A DNA stretch of 52,595 nucleotides from Patulibacter minatonensis DSM 18081 (GTDB lineage Bacteria; Actinomycetota; Thermoleophilia; Solirubrobacterales; Solirubrobacteraceae), in contig NZ_KI912613.1 of NCBI RefSeq assembly GCF_000519325.1, positions 2,797,353 through 2,849,947 on the forward strand, read 5' to 3'. The position numbers and the translations under genes were made by a program. Position 1 is the stretch's first letter. The number at the start of each line of letters is the position of its first letter. The notes beneath the pieces were generated by a model, which was not told where the DNA came from, did not search any database, and saw only the letters and a list, made by a program, of their open reading frames with translations. Positions 1 through 52,595 of the stretch are shown here, piece by piece.

Positions 1-277
1 GGGCACGGCGACGCCTGCCACGACGCGTCCGGGAGCGCCGCGGGCCCGGGTGACCGTCCGTTGGCGCGCGCGGCGCCTGACGCTCGGGGTGTCGGGGGTC
101 CGCGGGTCGGTGCGGTTCGTCGTCCGGCGGGCCGGGAGGCGGGGGAGCGTCTCCGCGCACCGGAGGCGGTGGACCGTCCCGCGGTCGGTGACGCGGGCGC
201 GGGCGGTGCTGCTCGTCCGGGCGGAGGATCGCCGGGGCACGCGCCTGGCGGGGAGGACGGTCCGGGTCCCGCGCTGA
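1..277 (+). CDS. C-terminal fragment of a secreted Arg-rich protein (partial)
   Basis: The reading frame is open from the left edge and ends at TGA 275-277, so only about 91 C-terminal residues are present. The text is Arg/Val-rich with short beta-strand-like runs (RARRLTLGVSGVRGSVRFVV) and ends in VRVPR. Such positively charged all-beta tails are common on secreted proteins of Solirubrobacterales, which is family knowledge. No catalytic motif is visible and the function cannot be named. It converges on the minus-strand TetR-like gene, with 49 bp between their stop codons. Confidence 0.5.
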   Translation, partial: GTATPATTRPGAPRARVTVRWRARRLTLGVSGVRGSVRFVVRRAGRRGSVSAHRRRWTVPRSVTRARAVLLVRAEDRRGTRLAGRTVRVPR

Positions 278-326
278 CCGCGCCGGGCACGCGTCACGTG
301 CACCGTCCGCGGGACGCCGCGGGCGC

Positions 327-1067
327 TCAGCCGAACAGCGCCGCGATCGGGTCGACCGGTTCCTCGCCGTCGCGGACGGTGAAGGAGGCGAAGATCGCGA
401 CCACGGCGTTCCCGACCCAGTCGGACGGCGTCTGCGGATCGAACCGGAGACGAGCGATGTGGCCGTCGAGCAGCGCGTCGATCGCGTTGGCCAGGTCGTC
501 GATGGTGCGGTCCGGACGCAGGCGCCGACCCAGCACCCGGACGAACTCCTCGTGCACCGGGACGTAGTTCGCGATCTGCTCGCGGCGGGCGGCGCGGAGG
601 AGGCGCGCGGCGTCGCCGTCGCCGTCGCAGACCGCGAGCGCCACGTAGTACATGCGCTCGCGCGGTGCGACGTCCTCGTCGGTCGCGCCGGGGGTGAACG
701 CGTCCAGGTTGCTCCGCACGGCCTCGAGGACGACGTCCATCGACCGCTGCTCGGGGAGGTCCCGCGACGCCTGGGTGTAGGTCTCCGCGGCTCGGCGATT
801 GGCGGCGACCGCGTCCGTCAGCGCCGCCTCGAGCATGGCGAGCGCCAGGTCGCGGCGCTTGAACGAGAGCCGGCCGCGCCCGTGGTCCTGGCTCGGCGTG
901 TGCCCGAACTGGTACCGGACGGTCGACGCCGCCCAGGGCGCCTCGGCGGCCAGGAGCTCCGGCGTGGTCGCCTTGAACAGGTCGTCGAACGTCGCGTCTC
1001 CGAGGCGTCGCAGCGCGACCTCGACGATCTGGTCGCGGACCGCGGGCGCGTCGCGTGTCGTCCTCAT
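327..1067 (-). CDS. TetR-like transcriptional regulator, paralogue 1
   Basis: This is a 246-residue protein. Residues 11-55 form a divergent TetR-type helix-turn-helix: RDQIVEVALRRLG, then DDLF, then a recognition segment ending STVRYQFG. A helical ligand-binding-type C-terminal half follows, with RPDRTIDDLANAIDALLDG and RLRFDPQ near residues 190-220. Two paralogues with the same blocks lie at 3720-4460 and 4509-5237. ATG 1067 is 6 bp past the stop of the LuxR-type gene upstream, so the two are probably co-transcribed. The HTH is atypical (APWAASTVRYQF replaces the usual G-x-S-x-G-x-x-Y-x-H-F), so the group may be a lineage-specific TetR subfamily. Its target is unknown; the 16-bp elements described below are candidates. 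Confidence 0.75.
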   Translation of the reverse strand: MRTTRDAPAVRDQIVEVALRRLGDATFDDLFKATTPELLAAEAPWAASTVRYQFGHTPSQDHGRGRLSFKRRDLALAMLEAALTDAVAANRRAAETYTQASRDLPEQRSMDVVLEAVRSNLDAFTPGATDEDVAPRERMYYVALAVCDGDGDAARLLRAARREQIANYVPVHEEFVRVLGRRLRPDRTIDDLANAIDALLDGHIARLRFDPQTPSDWVGNAVVAIFASFTVRDGEEPVDPIAALFG

Positions 1068-1073
1068 CGCCGG

Positions 1074-1379
1074 TCAGCGGACCGTGGTGAGGAGCGCGTC
1101 GGGCGCCACGTCGATGGGGTGCAGCGGCACGAACCCGCCGCGGAGGGCACCGACCGCCAGCTGCGTGCGCGTCTCGACCCGGAACTTCCGCATCAGCGAC
1201 TGGACGTGCGACTGCACGGTGCGCGGCGAGTTGTTGAGTCGCCGGGCGATCTGGGGGTTCGTGAACCCCTCGACGACGAGCGAGAGCACGGTCAGCTCCC
1301 GCGTGGTGACCTGCGGGGTGGCGTCTGGGCGCCGATCTCCGGCGATGGTCGCCGCGGGGCCCGTCGAGGCATGGAGCAC
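1074..1379 (-). CDS. Stand-alone LuxR/GerE-type DNA-binding protein
   Basis: This is a short 101-residue protein whose middle (about residues 24-85) is a GerE/LuxR helix-turn-helix: TTRELTVLSLVVEGFTNPQI, then a recognition helix in NNSPRTVQSHVQSLMRKF. No receiver or sensor domain precedes it, so it is a single-domain regulator, or a fragment of one if the start were further upstream. I chose GTG 1379 because AGGA lies about 9 nt upstream. An 8-bp inverted repeat (1397-1422) and one copy of the locus-specific 16-bp element (1457-1472) sit just upstream, suggesting autoregulation or control by the neighbouring TetR-like proteins. It is followed after 6 bp by TetR-like paralogue 1. Confidence 0.75.
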   Translation of the reverse strand: MLHASTGPAATIAGDRRPDATPQVTTRELTVLSLVVEGFTNPQIARRLNNSPRTVQSHVQSLMRKFRVETRTQLAVGALRGGFVPLHPIDVAPDALLTTVR

Positions 1380-1396
1380 GAGTTCGATCCTGGTGG

Positions 1397-1422
1397 GTCG
1401 AGGGACGATTCCGGCCCTCGAC
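1397..1422. promoter_or_regulatory. Inverted repeat, operator candidate
   Basis: The perfect arms GTCGAGGG and CCCTCGAC are separated by 10 bp. The repeat lies 18-43 bp upstream of the LuxR-type start on the minus strand. Arm length and centre spacing fit a dimeric repressor site; this is inference only. Confidence 0.4.
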
Positions 1423-1456
1423 GGGGACTCGCAGGCCGTACGGGACGGTACAGGAC

Positions 1457-1472
1457 GTGAACGGTGTTAGGG
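1457..1472 (-). promoter_or_regulatory. 16-bp locus element, copy D (CCCTAACACCGTTCAC)
   Basis: Read on the minus strand this is CCCTAACACCGTTCAC. It matches the consensus GGCTWACGNNGTTCAC, found also at 5483, 5506, 8212 and 16967, except at the first two bases and at position 8. It lies upstream of the LuxR-type gene. Confidence 0.4.
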
Positions 1473-1514
1473 CGTATTAGGAGCCTGCTCCCCTGCGGTT
1501 TTCCACAGACGTCG

Positions 1515-1536
1515 GCGGACGATCCCGAGCGTCCGC
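1515..1536 (-). terminator. GC hairpin after rmlB
   Basis: Arms GCGGACG and CGTCCGC with an 8-nt loop start 14 bp beyond the rmlB stop. No U-tract follows, so this is a weak terminator call in the GC-only style seen elsewhere in the window. Confidence 0.35.
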
Positions 1537-1549
1537 TCCCGGCGCCGGT

Positions 1550-2555
1550 TCAGTCTTCGAGGAAGGTGTGGTCCTGGCCGTAGACGCGGCGGTAGTAGGC
1601 CTTGTAGTCGTCGGTGGCGACGAGCGGCTTCCACCAGTGCGGGTGGTCGCGGTACCAGTGCACGGTGGACTCCAGGCCGCCCTGATCGAAGTCCATCTTC
1701 GGCGACCAACCCGCGAGCGCCTCGAGCTTGCTGCTGTCCAGGGCGTAGCGGAAGTCGTGGCCGAGGCGGTCCTCGACGTGCCGGATCTGGTCGGTCGACG
1801 CGCCGGTCAGGCCGATGATCCAGGTGACGACGTCGAGGTTGATCTTCTCCTTCGCGCCACCGACGTTGTACGCCTGCCCGGAGACGCCGTGGGTGAGGGC
1901 GGCGTGGATGCCGGAGGCGAAGTCGTCGACGTGCAGCCACGTGCGGACCTGGTCGCCCTTGCCGTAGACCGGCAGCGGCCCGCCGTGCAAGGCGTTCAGC
2001 GTCATGACGGGGATCAGCTTCTCGGGGAACTGGCGGGGCCCGTAGCAGTTGGATCCCCGCGCGATGACGACGTCCTGCCCGTAGGTGTGGTGCGCGGCCA
2101 GGACGGTGAGGTCCGCGCCGGCCTTCGACGCGGAGTACGGCGAGGAGGGCTCGGAGGGGGTGCTGTTCGGTGAAGGCGCCTTCGGTGATCGAGCCGTAGA
2201 CCTCGTCGGTGGAGACCTGCAGGTAGCGGACCTCTCGGCGGCGGGCTTCCTCGACGAGGGTGTGGGTGCCCAGGGCGTTGGTGAGGACGAATGCCTGGGC
2301 GTCGAGGATCGAGCGGTCCACGTGGGTCTCGGCGGCGAAGTTGACGATCGCGTCGACGCCGGCGGTGGCCTGCTGGACGGCGTGGGGGTCCTCGATCCGG
2401 CCGACCATGAGCTCGACGTCGAGGCCTTCGACGTTCTCGCGACGGCCGGCGTAGGTCAGCGCGTCCAGCACGCGGACCTCGTCGCCCGCGGCGACCCTTT
2501 GGTGCACGAACGCCGAGCCGATGAACCCGGCACCACCACAGACGAGAAGCTTCAT
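1550..2555 (-). pseudogene. rmlB: dTDP-glucose 4,6-dehydratase, frameshifted
   Basis: RmlB converts dTDP-glucose to dTDP-4-keto-6-deoxyglucose, the second step toward dTDP-rhamnose. The N-terminal part from ATG 2555 has the NAD-binding GGAGFIGSAF, NFAAETHVDRS and STDEVYGS blocks. After FTEQHPL the frame breaks near 2155-2165. The rest (YSASK active-site motif, then RTWLHVDDF and VYGQDHTFLED) reads in another frame and stops at 1550. One surplus base next to a G5 run on the plus strand (2157-2161) explains it. Joined, the two parts give about 335 residues, the normal family length. The start overlaps the rmlA stop (TGATG). Either a real inactivating mutation or a sequencing error is possible. 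Both parts look fully conserved, which favours an error or a very recent event. Confidence 0.85.
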
Positions 2556-3631
2556 CAGAGGATCTCGATCTCGGAGTTGTCGCCGACCATGAAGCGGTAC
2601 GCCCGCGGGGTCCGCTCACCACGCCGCACGATCACATCACGCCCCAGCAGCGACGACTCGATCCGGCCCTCCAGCCCGATCAGCTTCGCCCGCTCCAACA
2701 AGATCGAGTGCTCCACCTCCGACCGCTCCACCACCGCATCCCTGGCGATCGCGGAATACGGGCCGACGTACGAATCCTCGATCACCGCGTCATGACCGAT
2801 CACGACCGGACCACGCACCACCGACCGCACGATCCTCGCACCGGGCTCGATGATCACCCTGCCCTCGACCTGGGAGTGCTCATCGATCTCCCCGTCCACG
2901 CGGCGTTCGATCGTCTCGAGGATCAGCCGGTTGGCCTCCAGCATGTCCGCGAGCTTGCCGGTGTCCTTCCACCACCCGTGCACCACGTGCGGCTCGACCC
3001 GATCACCCTGATCGACCTGCCACTGGATCGCATCCGTGATCTCGAGCTCCCCACGCGGCGACGGCTCGATCGCCTTCGCCGCCTCCAGGATCCGCTTCGT
3101 GAACAGGTACACCCCGACGAGCGCCAGATCGCTCTTGGGCTCCTTCGGCTTCTCGACCAGCCGCGCGACGCGACCGTCCTGCAGCTCCGCGACACCGTAG
3201 GACGTCGGGTCGTCGACGGGCTGCAACAGGATCATCGCGTCCGGCGCATTCTGCTCGAACTGCTGCACCAGCTCCGAGATGCCGCCCTGCAACAGGTTGT
3301 CCCCGAGATACATCACGAACGACGACTCGCCCAGGAACGGCTCCGCCGTCAGCACCGCATGCGCGAGGCCATCGGGGGAGGTCTGGTCGATGTAGGTGAT
3401 CTGCGCCCCGAACTGCGACCCGTCGCCGGCGACCTCACGGATCTCGCCCCCGGTCTCGGGGTTGAGGATGATCCCGATCTCCGTGATCCCGGCCTGCACC
3501 ATCGACCGGATCCCGTAGAACAGCACCGGCTGGTTGGCCACCGGCACCAGCTGCTTCGCCGACGTGTGCGTGATCGGCCGCAACCGCGTCCCACGACCGC
3601 CCGACAGGATCAGACCCTTCAGATGCGCCAT
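2555..3631 (-). CDS. rmlA: Glucose-1-phosphate thymidylyltransferase, long form
   Basis: RmlA makes dTDP-glucose from dTTP and glucose-1-phosphate. The 358-residue length and C-terminal left-handed beta-helix repeats (about residues 245-340, VIIEPGARIVRSVVRGPVVI) mark the long subtype rather than the roughly 290-residue enzyme. Visible motifs are the nucleotide-binding SGGRGTRLRPIT (residues 10-21), the metal-binding YLGDN, EKPKEP, and WWKDTGK. It overlaps rmlB by one base (TGATG), so the pair is translationally coupled. No good Shine-Dalgarno sequence precedes ATG 3631. A GGCTTAC half-site and a TATAGC stretch lie 11-27 bp upstream. No rmlC or rmlD is visible in the window, so the final sugar need not be rhamnose. 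Confidence 0.93.
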   Translation of the reverse strand: MAHLKGLILSGGRGTRLRPITHTSAKQLVPVANQPVLFYGIRSMVQAGITEIGIILNPETGGEIREVAGDGSQFGAQITYIDQTSPDGLAHAVLTAEPFLGESSFVMYLGDNLLQGGISELVQQFEQNAPDAMILLQPVDDPTSYGVAELQDGRVARLVEKPKEPKSDLALVGVYLFTKRILEAAKAIEPSPRGELEITDAIQWQVDQGDRVEPHVVHGWWKDTGKLADMLEANRLILETIERRVDGEIDEHSQVEGRVIIEPGARIVRSVVRGPVVIGHDAVIEDSYVGPYSAIARDAVVERSEVEHSILLERAKLIGLEGRIESSLLGRDVIVRRGERTPRAYRFMVGDNSEIEIL

Positions 3632-3641
3632 TGCGGCCGGA

Positions 3642-3658
3642 GGCTATAGGTGTAAGCC
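3642..3658 (-). promoter_or_regulatory. Imperfect palindrome upstream of rmlA
   Basis: The plus strand reads GGCTATAGGTGTAAGCC. On the minus strand it begins GGCTTAC, the first seven bases of the 16-bp locus element, and contains TATAGC, a possible -10 box. It lies directly upstream of rmlA, so it may be a promoter with an overlapping operator. Confidence 0.3.
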
Positions 3659-3719
3659 GGAAGGGGCGACTCGCACACCGCCCGCCGCGTGTCGGCGGAG
3701 CGAGGCCGTGGGCGTGCGC

Positions 3720-4460
3720 TCACGCCGGCCTGGGTCGCACGAGCGGCGGCCCGTCGCCGCCGGACGGCGGGTCGGTCCTGCTGACGGTGAAGGCGGCGAC
3801 GATCGCCGAGACGGCGTCGGCGGCTGCCGCTCGGCCGTCCGGTGCGAACCGGGCGTGCGAGCGGCGGCCGTCGTCGACCGCGTCGATGGCCGCGCCGAGC
3901 TGCTCGAGCGTCCGCCCCGGCCGGAGCTTGGTGCCGCGGGCGGCCAGGATCGGCGCGTACTCCTCCACGAACCGCGAGATCCGACGGTCCCGGGCCTCCC
4001 GCAGCAGCCGGGCCACGTCCGGGTCGCGGTCGCAGACCGCGAGTGCCACCTGGAGCAGGAGGGCCGCCGGGCGTTCCGGAGCGCGCGACGACGGGCCCGG
4101 TACAGCGCCGGGCTCGTGCGTGCCCGGCAGCGCCTCCGGCGACGAGGGACCCTCCGCCCCGGGAGGGAATGCGGGGGAGGCGGGCTCGGCCAGCGCCGCC
4201 TCGAGCATCGAGAGCGCGAGCTCGCGGCGGCGAAACGCAAGGCGTCGCCTGCTCTCGTCCGTCGTCCGGCGGTCGCCGAACTGGTACCGCACCGTCGAGG
4301 GGGCCCACGGCGCGTCCGACGCGAGGAGCTCCGGTGTGAGGGTCTTCAGGAGGTCCTCGAACGCGAGGCCACCCAGCTGCGTGAGGGCGACGTCGACGAT
4401 CTGCTCCCGGGTGGCCCCCGAGCGTCCCGGCCCCGGCCGGTGATCGCTCAGGCGTGCCAC
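3720..4460 (-). CDS. TetR-like transcriptional regulator, paralogue 2
   Basis: This is a 246-residue protein with the same N-terminal block as the neighbours: REQIVDVALTQLGGLAFEDL, TPELLASDAPWAPSTVRYQFG, then RRELALSMLEAAL. The middle (about residues 85-130) is a Pro/Ala-rich stretch not shared with the other copies. The block LRPGRTLEQLGAAIDAVDDG is shared, but the paralogous RLRFDPQ is changed to HARFAPDG, so this copy has diverged most. Translation is taken from GTG 4460, 48 bp beyond the stop of paralogue 3, and the two are probably one transcript. The effector and targets are unknown. Confidence 0.7.
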   Translation of the reverse strand: MARLSDHRPGPGRSGATREQIVDVALTQLGGLAFEDLLKTLTPELLASDAPWAPSTVRYQFGDRRTTDESRRRLAFRRRELALSMLEAALAEPASPAFPPGAEGPSSPEALPGTHEPGAVPGPSSRAPERPAALLLQVALAVCDRDPDVARLLREARDRRISRFVEEYAPILAARGTKLRPGRTLEQLGAAIDAVDDGRRSHARFAPDGRAAAADAVSAIVAAFTVSRTDPPSGGDGPPLVRPRPA

Positions 4461-4508
4461 GGGCAGCCCGCCACGATCGTGAGGCCGGTCCGCTGCACCG
4501 AGGGCTCC

Positions 4509-5237
4509 TCAGCGCTCGTGGGGAGCCTGGTCGGCGGGCTCCGTGAACGAGAGGAAGACCGCGAGGAACGCCTCTCCGATCCAGTCCGCGGACGCTTGGG
4601 GATCGAAGCGCAGTCGCATGAGGTGCCCGTCGAGCAGCGCGGACACGGCGGCGCAGAGGTCGTCCATCGACCGCCCTGGACGGATCCGTCGCCCGGTGGA
4701 GACCATGAACGCCTCGTACACCGGGGCGTACCCCGCCAGCTGCGCAGCGCGCGAGCGGCGGAGCATCCGCGCGGTCTCGGAGTCGACGTCGCAGACGGCG
4801 AGCGCCAGGTGGTACATCCGCTCCCGCGGGGCGATGTCGTCGTCCGTCGCGCCCGGGGTGAACGCCGCGAGGTTGTCGGCGATCGCCGATGCGATGCTGT
4901 CGAACGGCCCGTCGACCGTCGGCTGATGGACGGCTGCGGCGTACGAGGCCGCCACCGCCTCGCTCGACTCGATCGCGTCGTCGACGGCCGACTCCAGCAT
5001 CGCCAGCGCGAGGTCGCGGCGGCGGAACGACAGACGCCCCCGGTCCTCGCTCCGGCCACCGTGACGCCCGAACTGGTACCGCACCGTCGAGGCGGCCCAC
5101 GGCGCGTCCGCGGCCAGGGACTCCGGGGTCAGCGCCTTGAACAGGTCGTCGAGCGATGCGTCCCCGATGCGCTGCAGCGCGACGTCGACGATCTGATCGC
5201 GAACCGGGCGGACCGGCTTCGGGCTCATGGTGCGCAT
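4509..5237 (-). CDS. TetR-like transcriptional regulator, paralogue 3
   Basis: This is a 242-residue protein from ATG 5237, chosen because GGAGG lies 4 nt upstream; ATG 5228 is the alternative. The HTH block reads VRDQIVDVALQRIGDASLDD, then TPESLAADAPWAASTVRYQF. The C-terminal half has RPGRSMDDLCAAVSALLDG and RLRFDPQASADWIG, nearly collinear with paralogue 1. The reading frame stays open far upstream, but that part lacks coding character and overlaps the promoter region. The 514-bp upstream region holds two tandem 16-bp elements and two palindromes, so this gene is the best candidate for autoregulation within the trio. Confidence 0.75.
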   Translation of the reverse strand: MRTMSPKPVRPVRDQIVDVALQRIGDASLDDLFKALTPESLAADAPWAASTVRYQFGRHGGRSEDRGRLSFRRRDLALAMLESAVDDAIESSEAVAASYAAAVHQPTVDGPFDSIASAIADNLAAFTPGATDDDIAPRERMYHLALAVCDVDSETARMLRRSRAAQLAGYAPVYEAFMVSTGRRIRPGRSMDDLCAAVSALLDGHLMRLRFDPQASADWIGEAFLAVFLSFTEPADQAPHER

Positions 5238-5279
5238 CAGCCCTCCGTCGAGCGGCGAGCGACGCATCGCGGGGGTCCC

Positions 5280-5293
5280 GAGCCGATCGGCTC
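5280..5293. promoter_or_regulatory. Perfect 14-bp palindrome GAGCCGATCGGCTC
   Basis: The palindrome lies 43 bp upstream of the TetR-like paralogue 3 start. Its left ten bases recur at 5319-5328 as a direct repeat 39 bp away. This arrangement fits an operator with a second half-site. Confidence 0.35.
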
Positions 5294-5458
5294 GAAGCGT
5301 TCGGGGTGGCTTGAGGGAGAGCCGATCGAGGAGTCCATGTCTGTCCGATCCTGGTCGGGCGTGCAACTGATGATCACGACGGGGACTCGTTGATCGTCGG
5401 CGACGGTACTCGAAGGTAACGGCGTTCGCAATGAGCATTCTGCACACAGCGGCGCATT

Positions 5459-5475
5459 CCCTGTCCCAGACAGGG
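5459..5475. promoter_or_regulatory. Inverted repeat CCCTGT-N5-ACAGGG
   Basis: Perfect 6-bp arms flank a 5-bp spacer, immediately beside the tandem 16-bp elements upstream of TetR-like paralogue 3. The size fits a dimeric repressor site. Confidence 0.35.
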
Positions 5476-5482
5476 TGTAATC

Positions 5483-5521
5483 GGCTTACGAAGTTCACTA
5501 GATGCGGCTTATAGCGTTCAC
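5483..5521 (+). promoter_or_regulatory. Two tandem 16-bp locus elements, copies A and B
   Basis: GGCTTACGAAGTTCAC (5483-5498) and GGCTTATAGCGTTCAC (5506-5521) are direct repeats with a 23-bp period, about two helical turns. Each is GGCTTA-N4-GTTCAC. Related copies occur at 1457, 8212 and 16967, all in gene-free DNA of this locus. Confidence 0.5.
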
Positions 5522-5686
5522 CGCGTGGCAGGTCGCGCGCGGCGGGCGCCCGGGAACGATCAGTGTCAGCCCCTACTCGCGCCGCGTCGACGATCAGTGG
5601 TGGCGCGCATGGCCGACGTCCGCGGAGCCGGCGTGGGTCGGCGAGTGCGATCGGATCGGCGACGCGCCCGGCGGGGTCGGCAGCGA

Positions 5687-5712
5687 CGAGCGGCGCTCGC
5701 GGGCGCCGCTCG
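5687..5712 (-). terminator. Hairpin after secreted paralogue S1
   Basis: CGAGCGGCGC and GCGCCGCTCG form a perfect 10-bp stem with a 6-nt loop, 40 bp beyond the S1 stop. There is no U-tract, as with the other hairpins in this window. Confidence 0.5.
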
Positions 5713-5751
5713 AGGTCACGGGAGCGGGGCGGCCACCCGGGCCGGTCCGGC

Positions 5752-6324
5752 TCAGAGGATGCCCGCAGCGGAGACCGTGACCTTGAACTGGCCGTAGTTG
5801 TCCTTCGCCGCCGGATCGTAGAACCGCACCGCAATGCGGTTCTTCGTCGGGATGACCAGGTACGTGTAGGAGTGGGTCGCCGAGTACGGCGCGCCCAGGT
5901 AGCCGAAGCCGTTGCCGGTGTCGATCTCGAAGTTCTTGTCCGTCGTCTCCGGCAGCGACGGGCACGTCCCGTCGGCCTTGACGACCGACGCGAACCTGGC
6001 GATCGCGTCCGCGCCGACCGGCCCGTTCGCGACGCCCAGCGTCGGGAACGGCGTGGTCGCCGACGGCGTTCCGCAGGTCTTGAACCGCGGGTTCGCCCAG
6101 TTCGCGGGTGCGTAGAGACTGACGGCGCCCTCGACCTTGATCGTGTACGGGACGAGTGGGATGACGTCGACGCCGACCGGGCCGACGTACGTGCTGCCGT
6201 CGGTCTGCGGGCTGCGGGAGTCGAGGAAGAACGTCGTGGCGGCGCTTGCCTGGCCCGCCACGGCGAGCGTCGCTCCGGCGGTCACCGCCGCTCCGACGAT
6301 CGTTGAGCGGAGCTTCGTGGTCAT
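5752..6324 (-). CDS. Secreted PA-IL-like (putative) protein, paralogue S1
   Basis: This is a 190-residue protein. Residues 1-28 are a signal peptide (basic MTTKLR, hydrophobic core, GQASA before the cleavage site). The mature part is one all-beta domain. It has VEGAVSLYAPANWANPRF in the middle, PTLGVANGPVGADA next, and near the C-terminus VRFYDPAAKDNYGQFKVTV. The same three blocks occur in the proteins at 7292, 16997 and 27480. Their order and several residues resemble Pseudomonas PA-IL (ASYGPTQKW; YND...NNSGSF, the calcium site). If real, this would be a secreted calcium-dependent sugar-binding protein acting on the exopolysaccharide. That link is inference; the paralogy is directly visible. 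A TAAAAT -10-like box lies 60 bp upstream of ATG 6324. Confidence 0.85.
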   Translation of the reverse strand: MTTKLRSTIVGAAVTAGATLAVAGQASAATTFFLDSRSPQTDGSTYVGPVGVDVIPLVPYTIKVEGAVSLYAPANWANPRFKTCGTPSATTPFPTLGVANGPVGADAIARFASVVKADGTCPSLPETTDKNFEIDTGNGFGYLGAPYSATHSYTYLVIPTKNRIAVRFYDPAAKDNYGQFKVTVSAAGIL

Positions 6325-6384
6325 GGGGTTTCCGGTATTCCTGTGGTGGTTCGCCGAGGCGTGGTCCGCGGCCGATCCAGACTG

Positions 6385-6390
6385 ATTTTA
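6385..6390 (-). promoter_or_regulatory. -10 box TAAAAT for secreted S1
   Basis: TAAAAT on the minus strand lies 60 bp upstream of the S1 start. No convincing -35 hexamer is present at 16-18 bp. Confidence 0.35.
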
Positions 6391-6430
6391 GTGAGCAGCG
6401 CCTGTGACTTCTGGTCGTCATGTGCTACCG

Positions 6431-6464
6431 AAAAATGGCACGGAGGAGTGTCCGCGATGCGGAC
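6431..6464 (-). terminator. Hairpin plus T5 after the SGNH hydrolase gene
   Basis: On the minus strand the stem GTCCGC/GCGGAC with a 3-nt loop (6464-6450) is followed 14 nt later by TTTTT (6435-6431). The spacing is longer than in a classical intrinsic terminator. Confidence 0.35.
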
Positions 6465-6509
6465 GGCGCTCCGAGGGGAGTGAGGCTCCGGTCGGTGTCG
6501 GGTGATGGG

Positions 6510-7208
6510 TCAGGAGACGGCGTGTGGCTGAGGTGGCGCCATCCGCTCGGTAGGTGGTCCCGGTTCGCGAAGCGTGGCCGAAAGATGTTCGGCGACACAC
6601 CGATATCCTTCGCGCGACAGGTGCACGCCGTCGGTGGTGGTCCCGGGTCGAGGTGTGCCCCGCGCGGAGGACAACGGGGCATGGGTGTCGACGAACGCGT
6701 GTCCTCGGGCGCGGGCGGCCTCGCGGAGGAGGGCGTTGACTCGTGCGACGGCGCCGGGATCGGCGCGCCGGCTCGTGATCGGCGGCAGGGCCATCACGAC
6801 CAACCGGACGTGCGGGGCCGTCCTGGCGCACGCATCGAGGAGCGCGGAGTGCGCCCGGTGCACGTCGGCGTCCGTGGACCCACGGAGCAGGTCGTTCGTC
6901 CCGGTCTGCAGGACGACGACCGCGGGGTGTCGCTCCAGGAGCTCGTCGACGCGGGAGGCGAGGCCCGAGGTGCGCTCGCCGGGCCATCCCCGGACGAGGA
7001 CGTCAGGCGCCACGTCGTGCAGGAGGTCTCGCGGAAAGCGGGAGGCGAGGCTGTCGCCGGCGAGGATCGTCCCGCCGGGCGCCGAGCGCTGCGTCCGCCA
7101 GGCGAGGACCGGCGCGGGGCGCTCGCCGCGACCGACGGCCGTCCGCGCCCGACGCCGCGTCGCGGCGACGACCCGGAGGGCGCGGCGCGTGACGTCGGCG
7201 GGGCGCAA
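6510..7208 (-). CDS. SGNH/GDSL-family hydrolase (probable carbohydrate O-acyl esterase)
   Basis: This is a 232-residue protein. The SGNH blocks appear in order: ILAGDSLASRF (nucleophile Ser, about residue 53), a GWPGERTSGL segment with the block II Gly, QTGTNDLL (block III Asn) and DGVHLSREGY (block V catalytic Asp and His, about residue 193). These lipase/esterase-fold enzymes often remove or transfer acetyl groups on polysaccharides, which fits a locus with four hexapeptide or other acyl-decorating genes. I see no convincing signal peptide; the first 45 residues are Arg-rich. Translation is taken from TTG 7208, preceded by GAGGA about 6 nt upstream. The gene lies between secreted paralogues S1 and S2, all in the same direction. 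Confidence 0.85.
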   Translation of the reverse strand: MRPADVTRRALRVVAATRRRARTAVGRGERPAPVLAWRTQRSAPGGTILAGDSLASRFPRDLLHDVAPDVLVRGWPGERTSGLASRVDELLERHPAVVVLQTGTNDLLRGSTDADVHRAHSALLDACARTAPHVRLVVMALPPITSRRADPGAVARVNALLREAARARGHAFVDTHAPLSSARGTPRPGTTTDGVHLSREGYRCVAEHLSATLREPGPPTERMAPPQPHAVS

Positions 7209-7291
7209 ACGGATCCTCGTCGGCCGGGGTGCGAACGCGGGGCCCCGAGACGCCGGCGTGGCGTCCCAGGGTGTCCCGAGCTCGCGCCGGG

Positions 7292-7858
7292 CTACTTCGC
7301 CAGCGGGGTGACCCGGATGCGGAACTGACCGTAGTTGTCCTTGGCGGACGGGTCGTAGAAGCGTGCCTTCAGCGGGAATCCGGCGCCGATCACGCGGTAC
7401 GTGTACAGCGAGCTGCCGGCGGCCTTCGTGCCGGTCAGGTGCGCGTAGCTGGCGCCGCCGTTCGAGCTGACCTCGAGGTTGCCGGCGGGCTTCGGGACCG
7501 CGACGGGGGTGCCCGTCGTGATGTAGGAGAAGACGGCGCCGGCGTCCTGGCCGGTCGGGCCCGTGTTGTCGATGCCCGGGCTCGGGAACGAGGGCTTGAC
7601 GCCCTTCGTGCCGACGACCGTGAAGCGGGGGTTGGCCCAGTTCGCCTTCGAGTAGACGCTGACGATGCCGGCGATGGTGACGGAGTACGGCTTGCCCGCC
7701 GTCATCGTCTGCGCATCGGTGACCGGGCCGACGAAGCTCGACGTCTGCGTCGCCGCGTGCGAGTCGAGGAACGTGGTCGTCGTCGCGGCGTTCGCCACGG
7801 CGGGTGATGCGGCGATGCCGACGGCGACGATCGCCCCGGTGAGGGTCGTTTTACGCAT
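7292..7858 (-). CDS. Secreted PA-IL-like (putative) protein, paralogue S2
   Basis: This is a 188-residue protein with a signal peptide (residues 1-24, ending AVANA before ATTTTFLDSH). The mature domain repeats the family blocks: IAGIVSVYSKANWANPRF, FPSPGIDNTGPTGQDA and, at the C-terminus, ARFYDPSAKDNYGQFRIRV. It has no cysteine, whereas S1 has two. ATG 7858 has a GGAG ribosome site 6 nt upstream. The gene faces the initiating sugar transferase across a 549-bp divergent region that holds one copy of the 16-bp locus element, so the two may share control. The family role is unknown; sugar binding is inferred from similarity to PA-IL and from the setting. Confidence 0.85.
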   Translation of the reverse strand: MRKTTLTGAIVAVGIAASPAVANAATTTTFLDSHAATQTSSFVGPVTDAQTMTAGKPYSVTIAGIVSVYSKANWANPRFTVVGTKGVKPSFPSPGIDNTGPTGQDAGAVFSYITTGTPVAVPKPAGNLEVSSNGGASYAHLTGTKAAGSSLYTYRVIGAGFPLKARFYDPSAKDNYGQFRIRVTPLAK

Positions 7859-7914
7859 GTGAACTCCGGTGAGGTTGCGCTCGAGCGGCGCGGGTCAGAT
7901 GAGGCTTGTCGCTG

Positions 7915-7981
7915 CCGGCGAACGCTGTCAGCCGGGTCGAACTCGAAGGGACGGTGACGGGTCCGGCGAACGTTGTCAACC
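7915..7981. repeat. 19-bp direct repeat, two copies
   Basis: CCGGCGAACGCTGTCAGCC (7915-7933) and CCGGCGAACGTTGTCAACC (7963-7981) differ at two positions and are 48 bp apart. On the minus strand the second contains TTGACA, a possible -35 box for secreted S2, so the repeats may be activator or repressor sites at that promoter. Confidence 0.45.
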
Positions 7982-8070
7982 ATCTGCTGACGTGGTTTCT
8001 CACAACCTCAAGCGCGTCCAGTCCGGGCCGATCAAACGTTGCTCGCGCGGCCGGATCGCCCTCTGCAGCG

Positions 8071-8093
8071 GGGCCGACGGCGGGCGTCGGCCC
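8071..8093. other. 9-bp stem hairpin in the divergent region
   Basis: GGGCCGACG and CGTCGGCCC flank a 5-nt loop. It could separate the two divergent transcripts or act in a long leader. No U-tract is present. Confidence 0.35.
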
Positions 8094-8211
8094 TCGCCTT
8101 CCACCCTCCGGGATGCCGCCGCGAAGGATGCCGGGCGCCGAATCTTCGACGAGCGTCGGCTCGGGGCGGGGCCGTCTTGTACCGCCGGATGAGCGGCCGT
8201 CCGTCACCTCC

Positions 8212-8227
8212 GGCTAACGTAGTTCAC
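8212..8227 (+). promoter_or_regulatory. 16-bp locus element, copy C (GGCTAACGTAGTTCAC)
   Basis: It differs from copy A (5483) at only two of 16 positions. It lies about 110 bp upstream of the initiating transferase promoter. A degenerate further copy, TGCTAACGCTGTAACC, overlaps that promoter at 8348-8363. Confidence 0.5.
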
Positions 8228-8336
8228 GGCCCCGGTACATCCTCGCTCACATCTTGGAGGACCATTGACCCGTCTTCGTCGCCCATCGGATCGCAGCGCC
8301 GCGCCCTCGCGTTGTGGGATCGCGCAGCACTTGCCC

Positions 8337-8364
8337 TTGAGCGCAGATGCTAACGCTGTAACCT
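8337..8364 (+). promoter_or_regulatory. Promoter of the initiating sugar transferase
   Basis: TTGAGC (8337-8342) and TAACCT (8359-8364) are 16 bp apart and would give a leader of about 37 nt before ATG 8408. Confidence 0.45.
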
Positions 8365-8407
8365 CCGCCTCCGTCTTGCCGAACACCGCTGTCCAGAACC
8401 CTCCCGC

Positions 8408-9886
8408 ATGAGCGCCGTCCAATCACCTCTGCCGGGTCCGCCCGTCCGCAGCCTCCAGCTGGTCGGCGGTGGTGGGCTTGCCGAAGAGCGCGTCGCTCCC
8501 GAGCGGTTCCGCCGCCGGCTCATCCGCGGACGGGTCCGGAAGATCGCGCTGGTCAGCGCCGACCTCACCGCCCTCGGCGTGGCGTTCGTCGCCGTCGAGG
8601 TCCTGGGGCTCGGCGTCCGGACGTCCGGGACCCTCTCGCTGGTGGCCCTGGCCCCGATCTGGCTGTTGGTCTTCCAGATGTACGGGCTCTACCCGCGGCA
8701 CCCCCGGTTCGTCACGACGTCGACGCTCAACGAGCTCCCGCAGAGCTTCCACGCGACGCTCGTGGCCGGGATGCTCTCCGCCGCGTGGCTCGGCCTGACG
8801 GGTGGCGACCACCTCCGCTGGACCGTGGGTGCGCTGCTTGTTGGCGGCATCGTGGTCCTCCCGATCGCCAGGTCCGCGGTCCGTCATCTGTTGACGTCGG
8901 TCCTCGGGCCCGAGCGCATCCTGCTCGTCGGCGGCGGCACGATCACGAAGACGGTCGAGCGCAGCCTCGGCCTCCGCCGGGACGTCGACGTCGCCGGGTT
9001 TGAGCCGCTGCCGGCCCGCTGGGCCCGCGATCCGCGGACCGACGAGTCGATGGCGCACGTGCCCCGTGACCTCTCCTCCGTCGTCCGCGAGGGGCGGATC
9101 GACCGGATCCTGCTCTCGACACGTGATCTGCGCGACTCGTCGCTGGCCGAGTTCCACGACTGGGCGCGCACCAACGTCGTCAGCCTGACCGTCCTGCCGG
9201 AGCACTTCGACGTGGTCGGCGTCGGCGCGACGGTCGATCAGGTGCAGGGCGTGCCGGTCGTGTCCCTGCAGCCGCCGACGCTGTCGCGGACGTCGCGCTG
9301 GCTCAAGCGTTGCCTGGACGTCGTCGGCGCCGGCCTGGGCTTGCTGGCGCTCCTGCCGCTCGCGTTGATCATCGTGACAGCGATCAAGCTCGACTCCCGC
9401 GGGCCCGTGTTCTTCCGCCAGCAGCGGATCGGCCGTGGGGGCCGGAACTTCGGCGTGTTCAAGTTCCGCACGATGGTCCCGGACGCCGACGCGATGGTCG
9501 AGGGGCTGATGAAGCACTCGTCCGACCCGCACTGGCTCCAGCTCGAGTCGGACCCGCGGATCACCCGCGTGGGGCGTCTCCTCCGGGCCACGAGCCTCGA
9601 CGAGCTGCCGCAGCTGCTGAACGTGCTTGTCGGACACATGAGCCTCGTCGGTCCGCGGCCGCTGTCGCTCCGCGACGACGCGTTGATCGACGGCTGGGGT
9701 CGCGGCCGGCTGAACCTGACCCCCGGCCTCACGGGTCTCTGGCAGGTGCTCGGCCGCAAGTCCGTCCCGTTCGAGGACATGGTCAAGCTCGACTACCTGT
9801 ACGTGAACAACTGGAGCCTGTGGGGCGACGTGAAGCTCCTGCTCCAGACGCTGCCGGCCGTGGTCTCCGGCCGCGGCGCCCGGTAG
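8408..9886 (+). CDS. Initiating polyprenyl-phosphate sugar-1-phosphate transferase (WcaJ/WbaP type)
   Basis: This is a 492-residue polyprenol-phosphate hexose-1-phosphate transferase. It attaches the first sugar of the repeat unit to the lipid carrier at the inner membrane face. The N-terminal half has four or five hydrophobic segments (about residues 45-165) and then a nucleotide-binding-like domain (RILLVGGG). After a membrane segment near residues 300-325 comes the catalytic domain, with KFRTMVPDAD (about 352), TSLDELPQLLNVL (about 396), GHMSLVGPRP and TPGLTGLWQV. The length fits the large WcaJ/EpsE type (TIGR03025). No clear Shine-Dalgarno precedes ATG 8408. It is the only such enzyme in the window, so both flippase/polymerase sets probably depend on it or on one outside. 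Confidence 0.93.
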   Translation: MSAVQSPLPGPPVRSLQLVGGGGLAEERVAPERFRRRLIRGRVRKIALVSADLTALGVAFVAVEVLGLGVRTSGTLSLVALAPIWLLVFQMYGLYPRHPRFVTTSTLNELPQSFHATLVAGMLSAAWLGLTGGDHLRWTVGALLVGGIVVLPIARSAVRHLLTSVLGPERILLVGGGTITKTVERSLGLRRDVDVAGFEPLPARWARDPRTDESMAHVPRDLSSVVREGRIDRILLSTRDLRDSSLAEFHDWARTNVVSLTVLPEHFDVVGVGATVDQVQGVPVVSLQPPTLSRTSRWLKRCLDVVGAGLGLLALLPLALIIVTAIKLDSRGPVFFRQQRIGRGGRNFGVFKFRTMVPDADAMVEGLMKHSSDPHWLQLESDPRITRVGRLLRATSLDELPQLLNVLVGHMSLVGPRPLSLRDDALIDGWGRGRLNLTPGLTGLWQVLGRKSVPFEDMVKLDYLYVNNWSLWGDVKLLLQTLPAVVSGRGAR

Positions 9887-9961
9887 GCGCTCCGCGAGGG
9901 CACCTCCGCCCCGACGGCACCTCCGCTCCCGGCCGCGGTCTCTCACGAGGCCGCGGCGCGC

Positions 9962-10912
9962 CTACGCCGGCCGCTGGGGCACGTGGCGCCCGAGGACGAC
10001 GAGCAGCCCGATCCGCTCGGCGGCGGCGCGGACGGCGAACCGGGGCTTCCCGGTCGTCGCGAGCGCACGGAAGGCGATCCAGCGGACGCCGTGCCGGAAC
10101 GCCAGCGCCGACAGGAAGCCGAGGCGCCCCGCCGGTCGGAAGTGCTTCTCGGCGTACATGCGCTTCGAGTGCGCGAGGTGCGCGGTGAGCGCCGGCTGGA
10201 CGCCGTTCCCGTGGTGGTGGGTGATCTCGACCTGCGGGAAGTGCCGGATGGACCATCCGGCCTGGTGGATGCGGAGGCACCAGTCGGTCTCCTCGGCGTA
10301 GAGGAAGAACCGCTCGTCCATCGGCCCGGCGTCGGCTACGGCCTCTCGGCGGACGATCAGGAACGATCCCGTGATCCAGTCGACGTCGTGCTCCTCGCGG
10401 TAGTTGTCCTCGTCGACGTCGGCCTCCTGGAGCTGGCGCAAGATCGGCCACCGCCGGGCGGCGAGGGCCTCGCCCCACTGTCGTGCGGGGCTCGGGAACC
10501 GCCACGCCGACGGGAAGACCTCGCCGGACGATGAGCGCTGGATCACGCCGCCCGCGCCGACCGCCGGGTGCTCGTCCATGAGGAGGACGACGTCGGCGAG
10601 CGTTCCCACGTCGATCTCGACGTCGGGGTTCAGGAGGAGGACGTACCGCCCGCGGGCGCCCTCGAGCCCGGCGTTGTTGCCGGCGGCGAATCCGCGGTTC
10701 GGGCGCCGGCGGACCTCGACGGCAGGGAACTCGGCCTCGATCGCCTCGGGGGTCCCGTCGGTGGACGCGTTGTCCACGACGACCCAGTCGATCTCGGCGT
10801 CCCCGCCCGCGGCGAGGGCCGACCGCAGCGTCTGCAGCGCCATGTCGCGCCCGTTGTAGGTGACCAGCACGACGGTGAGGTCCACCACGCCGGCGGGTCC
10901 CTCGGTCGTCAC
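9962..10912 (-). CDS. Glycosyltransferase family 2 (rhamnosyltransferase-like)
   Basis: This is a 316-residue cytoplasmic GT-A enzyme. It shows LTVVLVTYNGRD at the N-terminus, WVVVDNASTDGT, RGFAAGNNAGL, a metal-binding LLLNPDVEID, and the acceptor-side motif FFLYAEETDWCLRIHQAGW. This arrangement is typical of WbbL-like rhamnosyltransferases, but the sugar cannot be read from sequence. It starts at GTG 10912 inside the stop of the beta-helix gene (GTGA overlap), so the two are translationally coupled. It faces the initiating transferase tail to tail across 75 bp. Confidence 0.9.
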   Translation of the reverse strand: MTTEGPAGVVDLTVVLVTYNGRDMALQTLRSALAAGGDAEIDWVVVDNASTDGTPEAIEAEFPAVEVRRRPNRGFAAGNNAGLEGARGRYVLLLNPDVEIDVGTLADVVLLMDEHPAVGAGGVIQRSSSGEVFPSAWRFPSPARQWGEALAARRWPILRQLQEADVDEDNYREEHDVDWITGSFLIVRREAVADAGPMDERFFLYAEETDWCLRIHQAGWSIRHFPQVEITHHHGNGVQPALTAHLAHSKRMYAEKHFRPAGRLGFLSALAFRHGVRWIAFRALATTGKPRFAVRAAAERIGLLVVLGRHVPQRPA

Positions 10913-12186
10913 GGGCGGGTCCGGAGCTGGGCGCCGGGGACGACGCTCCCCGCACGGATCCCCGCACCGGGCGCCGCACCCCGAAGGCGGTAGTCCCCCG
11001 CCGCGGCGTCGACGAACCGCGGGCGGCCGCGGTAGGCGGGGCGGCCGACGGTCCTGCCGCGGCCGAAGACGTTGCCGCCGGCGCTCGCCACCGCCCCGGC
11101 CGACCGGGTCGTCAGGTCGAGCAGCACGTTGTCGTCGAGCCTGACGCGCGTCGCCCCGTCGACCGTCGAGGCGTTCCCTAGGACGACGCCGAGCAGGGCG
11201 TTCCAGAACGTGTTCTGGCGAATGACGGCCCCGGGGGCGTTGTAGAGCTGCAGGGCGGCTCCGCCGACCCGCGCGACAAGGTTCCGGCGGACGACCAGTC
11301 GCGTGGTCGGCGCCCCGTCCTTGACGATGATCCCGTGGGTGACGTCCTGGAGCACGTTGCCCTCGATCGTGGCGTGGTCTCCGCCGGTGAGCTGGAGGCC
11401 GTCGCTGTGGTAGGCGAAGCCGGGTGGCTGGTGGACGTCGCGGATGCGGTTGTTCGCGATCCGGAGGTCCGAGTAGCCGTTATAGACCCCGATCGCGTCG
11501 TGGTCGGTATCGGAGATGGCGTTCCCCACGATCCGGATGCGTTCGTTGTCCGGCGCACCGGTCGTCGACGACCCCTGGAGCATGATGCCGCGCGCCGTGC
11601 CGCGGAGCCGGCGGATCCGGTTCGCGCTGATCGTGACGTCCGAGCTCTGGCGGACGTAGATGCCGGCACCGGCGAACGAGCTGTGCTCGACGACGACGCC
11701 CTTGCTCCGGTCGATCCGGAACCCGCGGTCGAACGCCAGTCCCGTGAAGCTGTACCCGCGAACCGCACGGACCTCGGCGCCGTGGACGACCGGCGGCCTC
11801 GAAGTGTCGGCGGCGGCGAAGTGCAGGCCGGACCGCATGGTGCGACCGTCCGCCGTCAGTCCGGCGTACGTCCCGGGGGACACCGCGATCGACGCGCCGT
11901 CCGGGGCGGCGACGGCGGCGTGTGCGAGCGTGCACCACGCACCGTCCGTGGACCGGGCCTCCTCAGCGGTGTGCAGATCGTCACACGTTGGTCCTCCTAC
12001 GACATATTTGTCGGTGGTCGGAGGGGCGGGCGTTCGTAGTTCCCGCGGCTCGGTGGAGGTGGAGTCGCCGGAAGTGCTGCCGGTGAGAACGACGATCGCG
12101 ATCACGCCGAGTGTGAGAGTCACGATGCCCGCTGCGACGCTAGTGGTCCTCGCGTCGGACCAACGGGAGTTCGGGTGACTCGGCAT
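10909..12186 (-). CDS. Membrane-anchored right-handed beta-helix protein
   Basis: This is a 425-residue protein. One hydrophobic segment (about residues 13-36) near the N-terminus acts as a signal anchor or signal peptide. The body shows the regular repeat pattern of a parallel beta-helix (DVTISANRIRRL, RIRIVGNAISDTDHDAIGVY, LRIANNRIRDVHQ, HATIEGNVLQDVTHG). It also has HSDGLQLTGG, equivalent to HNDGIQLTGN in the paralogue at 25866. The fold is shared by polysaccharide lyases, epimerases and binding proteins. Here it probably cleaves or holds the exopolysaccharide outside the membrane. Its catalytic residues are not identifiable by eye. It is divergent from the Wzz-like gene across 57 bp. Confidence 0.85.
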   Translation of the reverse strand: MPSHPNSRWSDARTTSVAAGIVTLTLGVIAIVVLTGSTSGDSTSTEPRELRTPAPPTTDKYVVGGPTCDDLHTAEEARSTDGAWCTLAHAAVAAPDGASIAVSPGTYAGLTADGRTMRSGLHFAAADTSRPPVVHGAEVRAVRGYSFTGLAFDRGFRIDRSKGVVVEHSSFAGAGIYVRQSSDVTISANRIRRLRGTARGIMLQGSSTTGAPDNERIRIVGNAISDTDHDAIGVYNGYSDLRIANNRIRDVHQPPGFAYHSDGLQLTGGDHATIEGNVLQDVTHGIIVKDGAPTTRLVVRRNLVARVGGAALQLYNAPGAVIRQNTFWNALLGVVLGNASTVDGATRVRLDDNVLLDLTTRSAGAVASAGGNVFGRGRTVGRPAYRGRPRFVDAAAGDYRLRGAAPGAGIRAGSVVPGAQLRTRP

Positions 12187-12208
12187 GAAACGTGTAATCT
12201 ACCGTTTC
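12187..12208. promoter_or_regulatory. Inverted repeat with TAATCT box, divergent promoter
   Basis: GAAACG and CGTTTC flank a 10-bp spacer that contains TAATCT (12195-12200) in plus orientation, a good -10 box about 43 bp before ATG 12244. The arms would let a dimeric regulator cover the -10 region. Confidence 0.45.
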
Positions 12209-12243
12209 GTGGCCGGTCCAGGCCTGGGTCGATCGGGGCTTTC

Positions 12244-13071
12244 ATGGAACTCGTAGCAATTCTCCAGAGGCTCTGGAAGTACAGGATCCTCACCGCGTTG
12301 GTCCTGCTCGTGGCAGTGCTGGCGGCTGTGGTGAGCAGCTACGACATCGGTTCATCAGGTCTCACGAAACGTGCGTCCACGTCGCGGTTCGGCGCGGCGC
12401 AGGGGCAGTTCTACGTCGATACGCGCAGGCCGTCGCTGATCACGGCCGAGGCGCAGCAGCCCGACCTCATCGCCCGGTCGAAGACCGTCGCGAGCTTCAT
12501 CGGTGCGGGGCGCGTGCGGTCGGCGCTCGCCCGCATCGTCGGAGTGCCCGTGGCGCAGATCCAAGTGGAGGGGCCGCTGCCGGACCAACCGGGCTCCTCG
12601 GCGCAGCCCGTCGCCCAGCAGCGGGCCAACCAGCTCGTCGGCGAGGGCAGCCCGTACAAGATCTTCGTCGACACCGATCCGAGCTCGCCCACGGTCACGC
12701 TGTTCGTTCAGGCGCCGGACGGCGCACGGGCGAGCAGGCTCGCGTCAGCGGTGCCGGCCGCCCTGAAGGACTACTTGGACCAGCTGACCCGTGACGCGCT
12801 CCCGGCGGAGAAGAACCGGTTCGACCGCGCGCAGGTCCCGACGAACAGCAAGCAGGCCCTGGCGCTCCAGAAGGCGAACTTCGCGCGGAAGCTCGACGAC
12901 ACGCTCGCGGGGCGCACGGTCATCCGGACCGTCGGCGCCCCGGTCGGTGGCAACGTCACCACGCAGTCGTCCCAGGCGATCGGTGGACTCGTGTTCATCG
13001 TCGTCCTCGTCGGCGGTGTGCTGATCGTGCTCCTCATCGGTGCTGTCCGGGACCGGCGCCGGGCTGCGTGA
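12244..13071 (+). CDS. Wzz-type polysaccharide co-polymerase, kinase-less
   Basis: This is a 275-residue protein with a membrane segment at each end (about 17-37, LTALVLLVAVLAAVVSSYDI, and about 248-269, LVFIVVLVGGVLIVLLIGAV) around an extracytoplasmic region. This is the chain-length-determinant layout without a tyrosine-kinase domain. I chose ATG 12244 (MELVAILQRLWKYRIL) over GTG 12175, because the longer form would run through the promoter and inverted repeat. Its stop overlaps the start of the polymerase gene (GTGA), a classical Wzz-Wzy pairing. The extracytoplasmic domain is poorly conserved, so the assignment rests mainly on topology and neighbours. Confidence 0.75.
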   Translation: MELVAILQRLWKYRILTALVLLVAVLAAVVSSYDIGSSGLTKRASTSRFGAAQGQFYVDTRRPSLITAEAQQPDLIARSKTVASFIGAGRVRSALARIVGVPVAQIQVEGPLPDQPGSSAQPVAQQRANQLVGEGSPYKIFVDTDPSSPTVTLFVQAPDGARASRLASAVPAALKDYLDQLTRDALPAEKNRFDRAQVPTNSKQALALQKANFARKLDDTLAGRTVIRTVGAPVGGNVTTQSSQAIGGLVFIVVLVGGVLIVLLIGAVRDRRRAA

Positions 13072-14504
13072 GCCGCATGGCCGTCGCCGGGCCTGCCGAT
13101 GACGTGGGGGAGCGGCGCCGGTACGCGACTGACGACGCCGACTGGCCGCGGACGAACCGCGCTCAACCCTGGCTGCTGGCGGTGATCCTGTGCACCGTCT
13201 TCCTGGTCCCGATCGACTCGATCAAGCTGCCGATCAGCCTGCCGATCGACGCCCGCCCCGACCGCATCGTCCTGCTCGCGTGCATCGGACTCAGCATCGT
13301 CGTCGCCCTGGTCCGGGCGAAGTCGGCCCAGCGGATCCGGCACCGCTACGGCCTCATCGAGATCACGCTGTTCCTCTTCGTCGGCGCGGCCGTCGCGAGC
13401 GTCGCCCTGAACCTCGACACGCTCCAGGCTCTCGACCAGGTGGCACCGACCGTCAAGCGGTTCGCGCTGCTCGGGGCCTACGTCGTCTTCTTCCTCGTCG
13501 TCGTCAACACCGTCCGGCGCAGCGAGCTCGACGCGTACGTCGGGCTGGTCATCGGGCTGGCGACGATCGCCGCCACCGGCACGATCGTCGAGTACGCCAC
13601 CGGCTTCAACGTCTTCTTCTGGATCGCCCAGCACGTGCTCCCGCCCGGGACCTCGTTCTCCGGGAGCTCGTCGATCCGCACCACCAACGGTCGGCCGGAC
13701 ATCACGGGACCGACCAGGCACGGGCTCGCGGACTGCACGATGATCGCGATGTTCATCCCCTTCGCGCTCATGCGGGCGGTCGACGCGGTGCGGAGCCGGG
13801 AGCGCCTCCTGTACGGGATCGCGACCGTCCTCATGGTCGCGGGGTGCCTCTGCACGCTCCGCCGCACCGGAGTGATCCTGCCGTTCGTCGCGATCTCGAC
13901 GCTGATGCTGTTCGGCGGACGGCGCATGGTTCCAGCGGCGGTCATCACGGCGTGCCTCCTGGCCCTCGCGCCCGTAGTGGTGCCGGGGACGGTTCGCGAT
14001 CTCCGGTACCAGTTCTCCTCATCGAACACCGCGAACCAGCAGTCGTCCGCCGGCCGGCGCTCCGACTACGGGGCGATCCGTCCGGACATCGAGGCGCACA
14101 CGCTGATCGGTCGCGGCTACGCCACCTACGACCCGGGGCGCTATCGGTACCTCGACAACCAGTACCTCGGGGCGCTGATCGGCGTCGGTGCGATCGGCAC
14201 CGGGAGCTACGTGCTGATCATGCTCGTGGCCGGTGCGTTCGCGCTCCGTATCGGAATCCGGCTCAGAGGGAGTCCCAGCGCGCTCGGGCTCGCGTCGGCG
14301 GGCGCGATCCTGGCCTATGCGGCGAGCAACGCGCTGTTCGACACGTTGTCGTTCCCTCAGGCGCCCTACGGCTTCTTCCTCGTCCTCGCGATCGTCGCGA
14401 TTCTGCGACGCGAGCCCTCGGACTCGTCCGCCCCGACGGAGCAGCGGGCGTCCGTGGCGCCCCCGGGCGCCGGTGCCGGCAGTCCGTCGGCGGTGGGCGC
14501 GTGA
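13068..14504 (+). CDS. Wzy-like O-antigen/exopolysaccharide polymerase 1
   Basis: This is a 478-residue integral membrane protein with about ten to eleven hydrophobic segments. A larger extracytoplasmic loop (about residues 190-225, FFWIAQHVLPPGTSFSGSSS) contains an RTTNGRPDITGPTRHG stretch. A second loop has a short GRGYATYDPGRYRYLDNQYL segment typical of the O-antigen ligase/Wzy_C fold (PF04932), which often carries a catalytic His or Arg. It would join lipid-linked repeat units at the outer membrane face. It starts inside the stop codon of the Wzz-like gene, and the next glycosyltransferase starts inside its own stop. These are two successive GTGA couplings, so the three form an operon. 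Confidence 0.82.
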   Translation: MSRMAVAGPADDVGERRRYATDDADWPRTNRAQPWLLAVILCTVFLVPIDSIKLPISLPIDARPDRIVLLACIGLSIVVALVRAKSAQRIRHRYGLIEITLFLFVGAAVASVALNLDTLQALDQVAPTVKRFALLGAYVVFFLVVVNTVRRSELDAYVGLVIGLATIAATGTIVEYATGFNVFFWIAQHVLPPGTSFSGSSSIRTTNGRPDITGPTRHGLADCTMIAMFIPFALMRAVDAVRSRERLLYGIATVLMVAGCLCTLRRTGVILPFVAISTLMLFGGRRMVPAAVITACLLALAPVVVPGTVRDLRYQFSSSNTANQQSSAGRRSDYGAIRPDIEAHTLIGRGYATYDPGRYRYLDNQYLGALIGVGAIGTGSYVLIMLVAGAFALRIGIRLRGSPSALGLASAGAILAYAASNALFDTLSFPQAPYGFFLVLAIVAILRREPSDSSAPTEQRASVAPPGAGAGSPSAVGA

Positions 14505-15679
14505 GCACCGGTACGCGCCCTCGCGTGGCGGTCGTGTTCGACGGCGACGTCACGGATCCGCGCGTGTGGTCGGGGACGCCGTTCGGCGTGTACAACGGCC
14601 TGCGGGCGGCCGGCGCCGAGGTCATGCCGGTCGACTGCAGCCTGCGGCCGCGGGCCCGCGACGCGATCGCGTTGGCCCTCGCGCCACCCCACGTCCTCCG
14701 GGCGCGGGACGCGACGCTCGAGCTCCGCGTGCGCTCCGCGTACCGCACCGCGCGCATCGGTCCGCAGATGGCCGCGATCCTGGGCGCCCGCGCCGGAAGG
14801 CGCATCCGGCGCCTGGGGGCCCTCGACGGGATCGTCCAGATCGGCACCGGGTTTCGTGTGCCCCCCGTCGCGCCGATCGTGACCTACGAGGACATGACGA
14901 TCCGGCAGGCGCTCGGGTACCCGTTCCGGCACTGGACGACGATGCCGCAGCGCCACATCGACAAGCGCGTCGAGCTCCAGCGACGCTGCTACTCCGCGGC
15001 CCACGCCGTCGCGATGATGTCCGGGTGGGCCGCTGCGTCCGGAAGGACCGACTACGGGCTGCCCGCGGACCGGGTCGTGATCGCGGGGGTCGGCAGCAAC
15101 GACGAGCCGCGATCGGTCGTCCGGGACTGGTCGACGCCGCGATTCCTCTTCATCGGCGTGGCGTGGGAGCGCAAGAACGGTCCGTCGGTGCTCGCGGCGT
15201 TCGACCGCGTGCGCGCCCTGTGGCCCGACGCGACGCTCGACGTGGTCGGCGGCCATCCTCCGCTCGACGCCCCGGGCGTGACCGGCCACGGCGTGGTCCG
15301 ACGGGACGAGGTCGGAGGCGACGAGCTCCTCCGCGGGCTCTTCGACCGGGCGACCTGCTTCGTGATGCCCTCGCGCTTCGAGCCCGCGGGCATCGTCTAC
15401 ACCGAGGCGATGGCCTGTGGGCTGCCGTCCATCGGGACCACGGTCGGCGGTGCTGGCGGCCTGATCGGCGACGCGGGGACCACCGTGGACCCGGGCGATC
15501 CCGAGGCGCTCGTGGAGGCGATGCTGGCCGTCGCCGACCCGGAGACCGCGCGACGGCTCGGGGCGCGTGCCGAGGTCCGGTCGGCGCTGTTCACGTGGCA
15601 GGCGGTGGCGGAGCGGCTCCTCGGCGCGATCTCTCCCGACCTGCTCGACCGTCCGCTGGCGGCGCCGCTGCCGGGGTGA
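14501..15679 (+). CDS. Glycosyltransferase family 4
   Basis: This is a 392-residue GT-B enzyme. The N-terminal half (FDGDVTDPRVWSGTPFGVYN) binds the acceptor. The C-terminal half carries the nucleotide-sugar site: FLFIGVAWERKNG with the Arg-Lys pair, then the EX7E motif in FEPAGIVYTEAMACGLPSIG (about residues 293-301). GTG 14501 lies in the stop of the polymerase gene. It transfers one sugar of the repeat unit at the cytoplasmic face; donor and linkage are not deducible. It is the last gene of the plus-strand run that starts at 12244 and converges on the next glycosyltransferase with 15 bp between stops. Confidence 0.88.
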   Translation: MSTGTRPRVAVVFDGDVTDPRVWSGTPFGVYNGLRAAGAEVMPVDCSLRPRARDAIALALAPPHVLRARDATLELRVRSAYRTARIGPQMAAILGARAGRRIRRLGALDGIVQIGTGFRVPPVAPIVTYEDMTIRQALGYPFRHWTTMPQRHIDKRVELQRRCYSAAHAVAMMSGWAAASGRTDYGLPADRVVIAGVGSNDEPRSVVRDWSTPRFLFIGVAWERKNGPSVLAAFDRVRALWPDATLDVVGGHPPLDAPGVTGHGVVRRDEVGGDELLRGLFDRATCFVMPSRFEPAGIVYTEAMACGLPSIGTTVGGAGGLIGDAGTTVDPGDPEALVEAMLAVADPETARRLGARAEVRSALFTWQAVAERLLGAISPDLLDRPLAAPLPG

Positions 15680-15694
15680 GGCCCGGAGCGGGGA

Positions 15695-16891
15695 TCAGCC
15701 GGCGTCCCCCACCCTTCGCCCCTCGCGGCGCTGTGCGACGAGGGCCATCAGCTGTCCGGCGCGGTCGTCCCACGTGTTTTCGCTCGCGTACCGTCGCCGC
15801 CTAAGGCCGGACGCCGGGTCCTCGGCGAGCGCCTCGCCGACGAGGGTGACGAGGTCGTCCGGCGACGACGCGAAGTGGATGAGACCCGCGGGGAAGTCCC
15901 CGAGCGCGGGCGAGCCGGTCGCGACGATCGGGTGGCCGGCGCGGAAGTAGTCCCAGACCTTCAACGGCGAGGCGTACTGCTGCCACTCGTCCTCCTTGTA
16001 GGGCACGAGGCAGCAGTCCAGGGCGTCGAGCCACGAAGCGATCCGGTCCCCGTCGACGGGACCGAAGTGGTGGACGTTGGGGAGCGCGAGCAGCCGTTCG
16101 AACGCGGCGCGGGGGAGGAGCGGGCTCAGCGGCCCGACCAGGACGAGCGAGCCCATCGGATGTGCACGGGCCAGGTCCTCGAGCGCATCGAACGCCCACC
16201 GCCCGTCGATCCGGCCGACGCTGCCGAGAAGCGGCCTGGGGAGGTCTGCGAGCTCTTCCACGACGGGGCCGGACGACGGGCCGGCGTCCGACGCCGCTGA
16301 CGAACCGTGCCGGAGCAGCACGCTGTCGATCCCGTCCTCGGCGAGCCGCGCCTGGAGCCGGGGGGAGACGGCGCACACGAGGTCGGCGGAGCGCCAGAAC
16401 CGCAGCTCGCGTTCCCGCAGGGCGCCGGCGTCGAGGCCGGTGAGGTGTCCGCCGGCCTGCAGCCAGTCCTTCACCAGCGCGACGACGAAGGGCCGCGGTC
16501 CAGGGGCGGAGTCCACGGTGAACGGCCGCGCGCCGATGGCGATGGTCGGATGCATCCCGGCGCGTCGCACCGCCGCCCTGAGCTGGCGGCGGATCCAGGG
16601 CGCGGACAAGCGCTGGGCCCAGGGCCGGCTCTTGGGCGGCAGGGACACGACGCGGAGCACGTCCACAGCGCCGTCGCGACGGAGCTGTCGGCGTCCGAGC
16701 GCGAACAGGCGGCGCACACCGGCCCGGGTCAGACCGGCGCGGAGCGGCTGGATCAGCGTCGCCGGGGTCTCGACGAACAACACGTGGTGGCGCGCGCCGA
16801 GCGCCCGCGACAGGTGGTGATCCGTGAGGGACGGCGTGTCCCAGAGCGTGCTGCCGTACACGACGATGTCCTCGGCGGGCTCAGGTGGCAC
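15695..16891 (-). CDS. Glycosyltransferase, GT-B fold (family 1/4-like)
   Basis: This is a 398-residue protein. It shows VYGSTLWDTPSLTDHHLSRA and LFVETPATLIQPL near the N-terminus, SVGRIDGRWAFDALEDLA at the start of the second domain and QYASPLKVWDYFRAGHPIVA in the donor site. That last block also occurs in the glycosyltransferase at 19989 (SPLKAYEYLAGGLPVVA). The canonical second glutamate of EX7E is absent, as in that subgroup. I chose GTG 16891 because the longer frame from 17002 overlaps the divergent secreted gene and its promoter. No strong ribosome site is visible. Confidence 0.85.
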   Translation of the reverse strand: MPPEPAEDIVVYGSTLWDTPSLTDHHLSRALGARHHVLFVETPATLIQPLRAGLTRAGVRRLFALGRRQLRRDGAVDVLRVVSLPPKSRPWAQRLSAPWIRRQLRAAVRRAGMHPTIAIGARPFTVDSAPGPRPFVVALVKDWLQAGGHLTGLDAGALRERELRFWRSADLVCAVSPRLQARLAEDGIDSVLLRHGSSAASDAGPSSGPVVEELADLPRPLLGSVGRIDGRWAFDALEDLARAHPMGSLVLVGPLSPLLPRAAFERLLALPNVHHFGPVDGDRIASWLDALDCCLVPYKEDEWQQYASPLKVWDYFRAGHPIVATGSPALGDFPAGLIHFASSPDDLVTLVGEALAEDPASGLRRRRYASENTWDDRAGQLMALVAQRREGRRVGDAG

Positions 16892-16966
16892 CCGCGGCAG
16901 CTTATGGGGTCGTGGACGGGGCCGATCGCGCCGGGGCACAATAAGTCCGCGATTTTTAGCCAAATG

Positions 16967-16989
16967 GAGAACGCCGTTAGCTGTACTGT
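16967..16989 (+). promoter_or_regulatory. 16-bp locus element copy E with adjoining -10 box
   Basis: Read on the minus strand, 16967-16982 is AGCTAACGGCGTTCTC, matching the locus consensus at 13 of the 14 defined positions, counting the first two loosely. It runs straight into TACTGT (16984-16989), a -10 box whose last base is 7 nt before GTG 16997. The element therefore covers the spacer region of this promoter, where a bound regulator would block RNA polymerase. Confidence 0.45.
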
Positions 16990-16996
16990 TCGGCGC

Positions 16997-18139
16997 GTGC
17001 ATTCCTCCCGCTCAGCCGGAGCGCATGCGACCTCCGTGGATTCGTCGTTCCGCGCGCATACGTCTTTCAGCGTCCGGATCGGGGTCCTCGCCGGGATCAC
17101 CGGACTGGCCTTCCTCGCAGCGGGTGGTCGGGCGTCGGCCGCGACCGTCGACCTGGATTCGCACTCGACCGCCGGAGGCCGGGTCATCGGTCCGGCGGCG
17201 CTGCCGATCATCCCCACCGGAGTGCGTCAGATCGCCCAAGTCCAGGGCACGGTCAGCTTCTGGTCGTCCGGCGCGTGGGCTTCTCCGCGGGCGCTTTACT
17301 GCGGCGCGCCGCTCACCGGGGCGGTCTTCCCGTCGCCCGGCCGGGCGGGCGGTCCCACGGGCGTGGACGCCGAGACCCGATTCGGTGCCCTGGTCTTCAA
17401 GGGCCGAGGGGTGTGCACGAATCACATCGGTCGCTCCAGCACACTCGAGGTGTCGACCGGTGGCGCCTACGCGGACCCGACGCCCCTGCCCTCGTCCGAC
17501 CCGGCGACCCACACGTACCGCTACGCGCTCGTCGGCACGGGCGCACCTGCGCAGTTCCGGATGTTCGATCCGACGTCGTACGACAACTACGGCGTCCTGC
17601 GCATCACGACGCGCGATGCCGTCGGATCCGACTGCGTGGGGATCGGCGCGGCACAGCTCGGGTACGGCTCCGAGGTCGCGTGCCGGACCGCCTTGGGCGA
17701 TGCGCCGCCGGCCGACATCCCGGTCGTCGTGACGCCGGCCGCCCTCCCCGCGTCCGGGGCCACGCCGGTCGCGGTGCCCGTGGGGACGGCGGCGGTCTCG
17801 CCGGCGAAGGCCGCGAAGCCGGGGGACCAGCCGACGGTGCTCCCGTGCCGCTCCTCGCGCGCGTTCACGATTCGGATCAAGGAGCCGAGGGCCCGCAGGT
17901 TGCGCTCCGCGAAGCTCTACCTGAACGGCAAGCGCATCGCTACGGCCCGCCGCCGCAAGAGCGACGGGCGCCTCGTCGCGCGGGTCTCCGTGCTCAAGAA
18001 CAAGCGGCGCGGCGTCTTCACGATCCGGATCAAGGCGGTCCGGACGAACGGGAAGAAGCTCAACGGCTTCCGCCGGTACCGGACGTGCACCGGGAAGGCC
18101 CCCTCCGACCGCGTCTACTTCAACAAGTCGCTGCTCTAG
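16997..18139 (+). CDS. Secreted PA-IL-like (putative) protein S3 with basic C-terminal domain
   Basis: This is a 380-residue protein. A signal peptide (about residues 20-50, hydrophobic IGVLAGITGLAFLA, then GGRASA) precedes the family domain: GTVSFWSSGAWASPRAL, PSPGRAGGPTGVDAETRFGALVFKG in two blocks, and FRMFDPTSYDNYGVLRITT. DA-x-GALVFKG recalls DAFCGALVMKIG of PA-IL. Unlike the other three paralogues it continues with a linker rich in Ala, Pro and Val, then a Lys/Arg-rich beta domain (CRSSRAFTIRIKEPR ... KAVRTNGKK ... YRTC) bounded by cysteines. Such tails are frequent in Thermoleophilia secreted proteins and may bind anionic polymer. GTG 16997 is chosen because a TACTGT box lies 7 nt upstream (leaderless). 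ATG 16964 would start inside the operator element. Confidence 0.78.
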   Translation: MHSSRSAGAHATSVDSSFRAHTSFSVRIGVLAGITGLAFLAAGGRASAATVDLDSHSTAGGRVIGPAALPIIPTGVRQIAQVQGTVSFWSSGAWASPRALYCGAPLTGAVFPSPGRAGGPTGVDAETRFGALVFKGRGVCTNHIGRSSTLEVSTGGAYADPTPLPSSDPATHTYRYALVGTGAPAQFRMFDPTSYDNYGVLRITTRDAVGSDCVGIGAAQLGYGSEVACRTALGDAPPADIPVVVTPAALPASGATPVAVPVGTAAVSPAKAAKPGDQPTVLPCRSSRAFTIRIKEPRARRLRSAKLYLNGKRIATARRRKSDGRLVARVSVLKNKRRGVFTIRIKAVRTNGKKLNGFRRYRTCTGKAPSDRVYFNKSLL

Positions 18140-18169
18140 GTCGAGCGTGATGATCGGTCGGTACGCGAA

Positions 18170-19099
18170 ATGACGACGCTGATGGTCGCCTCCACCGGAG
18201 GGCACCTCAAGCAGCTGCACCGCTGGCGGCTGCACCTGGACGAGGTCCAGGGGCCCTTCAGTTGGATCACCTTCGACAAGCAGCAGAGCCGCTCGATGCT
18301 CGCCGACGAGGACGTCGAGTACGTGAAGGTCATCGGCTCGCGGGACCCGCGCGGCGCGCTGCGCAGCCTCCCGGACGCCGCGCGGATCGTCCGCCGCCAG
18401 GCGCCGTCGGCGATCGTCAGCACCGGCTCCGCCGTCGCGCTGCCGTTCATGCTCGCGGGCCGGGCCCGCGGCGTCCGGTGTCTCTACATCGAGAGTGCGG
18501 CACGCAGCCAGGGTCCGTCGCTCACGGGCCGGATGGTCGCCAGGATCCCCGGCGTCGAGCTCTACACGCAGTACCCCGGATGGGCCGACGGCCAGTGGCG
18601 GTACCGCGGCTCGATCTTCGACGACTTCATGGTCGCGCCCTCCGAGCCGGTCGAGGACCGGCCGCTGCGGGTCGTGGTGACGCTCGGGACGCTCAAGTAC
18701 GGCTTCGAGCGCCTGATCCACCGGCTCCTAGAGATCCTGCCCGCCGACGCCGAGGTGCTCTGGCAGTCGGGCAGCACCGGCGTCGGGGGCCTCGGGATCG
18801 AGGGCTGCGAGTCGATGCCCGAGGACGAGCTCGCGGCCGCGATGCGCGAGGCCGACGTCGTCGTGAGTCACGCCGGCGTCGGCTCGGCGCTGACGGCCCT
18901 CGAGGCCGGCCGGCTCCCCGTGCTCGTCCCGCGCCTCGTTCGGTTCGGCGAGCACGTCGACGACCACCAGAACCAGATCGCCACGGAGCTCGAGTCGCGG
19001 GGACTCGCCGTCAACGTGACCCCCGACGCCCTCGACCTCGAGACCCTGCTGGTCGCCGCCGCCTCCCGCGTCGTGACCGGCAGCGAGGTCGGATGCTGA
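18170..19099 (+). CDS. Alg14-Alg13-type fused glycosyltransferase (PssD-PssE fusion)
   Basis: This is a 309-residue protein. The N-terminal half (MVASTGGHLKQL, ITFDKQQSR, SAIVSTGSAVALPFMLAGR, YIESAARSQG, VELYTQYPGW) is an Alg14/PssD-like membrane-associated partner. The C-terminal half (VVTLGTLKYGFERLIH, VVVSHAGVGSALTALEAGRL, PRLVRFGEHVDDHQ) is the GT28/Alg13-like catalytic part. In most bacteria and in yeast these are two proteins forming one transferase, so this is a natural fusion. It adds the second sugar to the lipid-linked first sugar in related exopolysaccharide systems. Its stop overlaps the start of the acyltransferase (ATGCTGA). It lies 30 bp after S3, so S3 may be the first gene of this operon. 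Confidence 0.9.
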   Translation: MTTLMVASTGGHLKQLHRWRLHLDEVQGPFSWITFDKQQSRSMLADEDVEYVKVIGSRDPRGALRSLPDAARIVRRQAPSAIVSTGSAVALPFMLAGRARGVRCLYIESAARSQGPSLTGRMVARIPGVELYTQYPGWADGQWRYRGSIFDDFMVAPSEPVEDRPLRVVVTLGTLKYGFERLIHRLLEILPADAEVLWQSGSTGVGGLGIEGCESMPEDELAAAMREADVVVSHAGVGSALTALEAGRLPVLVPRLVRFGEHVDDHQNQIATELESRGLAVNVTPDALDLETLLVAAASRVVTGSEVGC

Positions 19100-19563
19100 C
19101 GCTGAACAAGCTGAAGGCGCTACGCCGCGTCCTGGTCGATGCGAAGCGGTTCTACCTCACGCGGATCTTCGGGATCGACCTGCACCCGACCTGCCAGTTC
19201 AGCCTCAGCGCCTACTTCGACCGCACGTTCCCGAAGGGCGTGCACGTCGGGAAGGAGTCGTACGTGGCCGTCCAGTCGATGATCCTCACCCACGACCGGG
19301 TCCGCGGGCTCTATGTACACACGCGCGTGGGGAAGCGGTGCTTCATCGGCGCGCGGAGCATCCTGATGCCCGGCGTCCAGATCGGCGACGGCTGCGTCGT
19401 CGCTGCGGGCGCCGTCGTCACGCGCGACGTCCCTCCCGGCTGCATCGTCGCCGGGAATCCGGCCAAGGTGATCCGCGAGGGCATCGACGTGTTGGCGTAT
19501 GGGCGGTACCGCAACGCCGACGAGACCACTCTCCGGCTCAAGGCCGAGGGCCTGCTCGACTAG
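19093..19563 (+). CDS. Hexapeptide-repeat acyltransferase (WcaF/LacA-like)
   Basis: This is a 156-residue protein with left-handed beta-helix repeats from about residue 45: KGVHVGKESYVAVQSMIL, RVGKRCFIGARSILMPGVQI, GDGCVVAAGAVVTRDVPPG, IVAGNPAKVIREG. The catalytic-type His is in LTHD. These enzymes transfer acetyl from acetyl-CoA to a sugar hydroxyl or amino group in the cytoplasm. ATG 19093 overlaps the upstream stop, and the VanZ-like gene follows after 21 bp, so it belongs to the operon from 18170. Substrate unknown. Confidence 0.88.
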   Translation: MLTLNKLKALRRVLVDAKRFYLTRIFGIDLHPTCQFSLSAYFDRTFPKGVHVGKESYVAVQSMILTHDRVRGLYVHTRVGKRCFIGARSILMPGVQIGDGCVVAAGAVVTRDVPPGCIVAGNPAKVIREGIDVLAYGRYRNADETTLRLKAEGLLD

Positions 19564-19584
19564 GCGCGAGCCCGGACCTCCCCG

Positions 19585-20028
19585 ATGCATCCCGCCACAC
19601 GTGCACCACGCCTCGTGCTCGCCGGCCTCCTCGCCGCGGCCGGGTTCCTCGTCCTCGGCCCGCTCCCGGTCGACCTCTTCACCGAGACCGTTCGCGCGAC
19701 GCGCAACGTCGCCGACGCCCTGGGGTTCGACGGCTCGTCGATCCACAAGCTCGACGTCGAGAAGGCCTGCAACGTGCTGATCGCCGTGCCGATCGGGTTC
19801 CTGCTCGCCCGCGGATGGCCCGCGGTCGACCCCCGCAGGTGGCTGGCGGCGGCGCTCGCCGTATCGATCGCCGTCGAGCTCGCGCAGACGTTCGTGCTGA
19901 GCGGCCGCTACGGCACCGTGCTCGACGTCGTCCTGAACACGACCGGCGCGGCCGTCGGGCTGCTGCTCGCGTCGGGTGTCCGACGCCCTCAGCGGTCCTC
20001 GGCCGTGAAGGCCAAGAGCTCCTCATAA
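19585..20028 (+). CDS. VanZ-like family membrane protein
   Basis: This is a 147-residue protein with four hydrophobic segments (about 9-26, 62-76, 88-104 and 113-132). The VanZ-family pattern is visible: NVLIAVPIGFLLARG, then ALAVSIAVELAQTF, and finally RYGTVLDVVLNTTGAAVGLLL (arginine plus Asp-Asn-Gly in the last helix). Family members occur in many polysaccharide loci, but their biochemical role is unsettled. The end overlaps the minus-strand glycosyltransferase gene tail to tail by 40 bp, which is unusual and leaves no room for a terminator. Confidence 0.85.
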   Translation: MHPATRAPRLVLAGLLAAAGFLVLGPLPVDLFTETVRATRNVADALGFDGSSIHKLDVEKACNVLIAVPIGFLLARGWPAVDPRRWLAAALAVSIAVELAQTFVLSGRYGTVLDVVLNTTGAAVGLLLASGVRRPQRSSAVKAKSSS

Positions 20029-21137
20029 CGGGATGCCCAGCTGTTCGCCCCGATGAATCCGAGCCGCTCGTCCTCGGACCCCCGGCCCATCCGCAGTGCC
20101 TCGAGGACCCCCTTCGAGAAGTCGTCCGCGCGCCGCAGCACGACGCGGTTCCCCAGCCGCTCGAGCTCGGGGAGCGGCGTCGCGACGACCGGCAGGCCTC
20201 CGGCGAGGTACTCGTACGCCTTGAGCGGGGACATCGTGCGTGTCATCGCATTGACGTGGTGGGGCACGATCCCGACGTCGGCGGCGAACACCAGGCCGGT
20301 CAGCTCCCGGCGGCCGACCGCCGGGTGCACCGAGACGTTGGGCAGCTCGTCGACGAAGGCGAAGTGGTCGGGCTCGATGAGGTTCCCGACGAAGACGATC
20401 GAGGCGTCCGGATGAGCTGCGCTCAGCTCGCGCACGATCCGCTGGTCGACGCGGTCCATGAGCCCGCCGGTGTAGAGGAGCCGGGGCCGGGGGAGCGCGG
20501 CGAACCACGCGGGCGGCTCGACCCGGGTCGTCCACTCGTGGGGCTCGATGCCGTTCGGGACGACCAGCGACCGGCCGGACGGCTCGATCCGGCGGAGGAT
20601 CTCGTCGGTGACGGCGGCCACGTCCGTTCCGTTCCGGCGCAGGGTCTCGTAGGCCCTCGCGTACCACGGGGACAGTCGCCGTTCGCCGGCCGCGAAATCG
20701 TCGGTGGCGTAGTACGTGACGCCGGACGTCCAGTCGTCCAGTCGACCGTGGGCGGCGAGGAAGGCGTTCGTCGTCAGGAGGTGCGGACGATCGAGCCCCT
20801 CGCGGTGCGACGCGCGGCGGAGCTGGCCGGCGTACCGCCGGTACGTCCGGGCGATTCCCGCATCGTCGGCCGGGTCGACACGCCGCAGCCGGAGCGGCGT
20901 CGCGTGCCGGACGGTCTCGGACGCCGGGAACGGTCGCTGCTTCCCGGCGAGTCGCCGGGCCCAGACGACCGGCGCGCTGCTGGCGTGGTCCGCGATCAGC
21001 AGCCGCCGGTACGGAGCAACGCCGTCGATCAGCGCACGTGCGAGGTGGGCCTGCGCGTAGACCACGCCGGACGGGGCGCTCGCGTGCCAGGTCAGGCGGT
21101 GCAGCGCGAAGAGGAGGTCGCGGTCGGTCGGCTCCAA
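19989..21137 (-). CDS. Glycosyltransferase, GT-B fold
   Basis: This is a 382-residue protein with RDLLFALHRLTWHASAPSGV at the N-terminus, VTYYATDDF, a hinge at VVPNGIEPHEW, a Rossmann start PRLLYTGGLMDRVD, and the donor-site block RTMSPLKAYEYLAGGLPVVA. That block is shared with the glycosyltransferase at 15695. I prefer TTG 21137. On the minus strand TGTACTGTTCG (21154-21144) ends its -10 box 9 nt before this codon, which fits leaderless initiation. TTG 21155 is the in-frame alternative. No Shine-Dalgarno is present for either. It probably adds a sugar to the repeat unit. Confidence 0.85.
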   Translation of the reverse strand: MEPTDRDLLFALHRLTWHASAPSGVVYAQAHLARALIDGVAPYRRLLIADHASSAPVVWARRLAGKQRPFPASETVRHATPLRLRRVDPADDAGIARTYRRYAGQLRRASHREGLDRPHLLTTNAFLAAHGRLDDWTSGVTYYATDDFAAGERRLSPWYARAYETLRRNGTDVAAVTDEILRRIEPSGRSLVVPNGIEPHEWTTRVEPPAWFAALPRPRLLYTGGLMDRVDQRIVRELSAAHPDASIVFVGNLIEPDHFAFVDELPNVSVHPAVGRRELTGLVFAADVGIVPHHVNAMTRTMSPLKAYEYLAGGLPVVATPLPELERLGNRVVLRRADDFSKGVLEALRMGRGSEDERLGFIGANSWASRYEELLAFTAEDR

Positions 21138-21143
21138 GGGGGG

Positions 21144-21154
21144 CGAACAGTACA
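21144..21154 (-). promoter_or_regulatory. -10 region TGTACTGTTCG, same as at S3
   Basis: The 11-mer is identical to 16982-16992 in front of secreted S3 and sits at nearly the same distance (9 versus 7 nt) from the start codon. The hexamer is TACTGT (21152-21147). No clear -35 box is present. Confidence 0.45.
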
Positions 21155-21265
21155 AGCACCGGGCGTGCCCGACCGCGCGCGAGTGCGGAGGAAGGGCCGC
21201 GCGGTGCCGGCCACGGCAGCCGCCCGGACGACGTCGGGGCCGCCGCGCTCCGGACGGCGGTCGGT

Positions 21266-22279
21266 ATGACGCGGGATCCGCTTCGCGTGCTCCAGTCGGT
21301 CCGTCTCGGGGGCCGGGAGGCGAGCTACATGGACCACGTCGCCGCCGGCTTCGGGCCGGAGGTCCGCCCGATGGCGTTCAGCTACCAGACGGCGCTCGCC
21401 GGCCGCTGGGACGTCTTCCACGTGCACTGGCCGGAGTCCCTGCTCCGTCATCCGAGCCGTCTGCGCCGGCTGCTCCGCCGTACGCTCTTCGCCCTCCTCG
21501 TCCTGCGCATCGCCGTCACGCGCGGCCCCGTCGTCCGCACGGTGCACAACGTCCGGCCGCACGAGCCGGGCCCTGCGGTCGAGCGCTGGCTGCTGCGGCG
21601 CCTGGACCGCCGCGTCGGGACGTGGGTCCGGCTGAACCCGGTGACGACGACGCCCACGGACGTCCCGGTGGTCACGATCCCGCACGGGCACTACGTGCAC
21701 GAGCTGACAGACGGCGCGGGCCGCCCGCCGGACCCGGAGCCTTCCCGGCTGCTGTTCTTCGGGTTCATCCGGCCGTACAAGGGCGTCGAGGAGTTGATCG
21801 GGGTCGTGGCCGGGATGTCCGATCCGGAGATCCGACTGACGGTGGCCGGCAAGCCCGCGTCGGAGGCCTCGCGCGCCGCCGTGGAGGCGGCCCGGGCCGG
21901 CGACGAGCGGATCGACCTTCGGCTCGAGTTCGTGCCGGACGACGAGCTCGGCATGCTCGTCGCCGGCGCCGCCCTCGTCGTGCTGCCGTACCGCGAGATG
22001 CACAACTCCGGGGCGGTGTTCGCAGCACTCTCCGCTGGCCGCCCCGTGCTGGTCGAGCGCAACGCCGTGACGACCGAGCTGCAGTCCGAGCTCGGCGACG
22101 ACTGGATCGTGCTGTTCGACGACCGGGTCGACGCCACGGACCTCCGGGTGGCGTTGCTCCGGGCCGCCGAGCGCGACCCCACTGCGCACCCCGATCTGTC
22201 CGGGCGGAGCTGGCCCGAAGTGGCCGAGCGCTACGCCGACGTCTACCGGGACCTCACCGACGGGAGGAGCGGCCGATGA
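21266..22279 (+). CDS. Glycosyltransferase family 4-like
   Basis: This is a 337-residue protein. The N-terminal domain has WDVFHVHWPESLLR and VRTVHNVRPHE, a His-rich pattern common in mannosyl- or glucuronosyl-type GT4 enzymes of xanthan-like pathways. The C-terminal domain has LLFFGFIRPYKGVEELIG and LPYREMHNSGAVFAALSAGRPV, where the NSG block takes the place of EX7E. I chose ATG 21266 because homology-like text begins right there (RDPLRVLQSV). The stop overlaps ATG of the pyruvyl transferase. It starts an operon through flippase 1 and pyruvyl transferase 2. Confidence 0.85.
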   Translation: MTRDPLRVLQSVRLGGREASYMDHVAAGFGPEVRPMAFSYQTALAGRWDVFHVHWPESLLRHPSRLRRLLRRTLFALLVLRIAVTRGPVVRTVHNVRPHEPGPAVERWLLRRLDRRVGTWVRLNPVTTTPTDVPVVTIPHGHYVHELTDGAGRPPDPEPSRLLFFGFIRPYKGVEELIGVVAGMSDPEIRLTVAGKPASEASRAAVEAARAGDERIDLRLEFVPDDELGMLVAGAALVVLPYREMHNSGAVFAALSAGRPVLVERNAVTTELQSELGDDWIVLFDDRVDATDLRVALLRAAERDPTAHPDLSGRSWPEVAERYADVYRDLTDGRSGR

Positions 22280-23067
22280 CGACCGTCGAAATCGTTCACT
22301 GGAACCCGAGGCGGCGCGTCTCGCGGTTCCTGCCGCGGCGGATCGCGCGCCCGGTGAACAACTTCGGGGACCTCGTCGGGCCGTGGGTCGTCGGCGAGCT
22401 CCTCCGGCGCCGCGGCATCGCCGTCGACAGCGCCCGGCGCCCGGCGCGCCTCGTCGCCGTCGGGTCGATCCTGCACCTCGCGGCCGACGGTGACGTCGTC
22501 TGGGGCGCGGGGATCAACGGCAAGGTGCTCTCGCTCGCGCCCGGGGTCGCCCGTCTCGACGTGCGCGCCGTCCGGGGCCCACGGACGCGGGAGTTCCTGG
22601 CCGGCCTGGGGCACGACGTCCCGGACGTCTACGGGGATCCGGGGGCGCTCGTCGGCGCGCTCTGGACGGCCCCCGTCGCGCGGGACGGTCGGGACCTCAC
22701 GGTCGTCCCGAACCTCAACGACGTCGACCGCTTCCCGGCCCACCCGGCGATGGTCCATCCCCGCACCGACCTCATGTCGATCGTCGCGGCGATCGCCGCC
22801 AGCCGGCTCGTCGTGGGGTCGTCGCTGCACGCGATCGTGATCGCTGAGTCGTTCGGGGTCCCGGCGCGACTCGTGCGCTCCGTCGCCGAGCCAGCCTTCA
22901 AGTACGACGACTACTACGGGGGAACCGGGCGCCCGACGTACCGGCCGGCGACCACCGTCGAGGAGGCCGTCGAGCTCGGCGGCGAGCCGCCGGCCGTCCT
23001 CGACCCACGACTCCTCGAGGCGTTCCCGGCCGACCTCTGGACCGCGCCCGGGCACGGAGGGGCGTGA
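22276..23067 (+). CDS. Polysaccharide pyruvyl transferase family protein 1
   Basis: This is a 263-residue protein, short for the PF04230 family. It has VNNFGDLVGPWVVGELLRRR at the N-terminus, AVGSILHLAADGDVVWGAGI, VRGPRTREFL, DVYGDPGALVG, and near the end VVGSSLHAIVIAESFGVPAR, the conserved S-x-H-x-x-I-x-A donor-site block. Such enzymes move pyruvate from PEP onto sugar hydroxyls as a ketal, adding negative charge to the polymer. ATG 22276 has GGAGG about 6 nt upstream and overlaps the previous stop. Flippase 1 starts inside its own stop. A second, unrelated-looking member lies at 24670. Confidence 0.88.
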   Translation: MTTVEIVHWNPRRRVSRFLPRRIARPVNNFGDLVGPWVVGELLRRRGIAVDSARRPARLVAVGSILHLAADGDVVWGAGINGKVLSLAPGVARLDVRAVRGPRTREFLAGLGHDVPDVYGDPGALVGALWTAPVARDGRDLTVVPNLNDVDRFPAHPAMVHPRTDLMSIVAAIAASRLVVGSSLHAIVIAESFGVPARLVRSVAEPAFKYDDYYGGTGRPTYRPATTVEEAVELGGEPPAVLDPRLLEAFPADLWTAPGHGGA

Positions 23068-24614
23068 GGTCCTCACCGACACCCGACGGCACTCCGGCGC
23101 CGGTCGACGAGCCGACCCCGGCGGACGGGAAGGACCTCCGCTCCAGGACGTTCTCCTCGGTCCTGTGGGTCGTGGCCGACCGCTGGATCAACCGGGTCGC
23201 GTCGCTCGTCGTCTTCGCCATCATCGGGCGGCTCCTCGGGGCGTCGGAGATCGGGCTCGTGGCGCTGGCCGCGACGTTCGTCGCGCTCTTCCAGGTCTTC
23301 GCGGACCAGGGCTTCAGCGACGCGCTGATCCAGCGGAAGGAGATCGACGACACGCACCCGGACTCCGCGTTCTGGGTGTCGGTCGGGAGCGCCACGATCC
23401 TCTGTCTGAGCGTGATCGCGGTCGCGGGCCCGATCTCGTCGGCGGTGCAGACCCCGGATCTCGCGCCCGTGCTCCGCGTCCTCAGCGTCACGATGGTGCT
23501 CTCGTCCCTGAGCGCGACGCCGGCCGCGCTGCTCGAGCGGGACTTCGGCTTCAAGCAACTGACGAAGCGCCGGGTGGTGGCGAACCTGACCGGCGGCGTC
23601 ATCGGGGTCGTCGCCGCATTCGCCGGGGCGGGCGTGTGGGCGATCGTCGCCCAGAGCGTCAGCTCGTCGCTGATCGGCGTGGTGATCCTCTGGACGGTGG
23701 TGCCATGGCGTCCCCGCATGGCCATCAGCAGGCAGAGCGTCCGCGACCTGCGGCCCGTCGGCCTCAACGTGCTAGGCATCCAGCTGTTCGCGTTCCTGAA
23801 CAACCAGTCCGACAAGTTCGTGATCGGCGCGTTCATCAGCCCGGCCGCGCTCGGCTTCTACTACATCGGGATGCGGATGATCACGATCATCGCCGACATC
23901 CAGACCTCCGTCATCCAGCAGGTGTCGCTGACCGCGCTGTCGAAGGTCCAGGACGACCTCCCGCGGTTCAGGAGGGGGTTCCTCGCGCTGACCGGGACGT
24001 CGGCGGCCGTCGGGGTGTTCACGTACGCGTACTTCGCGGCGATGGCCCCCGTCCTGATCCCGCTCGTCTTCGGCTCGAACTGGGAACCCAGCGTCCGGAT
24101 CGCGCAGATCCTCTGCGCCATGGGCGCGCTCAACAGCGTCCTCGTGTTCGACCGGTCCGCCCTCATCGCGCTCGGGCGGGCGAAGCTCGCGCTGCAGATC
24201 ACGATCACCCAGAGCCTCGTCGGGCTCGTCGCAGTCGTGGCGACGGCGCCCCTGGGCATCACCGGCGTCGCTGTCGGCGTCTCCGCCCGCCAGTACCTCG
24301 TCTGGCCGTTCCGCCTGAAGACGCTGCGGACGGCGATCGGACTGCCGGTCTGGACCTACCTCCGGCAGTGGCTGCTCCCCGCGGCGGCCGGGGTGGTGAT
24401 GTTCGGGGTGCTGACCGGGCTGCGGACGGTGCTGCCCTCCCCGGGCGGGGCGCCGGGCCAGCTCGGCGTCGCGGCGCTCGGCGCCGTGGTGGGCATCGCC
24501 GTCTACGGGCTGATCGGGCGGCTCCTGTTCCGGGACATCCTCCAGGAGTTCTCGGGGGCGATCCGGGCGCGCAGGAGGCGCCGGCCGAGCCCGGAGCCGG
24601 TGGTGTCGTCGTGA
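23064..24614 (+). CDS. Wzx-type polysaccharide flippase 1 (MOP superfamily)
   Basis: This is a 516-residue integral membrane protein with about 12-14 hydrophobic helices. The N-terminus has the family block WVVADRWINRVASLVVFAII and ALAATFVALFQVFADQGFSD, then ALIQRKEID and FLNNQSDKFVIGAFISPAAL. It resembles the WzxC/TagU-type lipopolysaccharide exporters that flip lipid-linked repeat units across the membrane. It starts inside the stop of pyruvyl transferase 1 (GTGA). A second, dissimilar flippase is at 40298, suggesting two polymers or two intermediates. The C-terminal tail is short and Arg-rich. Confidence 0.9.
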   Translation: MRSSPTPDGTPAPVDEPTPADGKDLRSRTFSSVLWVVADRWINRVASLVVFAIIGRLLGASEIGLVALAATFVALFQVFADQGFSDALIQRKEIDDTHPDSAFWVSVGSATILCLSVIAVAGPISSAVQTPDLAPVLRVLSVTMVLSSLSATPAALLERDFGFKQLTKRRVVANLTGGVIGVVAAFAGAGVWAIVAQSVSSSLIGVVILWTVVPWRPRMAISRQSVRDLRPVGLNVLGIQLFAFLNNQSDKFVIGAFISPAALGFYYIGMRMITIIADIQTSVIQQVSLTALSKVQDDLPRFRRGFLALTGTSAAVGVFTYAYFAAMAPVLIPLVFGSNWEPSVRIAQILCAMGALNSVLVFDRSALIALGRAKLALQITITQSLVGLVAVVATAPLGITGVAVGVSARQYLVWPFRLKTLRTAIGLPVWTYLRQWLLPAAAGVVMFGVLTGLRTVLPSPGGAPGQLGVAALGAVVGIAVYGLIGRLLFRDILQEFSGAIRARRRRRPSPEPVVSS

Positions 24615-24669
24615 GTGCCGTCGTCGACCCGCCGATCCACGGCCGGGCGGAGCAGAGGAGCGCAGGAGC

Positions 24670-25776
24670 ATGTCGTCGATGAACGCCACCACCAGGTTTC
24701 GCACCCGTCTCGGGCAGGTCCGGCGGCTCCCGCGGTACGGGGAGCTCGTGCGGCAGCGGTACGCGACCCCCTACGTGGGGTGGGTCGGTGAGCGGAACCT
24801 CGGCGACGAGGCGATGTACCTCGCGCATCGCCACCTGCTTCCGGAACTGCGGCTCACGAGCCTCCCGAACGTGCTGAGCGCGGGTCCGCGACTCGTCGCC
24901 GGGATGCCGTGGCTCACGTGCCCCGCCGTCTGCCTCGGCGGCGGGACGCTCGTCGGCAACGGCCATTTCCGCCAGACCTTCGAGAGCGCGACCGCGGCAT
25001 GGCGCGGGGTTCCGATGTTCGCCCTCGGGGTCGGCGTCGAGGATCCGGCGTACGAGACCGGCCGTCGGGCGGGGGTCACGGCCGAGATCGAGGCGTGGCG
25101 GGCGCTGCTCGGGCGGTTCGGGCACCTCAGCGTGCGCGGACCGCGCTCCCGGGACGTCCTCGCGTCGATCGGGATCGACGCGGCGGTCGTCGGCGACTCG
25201 GCGCTCAGCCTGCCGGGGATCGTGCGGCGCGAGCGCGAGAGCGGGCTCGTCGGCGTGAACGTCGGCGTGGTCGACGAGCAGTGGGGCGACGACGTCGAAG
25301 GGTTCCGGGCGTGGATCGGTGGCGTCGTGCGCTCGCTCGTGGGGCGCGGCCACCGGATCCTCTTCGTGTCGACCTCTGGTCCGGACGACGAGTACATGCG
25401 GGAGCTGGCCGCCGTGTTCGCGCCCGGCTCCGAGGTCGTGCCGGCCCGCGACCCGCGGGAGGCCGCGAGCCACCTGAGCCGGTGCGAGGTGCTGGTGGCG
25501 CACAAGCTGCACGCCGCGATCCTCGCGGCCGCCGTCGACGTCCCGGCGATCGCCCTCGAGTACCGGCCGAAGTGTCGCGACTTCCAGGAGTCGGTCGATC
25601 GCGGCGGGTTCGTCATGCGGACCGATGCGTTGGACGCCGACCTCCTGCTCGGCTGGATAGACGATGCCGTCCGCGACCATCCGCGGCAGTCCGCGGCGCT
25701 GCGGGAGCGCGTCGTGGCGCTGCAGGGGTCGCTGGCCCGCGCGGGGGCGGACATCTCCGCGCTCGTCGCGCGTTGA
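24670..25776 (+). CDS. Polysaccharide pyruvyl transferase family protein 2 (CsaB/WcaK-like)
   Basis: This is a 368-residue full-length PF04230 member. It shows GWVGERNLGDEAMYLAHRHL at the N-terminus, VCLGGGTLVGNGHF, ALGVGVEDP, LSVRGPRSRDVL, VVGDSALSLPG and LVAHKLHAAILAAAVDVPAI with the K-x-H site, then LEYRPKCRDF. It transfers pyruvate to a sugar of the polymer or reads a related acceptor. ATG 24670 has GGAG about 6 nt upstream. It follows flippase 1 after 55 bp. Two different pyruvyl transferases within 2.4 kb imply a doubly pyruvylated polymer or separate acceptors. Confidence 0.88.
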   Translation: MSSMNATTRFRTRLGQVRRLPRYGELVRQRYATPYVGWVGERNLGDEAMYLAHRHLLPELRLTSLPNVLSAGPRLVAGMPWLTCPAVCLGGGTLVGNGHFRQTFESATAAWRGVPMFALGVGVEDPAYETGRRAGVTAEIEAWRALLGRFGHLSVRGPRSRDVLASIGIDAAVVGDSALSLPGIVRRERESGLVGVNVGVVDEQWGDDVEGFRAWIGGVVRSLVGRGHRILFVSTSGPDDEYMRELAAVFAPGSEVVPARDPREAASHLSRCEVLVAHKLHAAILAAAVDVPAIALEYRPKCRDFQESVDRGGFVMRTDALDADLLLGWIDDAVRDHPRQSAALRERVVALQGSLARAGADISALVAR

Positions 25777-25780
25777 CCAT

Positions 25781-25801
25781 CATCCGTCTACTCCACGGAT
25801 G
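25781..25801. terminator. Short hairpin after pyruvyl transferase 2
   Basis: CATCCG and CGGATG with a 9-nt loop begin 4 bp after the stop. A second hairpin, GGTCCG/CGGACC with a 6-nt loop, follows at 25836-25853, upstream of the beta-helix gene. Neither has a U-tract. Confidence 0.3.
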
Positions 25802-25865
25802 CCGGTTCGTCCATCGTTCGTCCGCATCGGATGAAGGTCCGTCCTTGCGGACCGATGAACGGGCC

Positions 25866-27293
25866 ATGCTCCCCCGCCGGAACGACACGTCCCGACTCGC
25901 CGCGCTCGTCGCGATCGGGGCCGTCGCCGGCCTGGGAGGGGCGGCGGACCCCGCCGGGGCCCGGACCACCGCCGCGAAGCGGGCGCCGACCGCCGCGACG
26001 GTGAAGGGCGTCCGGAGCGCGCACGCCCACCTCCATGCATCCCCTGCGCCGCGCGCGGCTCCGCGCCGCGCAGGTCTGCGGGCGGCGGCGAGGGTCGCTG
26101 CCGGCGGCCCGACGCTGTACGTCGCGCCGGACGGGTCGGACACCGGGACGGGGGAGCAGTCGCGGCCCTTCGCGACCTTGACGAAGGCCCTCGCCAAGGC
26201 CGCCGGCGGCGAGACCATCGTCCTGGCGCCGGGGGACTATCCGGCGGCCAAGGACGGGCGCGCACGCTCGACGTGGGTGTCGGTGGTGGGCCCCGGCTCG
26301 GGCCGGGCCTCGGTCGACGGCCTCGCCATCACCGGCGGCCGATACCTCGACATCAGCGGCGTGACCTTCACGGCGGGCGTCGGGCTGCGGTCCTACTGGA
26401 CCCCCCAGACCGGGACGGTGGCTCCGGGCCACGTGCACCTCTTCGGGAACGAGTTCACGAACCCCGGCGGCACGTGCGTCGGGGCGCGGGACGGCGCCAC
26501 GGACGTCGTCGTCAGCGACAACCTGATCCACGACTGCCAGGTCGGATTCGGCGCGGGCGCGGGAGGTGCGATCGTCCAGTCGTCGGGGCTGGAGATCAGC
26601 GACAACACCATCTCGGACCTGACGGGTGACGGGATCCAGTTCGGCCAGTGGGACGACGTGTCGATCACGGGGAACGTGATCGACGGCATCCGTGATCCGG
26701 CGAAGACGTACCACAACGACGGGATCCAGCTGACGGGCAACTCGGCCGGTGTGACGATCGCGGCGAACACGATCACGGACTCCCGGACCCAGCTCCTCCT
26801 GATCCAGGACGCGATGGGGCCGATCGACGACGTCGCGGTTGAGAACAACGTGATGGCCGGCGCCGGTGCCGTCGCCGTCCAGAGCCTCGGTGCGACCGGC
26901 GTCCGGTTCGTGCACAACACGATCTGGGGCGGGAAGGACGGCGGGCTCTGGCTCGCCAAGGGCATGAGCTACACCGGGCACGCGGCGAGCTCCGCCACCG
27001 ACGGCGTCGTCGTCAACAACGTCCTGTCGACCTTCGCGCGCCGGGAGGGCGCCGCGACCTCGGTGGCCGCCGGCAACGTCGTCCCCTGCGCGGCGAAGAC
27101 TCCGCCGCCGACGAACGACGGTGCGGGGACGACGTGCGTCACGGACCCCGGTTTTGCGAACGCCGCGGCAGGCAACTACCGACTCACGAGCAGTGCGGTC
27201 GGTCGCGGCCTCGGATCGTCCGTCTTCACGCTTCCGACCGACCGGGACGGCGACGCCCGCTCCGGCGCCCCCGTTCCCGGCGCCTACCGCTGA
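25866..27293 (+). CDS. Secreted right-handed beta-helix protein
   Basis: This is a 475-residue protein. A signal peptide (about residues 1-31, ending PAGA) and a low-complexity Ala/Arg segment precede LYVAPDGSDTGTGEQSRPFA, the typical entry of DUF1565/pectate-lyase-like proteins. Helix rungs follow: DVVVSDNLIHDCQVGFG, LEISDNTISDLTGDGIQFG, VSITGNVIDGI, HNDGIQLTGNSAGVTIAANT, VRFVHNTIWGG. The last part, NAAAGNYRLTSSAVGRG, matches DAAAGDYRLRGAAPGAG in the anchored paralogue at 10909. It probably acts on or binds the exported polysaccharide; no catalytic residues can be assigned. ATG 25866 has no clear ribosome site. Confidence 0.85.
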   Translation: MLPRRNDTSRLAALVAIGAVAGLGGAADPAGARTTAAKRAPTAATVKGVRSAHAHLHASPAPRAAPRRAGLRAAARVAAGGPTLYVAPDGSDTGTGEQSRPFATLTKALAKAAGGETIVLAPGDYPAAKDGRARSTWVSVVGPGSGRASVDGLAITGGRYLDISGVTFTAGVGLRSYWTPQTGTVAPGHVHLFGNEFTNPGGTCVGARDGATDVVVSDNLIHDCQVGFGAGAGGAIVQSSGLEISDNTISDLTGDGIQFGQWDDVSITGNVIDGIRDPAKTYHNDGIQLTGNSAGVTIAANTITDSRTQLLLIQDAMGPIDDVAVENNVMAGAGAVAVQSLGATGVRFVHNTIWGGKDGGLWLAKGMSYTGHAASSATDGVVVNNVLSTFARREGAATSVAAGNVVPCAAKTPPPTNDGAGTTCVTDPGFANAAAGNYRLTSSAVGRGLGSSVFTLPTDRDGDARSGAPVPGAYR

Positions 27294-27309
27294 CGCGGGA
27301 ACGACCCGG

Positions 27310-27327
27310 CCGGGGCGGTGGCCCCGG
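27310..27327 (+). terminator. GC hairpin after the beta-helix gene
   Basis: CCGGGGC, loop GGTG and GCCCCGG form a 7-bp stem beginning 17 bp past the stop. There is no U-tract. Confidence 0.4.
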
Positions 27328-27360
27328 GGGACGGGAGGGTGTGACCCGGGGGCGCGACCT

Positions 27361-27423
27361 GCGGACGTCCGCGGAGTATTCGGCGCAAAAGCGCAAGAAC
27401 AGTGGACGCATGCGCAGTAAGGT
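27361..27423 (+). promoter_or_regulatory. Palindrome and -10 box upstream of secreted S4
   Basis: GCGGACGTCCGC (27361-27372) is a perfect 12-bp palindrome. TAAGGT (27418-27423) is a -10-like box 57 bp before GTG 27480. No -35 consensus is visible. Confidence 0.35.
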
Positions 27424-27479
27424 CCGTCGCATCCCCCAATAATGGGACCCACGCATCCACCAATTACCGGAGGCCGTTC

Positions 27480-28073
27480 GTGAAGAACTCAGGTCGCTCC
27501 ATCGCCATCGGTGCCACGGTCGGCACCGTCGCCGCTCTCGCACTCGCCGGACCCGCCCAAGGCGCGCTGTTCGAGGGGGAGGCCACGCTCGACGCCCACC
27601 GCACGAACCAGGGCTCCGATCCGTACACCCAGACGGCCGAGGTCAACATCCTGAGCCTCCTGCCGATCGTCCTGCCGGTGCAGATCGAGGTCCGCGGGGC
27701 GGTCAGCCTCTGGGCACACCAGAACTGGGCGAACCCGCGGTTCCCGGTGATCGGCACGCCGCTGCCCGAACCGCGCTATCCGTCGCCCGGCGTCGTGAAC
27801 GGCCCGGTCGGCGTGGACGCCGGCGGCCGCTTCGCACAGGTCACCTCGAACGGCGTCTCGGCGGGGACGAGCAACCAGAACCTCGAGATCGACCTCGGCG
27901 ACGGCCGGGGATTCCGGAAGCTGCCGCTCACGGCCGTCGTCGGCAAGCCGAACACCTACCGCCTGAGCTTCAACACCGCTCGCGTGCTCACGACGAGGGT
28001 CCGGGCCCGCCTGTACGACCCGGCCGCCCAGGACAACTACGGGCAGTTCAAGATCACCGTCAAGCAGCTGTAG
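27480..28073 (+). CDS. Secreted PA-IL-like (putative) protein, paralogue S4
   Basis: This is a 197-residue protein. GTG 27480 has GGAGG 5 nt upstream, which fixes the start. A signal peptide (MKNSGRSIAIGATVG, then LALAGPAQGA) precedes the family domain: VRGAVSLWAHQNWANPRF, YPSPGVVNGPVGVDAGGRF, LEIDLGDGRGF and the terminal RLYDPAAQDNYGQFKITVK. It is closest to S1 (NGPVGxDA and YDPAAxDNYGQFK are shared). Unlike S1 and S3 it has no cysteines. It is monocistronic, ending in a bidirectional hairpin. The role is inferred as sugar binding at the cell surface, not shown. Confidence 0.87.
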   Translation: MKNSGRSIAIGATVGTVAALALAGPAQGALFEGEATLDAHRTNQGSDPYTQTAEVNILSLLPIVLPVQIEVRGAVSLWAHQNWANPRFPVIGTPLPEPRYPSPGVVNGPVGVDAGGRFAQVTSNGVSAGTSNQNLEIDLGDGRGFRKLPLTAVVGKPNTYRLSFNTARVLTTRVRARLYDPAAQDNYGQFKITVKQL

Positions 28074-28095
28074 CCGACGGGCACCGGTGGTCCGC

Positions 28096-28114
28096 CCGGG
28101 ACTCCGCGTCCCGG
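28096..28114. terminator. Bidirectional hairpin between convergent genes
   Basis: CCGGGAC and GTCCCGG with a 5-nt loop lie between the S4 stop (28073) and the family 2 glycosyltransferase stop (28135). Confidence 0.5.
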
Positions 28115-28134
28115 TACGCGCCGGGGGACCGCCC

Positions 28135-29073
28135 TCAGGCGTCGCGGAGGTCGGTGCTCCCCGACCGCAGGCGCCGGACGTTCTCGGCCCGGGACGCCTG
28201 GCGGATGTCGTCCGGGAACCGGGGGATCTTCCGGAACCGGGCGATGTACCACCCGATGACGTAGGCGATGCCGCCGATCACCCGCGGCCGTTGCTTCATC
28301 CGGATCAGCCCACCGGCGACGACGCCGAGCGGGTGCGCCCCGATCGCGTAGGTGACCTCGCCCCAGCGGGTGAACGCCCGGAGGCGGCCGTCGTGGGACC
28401 CGGTCGGGCGCAGGTGGAACGTCGGAGGGTCCGCGATCGGGAGGCTCCGCGTGGCCCAGCCTCGATCGCGCGCGCGGACCTCGTCCGCGCCGTCCCACCC
28501 GATGATCGTCGGGATCGGGGCGATCGCGTCCCAGCAGGTCCGGCGGTAGAAGCGCGTGGGGCCCCGGACGTGCTGGACCGGGTGCGGCTCGATCTCGACC
28601 GCGCCGCTCGGGCTGTGGATCGCGAGGTAGGTGCCGCAGATGCCGAGGCGGGGCTCGGCCTCCATCGCGCCGAGGATGGTCTCGAAGTGGTGCGGCGCGA
28701 GCTCGAGGTCCGCGTCCATCTTCACCACGACGTCCTCGTCGCCCTCGCAGAGCTCGAGCGCCTCCTTGAACGCCCCGAACTCCGGGGCGGTGGCGAGGCG
28801 GTCCTTCGACGGCGGACGACGCGGCCGCTGCACGGTCCGCACCCATGGCTTGTCGGCGGCCCACGCCTCGCACAGCTCCACCGACCGGTCCGTCGAGCCG
28901 TCGTCGACGAGCACGAGGCGCTCGGGGAAGCGCGTCTGCCGCGCCATCGAGGCGAGGAAGCGCGGCAGGTAGTCCTCCTCGTTGAGCAGGCACACGAGGG
29001 TCAGGCAGCTCAGGTGCTCTCCGGACCGGGCCGGCGTCGGCGCATCGATGGTCTGCTCGTCTGGGTGCGCCAT
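28135..29073 (-). CDS. Glycosyltransferase family 2
   Basis: This is a 312-residue GT-A enzyme with LTLVCLLNEEDYLPRFLASM, RLVLVDDGSTDRSVELCE, the DxD motif in VVKMDADLELAP, and GWDGADEVRARDRGW near the acceptor site. The C-terminus (GGIAYVIGWYIARF) may touch the membrane. ATG 29073 is chosen because conserved text begins about 20 residues later and a TATAGT -10 box lies 40 bp upstream. The reading frame remains open for a further 4.5 kb on this strand, but that part is antisense to well-supported genes. Donor unknown. Confidence 0.88.
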   Translation of the reverse strand: MAHPDEQTIDAPTPARSGEHLSCLTLVCLLNEEDYLPRFLASMARQTRFPERLVLVDDGSTDRSVELCEAWAADKPWVRTVQRPRRPPSKDRLATAPEFGAFKEALELCEGDEDVVVKMDADLELAPHHFETILGAMEAEPRLGICGTYLAIHSPSGAVEIEPHPVQHVRGPTRFYRRTCWDAIAPIPTIIGWDGADEVRARDRGWATRSLPIADPPTFHLRPTGSHDGRLRAFTRWGEVTYAIGAHPLGVVAGGLIRMKQRPRVIGGIAYVIGWYIARFRKIPRFPDDIRQASRAENVRRLRSGSTDLRDA

Positions 29074-29113
29074 GCGGGTGATCCTGGACCTGGGCGGGGG
29101 CGAATCGCCGCGA

Positions 29114-29119
29114 ACTATA
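29114..29119 (-). promoter_or_regulatory. -10 box TATAGT for the family 2 glycosyltransferase
   Basis: TATAGT on the minus strand lies 40 bp before ATG 29073. No -35 match is present at 17 bp. Confidence 0.4.
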
Positions 29120-29220
29120 CGGGCCGGGTCGCCCCGCCCCGTGCCATGGCTCACGGCGATAGCCCGATGGTCGAGGGCGGAGGATCGGCTGGGGCGGCCG
29201 GGCCCCCGCCCGCCCATGGC

Positions 29221-29226
29221 TACCCT
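29221..29226 (+). promoter_or_regulatory. -10 box TACCCT, leaderless layout
   Basis: The last base of the box is 6 nt before ATG 29233. This is the same spacing class as several other starts in the window. Confidence 0.35.
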
Positions 29227-29232
29227 CCGTCG

Positions 29233-29445
29233 ATGGACACCGCTGACGTCGGGAAGATCGCCGCCGCCCTGATGGACGCGCTCGACCAGAACTTCGCCGA
29301 GGGCGATCTGGAGGATCTGACGTTCATCGCGACGGTGCGCGAGGGGGAGAGCCTGAACGTCATCAACATCTCGACGGCGAACGAGCGCCCGGCCGACAAG
29401 CTCTGGATGCTCGAGCACACCAAGCAGGCGACGCTCGGCACCTGA
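29233..29445 (+). CDS. Small conserved-looking protein of unknown function
   Basis: This is a 70-residue acidic protein with no signal peptide or membrane segment. It reads as an amphipathic helix (VGKIAAALMDALDQNFAEGD), then two likely strands (LTFIATVREG, LNVINISTA) and a helical end (KLWMLEHTKQATLG). I do not recognise it. Support for it being real: codon third positions fit the locus, the protein has normal composition, and ATG 29233 sits 6 nt after a TACCCT box. It is divergent from the family 2 glycosyltransferase and ends 5 bp before the stop of the next minus-strand gene. Confidence 0.6.
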   Translation: MDTADVGKIAAALMDALDQNFAEGDLEDLTFIATVREGESLNVINISTANERPADKLWMLEHTKQATLGT

Positions 29446-29450
29446 TCGGC

Positions 29451-30482
29451 TCAGCGCCGCGGCAGCGCCTCGTAGCTCGACCGCAGCGGGTAGGTGCTGT
29501 TGTCCGAGCGGACGATCACGCCGTAGTTGCGTCGCGAGCGCCCGCCGCCAGTGGCGTTCGGGATCGTGATGATGTTCGTCCCCGCCCGGGCGCAGCGCAG
29601 CTTGGTGCGGACCACGCGGGAGCCCGTGCGGGTCTTCTCGCGGACCTCGAGCGTGATCGGCACCGCCCGCCGCATCGCGACGTAGACGACCATGCCGCGC
29701 TTGCCGCGCGCCTTGATGAAGATGCTGTAGAGCGGGCTGTTGCCCTTCTTGCCGCTCTGGGCGCCCGTGCACTTGGACAGGTCGAGCCCCGAGCCGCCCG
29801 TCCCGCTCGAACCGGAGTCGCCCGAGCCCTCCGCCGTGCTGCCCGTGCCGACCGGGGCCGTCACCGACGACGTGCGGTTCGTGCTCCTGCAGCCGGTGAC
29901 GACGTCGAGCGCGTCGGCGTTGACCTTGCCGTCGTACGAGGCGTCGCAGACGATCCGCTGCCGGCAGCCGTCGGCGGCCTGGATCGTCCCCGTGCCGCCG
30001 TGCAGCCGCACCGCGAGAGGGATCCAGGCGCAGATGCCGCTGCCGCCGTCGGGCTTCGTGTTGAACATCACCAGCGAGGACTCGCCGGACTCCGCCGCGT
30101 CGACCGTGATGTCGCGGTAGAGCCGCATGTCGCAGCGCCACGACGCGTAGTCGTTGCCCGTGGGCGTGCACCCCGCGGGGGCCTCGGAGAACGGCGCCTT
30201 GTGGTCGACGATCCAGATGCACGGGATCGACGAGCCCGCGAACACGCCGCCGGCCGTCGGGTCCGCCCCGCAGCGCAGGTGGGGGAGGATGTTGATCGAG
30301 TCGCTGGTGCCCTGCAGCTTCCACTCCAGGGACTGCGAGCCGTCGGCGTTCTGGACGGCGGTCAGGGGTGCGGTCGGCGACGACGCCGACGCCGGGCTGG
30401 CGACCGCGCCCGCGAGGAGCACCAGGGCGACGGGGAGGAGCGCGAGGACACGGCGACGCAGCACCGGGCAACGGTACGTCAT
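29451..30482 (-). CDS. Secreted protein of unknown function with Gly/Ser linker
   Basis: This is a 343-residue protein. A signal peptide (residues 1-33: RRRVLALLPVALVLLAGAVA, then SPASA) precedes a Cys-containing domain (about 35-215) with at least seven cysteines, among them PTAGGVFAGSSIPCIWIVD and CDASYDGKVNADALDVVTGC. A Gly/Ser linker (about 225-243) leads to a basic C-terminal beta domain (SIFIKARGKRGMVVYVAM ... RRNYGVIVRSDNSTYPL). I do not recognise either domain. The basic tail resembles the tail of S3 in style. The gene lies back to back with the collagen-like gene across 373 bp, so both may be surface proteins under one control region. Confidence 0.8.
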   Translation of the reverse strand: MTYRCPVLRRRVLALLPVALVLLAGAVASPASASSPTAPLTAVQNADGSQSLEWKLQGTSDSINILPHLRCGADPTAGGVFAGSSIPCIWIVDHKAPFSEAPAGCTPTGNDYASWRCDMRLYRDITVDAAESGESSLVMFNTKPDGGSGICAWIPLAVRLHGGTGTIQAADGCRQRIVCDASYDGKVNADALDVVTGCRSTNRTSSVTAPVGTGSTAEGSGDSGSSGTGGSGLDLSKCTGAQSGKKGNSPLYSIFIKARGKRGMVVYVAMRRAVPITLEVREKTRTGSRVVRTKLRCARAGTNIITIPNATGGGRSRRNYGVIVRSDNSTYPLRSSYEALPRR

Positions 30483-30855
30483 CCGGGACCCATGGGCGCA
30501 GATCAGACGGGTGTCCGATCGGTATCGGCGGCGCCCGGGGCGGCGCGGGCGGGGGACCGTGCGCTGCCGTCCTCGGTCGCGCCCTCGCCGGATCGGCGGT
30601 CTCCGGCGGGCCCGGGGAACGTGGCGTGCCGGCGCTCGCCGCGCGAAGTGAACACATTGCACTCCTTTTGTCACGGAAAGTCACCGAAAGATGTAGTCTG
30701 CCGCGGCCGGTGTCCTCAGAACGCCGGCGTTCACCAGAGGGGAGGACCTCGCATCCAAGCGCGGGGGCCTCCGGTCGGCGTCGTCCCCGGACCTCGGCAT
30801 TCCCGCACCCGCGTCGCCCTCGAGGCGCGGTGCAACACGGTCCAGGAACACACAC
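30483..30855. other. 373-bp divergent intergenic region
   Basis: It lies between two genes for secreted proteins. It contains the tandem repeat TCACGGAAAG-TCACCGAAAG (30671-30690) and a promoter-like pair (below). I see no gene with convincing features and nothing else of note in 30483-30640. Confidence 0.5.
30668..30699 (+). promoter_or_regulatory. Promoter-like region with 10-bp tandem repeat
   Basis: TTGTCA (30668-30673) and TAGTCT (30694-30699) are 20 bp apart, longer than ideal. Between and over them lie two tandem copies of TCACSGAAAG. An activator bound to the repeat could compensate for the long spacer. It would serve the collagen-like gene, with a leader of about 150 nt. Confidence 0.4.
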
Positions 30856-31872
30856 ATGCAGAAGAAGACCCTCCAGGTCGTCGGCTTGGCGGCCGGCGTC
30901 TCCGTGCTCGTCGGCGGGAGCGCCGCGACGGCCAAGACGCTGATCTCCGGCAGCGACATCAGGTCCGGCACGATCTCCGCGAGGAACGTGAAGACCAGCA
31001 CGCTGACGGGCAAGCAGGTCCGCAACGGCTCGATCACGCTCGCCGACCTCTCCCCGGCCACGCGCAAGCTCGTCGAGGACAAGGCCCAGGCCGGTGCGGC
31101 AGGCGCGACCGGGGCCACCGGCGCGACGGGTCCCGGCGGGGCCAAGGGCGACACCGGTGCCAAGGGCGACACGGGCGCGAAGGGCGACAAGGGCGACACC
31201 GGCAACGCCGGCGCGAACGCCGACGGCTCCGTCACCAGCCGCGTCCGCGGCTCCGGCGACGCCGGCGTCGTGCTGAACAACGTCGCGGGCAGCGGCGGGA
31301 ACAACGCCACCGGGTCGATTACGCCGGACGGATTCACGACGGTCGTCAATGCGCCCGGCGGCGGCTTCGCGCGTGCCACCCTTCCGTTCGCTGCGGGGAC
31401 GGCGCTCAAGGACCTCCGTGCGCTGCTCTTCAAGTGGTCGGTCAAGACGCGTGCCTCGAACACCGTCACGCCGACGCTGAAGCTCGACATCACCGACGCG
31501 TCGCCGTGCACCGTCGACGCGCTGCCCGGTGGCTGCCGGAACGCCGTGTTCCCGAACAACAGCACGACGCTCGTGTTCGAGCCGTACTACACCGTGGGTA
31601 CCGTGACGTCGGACACCACCAACACGCTGGACTCCACGACTCCCAGCAAGTGGTGGAGCACGCGCGGCATCCAGGGCGCCACCAACCGCGACACGTTCGT
31701 CTCGCTCCAGTCGATCATCGACGCGAACCCCAACGCCAAGATCCAGGCCGTCTACACGGAGTCCGGGCAGAACAGCGCCGGTCCGCCGTGGTCCGGGTTC
31801 GAAGGCAGCGTCGACTACGTGAACCTCGGCGTCGTCGGCGGCGGCGTCGACCGGTTCGACTTCGGCAGCTGA
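30856..31872 (+). CDS. Secreted collagen-like protein
   Basis: This is a 338-residue protein. A signal peptide (residues 1-26) is followed by ISGSDIRSGTISARNVKTST and VRNGSITLADLSPATRKLVE, the repeat commonly preceding collagen-like tracts in actinobacteria. Gly-X-Y triplets follow (about residues 79-117: GATGATGATGPGGAKGDTG then GAKGDKGDTGNAG). The C-terminal 200 residues form a beta-rich globular domain of unknown function with two cysteines (ASPCTVDALPGGC). Collagen-like tracts trimerise, so the C-terminal domains are probably displayed as trimers. The ribosome site AGGA is about 8 nt before ATG 30856, and a long hairpin follows the stop. Confidence 0.88.
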   Translation: MQKKTLQVVGLAAGVSVLVGGSAATAKTLISGSDIRSGTISARNVKTSTLTGKQVRNGSITLADLSPATRKLVEDKAQAGAAGATGATGATGPGGAKGDTGAKGDTGAKGDKGDTGNAGANADGSVTSRVRGSGDAGVVLNNVAGSGGNNATGSITPDGFTTVVNAPGGGFARATLPFAAGTALKDLRALLFKWSVKTRASNTVTPTLKLDITDASPCTVDALPGGCRNAVFPNNSTTLVFEPYYTVGTVTSDTTNTLDSTTPSKWWSTRGIQGATNRDTFVSLQSIIDANPNAKIQAVYTESGQNSAGPPWSGFEGSVDYVNLGVVGGGVDRFDFGS

Positions 31873-31880
31873 GCACCCCG

Positions 31881-31910
31881 CCCGCGTCGTCACCCAGGTG
31901 ACGGCGCGGG
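31881..31910 (+). terminator. Strong hairpin after the collagen-like gene
   Basis: CCCGCGTCGTCACC pairs with GGTGACGGCGCGGG over 14 bp with a single G-U pair, starting 8 bp past the stop. No U-tract follows. Confidence 0.6.
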
Positions 31911-31992
31911 CATCCGCCGTCCGGCCATCCGGGCGGGCGCCGTTCGTCCAGGACGCTGGGGCGGGGCGACCTGACGCAGGACCCTCGGACGC

Positions 31993-33687
31993 ATGGCCTC
32001 CACCGCGTCCCGAGTCCGAGCCGAGCGCGCCCGCAGGCGTCGCGCGGCCCTGGCGCTCGCGAAGGAGCGCCGTCGCGTCGCCGCCTGCAAGCGGAAGGCG
32101 CGCAAGAAGGGGACGTCCGTCAAGGCGTGCACCACGAAGAAGCCACGGACCCCGGCGCGCCCCGCCGACCCGGCGATCACGCCGCGGCCGGCGCCGACGG
32201 CCCCGTCCGTCATCCTGCCCGCCCCCGCGGTCCCCGGTCCCGCGGCGCCCAGCACCGCCCAGCCGGTCACCGCCCCGTCGGTGCCGGTCGGTGCCGACGT
32301 CCCGACGGTGCCGACGCCGCCGCCGTCCACCCCGACGCCCACCAGCACCCCGTGGGGGCCCGTCACGTTCGGCCGCGTGCAGGCCACGCGCCTGCTCTGG
32401 CGGGCCGGGTTCGGGCCACGGCCGGGCGACGTGGACCGCATCCTCGCGCTGGGGCTCGACGGCGCGATCGACGAGCTCGTCGACCCGCCGGGGGTGGCCC
32501 TCACCGGCGCGGCGCCGCGCGACCAGAACGGCGGCGCGCTGAAACCGACGACGACGTGGGGCCACGACCAGCTCTGGTGGCTCGACCGCATGGTCCGCTC
32601 CAACCAGCCGCTGGTCGAGCGGATGACGCTGATCTGGCACGACTGGTTCGCGACCTCGAACGCGAAGGTCGGCAACACCGCCGGGATGCTCGCCCAGAAC
32701 GCGACGATGCGGGCCGGCGCGCTCGGATCGTTCCCGGACCTGCTGCAGAAGATCACGCAGGACCCGGCGATGCTCGTCTACCTCGACGGCTGGGACAACC
32801 GCAAGGGCCATGTCAACGAGAACTACGGCCGCGAGGTCATGGAGCTCTTCACGCTCGGCGCCGGTCGCGGGGCGTACACCGAGCAGGACGTCCGCGAGAT
32901 CTCCCGCGCCTTCACGGGCCTGAACTTCACGACGAACGCCGACGGCACGTTCACGCCCACGTGGACCGCCGCGCAGGCCGACCGCGCGAGCAAGACGATC
33001 TTCGGGAGGACCGGCACGTTCGACTGGAAGGACGCGTGCCGCCTGCTCGTCGAGCACGAGCAGCACCCGTCGTTCCTCGCCGCGAAGCTGTGGTCGTCGT
33101 TCGTGCCGACGGCCCCGGACGCCGCGACGCTCGCCGAGCTCGTCCGCGTCTACCTCGCGAACGACCGTCAGGTGAAGCCGGTCGTCCGGGCGATCCTCTC
33201 GCACCCCGACCTCCACCACGGCCAGGCGATGGTCAAGCCGCCCGCGGTCTTCGTCGCGGGTCTGCTGCGCGCGCTGAACCGGACGATCGACGTCGACCAC
33301 TGGGCCTGGATCCTCGACCTCTGCGGCCAGGTCCTGTTCTCGCCGCCGAACGTCTCCGGCTGGGACGACACCCGGTGGATGAACTCCGCCACCTGGCGCG
33401 GCCGGTACACGGCGGTCGCGGTCGCCGTCGACCCGATGACCCTCGTCCCGTGGGCCACGGACGTCGTGCAGTCGATCACCGAGACCCCGGACCAGGCCGT
33501 CGACCGCGCCCTCGCGTTCTGGGGCAACCCGCCGGTCTCCGCCGACGCACGGCGGGCGCTGGTCCTCCACGCGAAGGAGGCCGGGCTCACGCCGACCGCG
33601 CTGCTCTACAAGAAGCCCGGCTTCGCGCTCCGGCAGAACGGCCTCCGCCTGCTCGTCGGCAGCTCCTCCGACGCCCAGACCTCATGA
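31993..33687 (+). CDS. DUF1800 domain protein
   Basis: This is a 564-residue protein. An Arg/Lys-rich N-terminus (residues 1-55) and a Pro/Thr/Val linker (56-125) precede the DUF1800 domain: ATRLLWRAGFGPRPGDVDRI, ERMTLIWHDWFATSN, YLDGWDNRKGHVNENYGREV with MELFTLG, YTEQDVREISRAFTG, HPDLHHGQAMVKPPAVFVAG and NVSGWDDTRWMN. The biochemical function of DUF1800 is not established. It is nearly always encoded next to a DUF1501 protein, as here (ATGA overlap). I see no classical signal peptide; the basic N-terminus is unusual for the family. Confidence 0.9.
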   Translation: MASTASRVRAERARRRRAALALAKERRRVAACKRKARKKGTSVKACTTKKPRTPARPADPAITPRPAPTAPSVILPAPAVPGPAAPSTAQPVTAPSVPVGADVPTVPTPPPSTPTPTSTPWGPVTFGRVQATRLLWRAGFGPRPGDVDRILALGLDGAIDELVDPPGVALTGAAPRDQNGGALKPTTTWGHDQLWWLDRMVRSNQPLVERMTLIWHDWFATSNAKVGNTAGMLAQNATMRAGALGSFPDLLQKITQDPAMLVYLDGWDNRKGHVNENYGREVMELFTLGAGRGAYTEQDVREISRAFTGLNFTTNADGTFTPTWTAAQADRASKTIFGRTGTFDWKDACRLLVEHEQHPSFLAAKLWSSFVPTAPDAATLAELVRVYLANDRQVKPVVRAILSHPDLHHGQAMVKPPAVFVAGLLRALNRTIDVDHWAWILDLCGQVLFSPPNVSGWDDTRWMNSATWRGRYTAVAVAVDPMTLVPWATDVVQSITETPDQAVDRALAFWGNPPVSADARRALVLHAKEAGLTPTALLYKKPGFALRQNGLRLLVGSSSDAQTS

Positions 33688-35045
33688 CCACGCCCACGAC
33701 CACGTCCTGCTCCGCCTTCACCCGCAGCGAAGCGCTCCGGATGGGCGCTGCCCGCGCGGGCGACGGGCTGCCCGCGATCGAGCCCGGGATGCCGACGCCC
33801 GCCGGCACCGGCCTCACGCGCCGCGGCGTGCTGCTCCGCGGCGCGGGCATGGCGCTCAGCGTCTACGGGGCGTCGAAGCTCGGCGTCGACGCGCTGCAGG
33901 AGGGCGTCGCCGAGGCGGCCTCGACCCCGCAGACCCGTGTTCTCGTCTCGATCTACATGCCCGGCGGGATCGACGGGATGAGCGTCCTGGCGCCCACCGG
34001 CGACCCGCGGTACGCGACCCTGCGCCCGACCCTGAAGGTCACGACGGGCACGAGGCACAGCGTCGACCCCGGCCTGACGTGGGCCCCGGCCGCCGCCGGC
34101 CTCGCCACGCTGGACGCCGAGCGCAAGATCGCGGCGGCCCCGGCCATCGGGTACACGGGCGCGGACCAGTCGCACTTCACCTCGCGGCACTTCTGGGAGA
34201 CCGGGGACGTCGGGTTCAGCTCGGCCTACGGCTGGCTCGGGCGCTACCTCGACCGGCACGGCGCCGACGGCAACCCGCTGCAGGGCCTCAGCCTCTCCGG
34301 CAGCCTCTCGCCGACGCTGGCCCCGGCCACGGTGCCGGTCGCCGCGGTCGCCGACCCGTTCGCCCTCGGGCTCTGGACCCCGGGCATGTGGGGCGACGCG
34401 TTGCCGCCGTTCTACGACGCGCTCGCCGACCTCGGCGCGCTGCCGACCCCCGACCCGCAGCTGCGCACCGCGCGCGTGGCCCAGGGGCAGGCGGAGCAGG
34501 TCCGCCGGCAGCTCGGTGGCCTGGACGGCGCCGCGCCGTCGACGTCGGCGTACCCGGCCGGGGACTACGGCCGGCGGCTCGCCGGGCTCGCGAAGATGAT
34601 CGACGACGACCTGCCGCTGCGGTGCGTCACGGTCGACGCCCCGGGCGGGTACGACACGCACGACAACCAGGCCACGGCGCTGCCGGGCCTGCTGAAGCAG
34701 ACCTGCGACGGGATCCTCGCCTTCCAGCGCGACCTGGAGGCCCGGGGCGTCGCCGACCGCGTCGTCGTCCTCGTGTGGAGCGAGTTCGGCCGTCGCCCGA
34801 AGCAGAACGAGACCGGCACCGATCACGGCGCCGCCGGCGTCGGGTTCGTCATCGGCACGTCGGTGAAGCCCGGCCTGCTCGGCGAGTTCCCCGGCCTCGC
34901 GACGCTCGACGCGACCGACAACCTGCGCTCCACCCTCGACTTCCGCAGCGTCTACTGCGGGATCCTCGAGCAGTGGTTCGGGGTCGACGCGGGGCCGCTG
35001 GTGCCTGGCGCGAGCGGGTTCGCGCGGCCGGCACTCCTGGCCTGA
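33684..35045 (+). CDS. DUF1501 domain protein with Tat signal
   Basis: This is a 453-residue protein. The twin-arginine motif TRRGVLLRGAGMAL (about residues 38-51) predicts folded export by the Tat system. The domain resembles the sulfatase/alkaline-phosphatase superfamily: VSIYMPGGIDGMSVLAP, GADQSHFTSRHFWETGD, APGGYDTHDNQ, VVVLVWSEFGRRPKQNETGTD and HGAAGVGFVIG are metal-site-like blocks. It overlaps the DUF1800 stop by ATGA, so the two are made together and probably act together outside the membrane. The substrate is unknown. Position in this locus suggests polysaccharide or cell-surface work, but the pair is common elsewhere too. Confidence 0.9.
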   Translation: MTTPTTTSCSAFTRSEALRMGAARAGDGLPAIEPGMPTPAGTGLTRRGVLLRGAGMALSVYGASKLGVDALQEGVAEAASTPQTRVLVSIYMPGGIDGMSVLAPTGDPRYATLRPTLKVTTGTRHSVDPGLTWAPAAAGLATLDAERKIAAAPAIGYTGADQSHFTSRHFWETGDVGFSSAYGWLGRYLDRHGADGNPLQGLSLSGSLSPTLAPATVPVAAVADPFALGLWTPGMWGDALPPFYDALADLGALPTPDPQLRTARVAQGQAEQVRRQLGGLDGAAPSTSAYPAGDYGRRLAGLAKMIDDDLPLRCVTVDAPGGYDTHDNQATALPGLLKQTCDGILAFQRDLEARGVADRVVVLVWSEFGRRPKQNETGTDHGAAGVGFVIGTSVKPGLLGEFPGLATLDATDNLRSTLDFRSVYCGILEQWFGVDAGPLVPGASGFARPALLA

Positions 35046-35089
35046 TCCGAGAGGCCCGTCACAGGGTCGTGCACCCGGCTCGCCAGACG

Positions 35090-35118
35090 TTGCGAGGGGG
35101 CGGGCACGGATCTACTCT
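35090..35118 (+). promoter_or_regulatory. Promoter TTGCGA-N17-TACTCT, leaderless start
   Basis: TTGCGA (35090-35095) and TACTCT (35113-35118) are 17 bp apart, and GTG 35125 begins 7 nt after the -10 box. This is the clearest promoter in the window and predicts that the transcript starts at the start codon. Confidence 0.6.
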
Positions 35119-35124
35119 CGAGGG

Positions 35125-36195
35125 GTGTCCACACCTGAAGCCGCGCCCGGCAGCGGACCACGAGGTCTCGGCCCGGTGCCCTCCGCGAACGCCACCGGCG
35201 GGCTCGCGCCCGGCAGCCGGTTCCTGATCGTCGGCGGCGGCCTCGTCGGCGCCCACGCGGCGGTCGAGCTCGCCCGCCTCGGCCACCCGGTGACGGTCTT
35301 CAGCCGCTCCTTCAGCACGTGGCTCCTCGAACAGCGGGCGATCCACCCGTCGATCGAGCTCGTCACGGGAGAGCTCCCCGCCGGCGAGGACCTCAGCGCC
35401 CTGATCGACGCCGCCGACGTCGTCCTGCTGGTCGCCGGCTCGAGCACCCCGGCGTCGGCCGAGGACGACTCGACGGCCTCCGTCCTGGGCTCGCTCGTCC
35501 CGACGCTCACGGTGCTGGACGCGATGCGCCGCACCTCGACGCGCCGGATCGTCATGGCGTCCTCCGGCGGCACGGTCTACGGGAAGGTCCAGATCCTCCC
35601 GACACCCGAGATCCACGTCCGCGAGCCGATCTCGCTGCACGGCGTCAACCAGGTCGTCTCCGAGGAGTACGCGCTCTTCTTCGCCCGCCAGTACGGGCTC
35701 GAGCCGACGGTCCTGCGGTTCTCCAACGTCTACGGGCCCGGCCAGTACGTCCGCGGCGGCCAGGGCGTCGTGGCGGCCTGGTGCCGCGCGATCGCCAACG
35801 GCGAGCCGATCACGCTGATGGGGGAGGGCGCGCTCAAGCGCGACTTCGTGTTCGCCCGCGACGCCGCGCAGGCGATGCTCGCGGTCGCGGGGACGGACGC
35901 CCGGGGCAGCTACAACGTGGGCTCCGGGATCGCGACGGCGCTGAGCGAGGTCGAGAACCTGCTCCGCGCGATCACCGGGGAGGACTTCCCGGTCAACCGC
36001 CTGCCGTCCCGCGCGGTCGACGTCCCGGTGACCATGCTCGACTGCGGCGAGCTCGAGCGGGTCGCGGGCTGGAAGGCCACGACGTCGCTCGTGCGCGGAC
36101 TGTCGCTCACGTGGGACTGGTACTCGTCGCACGTGCCGGAGGGCCTGCCGAACCACGGCGTGGCCGCCGAGACGGTGACCGCGCCGCCGGCCTGA
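35125..36195 (+). CDS. NAD(P)-dependent epimerase/dehydratase-like protein with altered active site
   Basis: This is a 356-residue extended SDR. The dinucleotide site is LIVGGGLVGAHAAVELARLG (about residues 34-53). VMASSGGTVYGK, VLRFSNVYGPGQ, GQGVVAAWCRAIANGEPITL and KRDFVFARDAAQAML follow as in UDP-glucose 4-epimerases. The catalytic Tyr-x-x-x-Lys is replaced: where YGVSK is expected the text reads HGVNQ (SLHGVNQVVSEEYALFF). Ordinary redox chemistry is therefore doubtful. It may bind a nucleotide sugar without converting it, or use another mechanism. GTG 35125 is fixed by the leaderless promoter. The 3' end carries a 17-bp tandem duplication. Confidence 0.85.
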   Translation: MSTPEAAPGSGPRGLGPVPSANATGGLAPGSRFLIVGGGLVGAHAAVELARLGHPVTVFSRSFSTWLLEQRAIHPSIELVTGELPAGEDLSALIDAADVVLLVAGSSTPASAEDDSTASVLGSLVPTLTVLDAMRRTSTRRIVMASSGGTVYGKVQILPTPEIHVREPISLHGVNQVVSEEYALFFARQYGLEPTVLRFSNVYGPGQYVRGGQGVVAAWCRAIANGEPITLMGEGALKRDFVFARDAAQAMLAVAGTDARGSYNVGSGIATALSEVENLLRAITGEDFPVNRLPSRAVDVPVTMLDCGELERVAGWKATTSLVRGLSLTWDWYSSHVPEGLPNHGVAAETVTAPPA

Positions 36196-36211
36196 CCGCG
36201 CCGCCGGCCTG
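36178..36211 (+). repeat. 17-bp perfect tandem duplication across a stop codon
   Basis: ACCGCGCCGCCGGCCTG occurs at 36178-36194 and again at 36195-36211. The duplication spans the end of the SDR gene, so the stop TGA is repeated 17 bp later in another frame. This looks like replication slippage. Confidence 0.8.
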
Positions 36212-36234
36212 ACCGCGGCGCGGGACGCACCGGC

Positions 36235-36253
36235 CGCCGGACGTCCTCCGGCG
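36235..36253. terminator. Bidirectional hairpin between convergent genes
   Basis: CGCCGGA and TCCGGCG with a 5-nt loop lie between the SDR stop (36195) and the glycosyltransferase stop (36280). Confidence 0.45.
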
Positions 36254-36279
36254 GGCCGACCCACCGGCCGAGCTCGGGC

Positions 36280-37554
36280 TCAGGCGCCGAGGCGCCGCGA
36301 GACCTCGACGATCCGCTCGCCGTAGCGCGCCCACGAGAAGTCCTCCGCGCGCGTCCGGGCCGCCCGGCCCATCGCGCGCCGGCGCTCCGGGTCGGCGTGC
36401 AGCTCCAGCAGCCGCTCCGCGATCGCGCCCGGGTCGCGGATCGGCACGACGAAGCCGTCCTCGCCGTCGCGCAGGACGTCGCTCCCGAACGTGTGGGCGG
36501 ACATGATCGACGGCAGCCCGCAGGCCATCGCCATGATCGCCGTCTGCGGGAAGCCCTCGAACAGCGAGGGCAGGACGTAGACGTCGGCCGAGCGGTAGAT
36601 GTCGGGCATCTCGTAGATCGGGACCGGCGGCAGCAGCCGGACGTTCGGCCGGGACAGCCAGGCGTCCGTCGGGCCGATCGGGCGACCGAGGAAGACGAGC
36701 TCGCTGTTCGGGATCCCCGCCTGCTCGAACGCCTCCACCAGGTAGGAGATGCCCTTGTACTGGGAGATCTGGCCGGCGAACAGCACGCGGAACGGGCGAT
36801 CGGGGTCCTCCGGCGCCGGCTCGCCCGGGGAGAACATCTCGAGGTCGACGCCGAGCGGGGTGATCTCGAGCTTCTCCGCGGACACGCCGCGCTCGACGAA
36901 CGTGTCGCGCGCGTAGCTCGACAGCACGAGGATCCGGTCGGCCTCGGCGATCTCGACGTCCATCCGTGCGTGCCGGCGCTCGTCGAAGTACGCCAGCGGG
37001 AGCGTCGCCGCGTAGTCGGGGCGCAGGCGGTGCTCCTCGCGGGTGAGCTCCAGCGTCGTCGTGTGGTGGGCCGTCGTGTAGTCGAGGACGGAGACGGCGC
37101 CGATCCGGCGGGCCGCGCGGATCCCGGCGAGCGCCGCGCCGGCCGGCAGGACGACGACGCGGTCGCCAGGGCGCAGCGCCTTGGCGGCCGCCCGGTCGAA
37201 CCAGCGCGCCGTGCGGTCGGCGACGCGGGCGTGGATCGCCGGGCTGGGGCTCGCCCGCAGCACCGCGGCCTCGACGAACGTGCTCGGCTGCGCCACCCGC
37301 TCGACGTGCTCGGGCCGGACGCCCTCCGGGACGTTCCGCAGCCGCAGGTACCGGCGCGCCTTCTCGCCGAGCCCGGAGGGGAGGACCCGCGCGACGCGGT
37401 CCTCGAGCGCCGGCGTCGAGGCGAGGGTTGTGACGTAGGCGCGCAGGAGCCCGGCGCCCTCGAGGGCCTCGGCCATCGTCCGCTTCCACCGGAGCGACCC
37501 GGGATTCGTGACGACGACGTTGCCGGGCGGGGCTGGTTCGCGCTGGTGCGACAT
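36280..37554 (-). CDS. Glycosyltransferase family 4
   Basis: This is a 424-residue GT-B enzyme with VVTNPGSLRWKRTMAEALEG at the N-terminus, LDYTTAHHTTT, VLSSYARDTFVERGV, then VLFAGQISQYKGISYLVEAF and SLFEGFPQTAIMAMACGLPS in the donor domain. The second glutamate of EX7E is a methionine here (EGFPQTAIM), an uncommon change that may affect donor handling. A TATCGT -10 box ends 8 nt before ATG 37554 and no ribosome site is present, so a leaderless mRNA is likely. It is divergent from the fused glycosyltransferase-methyltransferase gene. Confidence 0.9.
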   Translation of the reverse strand: MSHQREPAPPGNVVVTNPGSLRWKRTMAEALEGAGLLRAYVTTLASTPALEDRVARVLPSGLGEKARRYLRLRNVPEGVRPEHVERVAQPSTFVEAAVLRASPSPAIHARVADRTARWFDRAAAKALRPGDRVVVLPAGAALAGIRAARRIGAVSVLDYTTAHHTTTLELTREEHRLRPDYAATLPLAYFDERRHARMDVEIAEADRILVLSSYARDTFVERGVSAEKLEITPLGVDLEMFSPGEPAPEDPDRPFRVLFAGQISQYKGISYLVEAFEQAGIPNSELVFLGRPIGPTDAWLSRPNVRLLPPVPIYEMPDIYRSADVYVLPSLFEGFPQTAIMAMACGLPSIMSAHTFGSDVLRDGEDGFVVPIRDPGAIAERLLELHADPERRRAMGRAARTRAEDFSWARYGERIVEVSRRLGA

Positions 37555-37562
37555 TGCCCGGC

Positions 37563-37568
37563 ACGATA
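37563..37568 (-). promoter_or_regulatory. -10 box TATCGT, leaderless layout
   Basis: The box lies 8 nt before ATG 37554 on the minus strand. The same hexamer serves the start at 49733. Confidence 0.4.
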
Positions 37569-37677
37569 GCCCGCCGCGCGGCAGGTCCCGGGCGCCGCGA
37601 CGCCTGTTCGCGGGCGGCGCCGACCGCTAGGTTTCCGTGGGCCCGAGCGCGGGCCGTCCCTCTCCACGGAGTCCTCG

Positions 37678-39633
37678 TTGCCGCCGTCGTCCAGCGTCCC
37701 GCGCGTCCTGCGCGTCATCCCGTCGATCGATCCGGAGGTCGGCGGCCCGTCGTACCACCTGGTCAACGCCGCCCTCGCCGAGGCCCGCGCCGGGACCGCC
37801 CACGCCGTCGTCGCCTGCACGCGCCGACCAGGCCAGCCGGATCCCGAGTCGGTGGCCGGGCTGCGCGCCGAGGGGATCGGCTACGTCGCCTTCGACCGCC
37901 CGCGGATCGCCTCCGGCATCGCGCTGCGCTGGGGCATCAGCCCGCGGCTCGCCGTCTGGATGCTCTGGAACGCCCGGCGCTTCGACGTCATCCACGTCGA
38001 CTTCGTGTGGACCTTCGGCGGCATCGTCGCCGCCGTCGCCGGGCGCCTGTGGGGGCGCCCGGTGATCATGACCCCGCACGAGTCGCTCACGCGGTTCGAG
38101 ATCGCGCAGTCGCGGTCGCCCCGCCGCGCGCAGCAGAAGCTCGCGATGCGCCGGCTGCTCCTGCGCGGCGTCGACGAGATCGTCGTCTCCTCGCGCCTGG
38201 AGGCCGAGCACTCCGACCTCGACGACCACGTCAGCCACGTCGTCTCGCACCCGATCGACGCGGGCGGGCCGCCGCACGACCGCCGTCGGCCGACGCCGGC
38301 CGCCGGGGAGCTCACCGTCGGGTTCCTCGGCCGCCTGCACCCGAAGAAGCGCCTGGAGATGCTCATCGACGCCGTCGGGCGGACCGGCACCGGCGTCCGC
38401 CTCGACGTCGGCGGGGACCAGCCGCCCGAGCGCTTCCGCACCCTCGGGGAGGAGGTCGCGGCGTCCCCGGACGCCGGCCGGATCGCGCTCCACGGCTTCG
38501 TCCCGGGATCCGGGCGCGACGCGTTCTTCGACGGGATCGACGTCCTCGCGATGCCCTCGGACTTCGAGTGCTTCGGGATGTCCGCCGCGGAGGCGATGGT
38601 CGCCGGGGTCCCCGTCGTCGTCAGCGACCACGTGGGCGTCGCCGACGTCGTGACCGAGTACGGGGCCGGCGTCGTCGTCCCCCGCGACGACCCCGCGGCC
38701 CTCGCGCGCGCCCTGGACGACCTGGCCGCCCACCCGGAGCGCCTGGGCCCGATGGGCGACGCCGCGCGCCGTGGCGCCCGCGAGCGGTTCTCCTACGCGG
38801 CCTACGGCGCGGAGATCGGCGTGGTCTACGACGAGGTCTCCGCCCGCCGACGACCTACACTCCGGGGCATGGCGTCCATGGCCCTCCAACGTCGGTGGCG
38901 TCAAGCCATCAAGCTCACGCGCCTCGTGCGCGTGCCCGAGTACCGGCGCGCGCTGCGCTTCGGCGTGGCCGCGACGGTCGAGCACGACCGCGCGCCGCTG
39001 CCGGACGACCTCGCGACCGTCGTCGACGTCGGCGCCAACCGCGGCCAGTTCGCGGTGATGGCCTCGCACCGGTGGCCGGACGCGCAGCTCGTCTGCTTCG
39101 AGCCGCTCCCGGAGCCCCGGGGTCTGCTGCAGCAGGCGCTCGGCGGTCACGCCCGCCTCCGCGTCGTCGACGCCGCGGTGAGCGACGAGGAGGGCACCGC
39201 CGAGTTCCACATCAGCCGCTCCGACGACTGCTCGTCGCTGCTGCCCGTCACGGACACCCACATCGAGACGTTCCCCGACTCGGTCGCCGTCGAGTCCGTC
39301 CCGGTGCGGATCGTCCGGATCGACGCCGTGCTGGACGCGCCGATCGCCCGGCCGGCGCTCCTGAAGATCGACGTCCAGGGCGCCGAGCTCGGGGCCCTGC
39401 GCGGCGCCGTCGGCGTGCTGGACCAGTTCGACGCGATCCTCGTCGAGGTCTCGTTCGCCGAGCTCTACGGCGGGCAGGCGCTCGCGTCGGACATCATCCG
39501 CTTCCTCGACGACCACGGGTTCGTGCTGACCAGCATGGGCGCGCCGTCGAACGACGCCGAGGGCCGGACGCTCCAGACCGACCTCGTCTTCGGGCCCCGG
39601 ACGACGGCGCGCCCCGAGGAGCTCGCCGCGTGA
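37678..39633 (+). CDS. Glycosyltransferase family 4 fused to FkbM-type methyltransferase
   Basis: This is a 651-residue two-domain protein. Residues 1-390 are a GT4: RVIPSIDPEVGGPSYHLVNA, MTPHESLTRFE, VGFLGRLHPKKRLEMLIDAV and the EX7E motif in FECFGMSAAEAMVAGVPVVV. Residues 398-651 are an FkbM SAM-dependent methyltransferase: VVDVGANRGQFAVMA (about 448), CFEPLPEP, VSDEEGTAEFHIS, and LLKIDVQGAELGALRGA (about 561). So one protein could add a sugar and methylate it. The join (RRRPTLRGMASMALQRRW) holds a TACACT box 7 nt before ATG 38869, so the methyltransferase may also be made alone. Start TTG 37678 has GGAG about 8 nt upstream. A TAGGTT box lies at 37628 and a hairpin at 37640-37655 in the leader. 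Confidence 0.88.
   Translation: MPPSSSVPRVLRVIPSIDPEVGGPSYHLVNAALAEARAGTAHAVVACTRRPGQPDPESVAGLRAEGIGYVAFDRPRIASGIALRWGISPRLAVWMLWNARRFDVIHVDFVWTFGGIVAAVAGRLWGRPVIMTPHESLTRFEIAQSRSPRRAQQKLAMRRLLLRGVDEIVVSSRLEAEHSDLDDHVSHVVSHPIDAGGPPHDRRRPTPAAGELTVGFLGRLHPKKRLEMLIDAVGRTGTGVRLDVGGDQPPERFRTLGEEVAASPDAGRIALHGFVPGSGRDAFFDGIDVLAMPSDFECFGMSAAEAMVAGVPVVVSDHVGVADVVTEYGAGVVVPRDDPAALARALDDLAAHPERLGPMGDAARRGARERFSYAAYGAEIGVVYDEVSARRRPTLRGMASMALQRRWRQAIKLTRLVRVPEYRRALRFGVAATVEHDRAPLPDDLATVVDVGANRGQFAVMASHRWPDAQLVCFEPLPEPRGLLQQALGGHARLRVVDAAVSDEEGTAEFHISRSDDCSSLLPVTDTHIETFPDSVAVESVPVRIVRIDAVLDAPIARPALLKIDVQGAELGALRGAVGVLDQFDAILVEVSFAELYGGQALASDIIRFLDDHGFVLTSMGAPSNDAEGRTLQTDLVFGPRTTARPEELAA
38856..38861 (+). 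promoter_or_regulatory. Internal -10 box TACACT before the FkbM part
   Basis: It lies inside the fused gene, with 7 nt between the box and ATG 38869 (MASMALQRRW). It has the same layout as the leaderless starts at 35125, 47222 and 49733. Confidence 0.4.
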
Positions 39634-40301
39634 GCGGAGCGCCCGGCACCGCGGGGGACGAGCTCGAGCGGGCGCGGGAGTCCAGCACGGTCGGCGGCCG
39701 CCCGGTCGCCGAGCTCGTGCGCTCCGGCCACCTCCCGCCGGACCCGTACGGCTTCCGCGAGCTCGTCTGGGCCGACTACGAGGCCCACTACCACTACAAG
39801 GAAGAGCCCGCCGAGCGCCGGCGGCTCCTCTTCCTCCCGCGGCTGCTGACGAACTCGTCGCTGCACGCGACGCTGCTGATCCGCCTGGTGCAGAAGGCCC
39901 CGGGGGCCACGACGTGGCTCTGGCGGCGGTTGCTGCTGGCGCTGCACGGCTGCGACGTCGGCCGGCAGACCGTGATCGGTCCCGGGCTCCAGATGACCCA
40001 CCCGACCGGGATCGTCGTCGGCGTCAACACGTCGATCGGCGCCGGGGTCACGCTCATGCAGGGCGTCACCGTCAGCCCGGTCACCACCAACTGGCGGGTC
40101 GGCGGCGAGATGGGCGTCCTCCACATCGGCGACGGCGTCACGGTCTTCGCCAACGCCGGCGTCTTCGGGCCGATCACCGTCGGCGACGACGCGATCGTCG
40201 GCTCGCTCGCGCTCGTCAGCCGCGACGTCCCGTCGCGGTGGATCGCCACGAGGGACCGCATGCGCCCGGCGAGGCAGGACGAGCTCGCCGGGGTCCGATG
40301 A
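39630..40301 (+). CDS. Serine-acetyltransferase-like hexapeptide acyltransferase 1
   Basis: This is a 223-residue protein. A helical N-terminal part (ELVWADYEAHYHYKEEPAER, LTNSSLHATLLIRLVQKAPG) precedes left-handed beta-helix turns: LHGCDVGRQTVIGPGLQMTH, GIVVGVNTSIGAGVTLMQGV, LHIGDGVTVFANAGVFGPI and VGDDAIVGSLALVSRDVPS. It looks like a CysE-type O-acetyltransferase adapted to sugars. It starts at GTG 39630 inside the previous stop, and flippase 2 starts inside its own stop. The protein at 41756 is a clear paralogue (RSDYEQLYAYKNEPVERRRL; HATFLIRL). Confidence 0.87.
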   Translation: MSGAPGTAGDELERARESSTVGGRPVAELVRSGHLPPDPYGFRELVWADYEAHYHYKEEPAERRRLLFLPRLLTNSSLHATLLIRLVQKAPGATTWLWRRLLLALHGCDVGRQTVIGPGLQMTHPTGIVVGVNTSIGAGVTLMQGVTVSPVTTNWRVGGEMGVLHIGDGVTVFANAGVFGPITVGDDAIVGSLALVSRDVPSRWIATRDRMRPARQDELAGVR

Positions 40302-41671
40302 GCACGGCGCAGGACGTCGAGGAGGTCGCACCGGTCCCCACCGTCGGCCCACCGGCCGTCCCGCGCGCCGGTCGCGCCGTCAAGTGGGCCCTCTTCGTCA
40401 GCCTCGGCGTGACCGTCGGGGTCCAGGTCGGGAACCTCGCCACCGGCGTCATCCTCGCCCGCACGCTGGGCCCGGCCGACCGCGGTGGCCTGACCGCCGT
40501 CCTGCTGTGGCCGTCGCTGCTGGCGATCGTGGGCAGCCTCGGCATCGCGGACGCGCTGACCTTCCACGCCGCGCGGGCGAGCGCCCGGGTCGGCACGCTG
40601 ATCGGGACGGCCGTCGCGCTGGCCCTGGGCCTCGCCGCGGTCCTCGCGGGCATCGGCCTGCTGATCGAGCCGCTCGTCCTGCACCGCTACGACGCGTCGA
40701 CCGTCCACGCGGCGCAGCTGCTCGTGGTCACGTTCGTCCCGATCAACCTGCTGGGCACGTTCCTGCTCGGGATCATCAACGGGCGCCAGCGCCTCGTGGC
40801 CTACCAGCTGCTGCGCGGCCTCGTGACGGTCTCGACGGCCACGGTCCTGATCACGATCGACGTGGTCTGGGGCCTCACGATCCAGAACGCGGTGCTCGGC
40901 TACATCGCCGCGAACGCGGTCACGCTCGCCGCGATCGTGGCGGTGCTGCTGGCGACGGAGCGCCCGCGCCTGCGGGCGAGTCGGCGCCTGAACCGCGAGG
41001 TCGTCCGGTTCGGTCTGAAGAGCCACACGAGCAACGTCTCGGTGCTGCTCAACGGGTCGCTCGACCAGCTCCTGATCTCCGTCTTCCTCGCGTCGAAGCT
41101 CCTCGGCCTCTACACCACCGCGGTGACCGTCAGCCTCGTCGTCGCGATGATCGGCCTGTCGGTGGCGCCGGTCGCGCTGCCGACGATCGCGAAGCTCCCC
41201 GCGGGGCCGCAACGCTCGGCGAGCGCGCGGACCTACATCTCCGCGACGTTCCTGCTCAGCGCGGCCGTGGCCCTGCCCCTGTTCGTCTTCGCCGGTCCGC
41301 TGATCGCGCTCGTCTTCGGCGAGCCGTTCCGCGAGGCCGAGACCGCGGCCCGGATCCTGCTCGCGGGCGCCGTGGTCGCGAGCACCGCACGGGCGCTCGA
41401 GGCGGTCCTGAAGGCCGTCGACCGCCCGCTCGACGCCGGCGTGGCCGAGGTGATCGCGCTCGGCGGCACCGCGATCTCCCTCGCCGTCCTGCTGCCGCTG
41501 TTCGGCCTGACGGGCGCGGCGTGCGCGTCGCTGGCCGGGAGGACCGCGAGCGGGGTGCTGCTCACCGTCCGGACGTCCCGGGCGCTCGGCGTGGGGCCGC
41601 TCCGGCTCTACGCCGTGGACGTGCGCGTGGTCGGAGCGCTGATCGGCGCCGTCCGGCGCCGCCGGGCCTGA
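40298..41671 (+). CDS. Wzx-type polysaccharide flippase 2 (MOP superfamily)
   Basis: This is a 457-residue membrane protein with about 12 hydrophobic helices. Typical blocks are GVILARTLGPADRGGLTAVL (also seen in polysaccharide exporters of the RfbX type), FVPINLLGTFLLGIINGRQR, RFGLKSHTSNVSVLLNGSLD with QLLISVFLASKLLGLY, and LVFGEPFREAETAARILLAG. It is not closely similar to flippase 1 at 23064. ATG 40298 overlaps the acetyltransferase stop, so it forms one unit with the fused gene and the acetyltransferase. It converges on the acetyltransferase paralogue at 41756. Confidence 0.9.
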   Translation: MSTAQDVEEVAPVPTVGPPAVPRAGRAVKWALFVSLGVTVGVQVGNLATGVILARTLGPADRGGLTAVLLWPSLLAIVGSLGIADALTFHAARASARVGTLIGTAVALALGLAAVLAGIGLLIEPLVLHRYDASTVHAAQLLVVTFVPINLLGTFLLGIINGRQRLVAYQLLRGLVTVSTATVLITIDVVWGLTIQNAVLGYIAANAVTLAAIVAVLLATERPRLRASRRLNREVVRFGLKSHTSNVSVLLNGSLDQLLISVFLASKLLGLYTTAVTVSLVVAMIGLSVAPVALPTIAKLPAGPQRSASARTYISATFLLSAAVALPLFVFAGPLIALVFGEPFREAETAARILLAGAVVASTARALEAVLKAVDRPLDAGVAEVIALGGTAISLAVLLPLFGLTGAACASLAGRTASGVLLTVRTSRALGVGPLRLYAVDVRVVGALIGAVRRRRA

Positions 41672-41682
41672 CGGCGGGCCGC

Positions 41683-41710
41683 GGCGCGACCGTCGGGCGG
41701 TCGGTGCGCC
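41683..41710. terminator. Interrupted GC hairpin between convergent genes
   Basis: GGCGC-GACCG pairs with CGGTC and GCGCC around a TCGGG loop, with a 3-nt bulge on the right side. It lies between the stops at 41671 and 41756. Confidence 0.4.
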
Positions 41711-41755
41711 GGTCGGGGCCGCCCGCGCTCCGGCGGGCGACCCGTGTCCGTCTGC

Positions 41756-42325
41756 TCAGTCGGCGGTCGACGGCCGCGGGGGCCGGACCTTGCCGGCGAT
41801 CGCGCTGCCGTCGGCGGGCACGTCCTCCAGCAGGAGCTGCTTGGCGCCGATCGTGGCACGGTCCCCGATCGTGATCGGGCCGAGCGCCATCGCGTGCGGG
41901 AAGAAGATCACGCCGTCGCCGACGCGGAGCCACTCCTCCAGGCCCTGGTCGGGGTACCAGCGCTTGCGGGTCGGCCCGATCGTGACGCCGTGGTGCAGGA
42001 CGACGCCCGCCCCGAACGACGTGCCCGGGCCGATCGCGATCGAGAACGGGTGCGGGAGCTCCAGGCCGGGCCCGATGATCGTGTCGGGCGCCCAGTCGAT
42101 CGCGTGCCAGGAGAGGAGCAGCCGGCGCCAGACGAACGCCGTCGGGCGCGGGGCCAGCGTGATCAGGCGGATCAGGAACGTCGCGTGGAAGCAGGCGTTC
42201 GTGATCATCCGCGGCACCATCAGGAGCCGCCGGCGCTCGACCGGCTCGTTCTTGTACGCGTAGAGCTGCTCGTAGTCGGATCGGACGAGGGCCCAGAAGC
42301 CGGGACCGCCGTCGGCGCGGGCCAC
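41756..42325 (-). CDS. Serine-acetyltransferase-like hexapeptide acyltransferase 2
   Basis: This is a 189-residue paralogue of the acyltransferase at 39630. The shared N-terminal helices read VRSDYEQLYAYKNEPVERRR and ACFHATFLIRLITLAP. The beta-helix reads AIDWAPDTIIGPGLELPHPF, AIGPGTSFGAGVVLHHGVTI and GDGVIFFPHAMALGPITIG. GTG 42325 begins 2 bp past the methyltransferase stop at 42328. The chain ends PPRPSTAD. It probably O-acetylates a different sugar of the polymer. It is the last gene of a minus-strand run of three (esterase gene last). Confidence 0.86.
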   Translation of the reverse strand: MARADGGPGFWALVRSDYEQLYAYKNEPVERRRLLMVPRMITNACFHATFLIRLITLAPRPTAFVWRRLLLSWHAIDWAPDTIIGPGLELPHPFSIAIGPGTSFGAGVVLHHGVTIGPTRKRWYPDQGLEEWLRVGDGVIFFPHAMALGPITIGDRATIGAKQLLLEDVPADGSAIAGKVRPPRPSTAD

Positions 42326-42327
42326 GT

Positions 42328-43086
42328 TCAGGCCACCGCGTCGATCACATAGTGCGTGGCGAGGTTCGGCTTCTGCCGGCGGTGCGCCCAGTTCTCGTAC
42401 GCGAGGTACGAGCGCTGCAGCGGCCGGTTGAAGCGCAGGTAGCCCCCGGCCTTGTACAGGGGGACGATGTCCCAGGAGCTCCAGCCCCCGGCCTCGAGGC
42501 GCTTGCGCAGGCCGCGGTCGGTGCAGCCGTCGTACTTCGTCGGGAACTTGTCCTCGGCCGGGAACCCGAGGAGCCGCTCCTGGGCCTTCGAGCTGATCCG
42601 GTACGGGACGACGCGGGCGGCGAGCGCGTAGAAGCCCCACGCACCCGACAGCATCGCGACCATCCGGCCGCCCGGAACCAGCGAGCGGTGCTGCGTGGCG
42701 AGCGCCGCGGCCATCGACGGGACGTGCTCGAGGACCTGCCAGCTGATCACGAGGTCGAACGACTGCGCGAGCTGGGGGAGGGGCGAGGAGATGTCGCCGA
42801 CCACCCGCTCGTCGTAGTCGCCGTCCTCGGCGCGCTCGAGCTCGTGCTCGGAGACGTCCAGGCCGACCCAGTGGCAGCCCTCGGGGCGCTGGTCGGCGGG
42901 GACGGTCGGCCGGGCGCCGGAGCCGACGTCGAGGACGCGGGCCCCTGGTTTCAGGCCGGCCGCGACGCGGTCGAGGAACGGACGCTGCCATGCGGTGCCG
43001 TAGCGCTCGGGCAGCCGCCCGGCGGCGACCTCCGCGCGCTCGGCGGCGGCCTCGTCGGTGTCTTTCGGGGTGAGGATCAGGGTCAT
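42328..43086 (-). CDS. SAM-dependent class I methyltransferase
   Basis: This is a 252-residue protein. Motif I is ARVLDVGSGARPTVPAD (about residues 50-66), followed by CHWVGLDVSEHELERA and FDLVISWQVLEHVPSMAAAL (motif IV region), then LVPGGRMVAM. The C-terminal part (GCTDRGLRKRLEAGGW) is like methyltransferases of polysaccharide clusters that cap or modify sugars. The last three bases of the gene upstream, the esterase at 43083, overlap this start (ATGA). Methyl capping often ends chain growth in Wzx/Wzy-free systems; its role here is open. Confidence 0.87.
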   Translation of the reverse strand: MTLILTPKDTDEAAAERAEVAAGRLPERYGTAWQRPFLDRVAAGLKPGARVLDVGSGARPTVPADQRPEGCHWVGLDVSEHELERAEDGDYDERVVGDISSPLPQLAQSFDLVISWQVLEHVPSMAAALATQHRSLVPGGRMVAMLSGAWGFYALAARVVPYRISSKAQERLLGFPAEDKFPTKYDGCTDRGLRKRLEAGGWSSWDIVPLYKAGGYLRFNRPLQRSYLAYENWAHRRQKPNLATHYVIDAVA

Positions 43087-43904
43087 CGTCCGGAGCTCGC
43101 GAGGTTGGTGATGACGAAGGAGGACCACGCCTGCTGCGACGCCTGGAGCGCGGCGGGGTCCACGGTGGAGTGGATGAAGGGCTGGCCGGCGGTCGGGCCG
43201 CCGGGGAGGACGACGGTGCGGGTGCCCGGGAGCGCCTTCTCGAGCAGCTCGGCCTGGCTCGGCGGCACGATCGGGTCCGTCGCGGCGACGACCTGGAAGA
43301 CCTTGGCCTTGATGCGGTCGGCCTGCAGCGCCGGGCTGAGGCGCTTCAGGTCGTCGGACCCGAAGGCGTCGACCGCGAAGCGCTTGAGCGTCCGCAGCGC
43401 GCGGCTGTCGTCCAGCACGGTGAGATCGGTCGGGCCGGCCAGCGACACGACGCACCGGAGCTTCGGGCGGCGGATCGCGAGCTCGAGCAGCAGGTGGCCG
43501 CCGGCGGACTGGCCGACCCCGCAGGTCGGGGTCGGGGTGCCGAGCTCGCGCTGGGCAGCGTCGTAGGCCGCGACGACGTCGTCCACGCCGCGCGCGCCGG
43601 CGCGGTACTCGGGGATCAGGACCGCGTAGCCCTGGCCGCGCCACAGCGGGGCGGCGACCTTCTGGAACGCGGCGACCTCCGTCGGGTTCCGGCCCTTCCA
43701 GGCGCCGCCGTGGACGAACATGACGAGTCCCTTCGGCGGCTTGCCGGCGTACGCGCCGTCGGGGAGCTCCACCGAGGCCTTCGGGGCAGGGCCGGGATCG
43801 GCGGGCTTATCGCTTCCGCACCCGGTCGTCAAGCCCGCGGCGAGCGCGATCGCGGCGAGGAATGCCGCGCGCCTGTGGGCAGGAAAAGCCACGCCGCGCA
43901 TCAT
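43083..43904 (-). CDS. Alpha/beta-hydrolase, carbohydrate esterase-like lipoprotein
   Basis: This is a 273-residue protein. A signal sequence with a cysteine (LAAIALAAGLTTGCGSDKP) suggests a lipoprotein, though the lipobox (TTGC) is imperfect. The hydrolase domain has the oxyanion block MFVHGGAWKG, nucleophile elbow GVGQSAGGHLL, catalytic Asp region VAATDPIVPP and His in FIHSTVD. The HGGAW/GQSAGG combination is that of BD-FAE-type acetyl or feruloyl esterases. It probably removes acyl groups from the exported polymer. Start ATG 43904 (tandem ATGATG). It is divergent from the tyrosine-kinase gene. The methyltransferase gene overlaps its stop. Confidence 0.85.
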   Translation of the reverse strand: MMRGVAFPAHRRAAFLAAIALAAGLTTGCGSDKPADPGPAPKASVELPDGAYAGKPPKGLVMFVHGGAWKGRNPTEVAAFQKVAAPLWRGQGYAVLIPEYRAGARGVDDVVAAYDAAQRELGTPTPTCGVGQSAGGHLLLELAIRRPKLRCVVSLAGPTDLTVLDDSRALRTLKRFAVDAFGSDDLKRLSPALQADRIKAKVFQVVAATDPIVPPSQAELLEKALPGTRTVVLPGGPTAGQPFIHSTVDPAALQASQQAWSSFVITNLASSGR

Positions 43905-43920
43905 GCCACGCACTGCTCGG

Positions 43921-43979
43921 TTGACACCGTTTCGACTGCTATGGTCCGGCCGCGTCGACCACTGTTTCCTCCCGGAAAC
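43921..43979 (+). promoter_or_regulatory. Promoter-like boxes and inverted repeat before the kinase gene
   Basis: TTGACA (43921-43926) and TATGGT (43940-43945) are only 13 bp apart, too close for a standard pair, so one of the boxes may work with another partner. GTTTCC-TCCC-GGAAAC (43964-43979) is a perfect inverted repeat just downstream. ACCGTTTCG (43926-43934) also occurs at the Wzz-like promoter (12201). Confidence 0.4.
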
Positions 43980-44051
43980 GCACAGGATGGGGCCACCGGA
44001 AGTGCCGAGAACGACCAGCCAGACGTGGACCGCCGGGTCCGAGACCCACGC

Positions 44052-45587
44052 ATGAGCAGTCAACAAGGCGGCGGGATCACTCCCTACCTCCGGATGCTGC
44101 GGGAGCATCGGCTCCTCATCATCATCGTCACGATCGTCTGCGCCGGCGCCACCGCCGCCTACTCGTTCACGCGCGAGTCCAAGTACGAGAGCGTCGCCCA
44201 GCTGTCCTTCCAGGAGACCAGCCAGAGCAACGCCGTCGCCGGCGTCGCCGCCCAGCAGGTCTCCACGGCCGCCGAGCTCGCGGCCAAGGGCGCCACGGCG
44301 GTCCTCAGCGACGAGGTCCTCCAGCAGGTCAAGGACCGGCTGCGGACGGGCCTCTCGCTCGACGACCTCCGCTCCCGGCTGAAGGCCGACATCGACGCGA
44401 CGAGCAACCTCGTCGACGTGACGGCGACCACGGACAACGCGCAGTTCTCCGCCGCCCTCGCCAACGAGGTCGCCAACCGCGTCGTCAGCGTCCAGGTCCG
44501 CGCCGAGCGCAGCCGCTTCAAGCGGATCGCGATCACCCTGCAGCGCCAGCTCGACGAGCGGCTCAAGGGCATCGCGAAGGACGACATCACCGGCATCCTC
44601 GCCGCGTCCAACGGCTACAGCGACCGCCTCGCGTCGATCAACACGCTGGCGGTCTCCGCGACCCCGGTGAAGCTCGCGAACACGGCCACCGTGGCCGACT
44701 CCCCGGCCTCGCCGAAGCCGATCCGCGACACCGTCCTCGGCGCATTCGTCGGCCTGCTGCTCGGCCTCGTCCTGGCCTTCGGGCGGGACTCCCTCGACCG
44801 CCGTCTGCGCGACGTCTCGGACATCCGCGAGCACCTCGACCTCCCGGTCGTGGGCATCATCCGCAAGTCCGCGTTCGGCGTCCTGCCGTTCGTCAAGGAC
44901 TCCGAGGGCCAGGAGACCGAGGCCTTCCGCAGCCTGCGCACGAACGTCGAGCTGATGAACGCCGACCACCGGCCGCGCAGCGTGCTCGTGACGAGCGCCC
45001 TGCCGCAGGAGGGCAAGTCGACCGTCGCCGCCGGGCTCGCGCTCGCGAGCGCGACCTCGGGGCGCCTGACGATCCTCGTCGAGTGCGACCTGCGCCGCCC
45101 GTGCCTCGCCGAGCGCCTCGGCGTCGAGGCGAGCCCGGGCCTCAGCGACTACCTCGCCGGCCGCGCGACCCCCGCCGACGTCCTCCGCACGGTCGAGCTC
45201 GCCCAGAGCGCCGTCACCGGTGACGACGGCGCCGCCCCGCAGCTCGTGGTCGTCCCCGCCGGCTCGCCGACGTCCAGCCCGACCGAGCTCCTCGGCTCCC
45301 CGCGCTTCGCCGAGTTCCTGGAGGAGATCGGCAGCGTCTACGACACGGTCGTCATCGACACCGCGCCGGTGCTCTCCGTCGCCGACGCGCTGCTCGTCAT
45401 CCCGACGGCCGACGCGGTCCTGGTCTGCGTCCGCGCCGACCAGACGACCCGGAACCAGGCGTCGGCCGGCAAGGCGACGGTCGAGCGCGTCCCGGACAAG
45501 GACCTCGCGCTCGTGGTGACCGGCGTGGCGCCGCACCGCGACGAGGACTACGGGTACTACAGCGCCACGTACGTGACGGCCGCCTGA
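44052..45587 (+). CDS. Wzc-type polysaccharide co-polymerase with tyrosine autokinase
   Basis: This is a 511-residue protein. A Wzz domain with membrane segments at about 22-40 (LLIIIVTIVCAGATAAYSF) and 224-245 is joined to a BY-kinase: Walker A in TSALPQEGKSTVAAGLALAS (about 315), Walker A' ILVECDLRRP (about 342) and Walker B TVVIDTAPVL (about 433). The tail DEDYGYYSATYVTAA has four tyrosines, the autophosphorylation cluster. In Walker A' the usual first Asp is Glu. It controls chain length and export with the polymerase encoded 3 bp downstream. ATG 44052 is chosen where the conserved N-terminus begins. Confidence 0.92.
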   Translation: MSSQQGGGITPYLRMLREHRLLIIIVTIVCAGATAAYSFTRESKYESVAQLSFQETSQSNAVAGVAAQQVSTAAELAAKGATAVLSDEVLQQVKDRLRTGLSLDDLRSRLKADIDATSNLVDVTATTDNAQFSAALANEVANRVVSVQVRAERSRFKRIAITLQRQLDERLKGIAKDDITGILAASNGYSDRLASINTLAVSATPVKLANTATVADSPASPKPIRDTVLGAFVGLLLGLVLAFGRDSLDRRLRDVSDIREHLDLPVVGIIRKSAFGVLPFVKDSEGQETEAFRSLRTNVELMNADHRPRSVLVTSALPQEGKSTVAAGLALASATSGRLTILVECDLRRPCLAERLGVEASPGLSDYLAGRATPADVLRTVELAQSAVTGDDGAAPQLVVVPAGSPTSSPTELLGSPRFAEFLEEIGSVYDTVVIDTAPVLSVADALLVIPTADAVLVCVRADQTTRNQASAGKATVERVPDKDLALVVTGVAPHRDEDYGYYSATYVTAA

Positions 45588-45590
45588 CCG

Positions 45591-47225
45591 ATGGCGACCC
45601 AGGCGCGACTCGGCGGACGCCCGGCCGCCGGCCGGGGGCTCCCGTCGCGCGGCGACGTCGGCCTGGGCCTCCTGGTCGGCGTCCTGGCGGTCGTCACCGC
45701 GTTCGCCGTCACCAAGGGCGTCTGGATCGGGATCGTCGGCCTGATCGTCGTCGGCGCCGCGTGGATCGCGGGCATCCGCGACTGGCGTCGCTCGTTCGTC
45801 GGGCTGCTCGTCTTCCTGCCCTACTCGGGCATCTTCATCATCGCGGCGTATCCGGCCACCGGTCCGGCGACCCTGCTGAAGGACCTGCTGTTCGTCCTCC
45901 CGCTGTACGTGGGGTTCCTCGGCGTGCACGTCCTGAAGGGCCGCTCGGTGGCGGTCCGCGGGTTCCCGCTCGGCCTGGGCCTCGCGTTCGCGGGCATCGT
46001 CGTGCTCCAGATGCTGGCGCCGACGCTGCCGAACATCGTCGTCGGCCTGATCGGCGCCAAGGTCTGGCTCCTCTACATCCCGCTCGCGTACGTCGCGTAC
46101 TGCTTCCTCCGCACCCGCGAGGACCTGAACCTGCTGCTGACCGTGATGGCCGCCGCGTCGGTCATCCCGTGCGTCGTCGGCATCGTCGAGGGCATCCTCG
46201 TCAACACCGGGCACGGGGACATCGTCTACAGCTGGTACGGCGACGCCGCCGCCGCCGCGACCCAGCAGTTCGTGAACGTCGGCGTCGGCGACGCGACGAT
46301 CAACCGCGTGCCCAGCACGTTCTCCTTCGTCGGGCAGTACTCGTTGTTCACGATCATCTCGATCTCGGTCTCGTACGCCTGGTGGCGCGGGGTCCTGGTC
46401 CCACGCGGCGGCGTCCGCGTGTGGATGGGCCCCGCGCTGCTCGGTCTCGTGGCGCTCGCGGCGTTCCTGTCGGGGGCCCGGGGGACCGTGCTCGCCGCTC
46501 CGGCGCTGATCGCGGTCATCCTCGTCCTCGACGGCATCAACATCCGCACCTGGGTCGTGGCGCCGGTCGCCCTGGCCCTCGTCATGACGCTCGCCGCGTC
46601 GATCTTCGGCACCGGCGTGGGCGCGCTGCTGCAGAACACCTGGGACCACGCGATCTCCGAGTTCGACATCGGGACGATCCAGGGCGTCGAGCACGCCTTC
46701 AACCACACGACCTTCGGTCTCGGGACGGGCGTCGACACGGTCTCCGCCCGGTACGCGCTGCCGAAGTTCAGCCCGTACGCCCTCGTCGGCGGTCGCGTCG
46801 AGGAGAGCTGGTGGATCAAGGCCCTGCTCGAGCTCGGGATCATCGGCCTGGGCCTCGTGATCGTCTTCGTCCTCGGCGTGCTGCGTGCCGCGCTCCGCGC
46901 CCACCTCTCGGTCAAGGACAAGGGCCTGCGGGCGATCTCCGCCGCCTGCTGCGCCCTCCTGGCCTACGCGGTGTTCTTCAACTTCAAGGGCTCGGGGCTC
47001 GACCTCGATCCCCTGAACGTCGTCTTCTGGGTCTTCGTCGGGATCGTGCTGCGGCTGCCGGTGATCCAGGAGGAGGAGCGCGAGCAGGAGCGCCGCGCGG
47101 GCCTCCTGGCGGCCGCCACGGAGGAGCCCGGACCGGACCCGGGCGGCGACCTCGGGCGCGCGGGTGTGCGTCCGGGCACGCGAGCGGGGGAACCGCTCGT
47201 CACCGCGCTAGTCTCGCGGCGATGA
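45591..47225 (+). CDS. Wzy-like polymerase 2 (O-antigen ligase family)
   Basis: This is a 544-residue protein with about 12 hydrophobic segments. A large periplasmic-type loop (residues about 190-250, GHGDIVYSWYGDAAAAATQQ) and the late loop GLGTGVDTVSARYALPKFSP with EESWWIKALLELGIIGLG fit the Wzy_C/O-antigen ligase fold. LSGARGTVLAAPAL marks the conserved helix start. It differs from polymerase 1 at 13068. It starts 3 bp after the kinase stop, and the epimerase start overlaps its end. The C-terminal tail (EEEREQERRAG) is cytoplasmic and charged. Confidence 0.85.
   Translation: MATQARLGGRPAAGRGLPSRGDVGLGLLVGVLAVVTAFAVTKGVWIGIVGLIVVGAAWIAGIRDWRRSFVGLLVFLPYSGIFIIAAYPATGPATLLKDLLFVLPLYVGFLGVHVLKGRSVAVRGFPLGLGLAFAGIVVLQMLAPTLPNIVVGLIGAKVWLLYIPLAYVAYCFLRTREDLNLLLTVMAAASVIPCVVGIVEGILVNTGHGDIVYSWYGDAAAAATQQFVNVGVGDATINRVPSTFSFVGQYSLFTIISISVSYAWWRGVLVPRGGVRVWMGPALLGLVALAAFLSGARGTVLAAPALIAVILVLDGINIRTWVVAPVALALVMTLAASIFGTGVGALLQNTWDHAISEFDIGTIQGVEHAFNHTTFGLGTGVDTVSARYALPKFSPYALVGGRVEESWWIKALLELGIIGLGLVIVFVLGVLRAALRAHLSVKDKGLRAISAACCALLAYAVFFNFKGSGLDLDPLNVVFWVFVGIVLRLPVIQEEEREQERRAGLLAAATEEPGPDPGGDLGRAGVRPGTRAGEPLVTALVSRR
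47209..47214 (+). promoter_or_regulatory. -10 box TAGTCT, leaderless layout
   Basis: It is located in the end of the polymerase gene, with 7 nt between the box and ATG 47222. The epimerase could be transcribed separately. Confidence 0.4.
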
Positions 47226-48277
47226 CCAAGCGCCTCCTCGTCACCGGCGGAGCCGGCTTCATCGGATCCACCGTCGCCCTCGCCGCGGCGGCCACGGGCG
47301 AGTGGGAGGTCGTCGTCTGCGACAACCTCCGACGCCGGGGCTCCGAGCTGAACCTCCCGCGGCTCCGCGCCGCCGGCGTCGCCTTCGAGCACGCCGACGT
47401 CCGGCACCTCGACGACCTCCTCGCCCTCGGCGCGTTCGACGCCCTCGTGGAGTGCTCGGCGGAACCGTCCGTGATGGCCGCGGTCGACGGCTCCGGCCAG
47501 TACGTCGTGGACACGAACCTCGTCGGTGCGCACCACTGCCTCGAGGCCGCGGCGCGCCACGGCGCGCACGTCGTCTTCCTCTCGACGAGCCGCGTGTACC
47601 CGCTGCGGCACCTGAACGGCCTGGCCCTCGACGAGACCGCCACCCGGATGACGATGGCCCAGGAGCAGCCCGTCCCCGGCGCGTCGGAGCACGGCATCGG
47701 CGAGGCCTTCCCGCTCGACGGCGCCCGGACGCTCTACGGCACGACGAAGCTCGCGGGCGAGCTCCTCGTCGCCGAGTACGGCGAGAGCCACGGGATCGCC
47801 ACGACGATCAACCGCTGCGGCGTGGTCGCGGGCCCGTGGCAGATGGGGAAGGTCGACCAGGGCGTCTTCACGCACTGGATGAAGTCGATCATGGCGGGGC
47901 AGCCCCTCAGCTACATCGGCTTCGGCGGCACCGGCAAGCAGGTCCGCGACCTCCTGCACGTCGACGACCTGACGGACCTCATCCTGCGGCAGCTCGCCGA
48001 CCCGCAGCGCTGGGACGGCACGACCTTCAACGTCGGCGGCGGCGTCGACTGCAGCCTGTCGCTGCTCGAGACGACGGCGCTGTGCGCCGAGATCGTCGGC
48101 CGCGAGGTCGAGGTCTCGGGGATCCCGGAGACCCGGGTCGGCGACGTGCCGATCTACGTGTCCGACTGCCGCGCGATCTTCGCCCACGACGACTGGCGGC
48201 CGACCCGGTCGGCCCGCCGCGTCCTCGAGGACATCCACGCGTGGCTACGCGACCACGGGGCGTCCGTCCCGGGCTGA
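47222..48277 (+). CDS. NAD-dependent epimerase/dehydratase (CDP-paratose 2-epimerase-like)
   Basis: This is a 351-residue extended SDR: LLVTGGAGFIGSTVALAAAA, VVVCDNLRRRGSELNLPRL, CSAEPSVMAAVDGS, LSTSRVYPL, catalytic YGTTK (TLYGTTKLAGELL) and GTGKQVRDLLHVDDL. The NLRRRGSELNL and GKQVRD blocks are typical of the CDP-paratose/tyvelose epimerase group, though the actual sugar may differ. It contrasts with the relative at 49733, whose catalytic Tyr is Phe. ATG 47222 overlaps the stop of polymerase 2. The 3' end overlaps the minus-strand glycosyltransferase by 33 bp. Confidence 0.88.
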   Translation: MTKRLLVTGGAGFIGSTVALAAAATGEWEVVVCDNLRRRGSELNLPRLRAAGVAFEHADVRHLDDLLALGAFDALVECSAEPSVMAAVDGSGQYVVDTNLVGAHHCLEAAARHGAHVVFLSTSRVYPLRHLNGLALDETATRMTMAQEQPVPGASEHGIGEAFPLDGARTLYGTTKLAGELLVAEYGESHGIATTINRCGVVAGPWQMGKVDQGVFTHWMKSIMAGQPLSYIGFGGTGKQVRDLLHVDDLTDLILRQLADPQRWDGTTFNVGGGVDCSLSLLETTALCAEIVGREVEVSGIPETRVGDVPIYVSDCRAIFAHDDWRPTRSARRVLEDIHAWLRDHGASVPG

Positions 48278-49546
48278 TGACCCGCTCACCGGCGCGCTCT
48301 GCACCGGGGCCGCGGCCTCCGGGCTGCGGCGCACCCGCCGGGCACGCCGGGCGCCGCGGGGCGCGACGTCGGTGAGGACCTCCTCCCAGCGGTCGAGCAC
48401 CCGGTCGACGGAGAATCGGTCGCCGGCGTAGGCCAGCGAGCCCGTCGCGTGACGGTGGCGGAGGACCTCGTCCTCGAGCTCGTGGACCAGGGCCGGCCCG
48501 AGCCGGTCCGGGATCTCGGCGGGGGAGAGCGTGACGCCGGCGCCCGCCTCGTGCAGCACGTGCTGGACCTCGCTGTCGTCGCGGACCGCGCCGACGACGG
48601 CCAGTCCGCGGGCCATGAAGTTCATGAGCTTCGACGGCATGTTGAACTCGACCGTCGGGCTCGTCTGGCTGATCAGCGCGACGGTGGCGCGACGGGTCTC
48701 GCGCTCGAGGTCGGCGCCGCCGAGGATCCCGGTGACGCGGACGCGGTCGGTGGTGATCGCGGCGCGGACGGCGTCGCCCGCGACGCCGTCGCCGGCGATG
48801 ACGAGCTCGGCACCGAGGTCCGCGAGGCGCTCGTCCGCCTGGAACGCGCGGACGACCGCGACGAGGTTCTGCGTCAGGCCGATGTTGCCCATCGTGAAGA
48901 CGACCGGGCGGTCCGCGTCGCCGTGCACCTGCGGGCCGTCGGCGAGCTCGCGGGTCGCCGAGTCCGGGATGTGGACGACCTTGCCGTCCGGCACGCCCTT
49001 CTCGAGCATGTTCCGCCGCGCGGCGCGGGAGATGACGACGACGCGCTCCGCCGACGCGTAGCAGGCCTTCTCGTACCGGCGGAGCCAGCGGACGAGGCCG
49101 CCCTCCTGCATCAGCCCGGTCGCCACGGCGCCGTCGGGGAGGATGTCGTGGATCCGCACGACGAACGGCGTGCGGCGGACGCGGGCGTGCAGGGCGGCGA
49201 CCCCGAGCGCCGGGAAGCTCGGCGTGGCCCCGACGACGACGTCGGCGGCCGGGAGCAGCGGCGCGGCCGCCACGCACGAGGAGGCGAAGGTCGCGTCCTG
49301 CAGCATCCGGTCCGAGGCCGTGCCCCGGCCGACGCGCAGCGGCACGCGCAGGACGTCCACGCCGTCGTGGTCCTCCCGGGTGGGGCGCAGCGGCCGGTCC
49401 CACACGGGATCCGGGTAGTGCGCATGGGCGGCGAGGACCGTGACGTCGTGTCCGCGGGCCTGGAGGCCCTTCGCCCAGACGGTCGCGAGGGGAGCGATGC
49501 CCGTCGGCTCCGGGGCGAAGTTCGAGCTCCACAGCTGTATACGCAT
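48245..49546 (-). CDS. Glycosyltransferase family 4 (WbuB/WcaI-like)
   Basis: This is a 433-residue GT-B enzyme. The N-terminus has QLWSSNFAPEPTGIAPLATV with ARGHDVTVLAAHAHYPDP, as in WbuB and WcaI (colanic acid). FVVRIHDILPDGAVATGLM, VVFTMGNIGLTQNLVAVVRA and VEFNMPSKLMNFMARGLAVV mark the donor side, with PSKL in place of EX7E. The C-terminal 35 residues (RRARRVRRSPEAAAPVQSAP) are low-complexity and basic and extend over the end of the convergent epimerase gene. ATG 49546 is chosen where homology-like text begins. It is divergent from the SDR gene across a repeat-rich 186-bp region. Confidence 0.9.
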   Translation of the reverse strand: MRIQLWSSNFAPEPTGIAPLATVWAKGLQARGHDVTVLAAHAHYPDPVWDRPLRPTREDHDGVDVLRVPLRVGRGTASDRMLQDATFASSCVAAAPLLPAADVVVGATPSFPALGVAALHARVRRTPFVVRIHDILPDGAVATGLMQEGGLVRWLRRYEKACYASAERVVVISRAARRNMLEKGVPDGKVVHIPDSATRELADGPQVHGDADRPVVFTMGNIGLTQNLVAVVRAFQADERLADLGAELVIAGDGVAGDAVRAAITTDRVRVTGILGGADLERETRRATVALISQTSPTVEFNMPSKLMNFMARGLAVVGAVRDDSEVQHVLHEAGAGVTLSPAEIPDRLGPALVHELEDEVLRHRHATGSLAYAGDRFSVDRVLDRWEEVLTDVAPRGARRARRVRRSPEAAAPVQSAPVSGSSARDGRPVVA

Positions 49547-49732
49547 TGAGCCGATCGTAGCGAGCGGCGCTGCGATTCTCCACCGATCGGGGGTCCACCG
49601 GCGCAACGATCGGGGGACCCCTGAAGGGTGGACCTCCGTTGGAGCGCGTGCAAGGAGGATCGAGCGTCCGTCCAGTGACGATCCCGACGATTCCCCTCGA
49701 TTTCGTCGGGTCCACGACGTATCGTGCGCCCG
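49547..49732. promoter_or_regulatory. Divergent control region with 13-bp direct repeat and TATCGT box
   Basis: CGATCGGGGGTCC (49584-49596) and CGATCGGGGGACC (49607-49619) are 23 bp apart. GGTCCACC (49592) is mirrored by GGTGGACC (49627), and GGTCCAC recurs at 49709. TATCGT (49720-49725) ends 7 nt before GTG 49733. The 23-bp period equals that of the tandem elements at 5483, but the sequence differs. Confidence 0.5.
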
Positions 49733-50818
49733 GTGACCAACCCCATCTGCGTAGTGACCGGCTCGGGCGGACTGATCGGGTCGGAGGCCGCGAGGCACTT
49801 CGCGTCGGTCGGCTTCGACGTCGTCGGCATCGAGAACGACATGCGTCAACAGTTCTTCGGGCCCGCGGCGTCGACCGCGGCCAGCTCGTCGCAGCTCGCC
49901 GCCGATCTGGGCGACGCGTTCCGGCACGAGGTGCTCGACATCCGCGACGCCGACGGCGTGGACGCCCTCTTCGCCTCGCTGGCGAAGCGGATCGCGCTCG
50001 TCGTCCACACCGCGGCCCAGCCGTCGCACGACTGGGCCGCCCGCGACCCCTTCACGGACTTCGGCGTCAACGCCAACGGCACGCTGAACCTCCTGCAGGC
50101 CGTCCGCGGCCACTGTCCGGAGGCCACGTTCGTCTTCTGCTCGACGAACAAGGTCTACGGCGACCGCCCGAACTTCCTGCCGCTCGAGGACCGCGGCACC
50201 CGCCTCGAGCTCCCGGACGACCACGAGTGGGCCGGCGGCGTCGGCACCGACATGTCGATCGACCGCTGCACCCACTCGCTCTTCGGCGTCTCGAAGGTCG
50301 CCGCCGACCTGCTCGTGCAGGAGTACGGCCGCTACTTCGGGATCCCGACCGTCTGCTTCCGGGGCGGCTGCCTCACCGGCCCGCAGCACGCGGGTGCGCA
50401 GCTGCACGGGTTCCTGAGCTACCTGATGCGCTGCACCGTCACCGGCGATCCGTACACGATCTTCGGCTACGAGGGCAAGCAGGTCCGCGACAACATCCAC
50501 GCGGTCGACGTCGTGCAGGCCTTCGAGGCGTTCCATCGCGACCCGAAGGTCGCCGCCGTCTACAACCTCGGCGGCGGGCGCGAGAGCAACGTCTCGATGC
50601 TCGAGGCCATCGACCTCTGCGAGAAGGTCGCGGGCAACAAGCTCTCCTGGACGCTCTCCGACGAGGCCCGCATCGGCGACCACCGCTGGTGGATCTCCGA
50701 CCTCTCGGACTTCAAGGCCGACTACCCCGGGTGGGGCATCACCGTCGGGATCGAGGAGATCCTGCGGGACATCCACGCCTCGAACGCCGACGAGTGGACG
50801 GCGCTGCGTGCTGCGTGA
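49733..50818 (+). CDS. CDP-paratose 2-epimerase-like SDR with Tyr-to-Phe active site
   Basis: This is a 361-residue extended [23 protein letters not shown] (GSGGLIG instead of GGAGFIG), [38 protein letters not shown] and [17 protein letters not shown], then [20 protein letters not shown]. At the catalytic site it reads [15 protein letters not shown], so the usual Tyr is Phe while the Lys is kept. That substitution appears to be characteristic of this SDR subgroup in polysaccharide clusters (from memory, unverified). GTG 49733 is chosen because TATCGT ends 7 nt upstream; GTG 49724 is the alternative. The last 11 bp overlap the next gene. Confidence 0.87.
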
Positions 50819-52475
50819 GCGCCAAGGGCTCGTCGTCCTGCTGATCGTCGTCCTCGGCGTCGCCGTGGGCGCGGTCGCGGGGGGCGCGATAGCCGGCTCC
50901 CGGACGACGAGCTACGAGGGCGTCTCGACCCTGCAGGGACACGCCGCCTCCGCCGACGGCTCGCTCGGGGCACTCCTGTCGGCGACCTCCGGGAGCACGG
51001 CCGGCGAGGTCGCCTCGAGCTCCGTCGGGCTCGTCCGGAGGCCCGACGTCGTCGCCGCCGCGCGGACCGCCCTCGGGCCCGGGAGCGCCACCGCGACCGC
51101 GACCGCCCGCCAGCTCCCCGGCGCCCGGCTCGAGGTCGTGGTGCGCTCCACCGACCGCGGCGCCGCGGCCGCCCGTTCGCGGGCCTTCGCCGTCGCGCTG
51201 CGCGGCGTCCAGACGACGACCACGCGCCGGTCCTACGTCCGGACCGCGATGTCCGTCGAGGCCGACGCCGCCACGACCCCCGCCGGGCCGGCGCGCGCCA
51301 CGCTCGTCGACAACGCCGCGGTCCTGCGGACCCTCGCGCAGCGCGTCGTGCCGCTGCAGCTCCTGCAGGTCGGCACCGTCCGCACGATCGAGCCGTCGCC
51401 GTCGGACGGGGCCGTCGCCGCGCTCGGCGGTCTCGCCGGGCTCCTCGTCTCGCTCGTCGTCGTCGGCGGCTTCCTGGCCGGCCGTCGCTCGCGCCGGCCC
51501 GTCGCGGTCTCGTCCTTCGCGGGCGGGACGCGACCCGCCGCACCGGCCGGTGCGGCGCGGGTCCCCGTCCGCCCGGCTGCCGCGGCCCCTGCGGCCCCGG
51601 CCCCGGCGGCCCCCGCCGCGGCCCCGGCGTCCGACGCCGCTCCGGCATCGGACTGGAGGCCGAGCCCCGCGACGGTGGCGGCGCAGCAGACCGAGCGCAG
51701 CGCCTGGACCCCCGCCCCGCCGCCCGACGCGGGAGTCGTCGAGGCCTCCGCGGGCACGCCCGCGGAGCTGCCGAGCACGGACCGCGCCGCGGTCCCGCCG
51801 GCGTTCACGATCACGGGACGCTTCGGGCGCTCCGGCGGTGCGCTGCCGGTCGGACCGGAGCGGCTCGCGGAGCTCCGCGGGCTGCTCGCCGAGGCGCGAC
51901 GCCCCCGCGAGGACGGCGCCGAGGTCCTGCTCGTCGCGGCGCCCACGGCCGGCCCGTCGTCCGCTGGACTCGCACTGGCCGCGGGGGTCGCGGCCGCCGC
52001 GGGGGGCGAGCGCGTGCTCGTCCTCGAGGCCGAGCCCGACGAGGGATCCGGCATCGCCGTCCTCGCCGCGCTCGAGCGCGGGCCCGGGCTCGGCGACCAC
52101 CTGTCCGGCGCGTTCGGGCCCGCCGAGGTCCTCCAGCCGCTGTCGCTGGAGTACGCCGGGGCCGACGAGCCGGGCGCACGGACCCCGGTCGTCGTGGTCG
52201 CCGGGGAGCTCGGCGTCGTCCCCGACGGCGAGCGCCTCGACGCGCTGTTCCGCGACGCCCTGCGGGGCTACGACCTCGTGGTCGTGAGCGCCCGGGCGGA
52301 CGACCACGTCGGCACCGTCGGCCGTCACGCCGACGCCGTCGTCCTCTGGATCGACGTGGACCGCACGACGGACCCGCTGGTCGAGGAGGCCGTCGAGCGC
52401 GTCGCGGCCGTCACGAGCGCCCCGGTCACCGTCGTCGGCGCCGTCGGCGCCGGCTGGCTCAGCGTCAGCGGCTGA
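50808..52475 (+). CDS. Wzz-like protein with decayed tyrosine-kinase domain
   Basis: This is a 555-residue protein. Membrane segments at about 8-30 ([20 protein letters not shown]) and 202-226 ([20 protein letters not shown]) enclose a Wzz-type extracytoplasmic region. An Ala/Pro-rich linker (about 245-290) leads to a Rossmann-like domain from about 370. It keeps the layout of a BY-kinase: [20 protein letters not shown] at the Walker A position, [13 protein letters not shown] at A' and [12 protein letters not shown] at Walker B. The GKS/T of Walker A, the DxD of A' and the tyrosine tail are all missing. It is therefore probably a regulatory pseudokinase or a partner of the active kinase at 44052. 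GTG 50808 overlaps the previous gene by 11 bp. Confidence 0.82.
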
Positions 52476-52487
52476 CCGGAGGGCCCG

Positions 52488-52595
52488 TCAGGCCCGGTCG
52501 TCCCAGAGGCCCGGGACGACCCAGGCGTTGACGTCCTCGTCGGCGCCCGCCGCGACGGGGGGCGGGGGCACGGCCGCGGCGCCCCGGGGCGCCGG
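52488..52595 (-). CDS. C-terminal fragment of a gene continuing beyond the window
   Basis: On the minus strand the frame is open from the right edge to TGA at 52490-52488, giving 35 residues that end DVNAWVVPGLWDDRA after a Pro/Ala-rich stretch. Codon use fits the locus, and it converges on the pseudokinase gene with 12 bp between stops. It is too short to identify. Confidence 0.5.
   Translation of the reverse strand, partial: PAPRGAAAVPPPPVAAGADEDVNAWVVPGLWDDRA

Follow-up and report, generated by a model that had tools for sequence, protein, structure and literature searches.

The question raised by this locus is what role may be left to an extended SDR protein whose active-site segment reads HGVNQ where the family carries Y-x3-K. 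Few functional residues in this enzyme superfamily, one of the largest, are as conserved as the Tyr and the Lys, and the Lys of the Asn-Ser-Tyr-Lys tetrad places the nicotinamide ribose. The gene is one of those found in the window, i.e. the whole stretch of 52,595 nucleotides that was analysed, and its product has 356 residues (Table 1). Homology with the orthologues starts at about residue 31, so the true start may lie further downstream; the start codon is therefore uncertain, with GTG at 35176 as an alternative. A 17-bp tandem repeat of about 3.9 copies (36176-36240) runs across the end of the gene and its stop codon.

Table 1. Features of the locus, numbered from the first nucleotide of the window
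Feature	Position	Strand	Basis or remark
DUF1800 gene, upstream	31993..33687	+	context
DUF1501 gene, immediately upstream	33684..35045	+	context
Divergent extended-SDR protein CDS	35125..36195	+	356 aa; possible later start GTG at 35176
Glycine-rich dinucleotide loop G37-G-G-L-V-G42, GxGxxG not GxxGxxG	35233..35250	+	alignment; one-residue gap also in solved-epimerase alignment
S60-R-S-F63 after strand beta-2, NAD-type Asp replaced	35302..35313	+	invariant in four orthologues
S119 and S123 at the family's invariant Asp and tetrad Asn	35479..35493	+	alignment
S146-S-G-G149, segment of the retained tetrad Ser (S147)	35560..35571	+	alignment
H172-G-V-N-Q176 replacing Y-x3-K	35638..35652	+	alignments
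N201-V-Y-G-P205, nucleotide-sugar pocket block, retained	35725..35739	+	alignment
K238-R-D-F241, nucleotide-sugar pocket block (R239, D240), retained	35836..35847	+	alignment
GT4-type glycosyltransferase, convergent	36280..37554	-	context
Glycosyltransferase-FkbM methyltransferase, hexapeptide acyltransferase and Wzx-like flippase genes	37678..41671	+	polysaccharide cluster

The protein is related over its full length to UDP-hexose 4-epimerases. It matches Pfam Epimerase at 7.6e-38, and its best match among the solved UDP-hexose 4-epimerases is 4zrm at 3.7e-41; with the GalE equivalog NCBIfam TIGR01179 it scored 83.2 bits, far under the 262.3-bit cut-off used. An AlphaFold model, for which the window protein and 15 relatives served as input, has a mean pLDDT of 84.8 and superposes on solved epimerases with a Z of about 41 over about 305 residues at 1.8 A (Z 41.6 to the UDP-glucose 4-epimerase 7ys8 over 305 residues), in agreement with Foldseek. 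The model displays the ordinary extended-SDR order, with a Rossmann core and a C-terminal substrate domain, and HGVNQ opens helix 171-190, the site of the catalytic Tyr and Lys in relatives.

The first-pass annotation had claimed that both catalytic residues are gone, and this was borne out by the alignments. HGVNQ aligns with the Y-x3-K segment of solved epimerases in pairwise HMMER comparison (YGIAK in 4zrm), and Tyr and Lys occupy the columns of H172 and Q176 in 54 of the 60 rows of the family alignment. The window protein and its three orthologues carry H172 with Gln or Ser at 176, where each of the 54 canonical rows has Tyr and Lys; beyond these four, the rows deviating from Tyr/Lys are L069 (HGLTK) and L084 (NGINK). 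The tetrad Asn is also replaced, by Ser123 in the window protein (the column holds Ser within the clade, His in L047), leaving Ser147 as the sole tetrad residue kept and three of the four gone. The comparison of the clade with 21 near and 33 far relatives, which shows this loss of Asn, also places S119 where the family has an invariant Asp and shows the near-invariant His of column 102 to be changed. Since Tyr, Lys and Asn are gone, the classical proton relay is missing. A catalytic pair located elsewhere was considered and rejected: no Tyr/Lys pair at another site substitutes for it, the HGVNQ helix lying at its normal position in the model, and K154 is not conserved (Ala, Ala and Glu in the orthologues).

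Departures from the Tyr of the motif were also observed outside the clade. L069, a more distant relative, is without Tyr and keeps Lys and Asn; its loss of Tyr is a separate event. A second SDR of the window (49754-50818, forward strand), nearest to CDP-tyvelose 2-epimerases, reads HSLFGVSK against HSPYGCSK, with Tyr changed to Phe and Lys kept. HSLFGASK occurs in two homologues of this second SDR, 60-62% identical, from Deinococcus and Azospirillum, and the Phe therefore looks like a family trait.

The whole genome of 5.52 Mb holds one gene of the HGVNQ type. Its orthologues were found in three other genomes, with HGHNS (L018), HGHHS (L047) and HGMNS (L019) at the same columns, their identity to the window protein being 48-51% across the alignment and 49-53% in the search output. 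L018 and L047 belong to the same genus, so that the four genomes represent three genera of one bacterial family. As the pair is missing at the same columns in the three orthologues, neither a sequencing error nor chance accounts for it and, judged from these alignments, the loss is not a private mutation. The distribution is patchy: clade members occur in 4 of the 146 genomes of the family, and none was found in other genomes of the same genus at the threshold used. Apart from the window's own, no clade member turned up in a phylum-wide sample of 396 genomes, in 199 genomes of the phylum of G802 or in 297 genomes of the class of G801, the last search being run without a positive control; the passing matches in these wider samples were relatives with Tyr and Lys, L069 being the exception. 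A scan of the genome contig collection and searches of viral, phage and plasmid collections gave distant relatives only.

In a tree of the 60 rows (LG+C20, ultrafast bootstrap/SH-aLRT), the four proteins form one clade with 100/100 support, and with 100/99 after removal of the 16 trait columns. Its sister is L020 (97/95; 95/95 without the trait columns), which no longer has the tetrad Asn or the beta-2 acid and keeps Tyr and Lys in YGVMK. A single loss is the simplest history. A stepwise order, whereby Asn and the beta-2 acid were lost before Tyr and Lys, may tentatively be proposed, the caution being due to the long branch of L020.

The claim that the cofactor and sugar-binding blocks remain held for one half only. 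The nucleotide-sugar pocket residues N201, R239 and D240 are kept. At the cofactor site, besides the lost tetrad Asn, the glycine loop VGGGLVG is one residue shorter, giving GxGxxG in place of the TGxxGxxG of extended SDRs, and Ser-Arg stands after beta-2 instead of the NAD-type Asp, a change that hints at NADP(H). An Arg-containing loop after beta-2 is a known NADP determinant, as stated for MAT2B (PMC3793261), and this role may carry over to the window protein.

The gene lies in a polysaccharide region with genes for glycosyltransferases, an FkbM methyltransferase, hexapeptide acyltransferases, a flippase and Wzz-like proteins. Glycosyltransferase and methyltransferase genes also surround both L018 and L019; the contig of L047 is too short for its neighbourhood to be read, and the context thus covers the window gene, L018 and L019, among which no common neighbour names a partner. 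The DUF1800 and DUF1501 genes upstream share a 4-base overlap. As fixed partners they were rejected, since the genes scanned up to about 10 kb from two other orthologues did not include the pair. On a Rhodobacter plasmid the same pair adjoins a relative that has Tyr and Lys (L055), and in bacterial chitin-synthase loci it lies close to a sugar epimerase (PMC5122149). Elsewhere in the window, three reverse-strand genes of about 250 aa (327-1067, 3720-4460 and 4509-5267) have similar N-terminal sequences and no Pfam match, and are apparent paralogues.

The reading preferred here, with a probability put at slightly over one half (about 0.52), is that of a conserved pseudo-SDR which binds ligands without classical hydride transfer and acts as a partner or sensor in a surface-polysaccharide cluster. 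On this reading a UDP-hexose epimerase-like ancestor bearing Tyr and Lys lost Asn, Tyr and Lys but kept its fold, its tetrad Ser and its nucleotide-sugar pocket. The resulting protein would bind a nucleotide sugar and, through the GxGxxG loop and the Ser-Arg-Ser motif, probably NADP(H) as well; it would perform no classical hydride transfer, and could have a regulatory or structural role towards the other enzymes of the cluster, as a partner or sensor under ligand control. The choice between a sensor, a non-catalytic subunit and new chemistry lies beyond sequence, but the combined loss of Asn, Tyr and Lys favours a non-catalytic role. Against the pseudo-SDR reading, the clade has only four members, is patchily distributed and shows no conserved neighbour identifying a partner, and the constancy of His172 across the four orthologues would suit a catalytic His too.

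That His is the starting point of a less probable explanation, an active enzyme of altered chemistry in which His172, aided by Ser147, would serve as acid/base in the nucleotide-sugar pocket, in a Tyr-Lys-independent reaction or with NADP(H) as cofactor. The clade does not vary at His172, Gly173 and Ser147, nor at about a third of all columns; the retained nucleotide-sugar pocket would suit such an enzyme, and the clade has fixed residues of its own (S60-R-S-F, W66, S119, R210, G212 and W219), as expected for a new function. On the other hand, the clade lacks the tetrad Asn as well as the Lys needed to place the nicotinamide ribose, and the Lys position is variable, Gln or Ser. Active SDRs without Tyr do exist, namely the 4,6-dehydratases PglF and WbpM, which are likewise nucleotide-sugar SDRs of glycan loci; they keep Lys, and Thr-Asp-Lys acts as the substitute base (PMC8987622). 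The window protein has S-G-G and H-x3-Q against their T-D-K and M-x3-K, with no dehydratase Asp/Glu or Asp/Lys pair after the Ser. With both the proton relay and the PglF-type substitute missing, a non-catalytic ligand-binding role is judged most likely. The more specific proposal of a His-centred active site working with NADP(H) instead of Tyr-Lys, and of a nucleotide-sugar reaction new for the fold, is doubtful.

Decay of an epimerase copy whose function is being lost would agree with the three missing tetrad residues and with the patchy distribution, including the lack of the gene from other genomes of the genus at the threshold used. It is nevertheless very improbable, given four frames about 50% identical whose loss is common from one ancestor, with unchanged pocket residues. 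In all pairwise comparisons of the four genes, differences are most frequent at third codon positions (0.45-0.58 versus 0.25-0.43), a pattern in line with selection on the protein; codon-position differences were used here as the divergence is too high for formal dN/dS. The first-pass annotation had also argued against decay, from what it took for the best promoter of the window. Its conclusion stands on the three orthologues with their common loss instead: a sigma-70 scan of 34600-35300 and 28000-44000, covering one consensus, found no promoter-like site, and the promoter was discarded as evidence of use. A weak TTGCGA...TACTCT was noted by eye just upstream of the GTG, an arrangement that would fit leaderless transcription. 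Ordinary nucleotide-sugar epimerase activity despite the substitutions, suggested by the strong fold and family matches, is equally improbable, as every one of the 54 canonical rows carries Tyr and Lys, whereas Asn, Tyr and Lys are jointly absent here.

SDRs with irregular active sites are already known (PMC3144213); among the open papers listed in literature searches on SDR pseudoenzymes and Tyr-less SDRs, no title or abstract describes this four-member clade. Because Tyr, Lys and Asn were lost once and the gene was then kept in glycan clusters of three genera, the clade offers a clean natural test of whether SDR folds find new use as sensors or scaffolds, or are able to work with a different base. 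The case also calls for caution against annotating such genes as epimerases.

Among known systems, the NmrA/HSCARG redox-sensor SDRs and the complex I subunit NDUFA9 are SDR-descended Rossmann proteins used for binding and not for turnover, NDUFA9 being a non-catalytic precedent with bound NADPH (PMC8762328). Sensors of the NmrA type bind NAD(P) without turnover and work through partner proteins. All these are eukaryotic members of other SDR subfamilies, and the analogy is one of mode of working. With the 4-epimerases T. maritima TM0509 (4zrm), M. tuberculosis Rv3634c (7ys8) and P. protegens 6wjb, acting on UDP-glucose/UDP-GlcNAc, the window protein shares 27-29% identity, the whole fold, the tetrad Ser and the N201 and R239-D240 blocks; unlike them, it is without the tetrad Tyr, Lys and Asn, and has GxGxxG and a Ser-Arg for the beta-2 Asp. 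Nearest outside the clade, at 33-36% identity in the pairs measured, is an epimerase-like family of polysaccharide loci marked by SSGGTVYG...SYGIVK, with examples in Rhodobacter sp. CZR27 (WP_096788095.1, L055) and L060-L066. Its gene neighbourhoods are of the same type as that of the window gene, but this family keeps Asn, Ser, Tyr and Lys, where the window protein keeps only the Ser.
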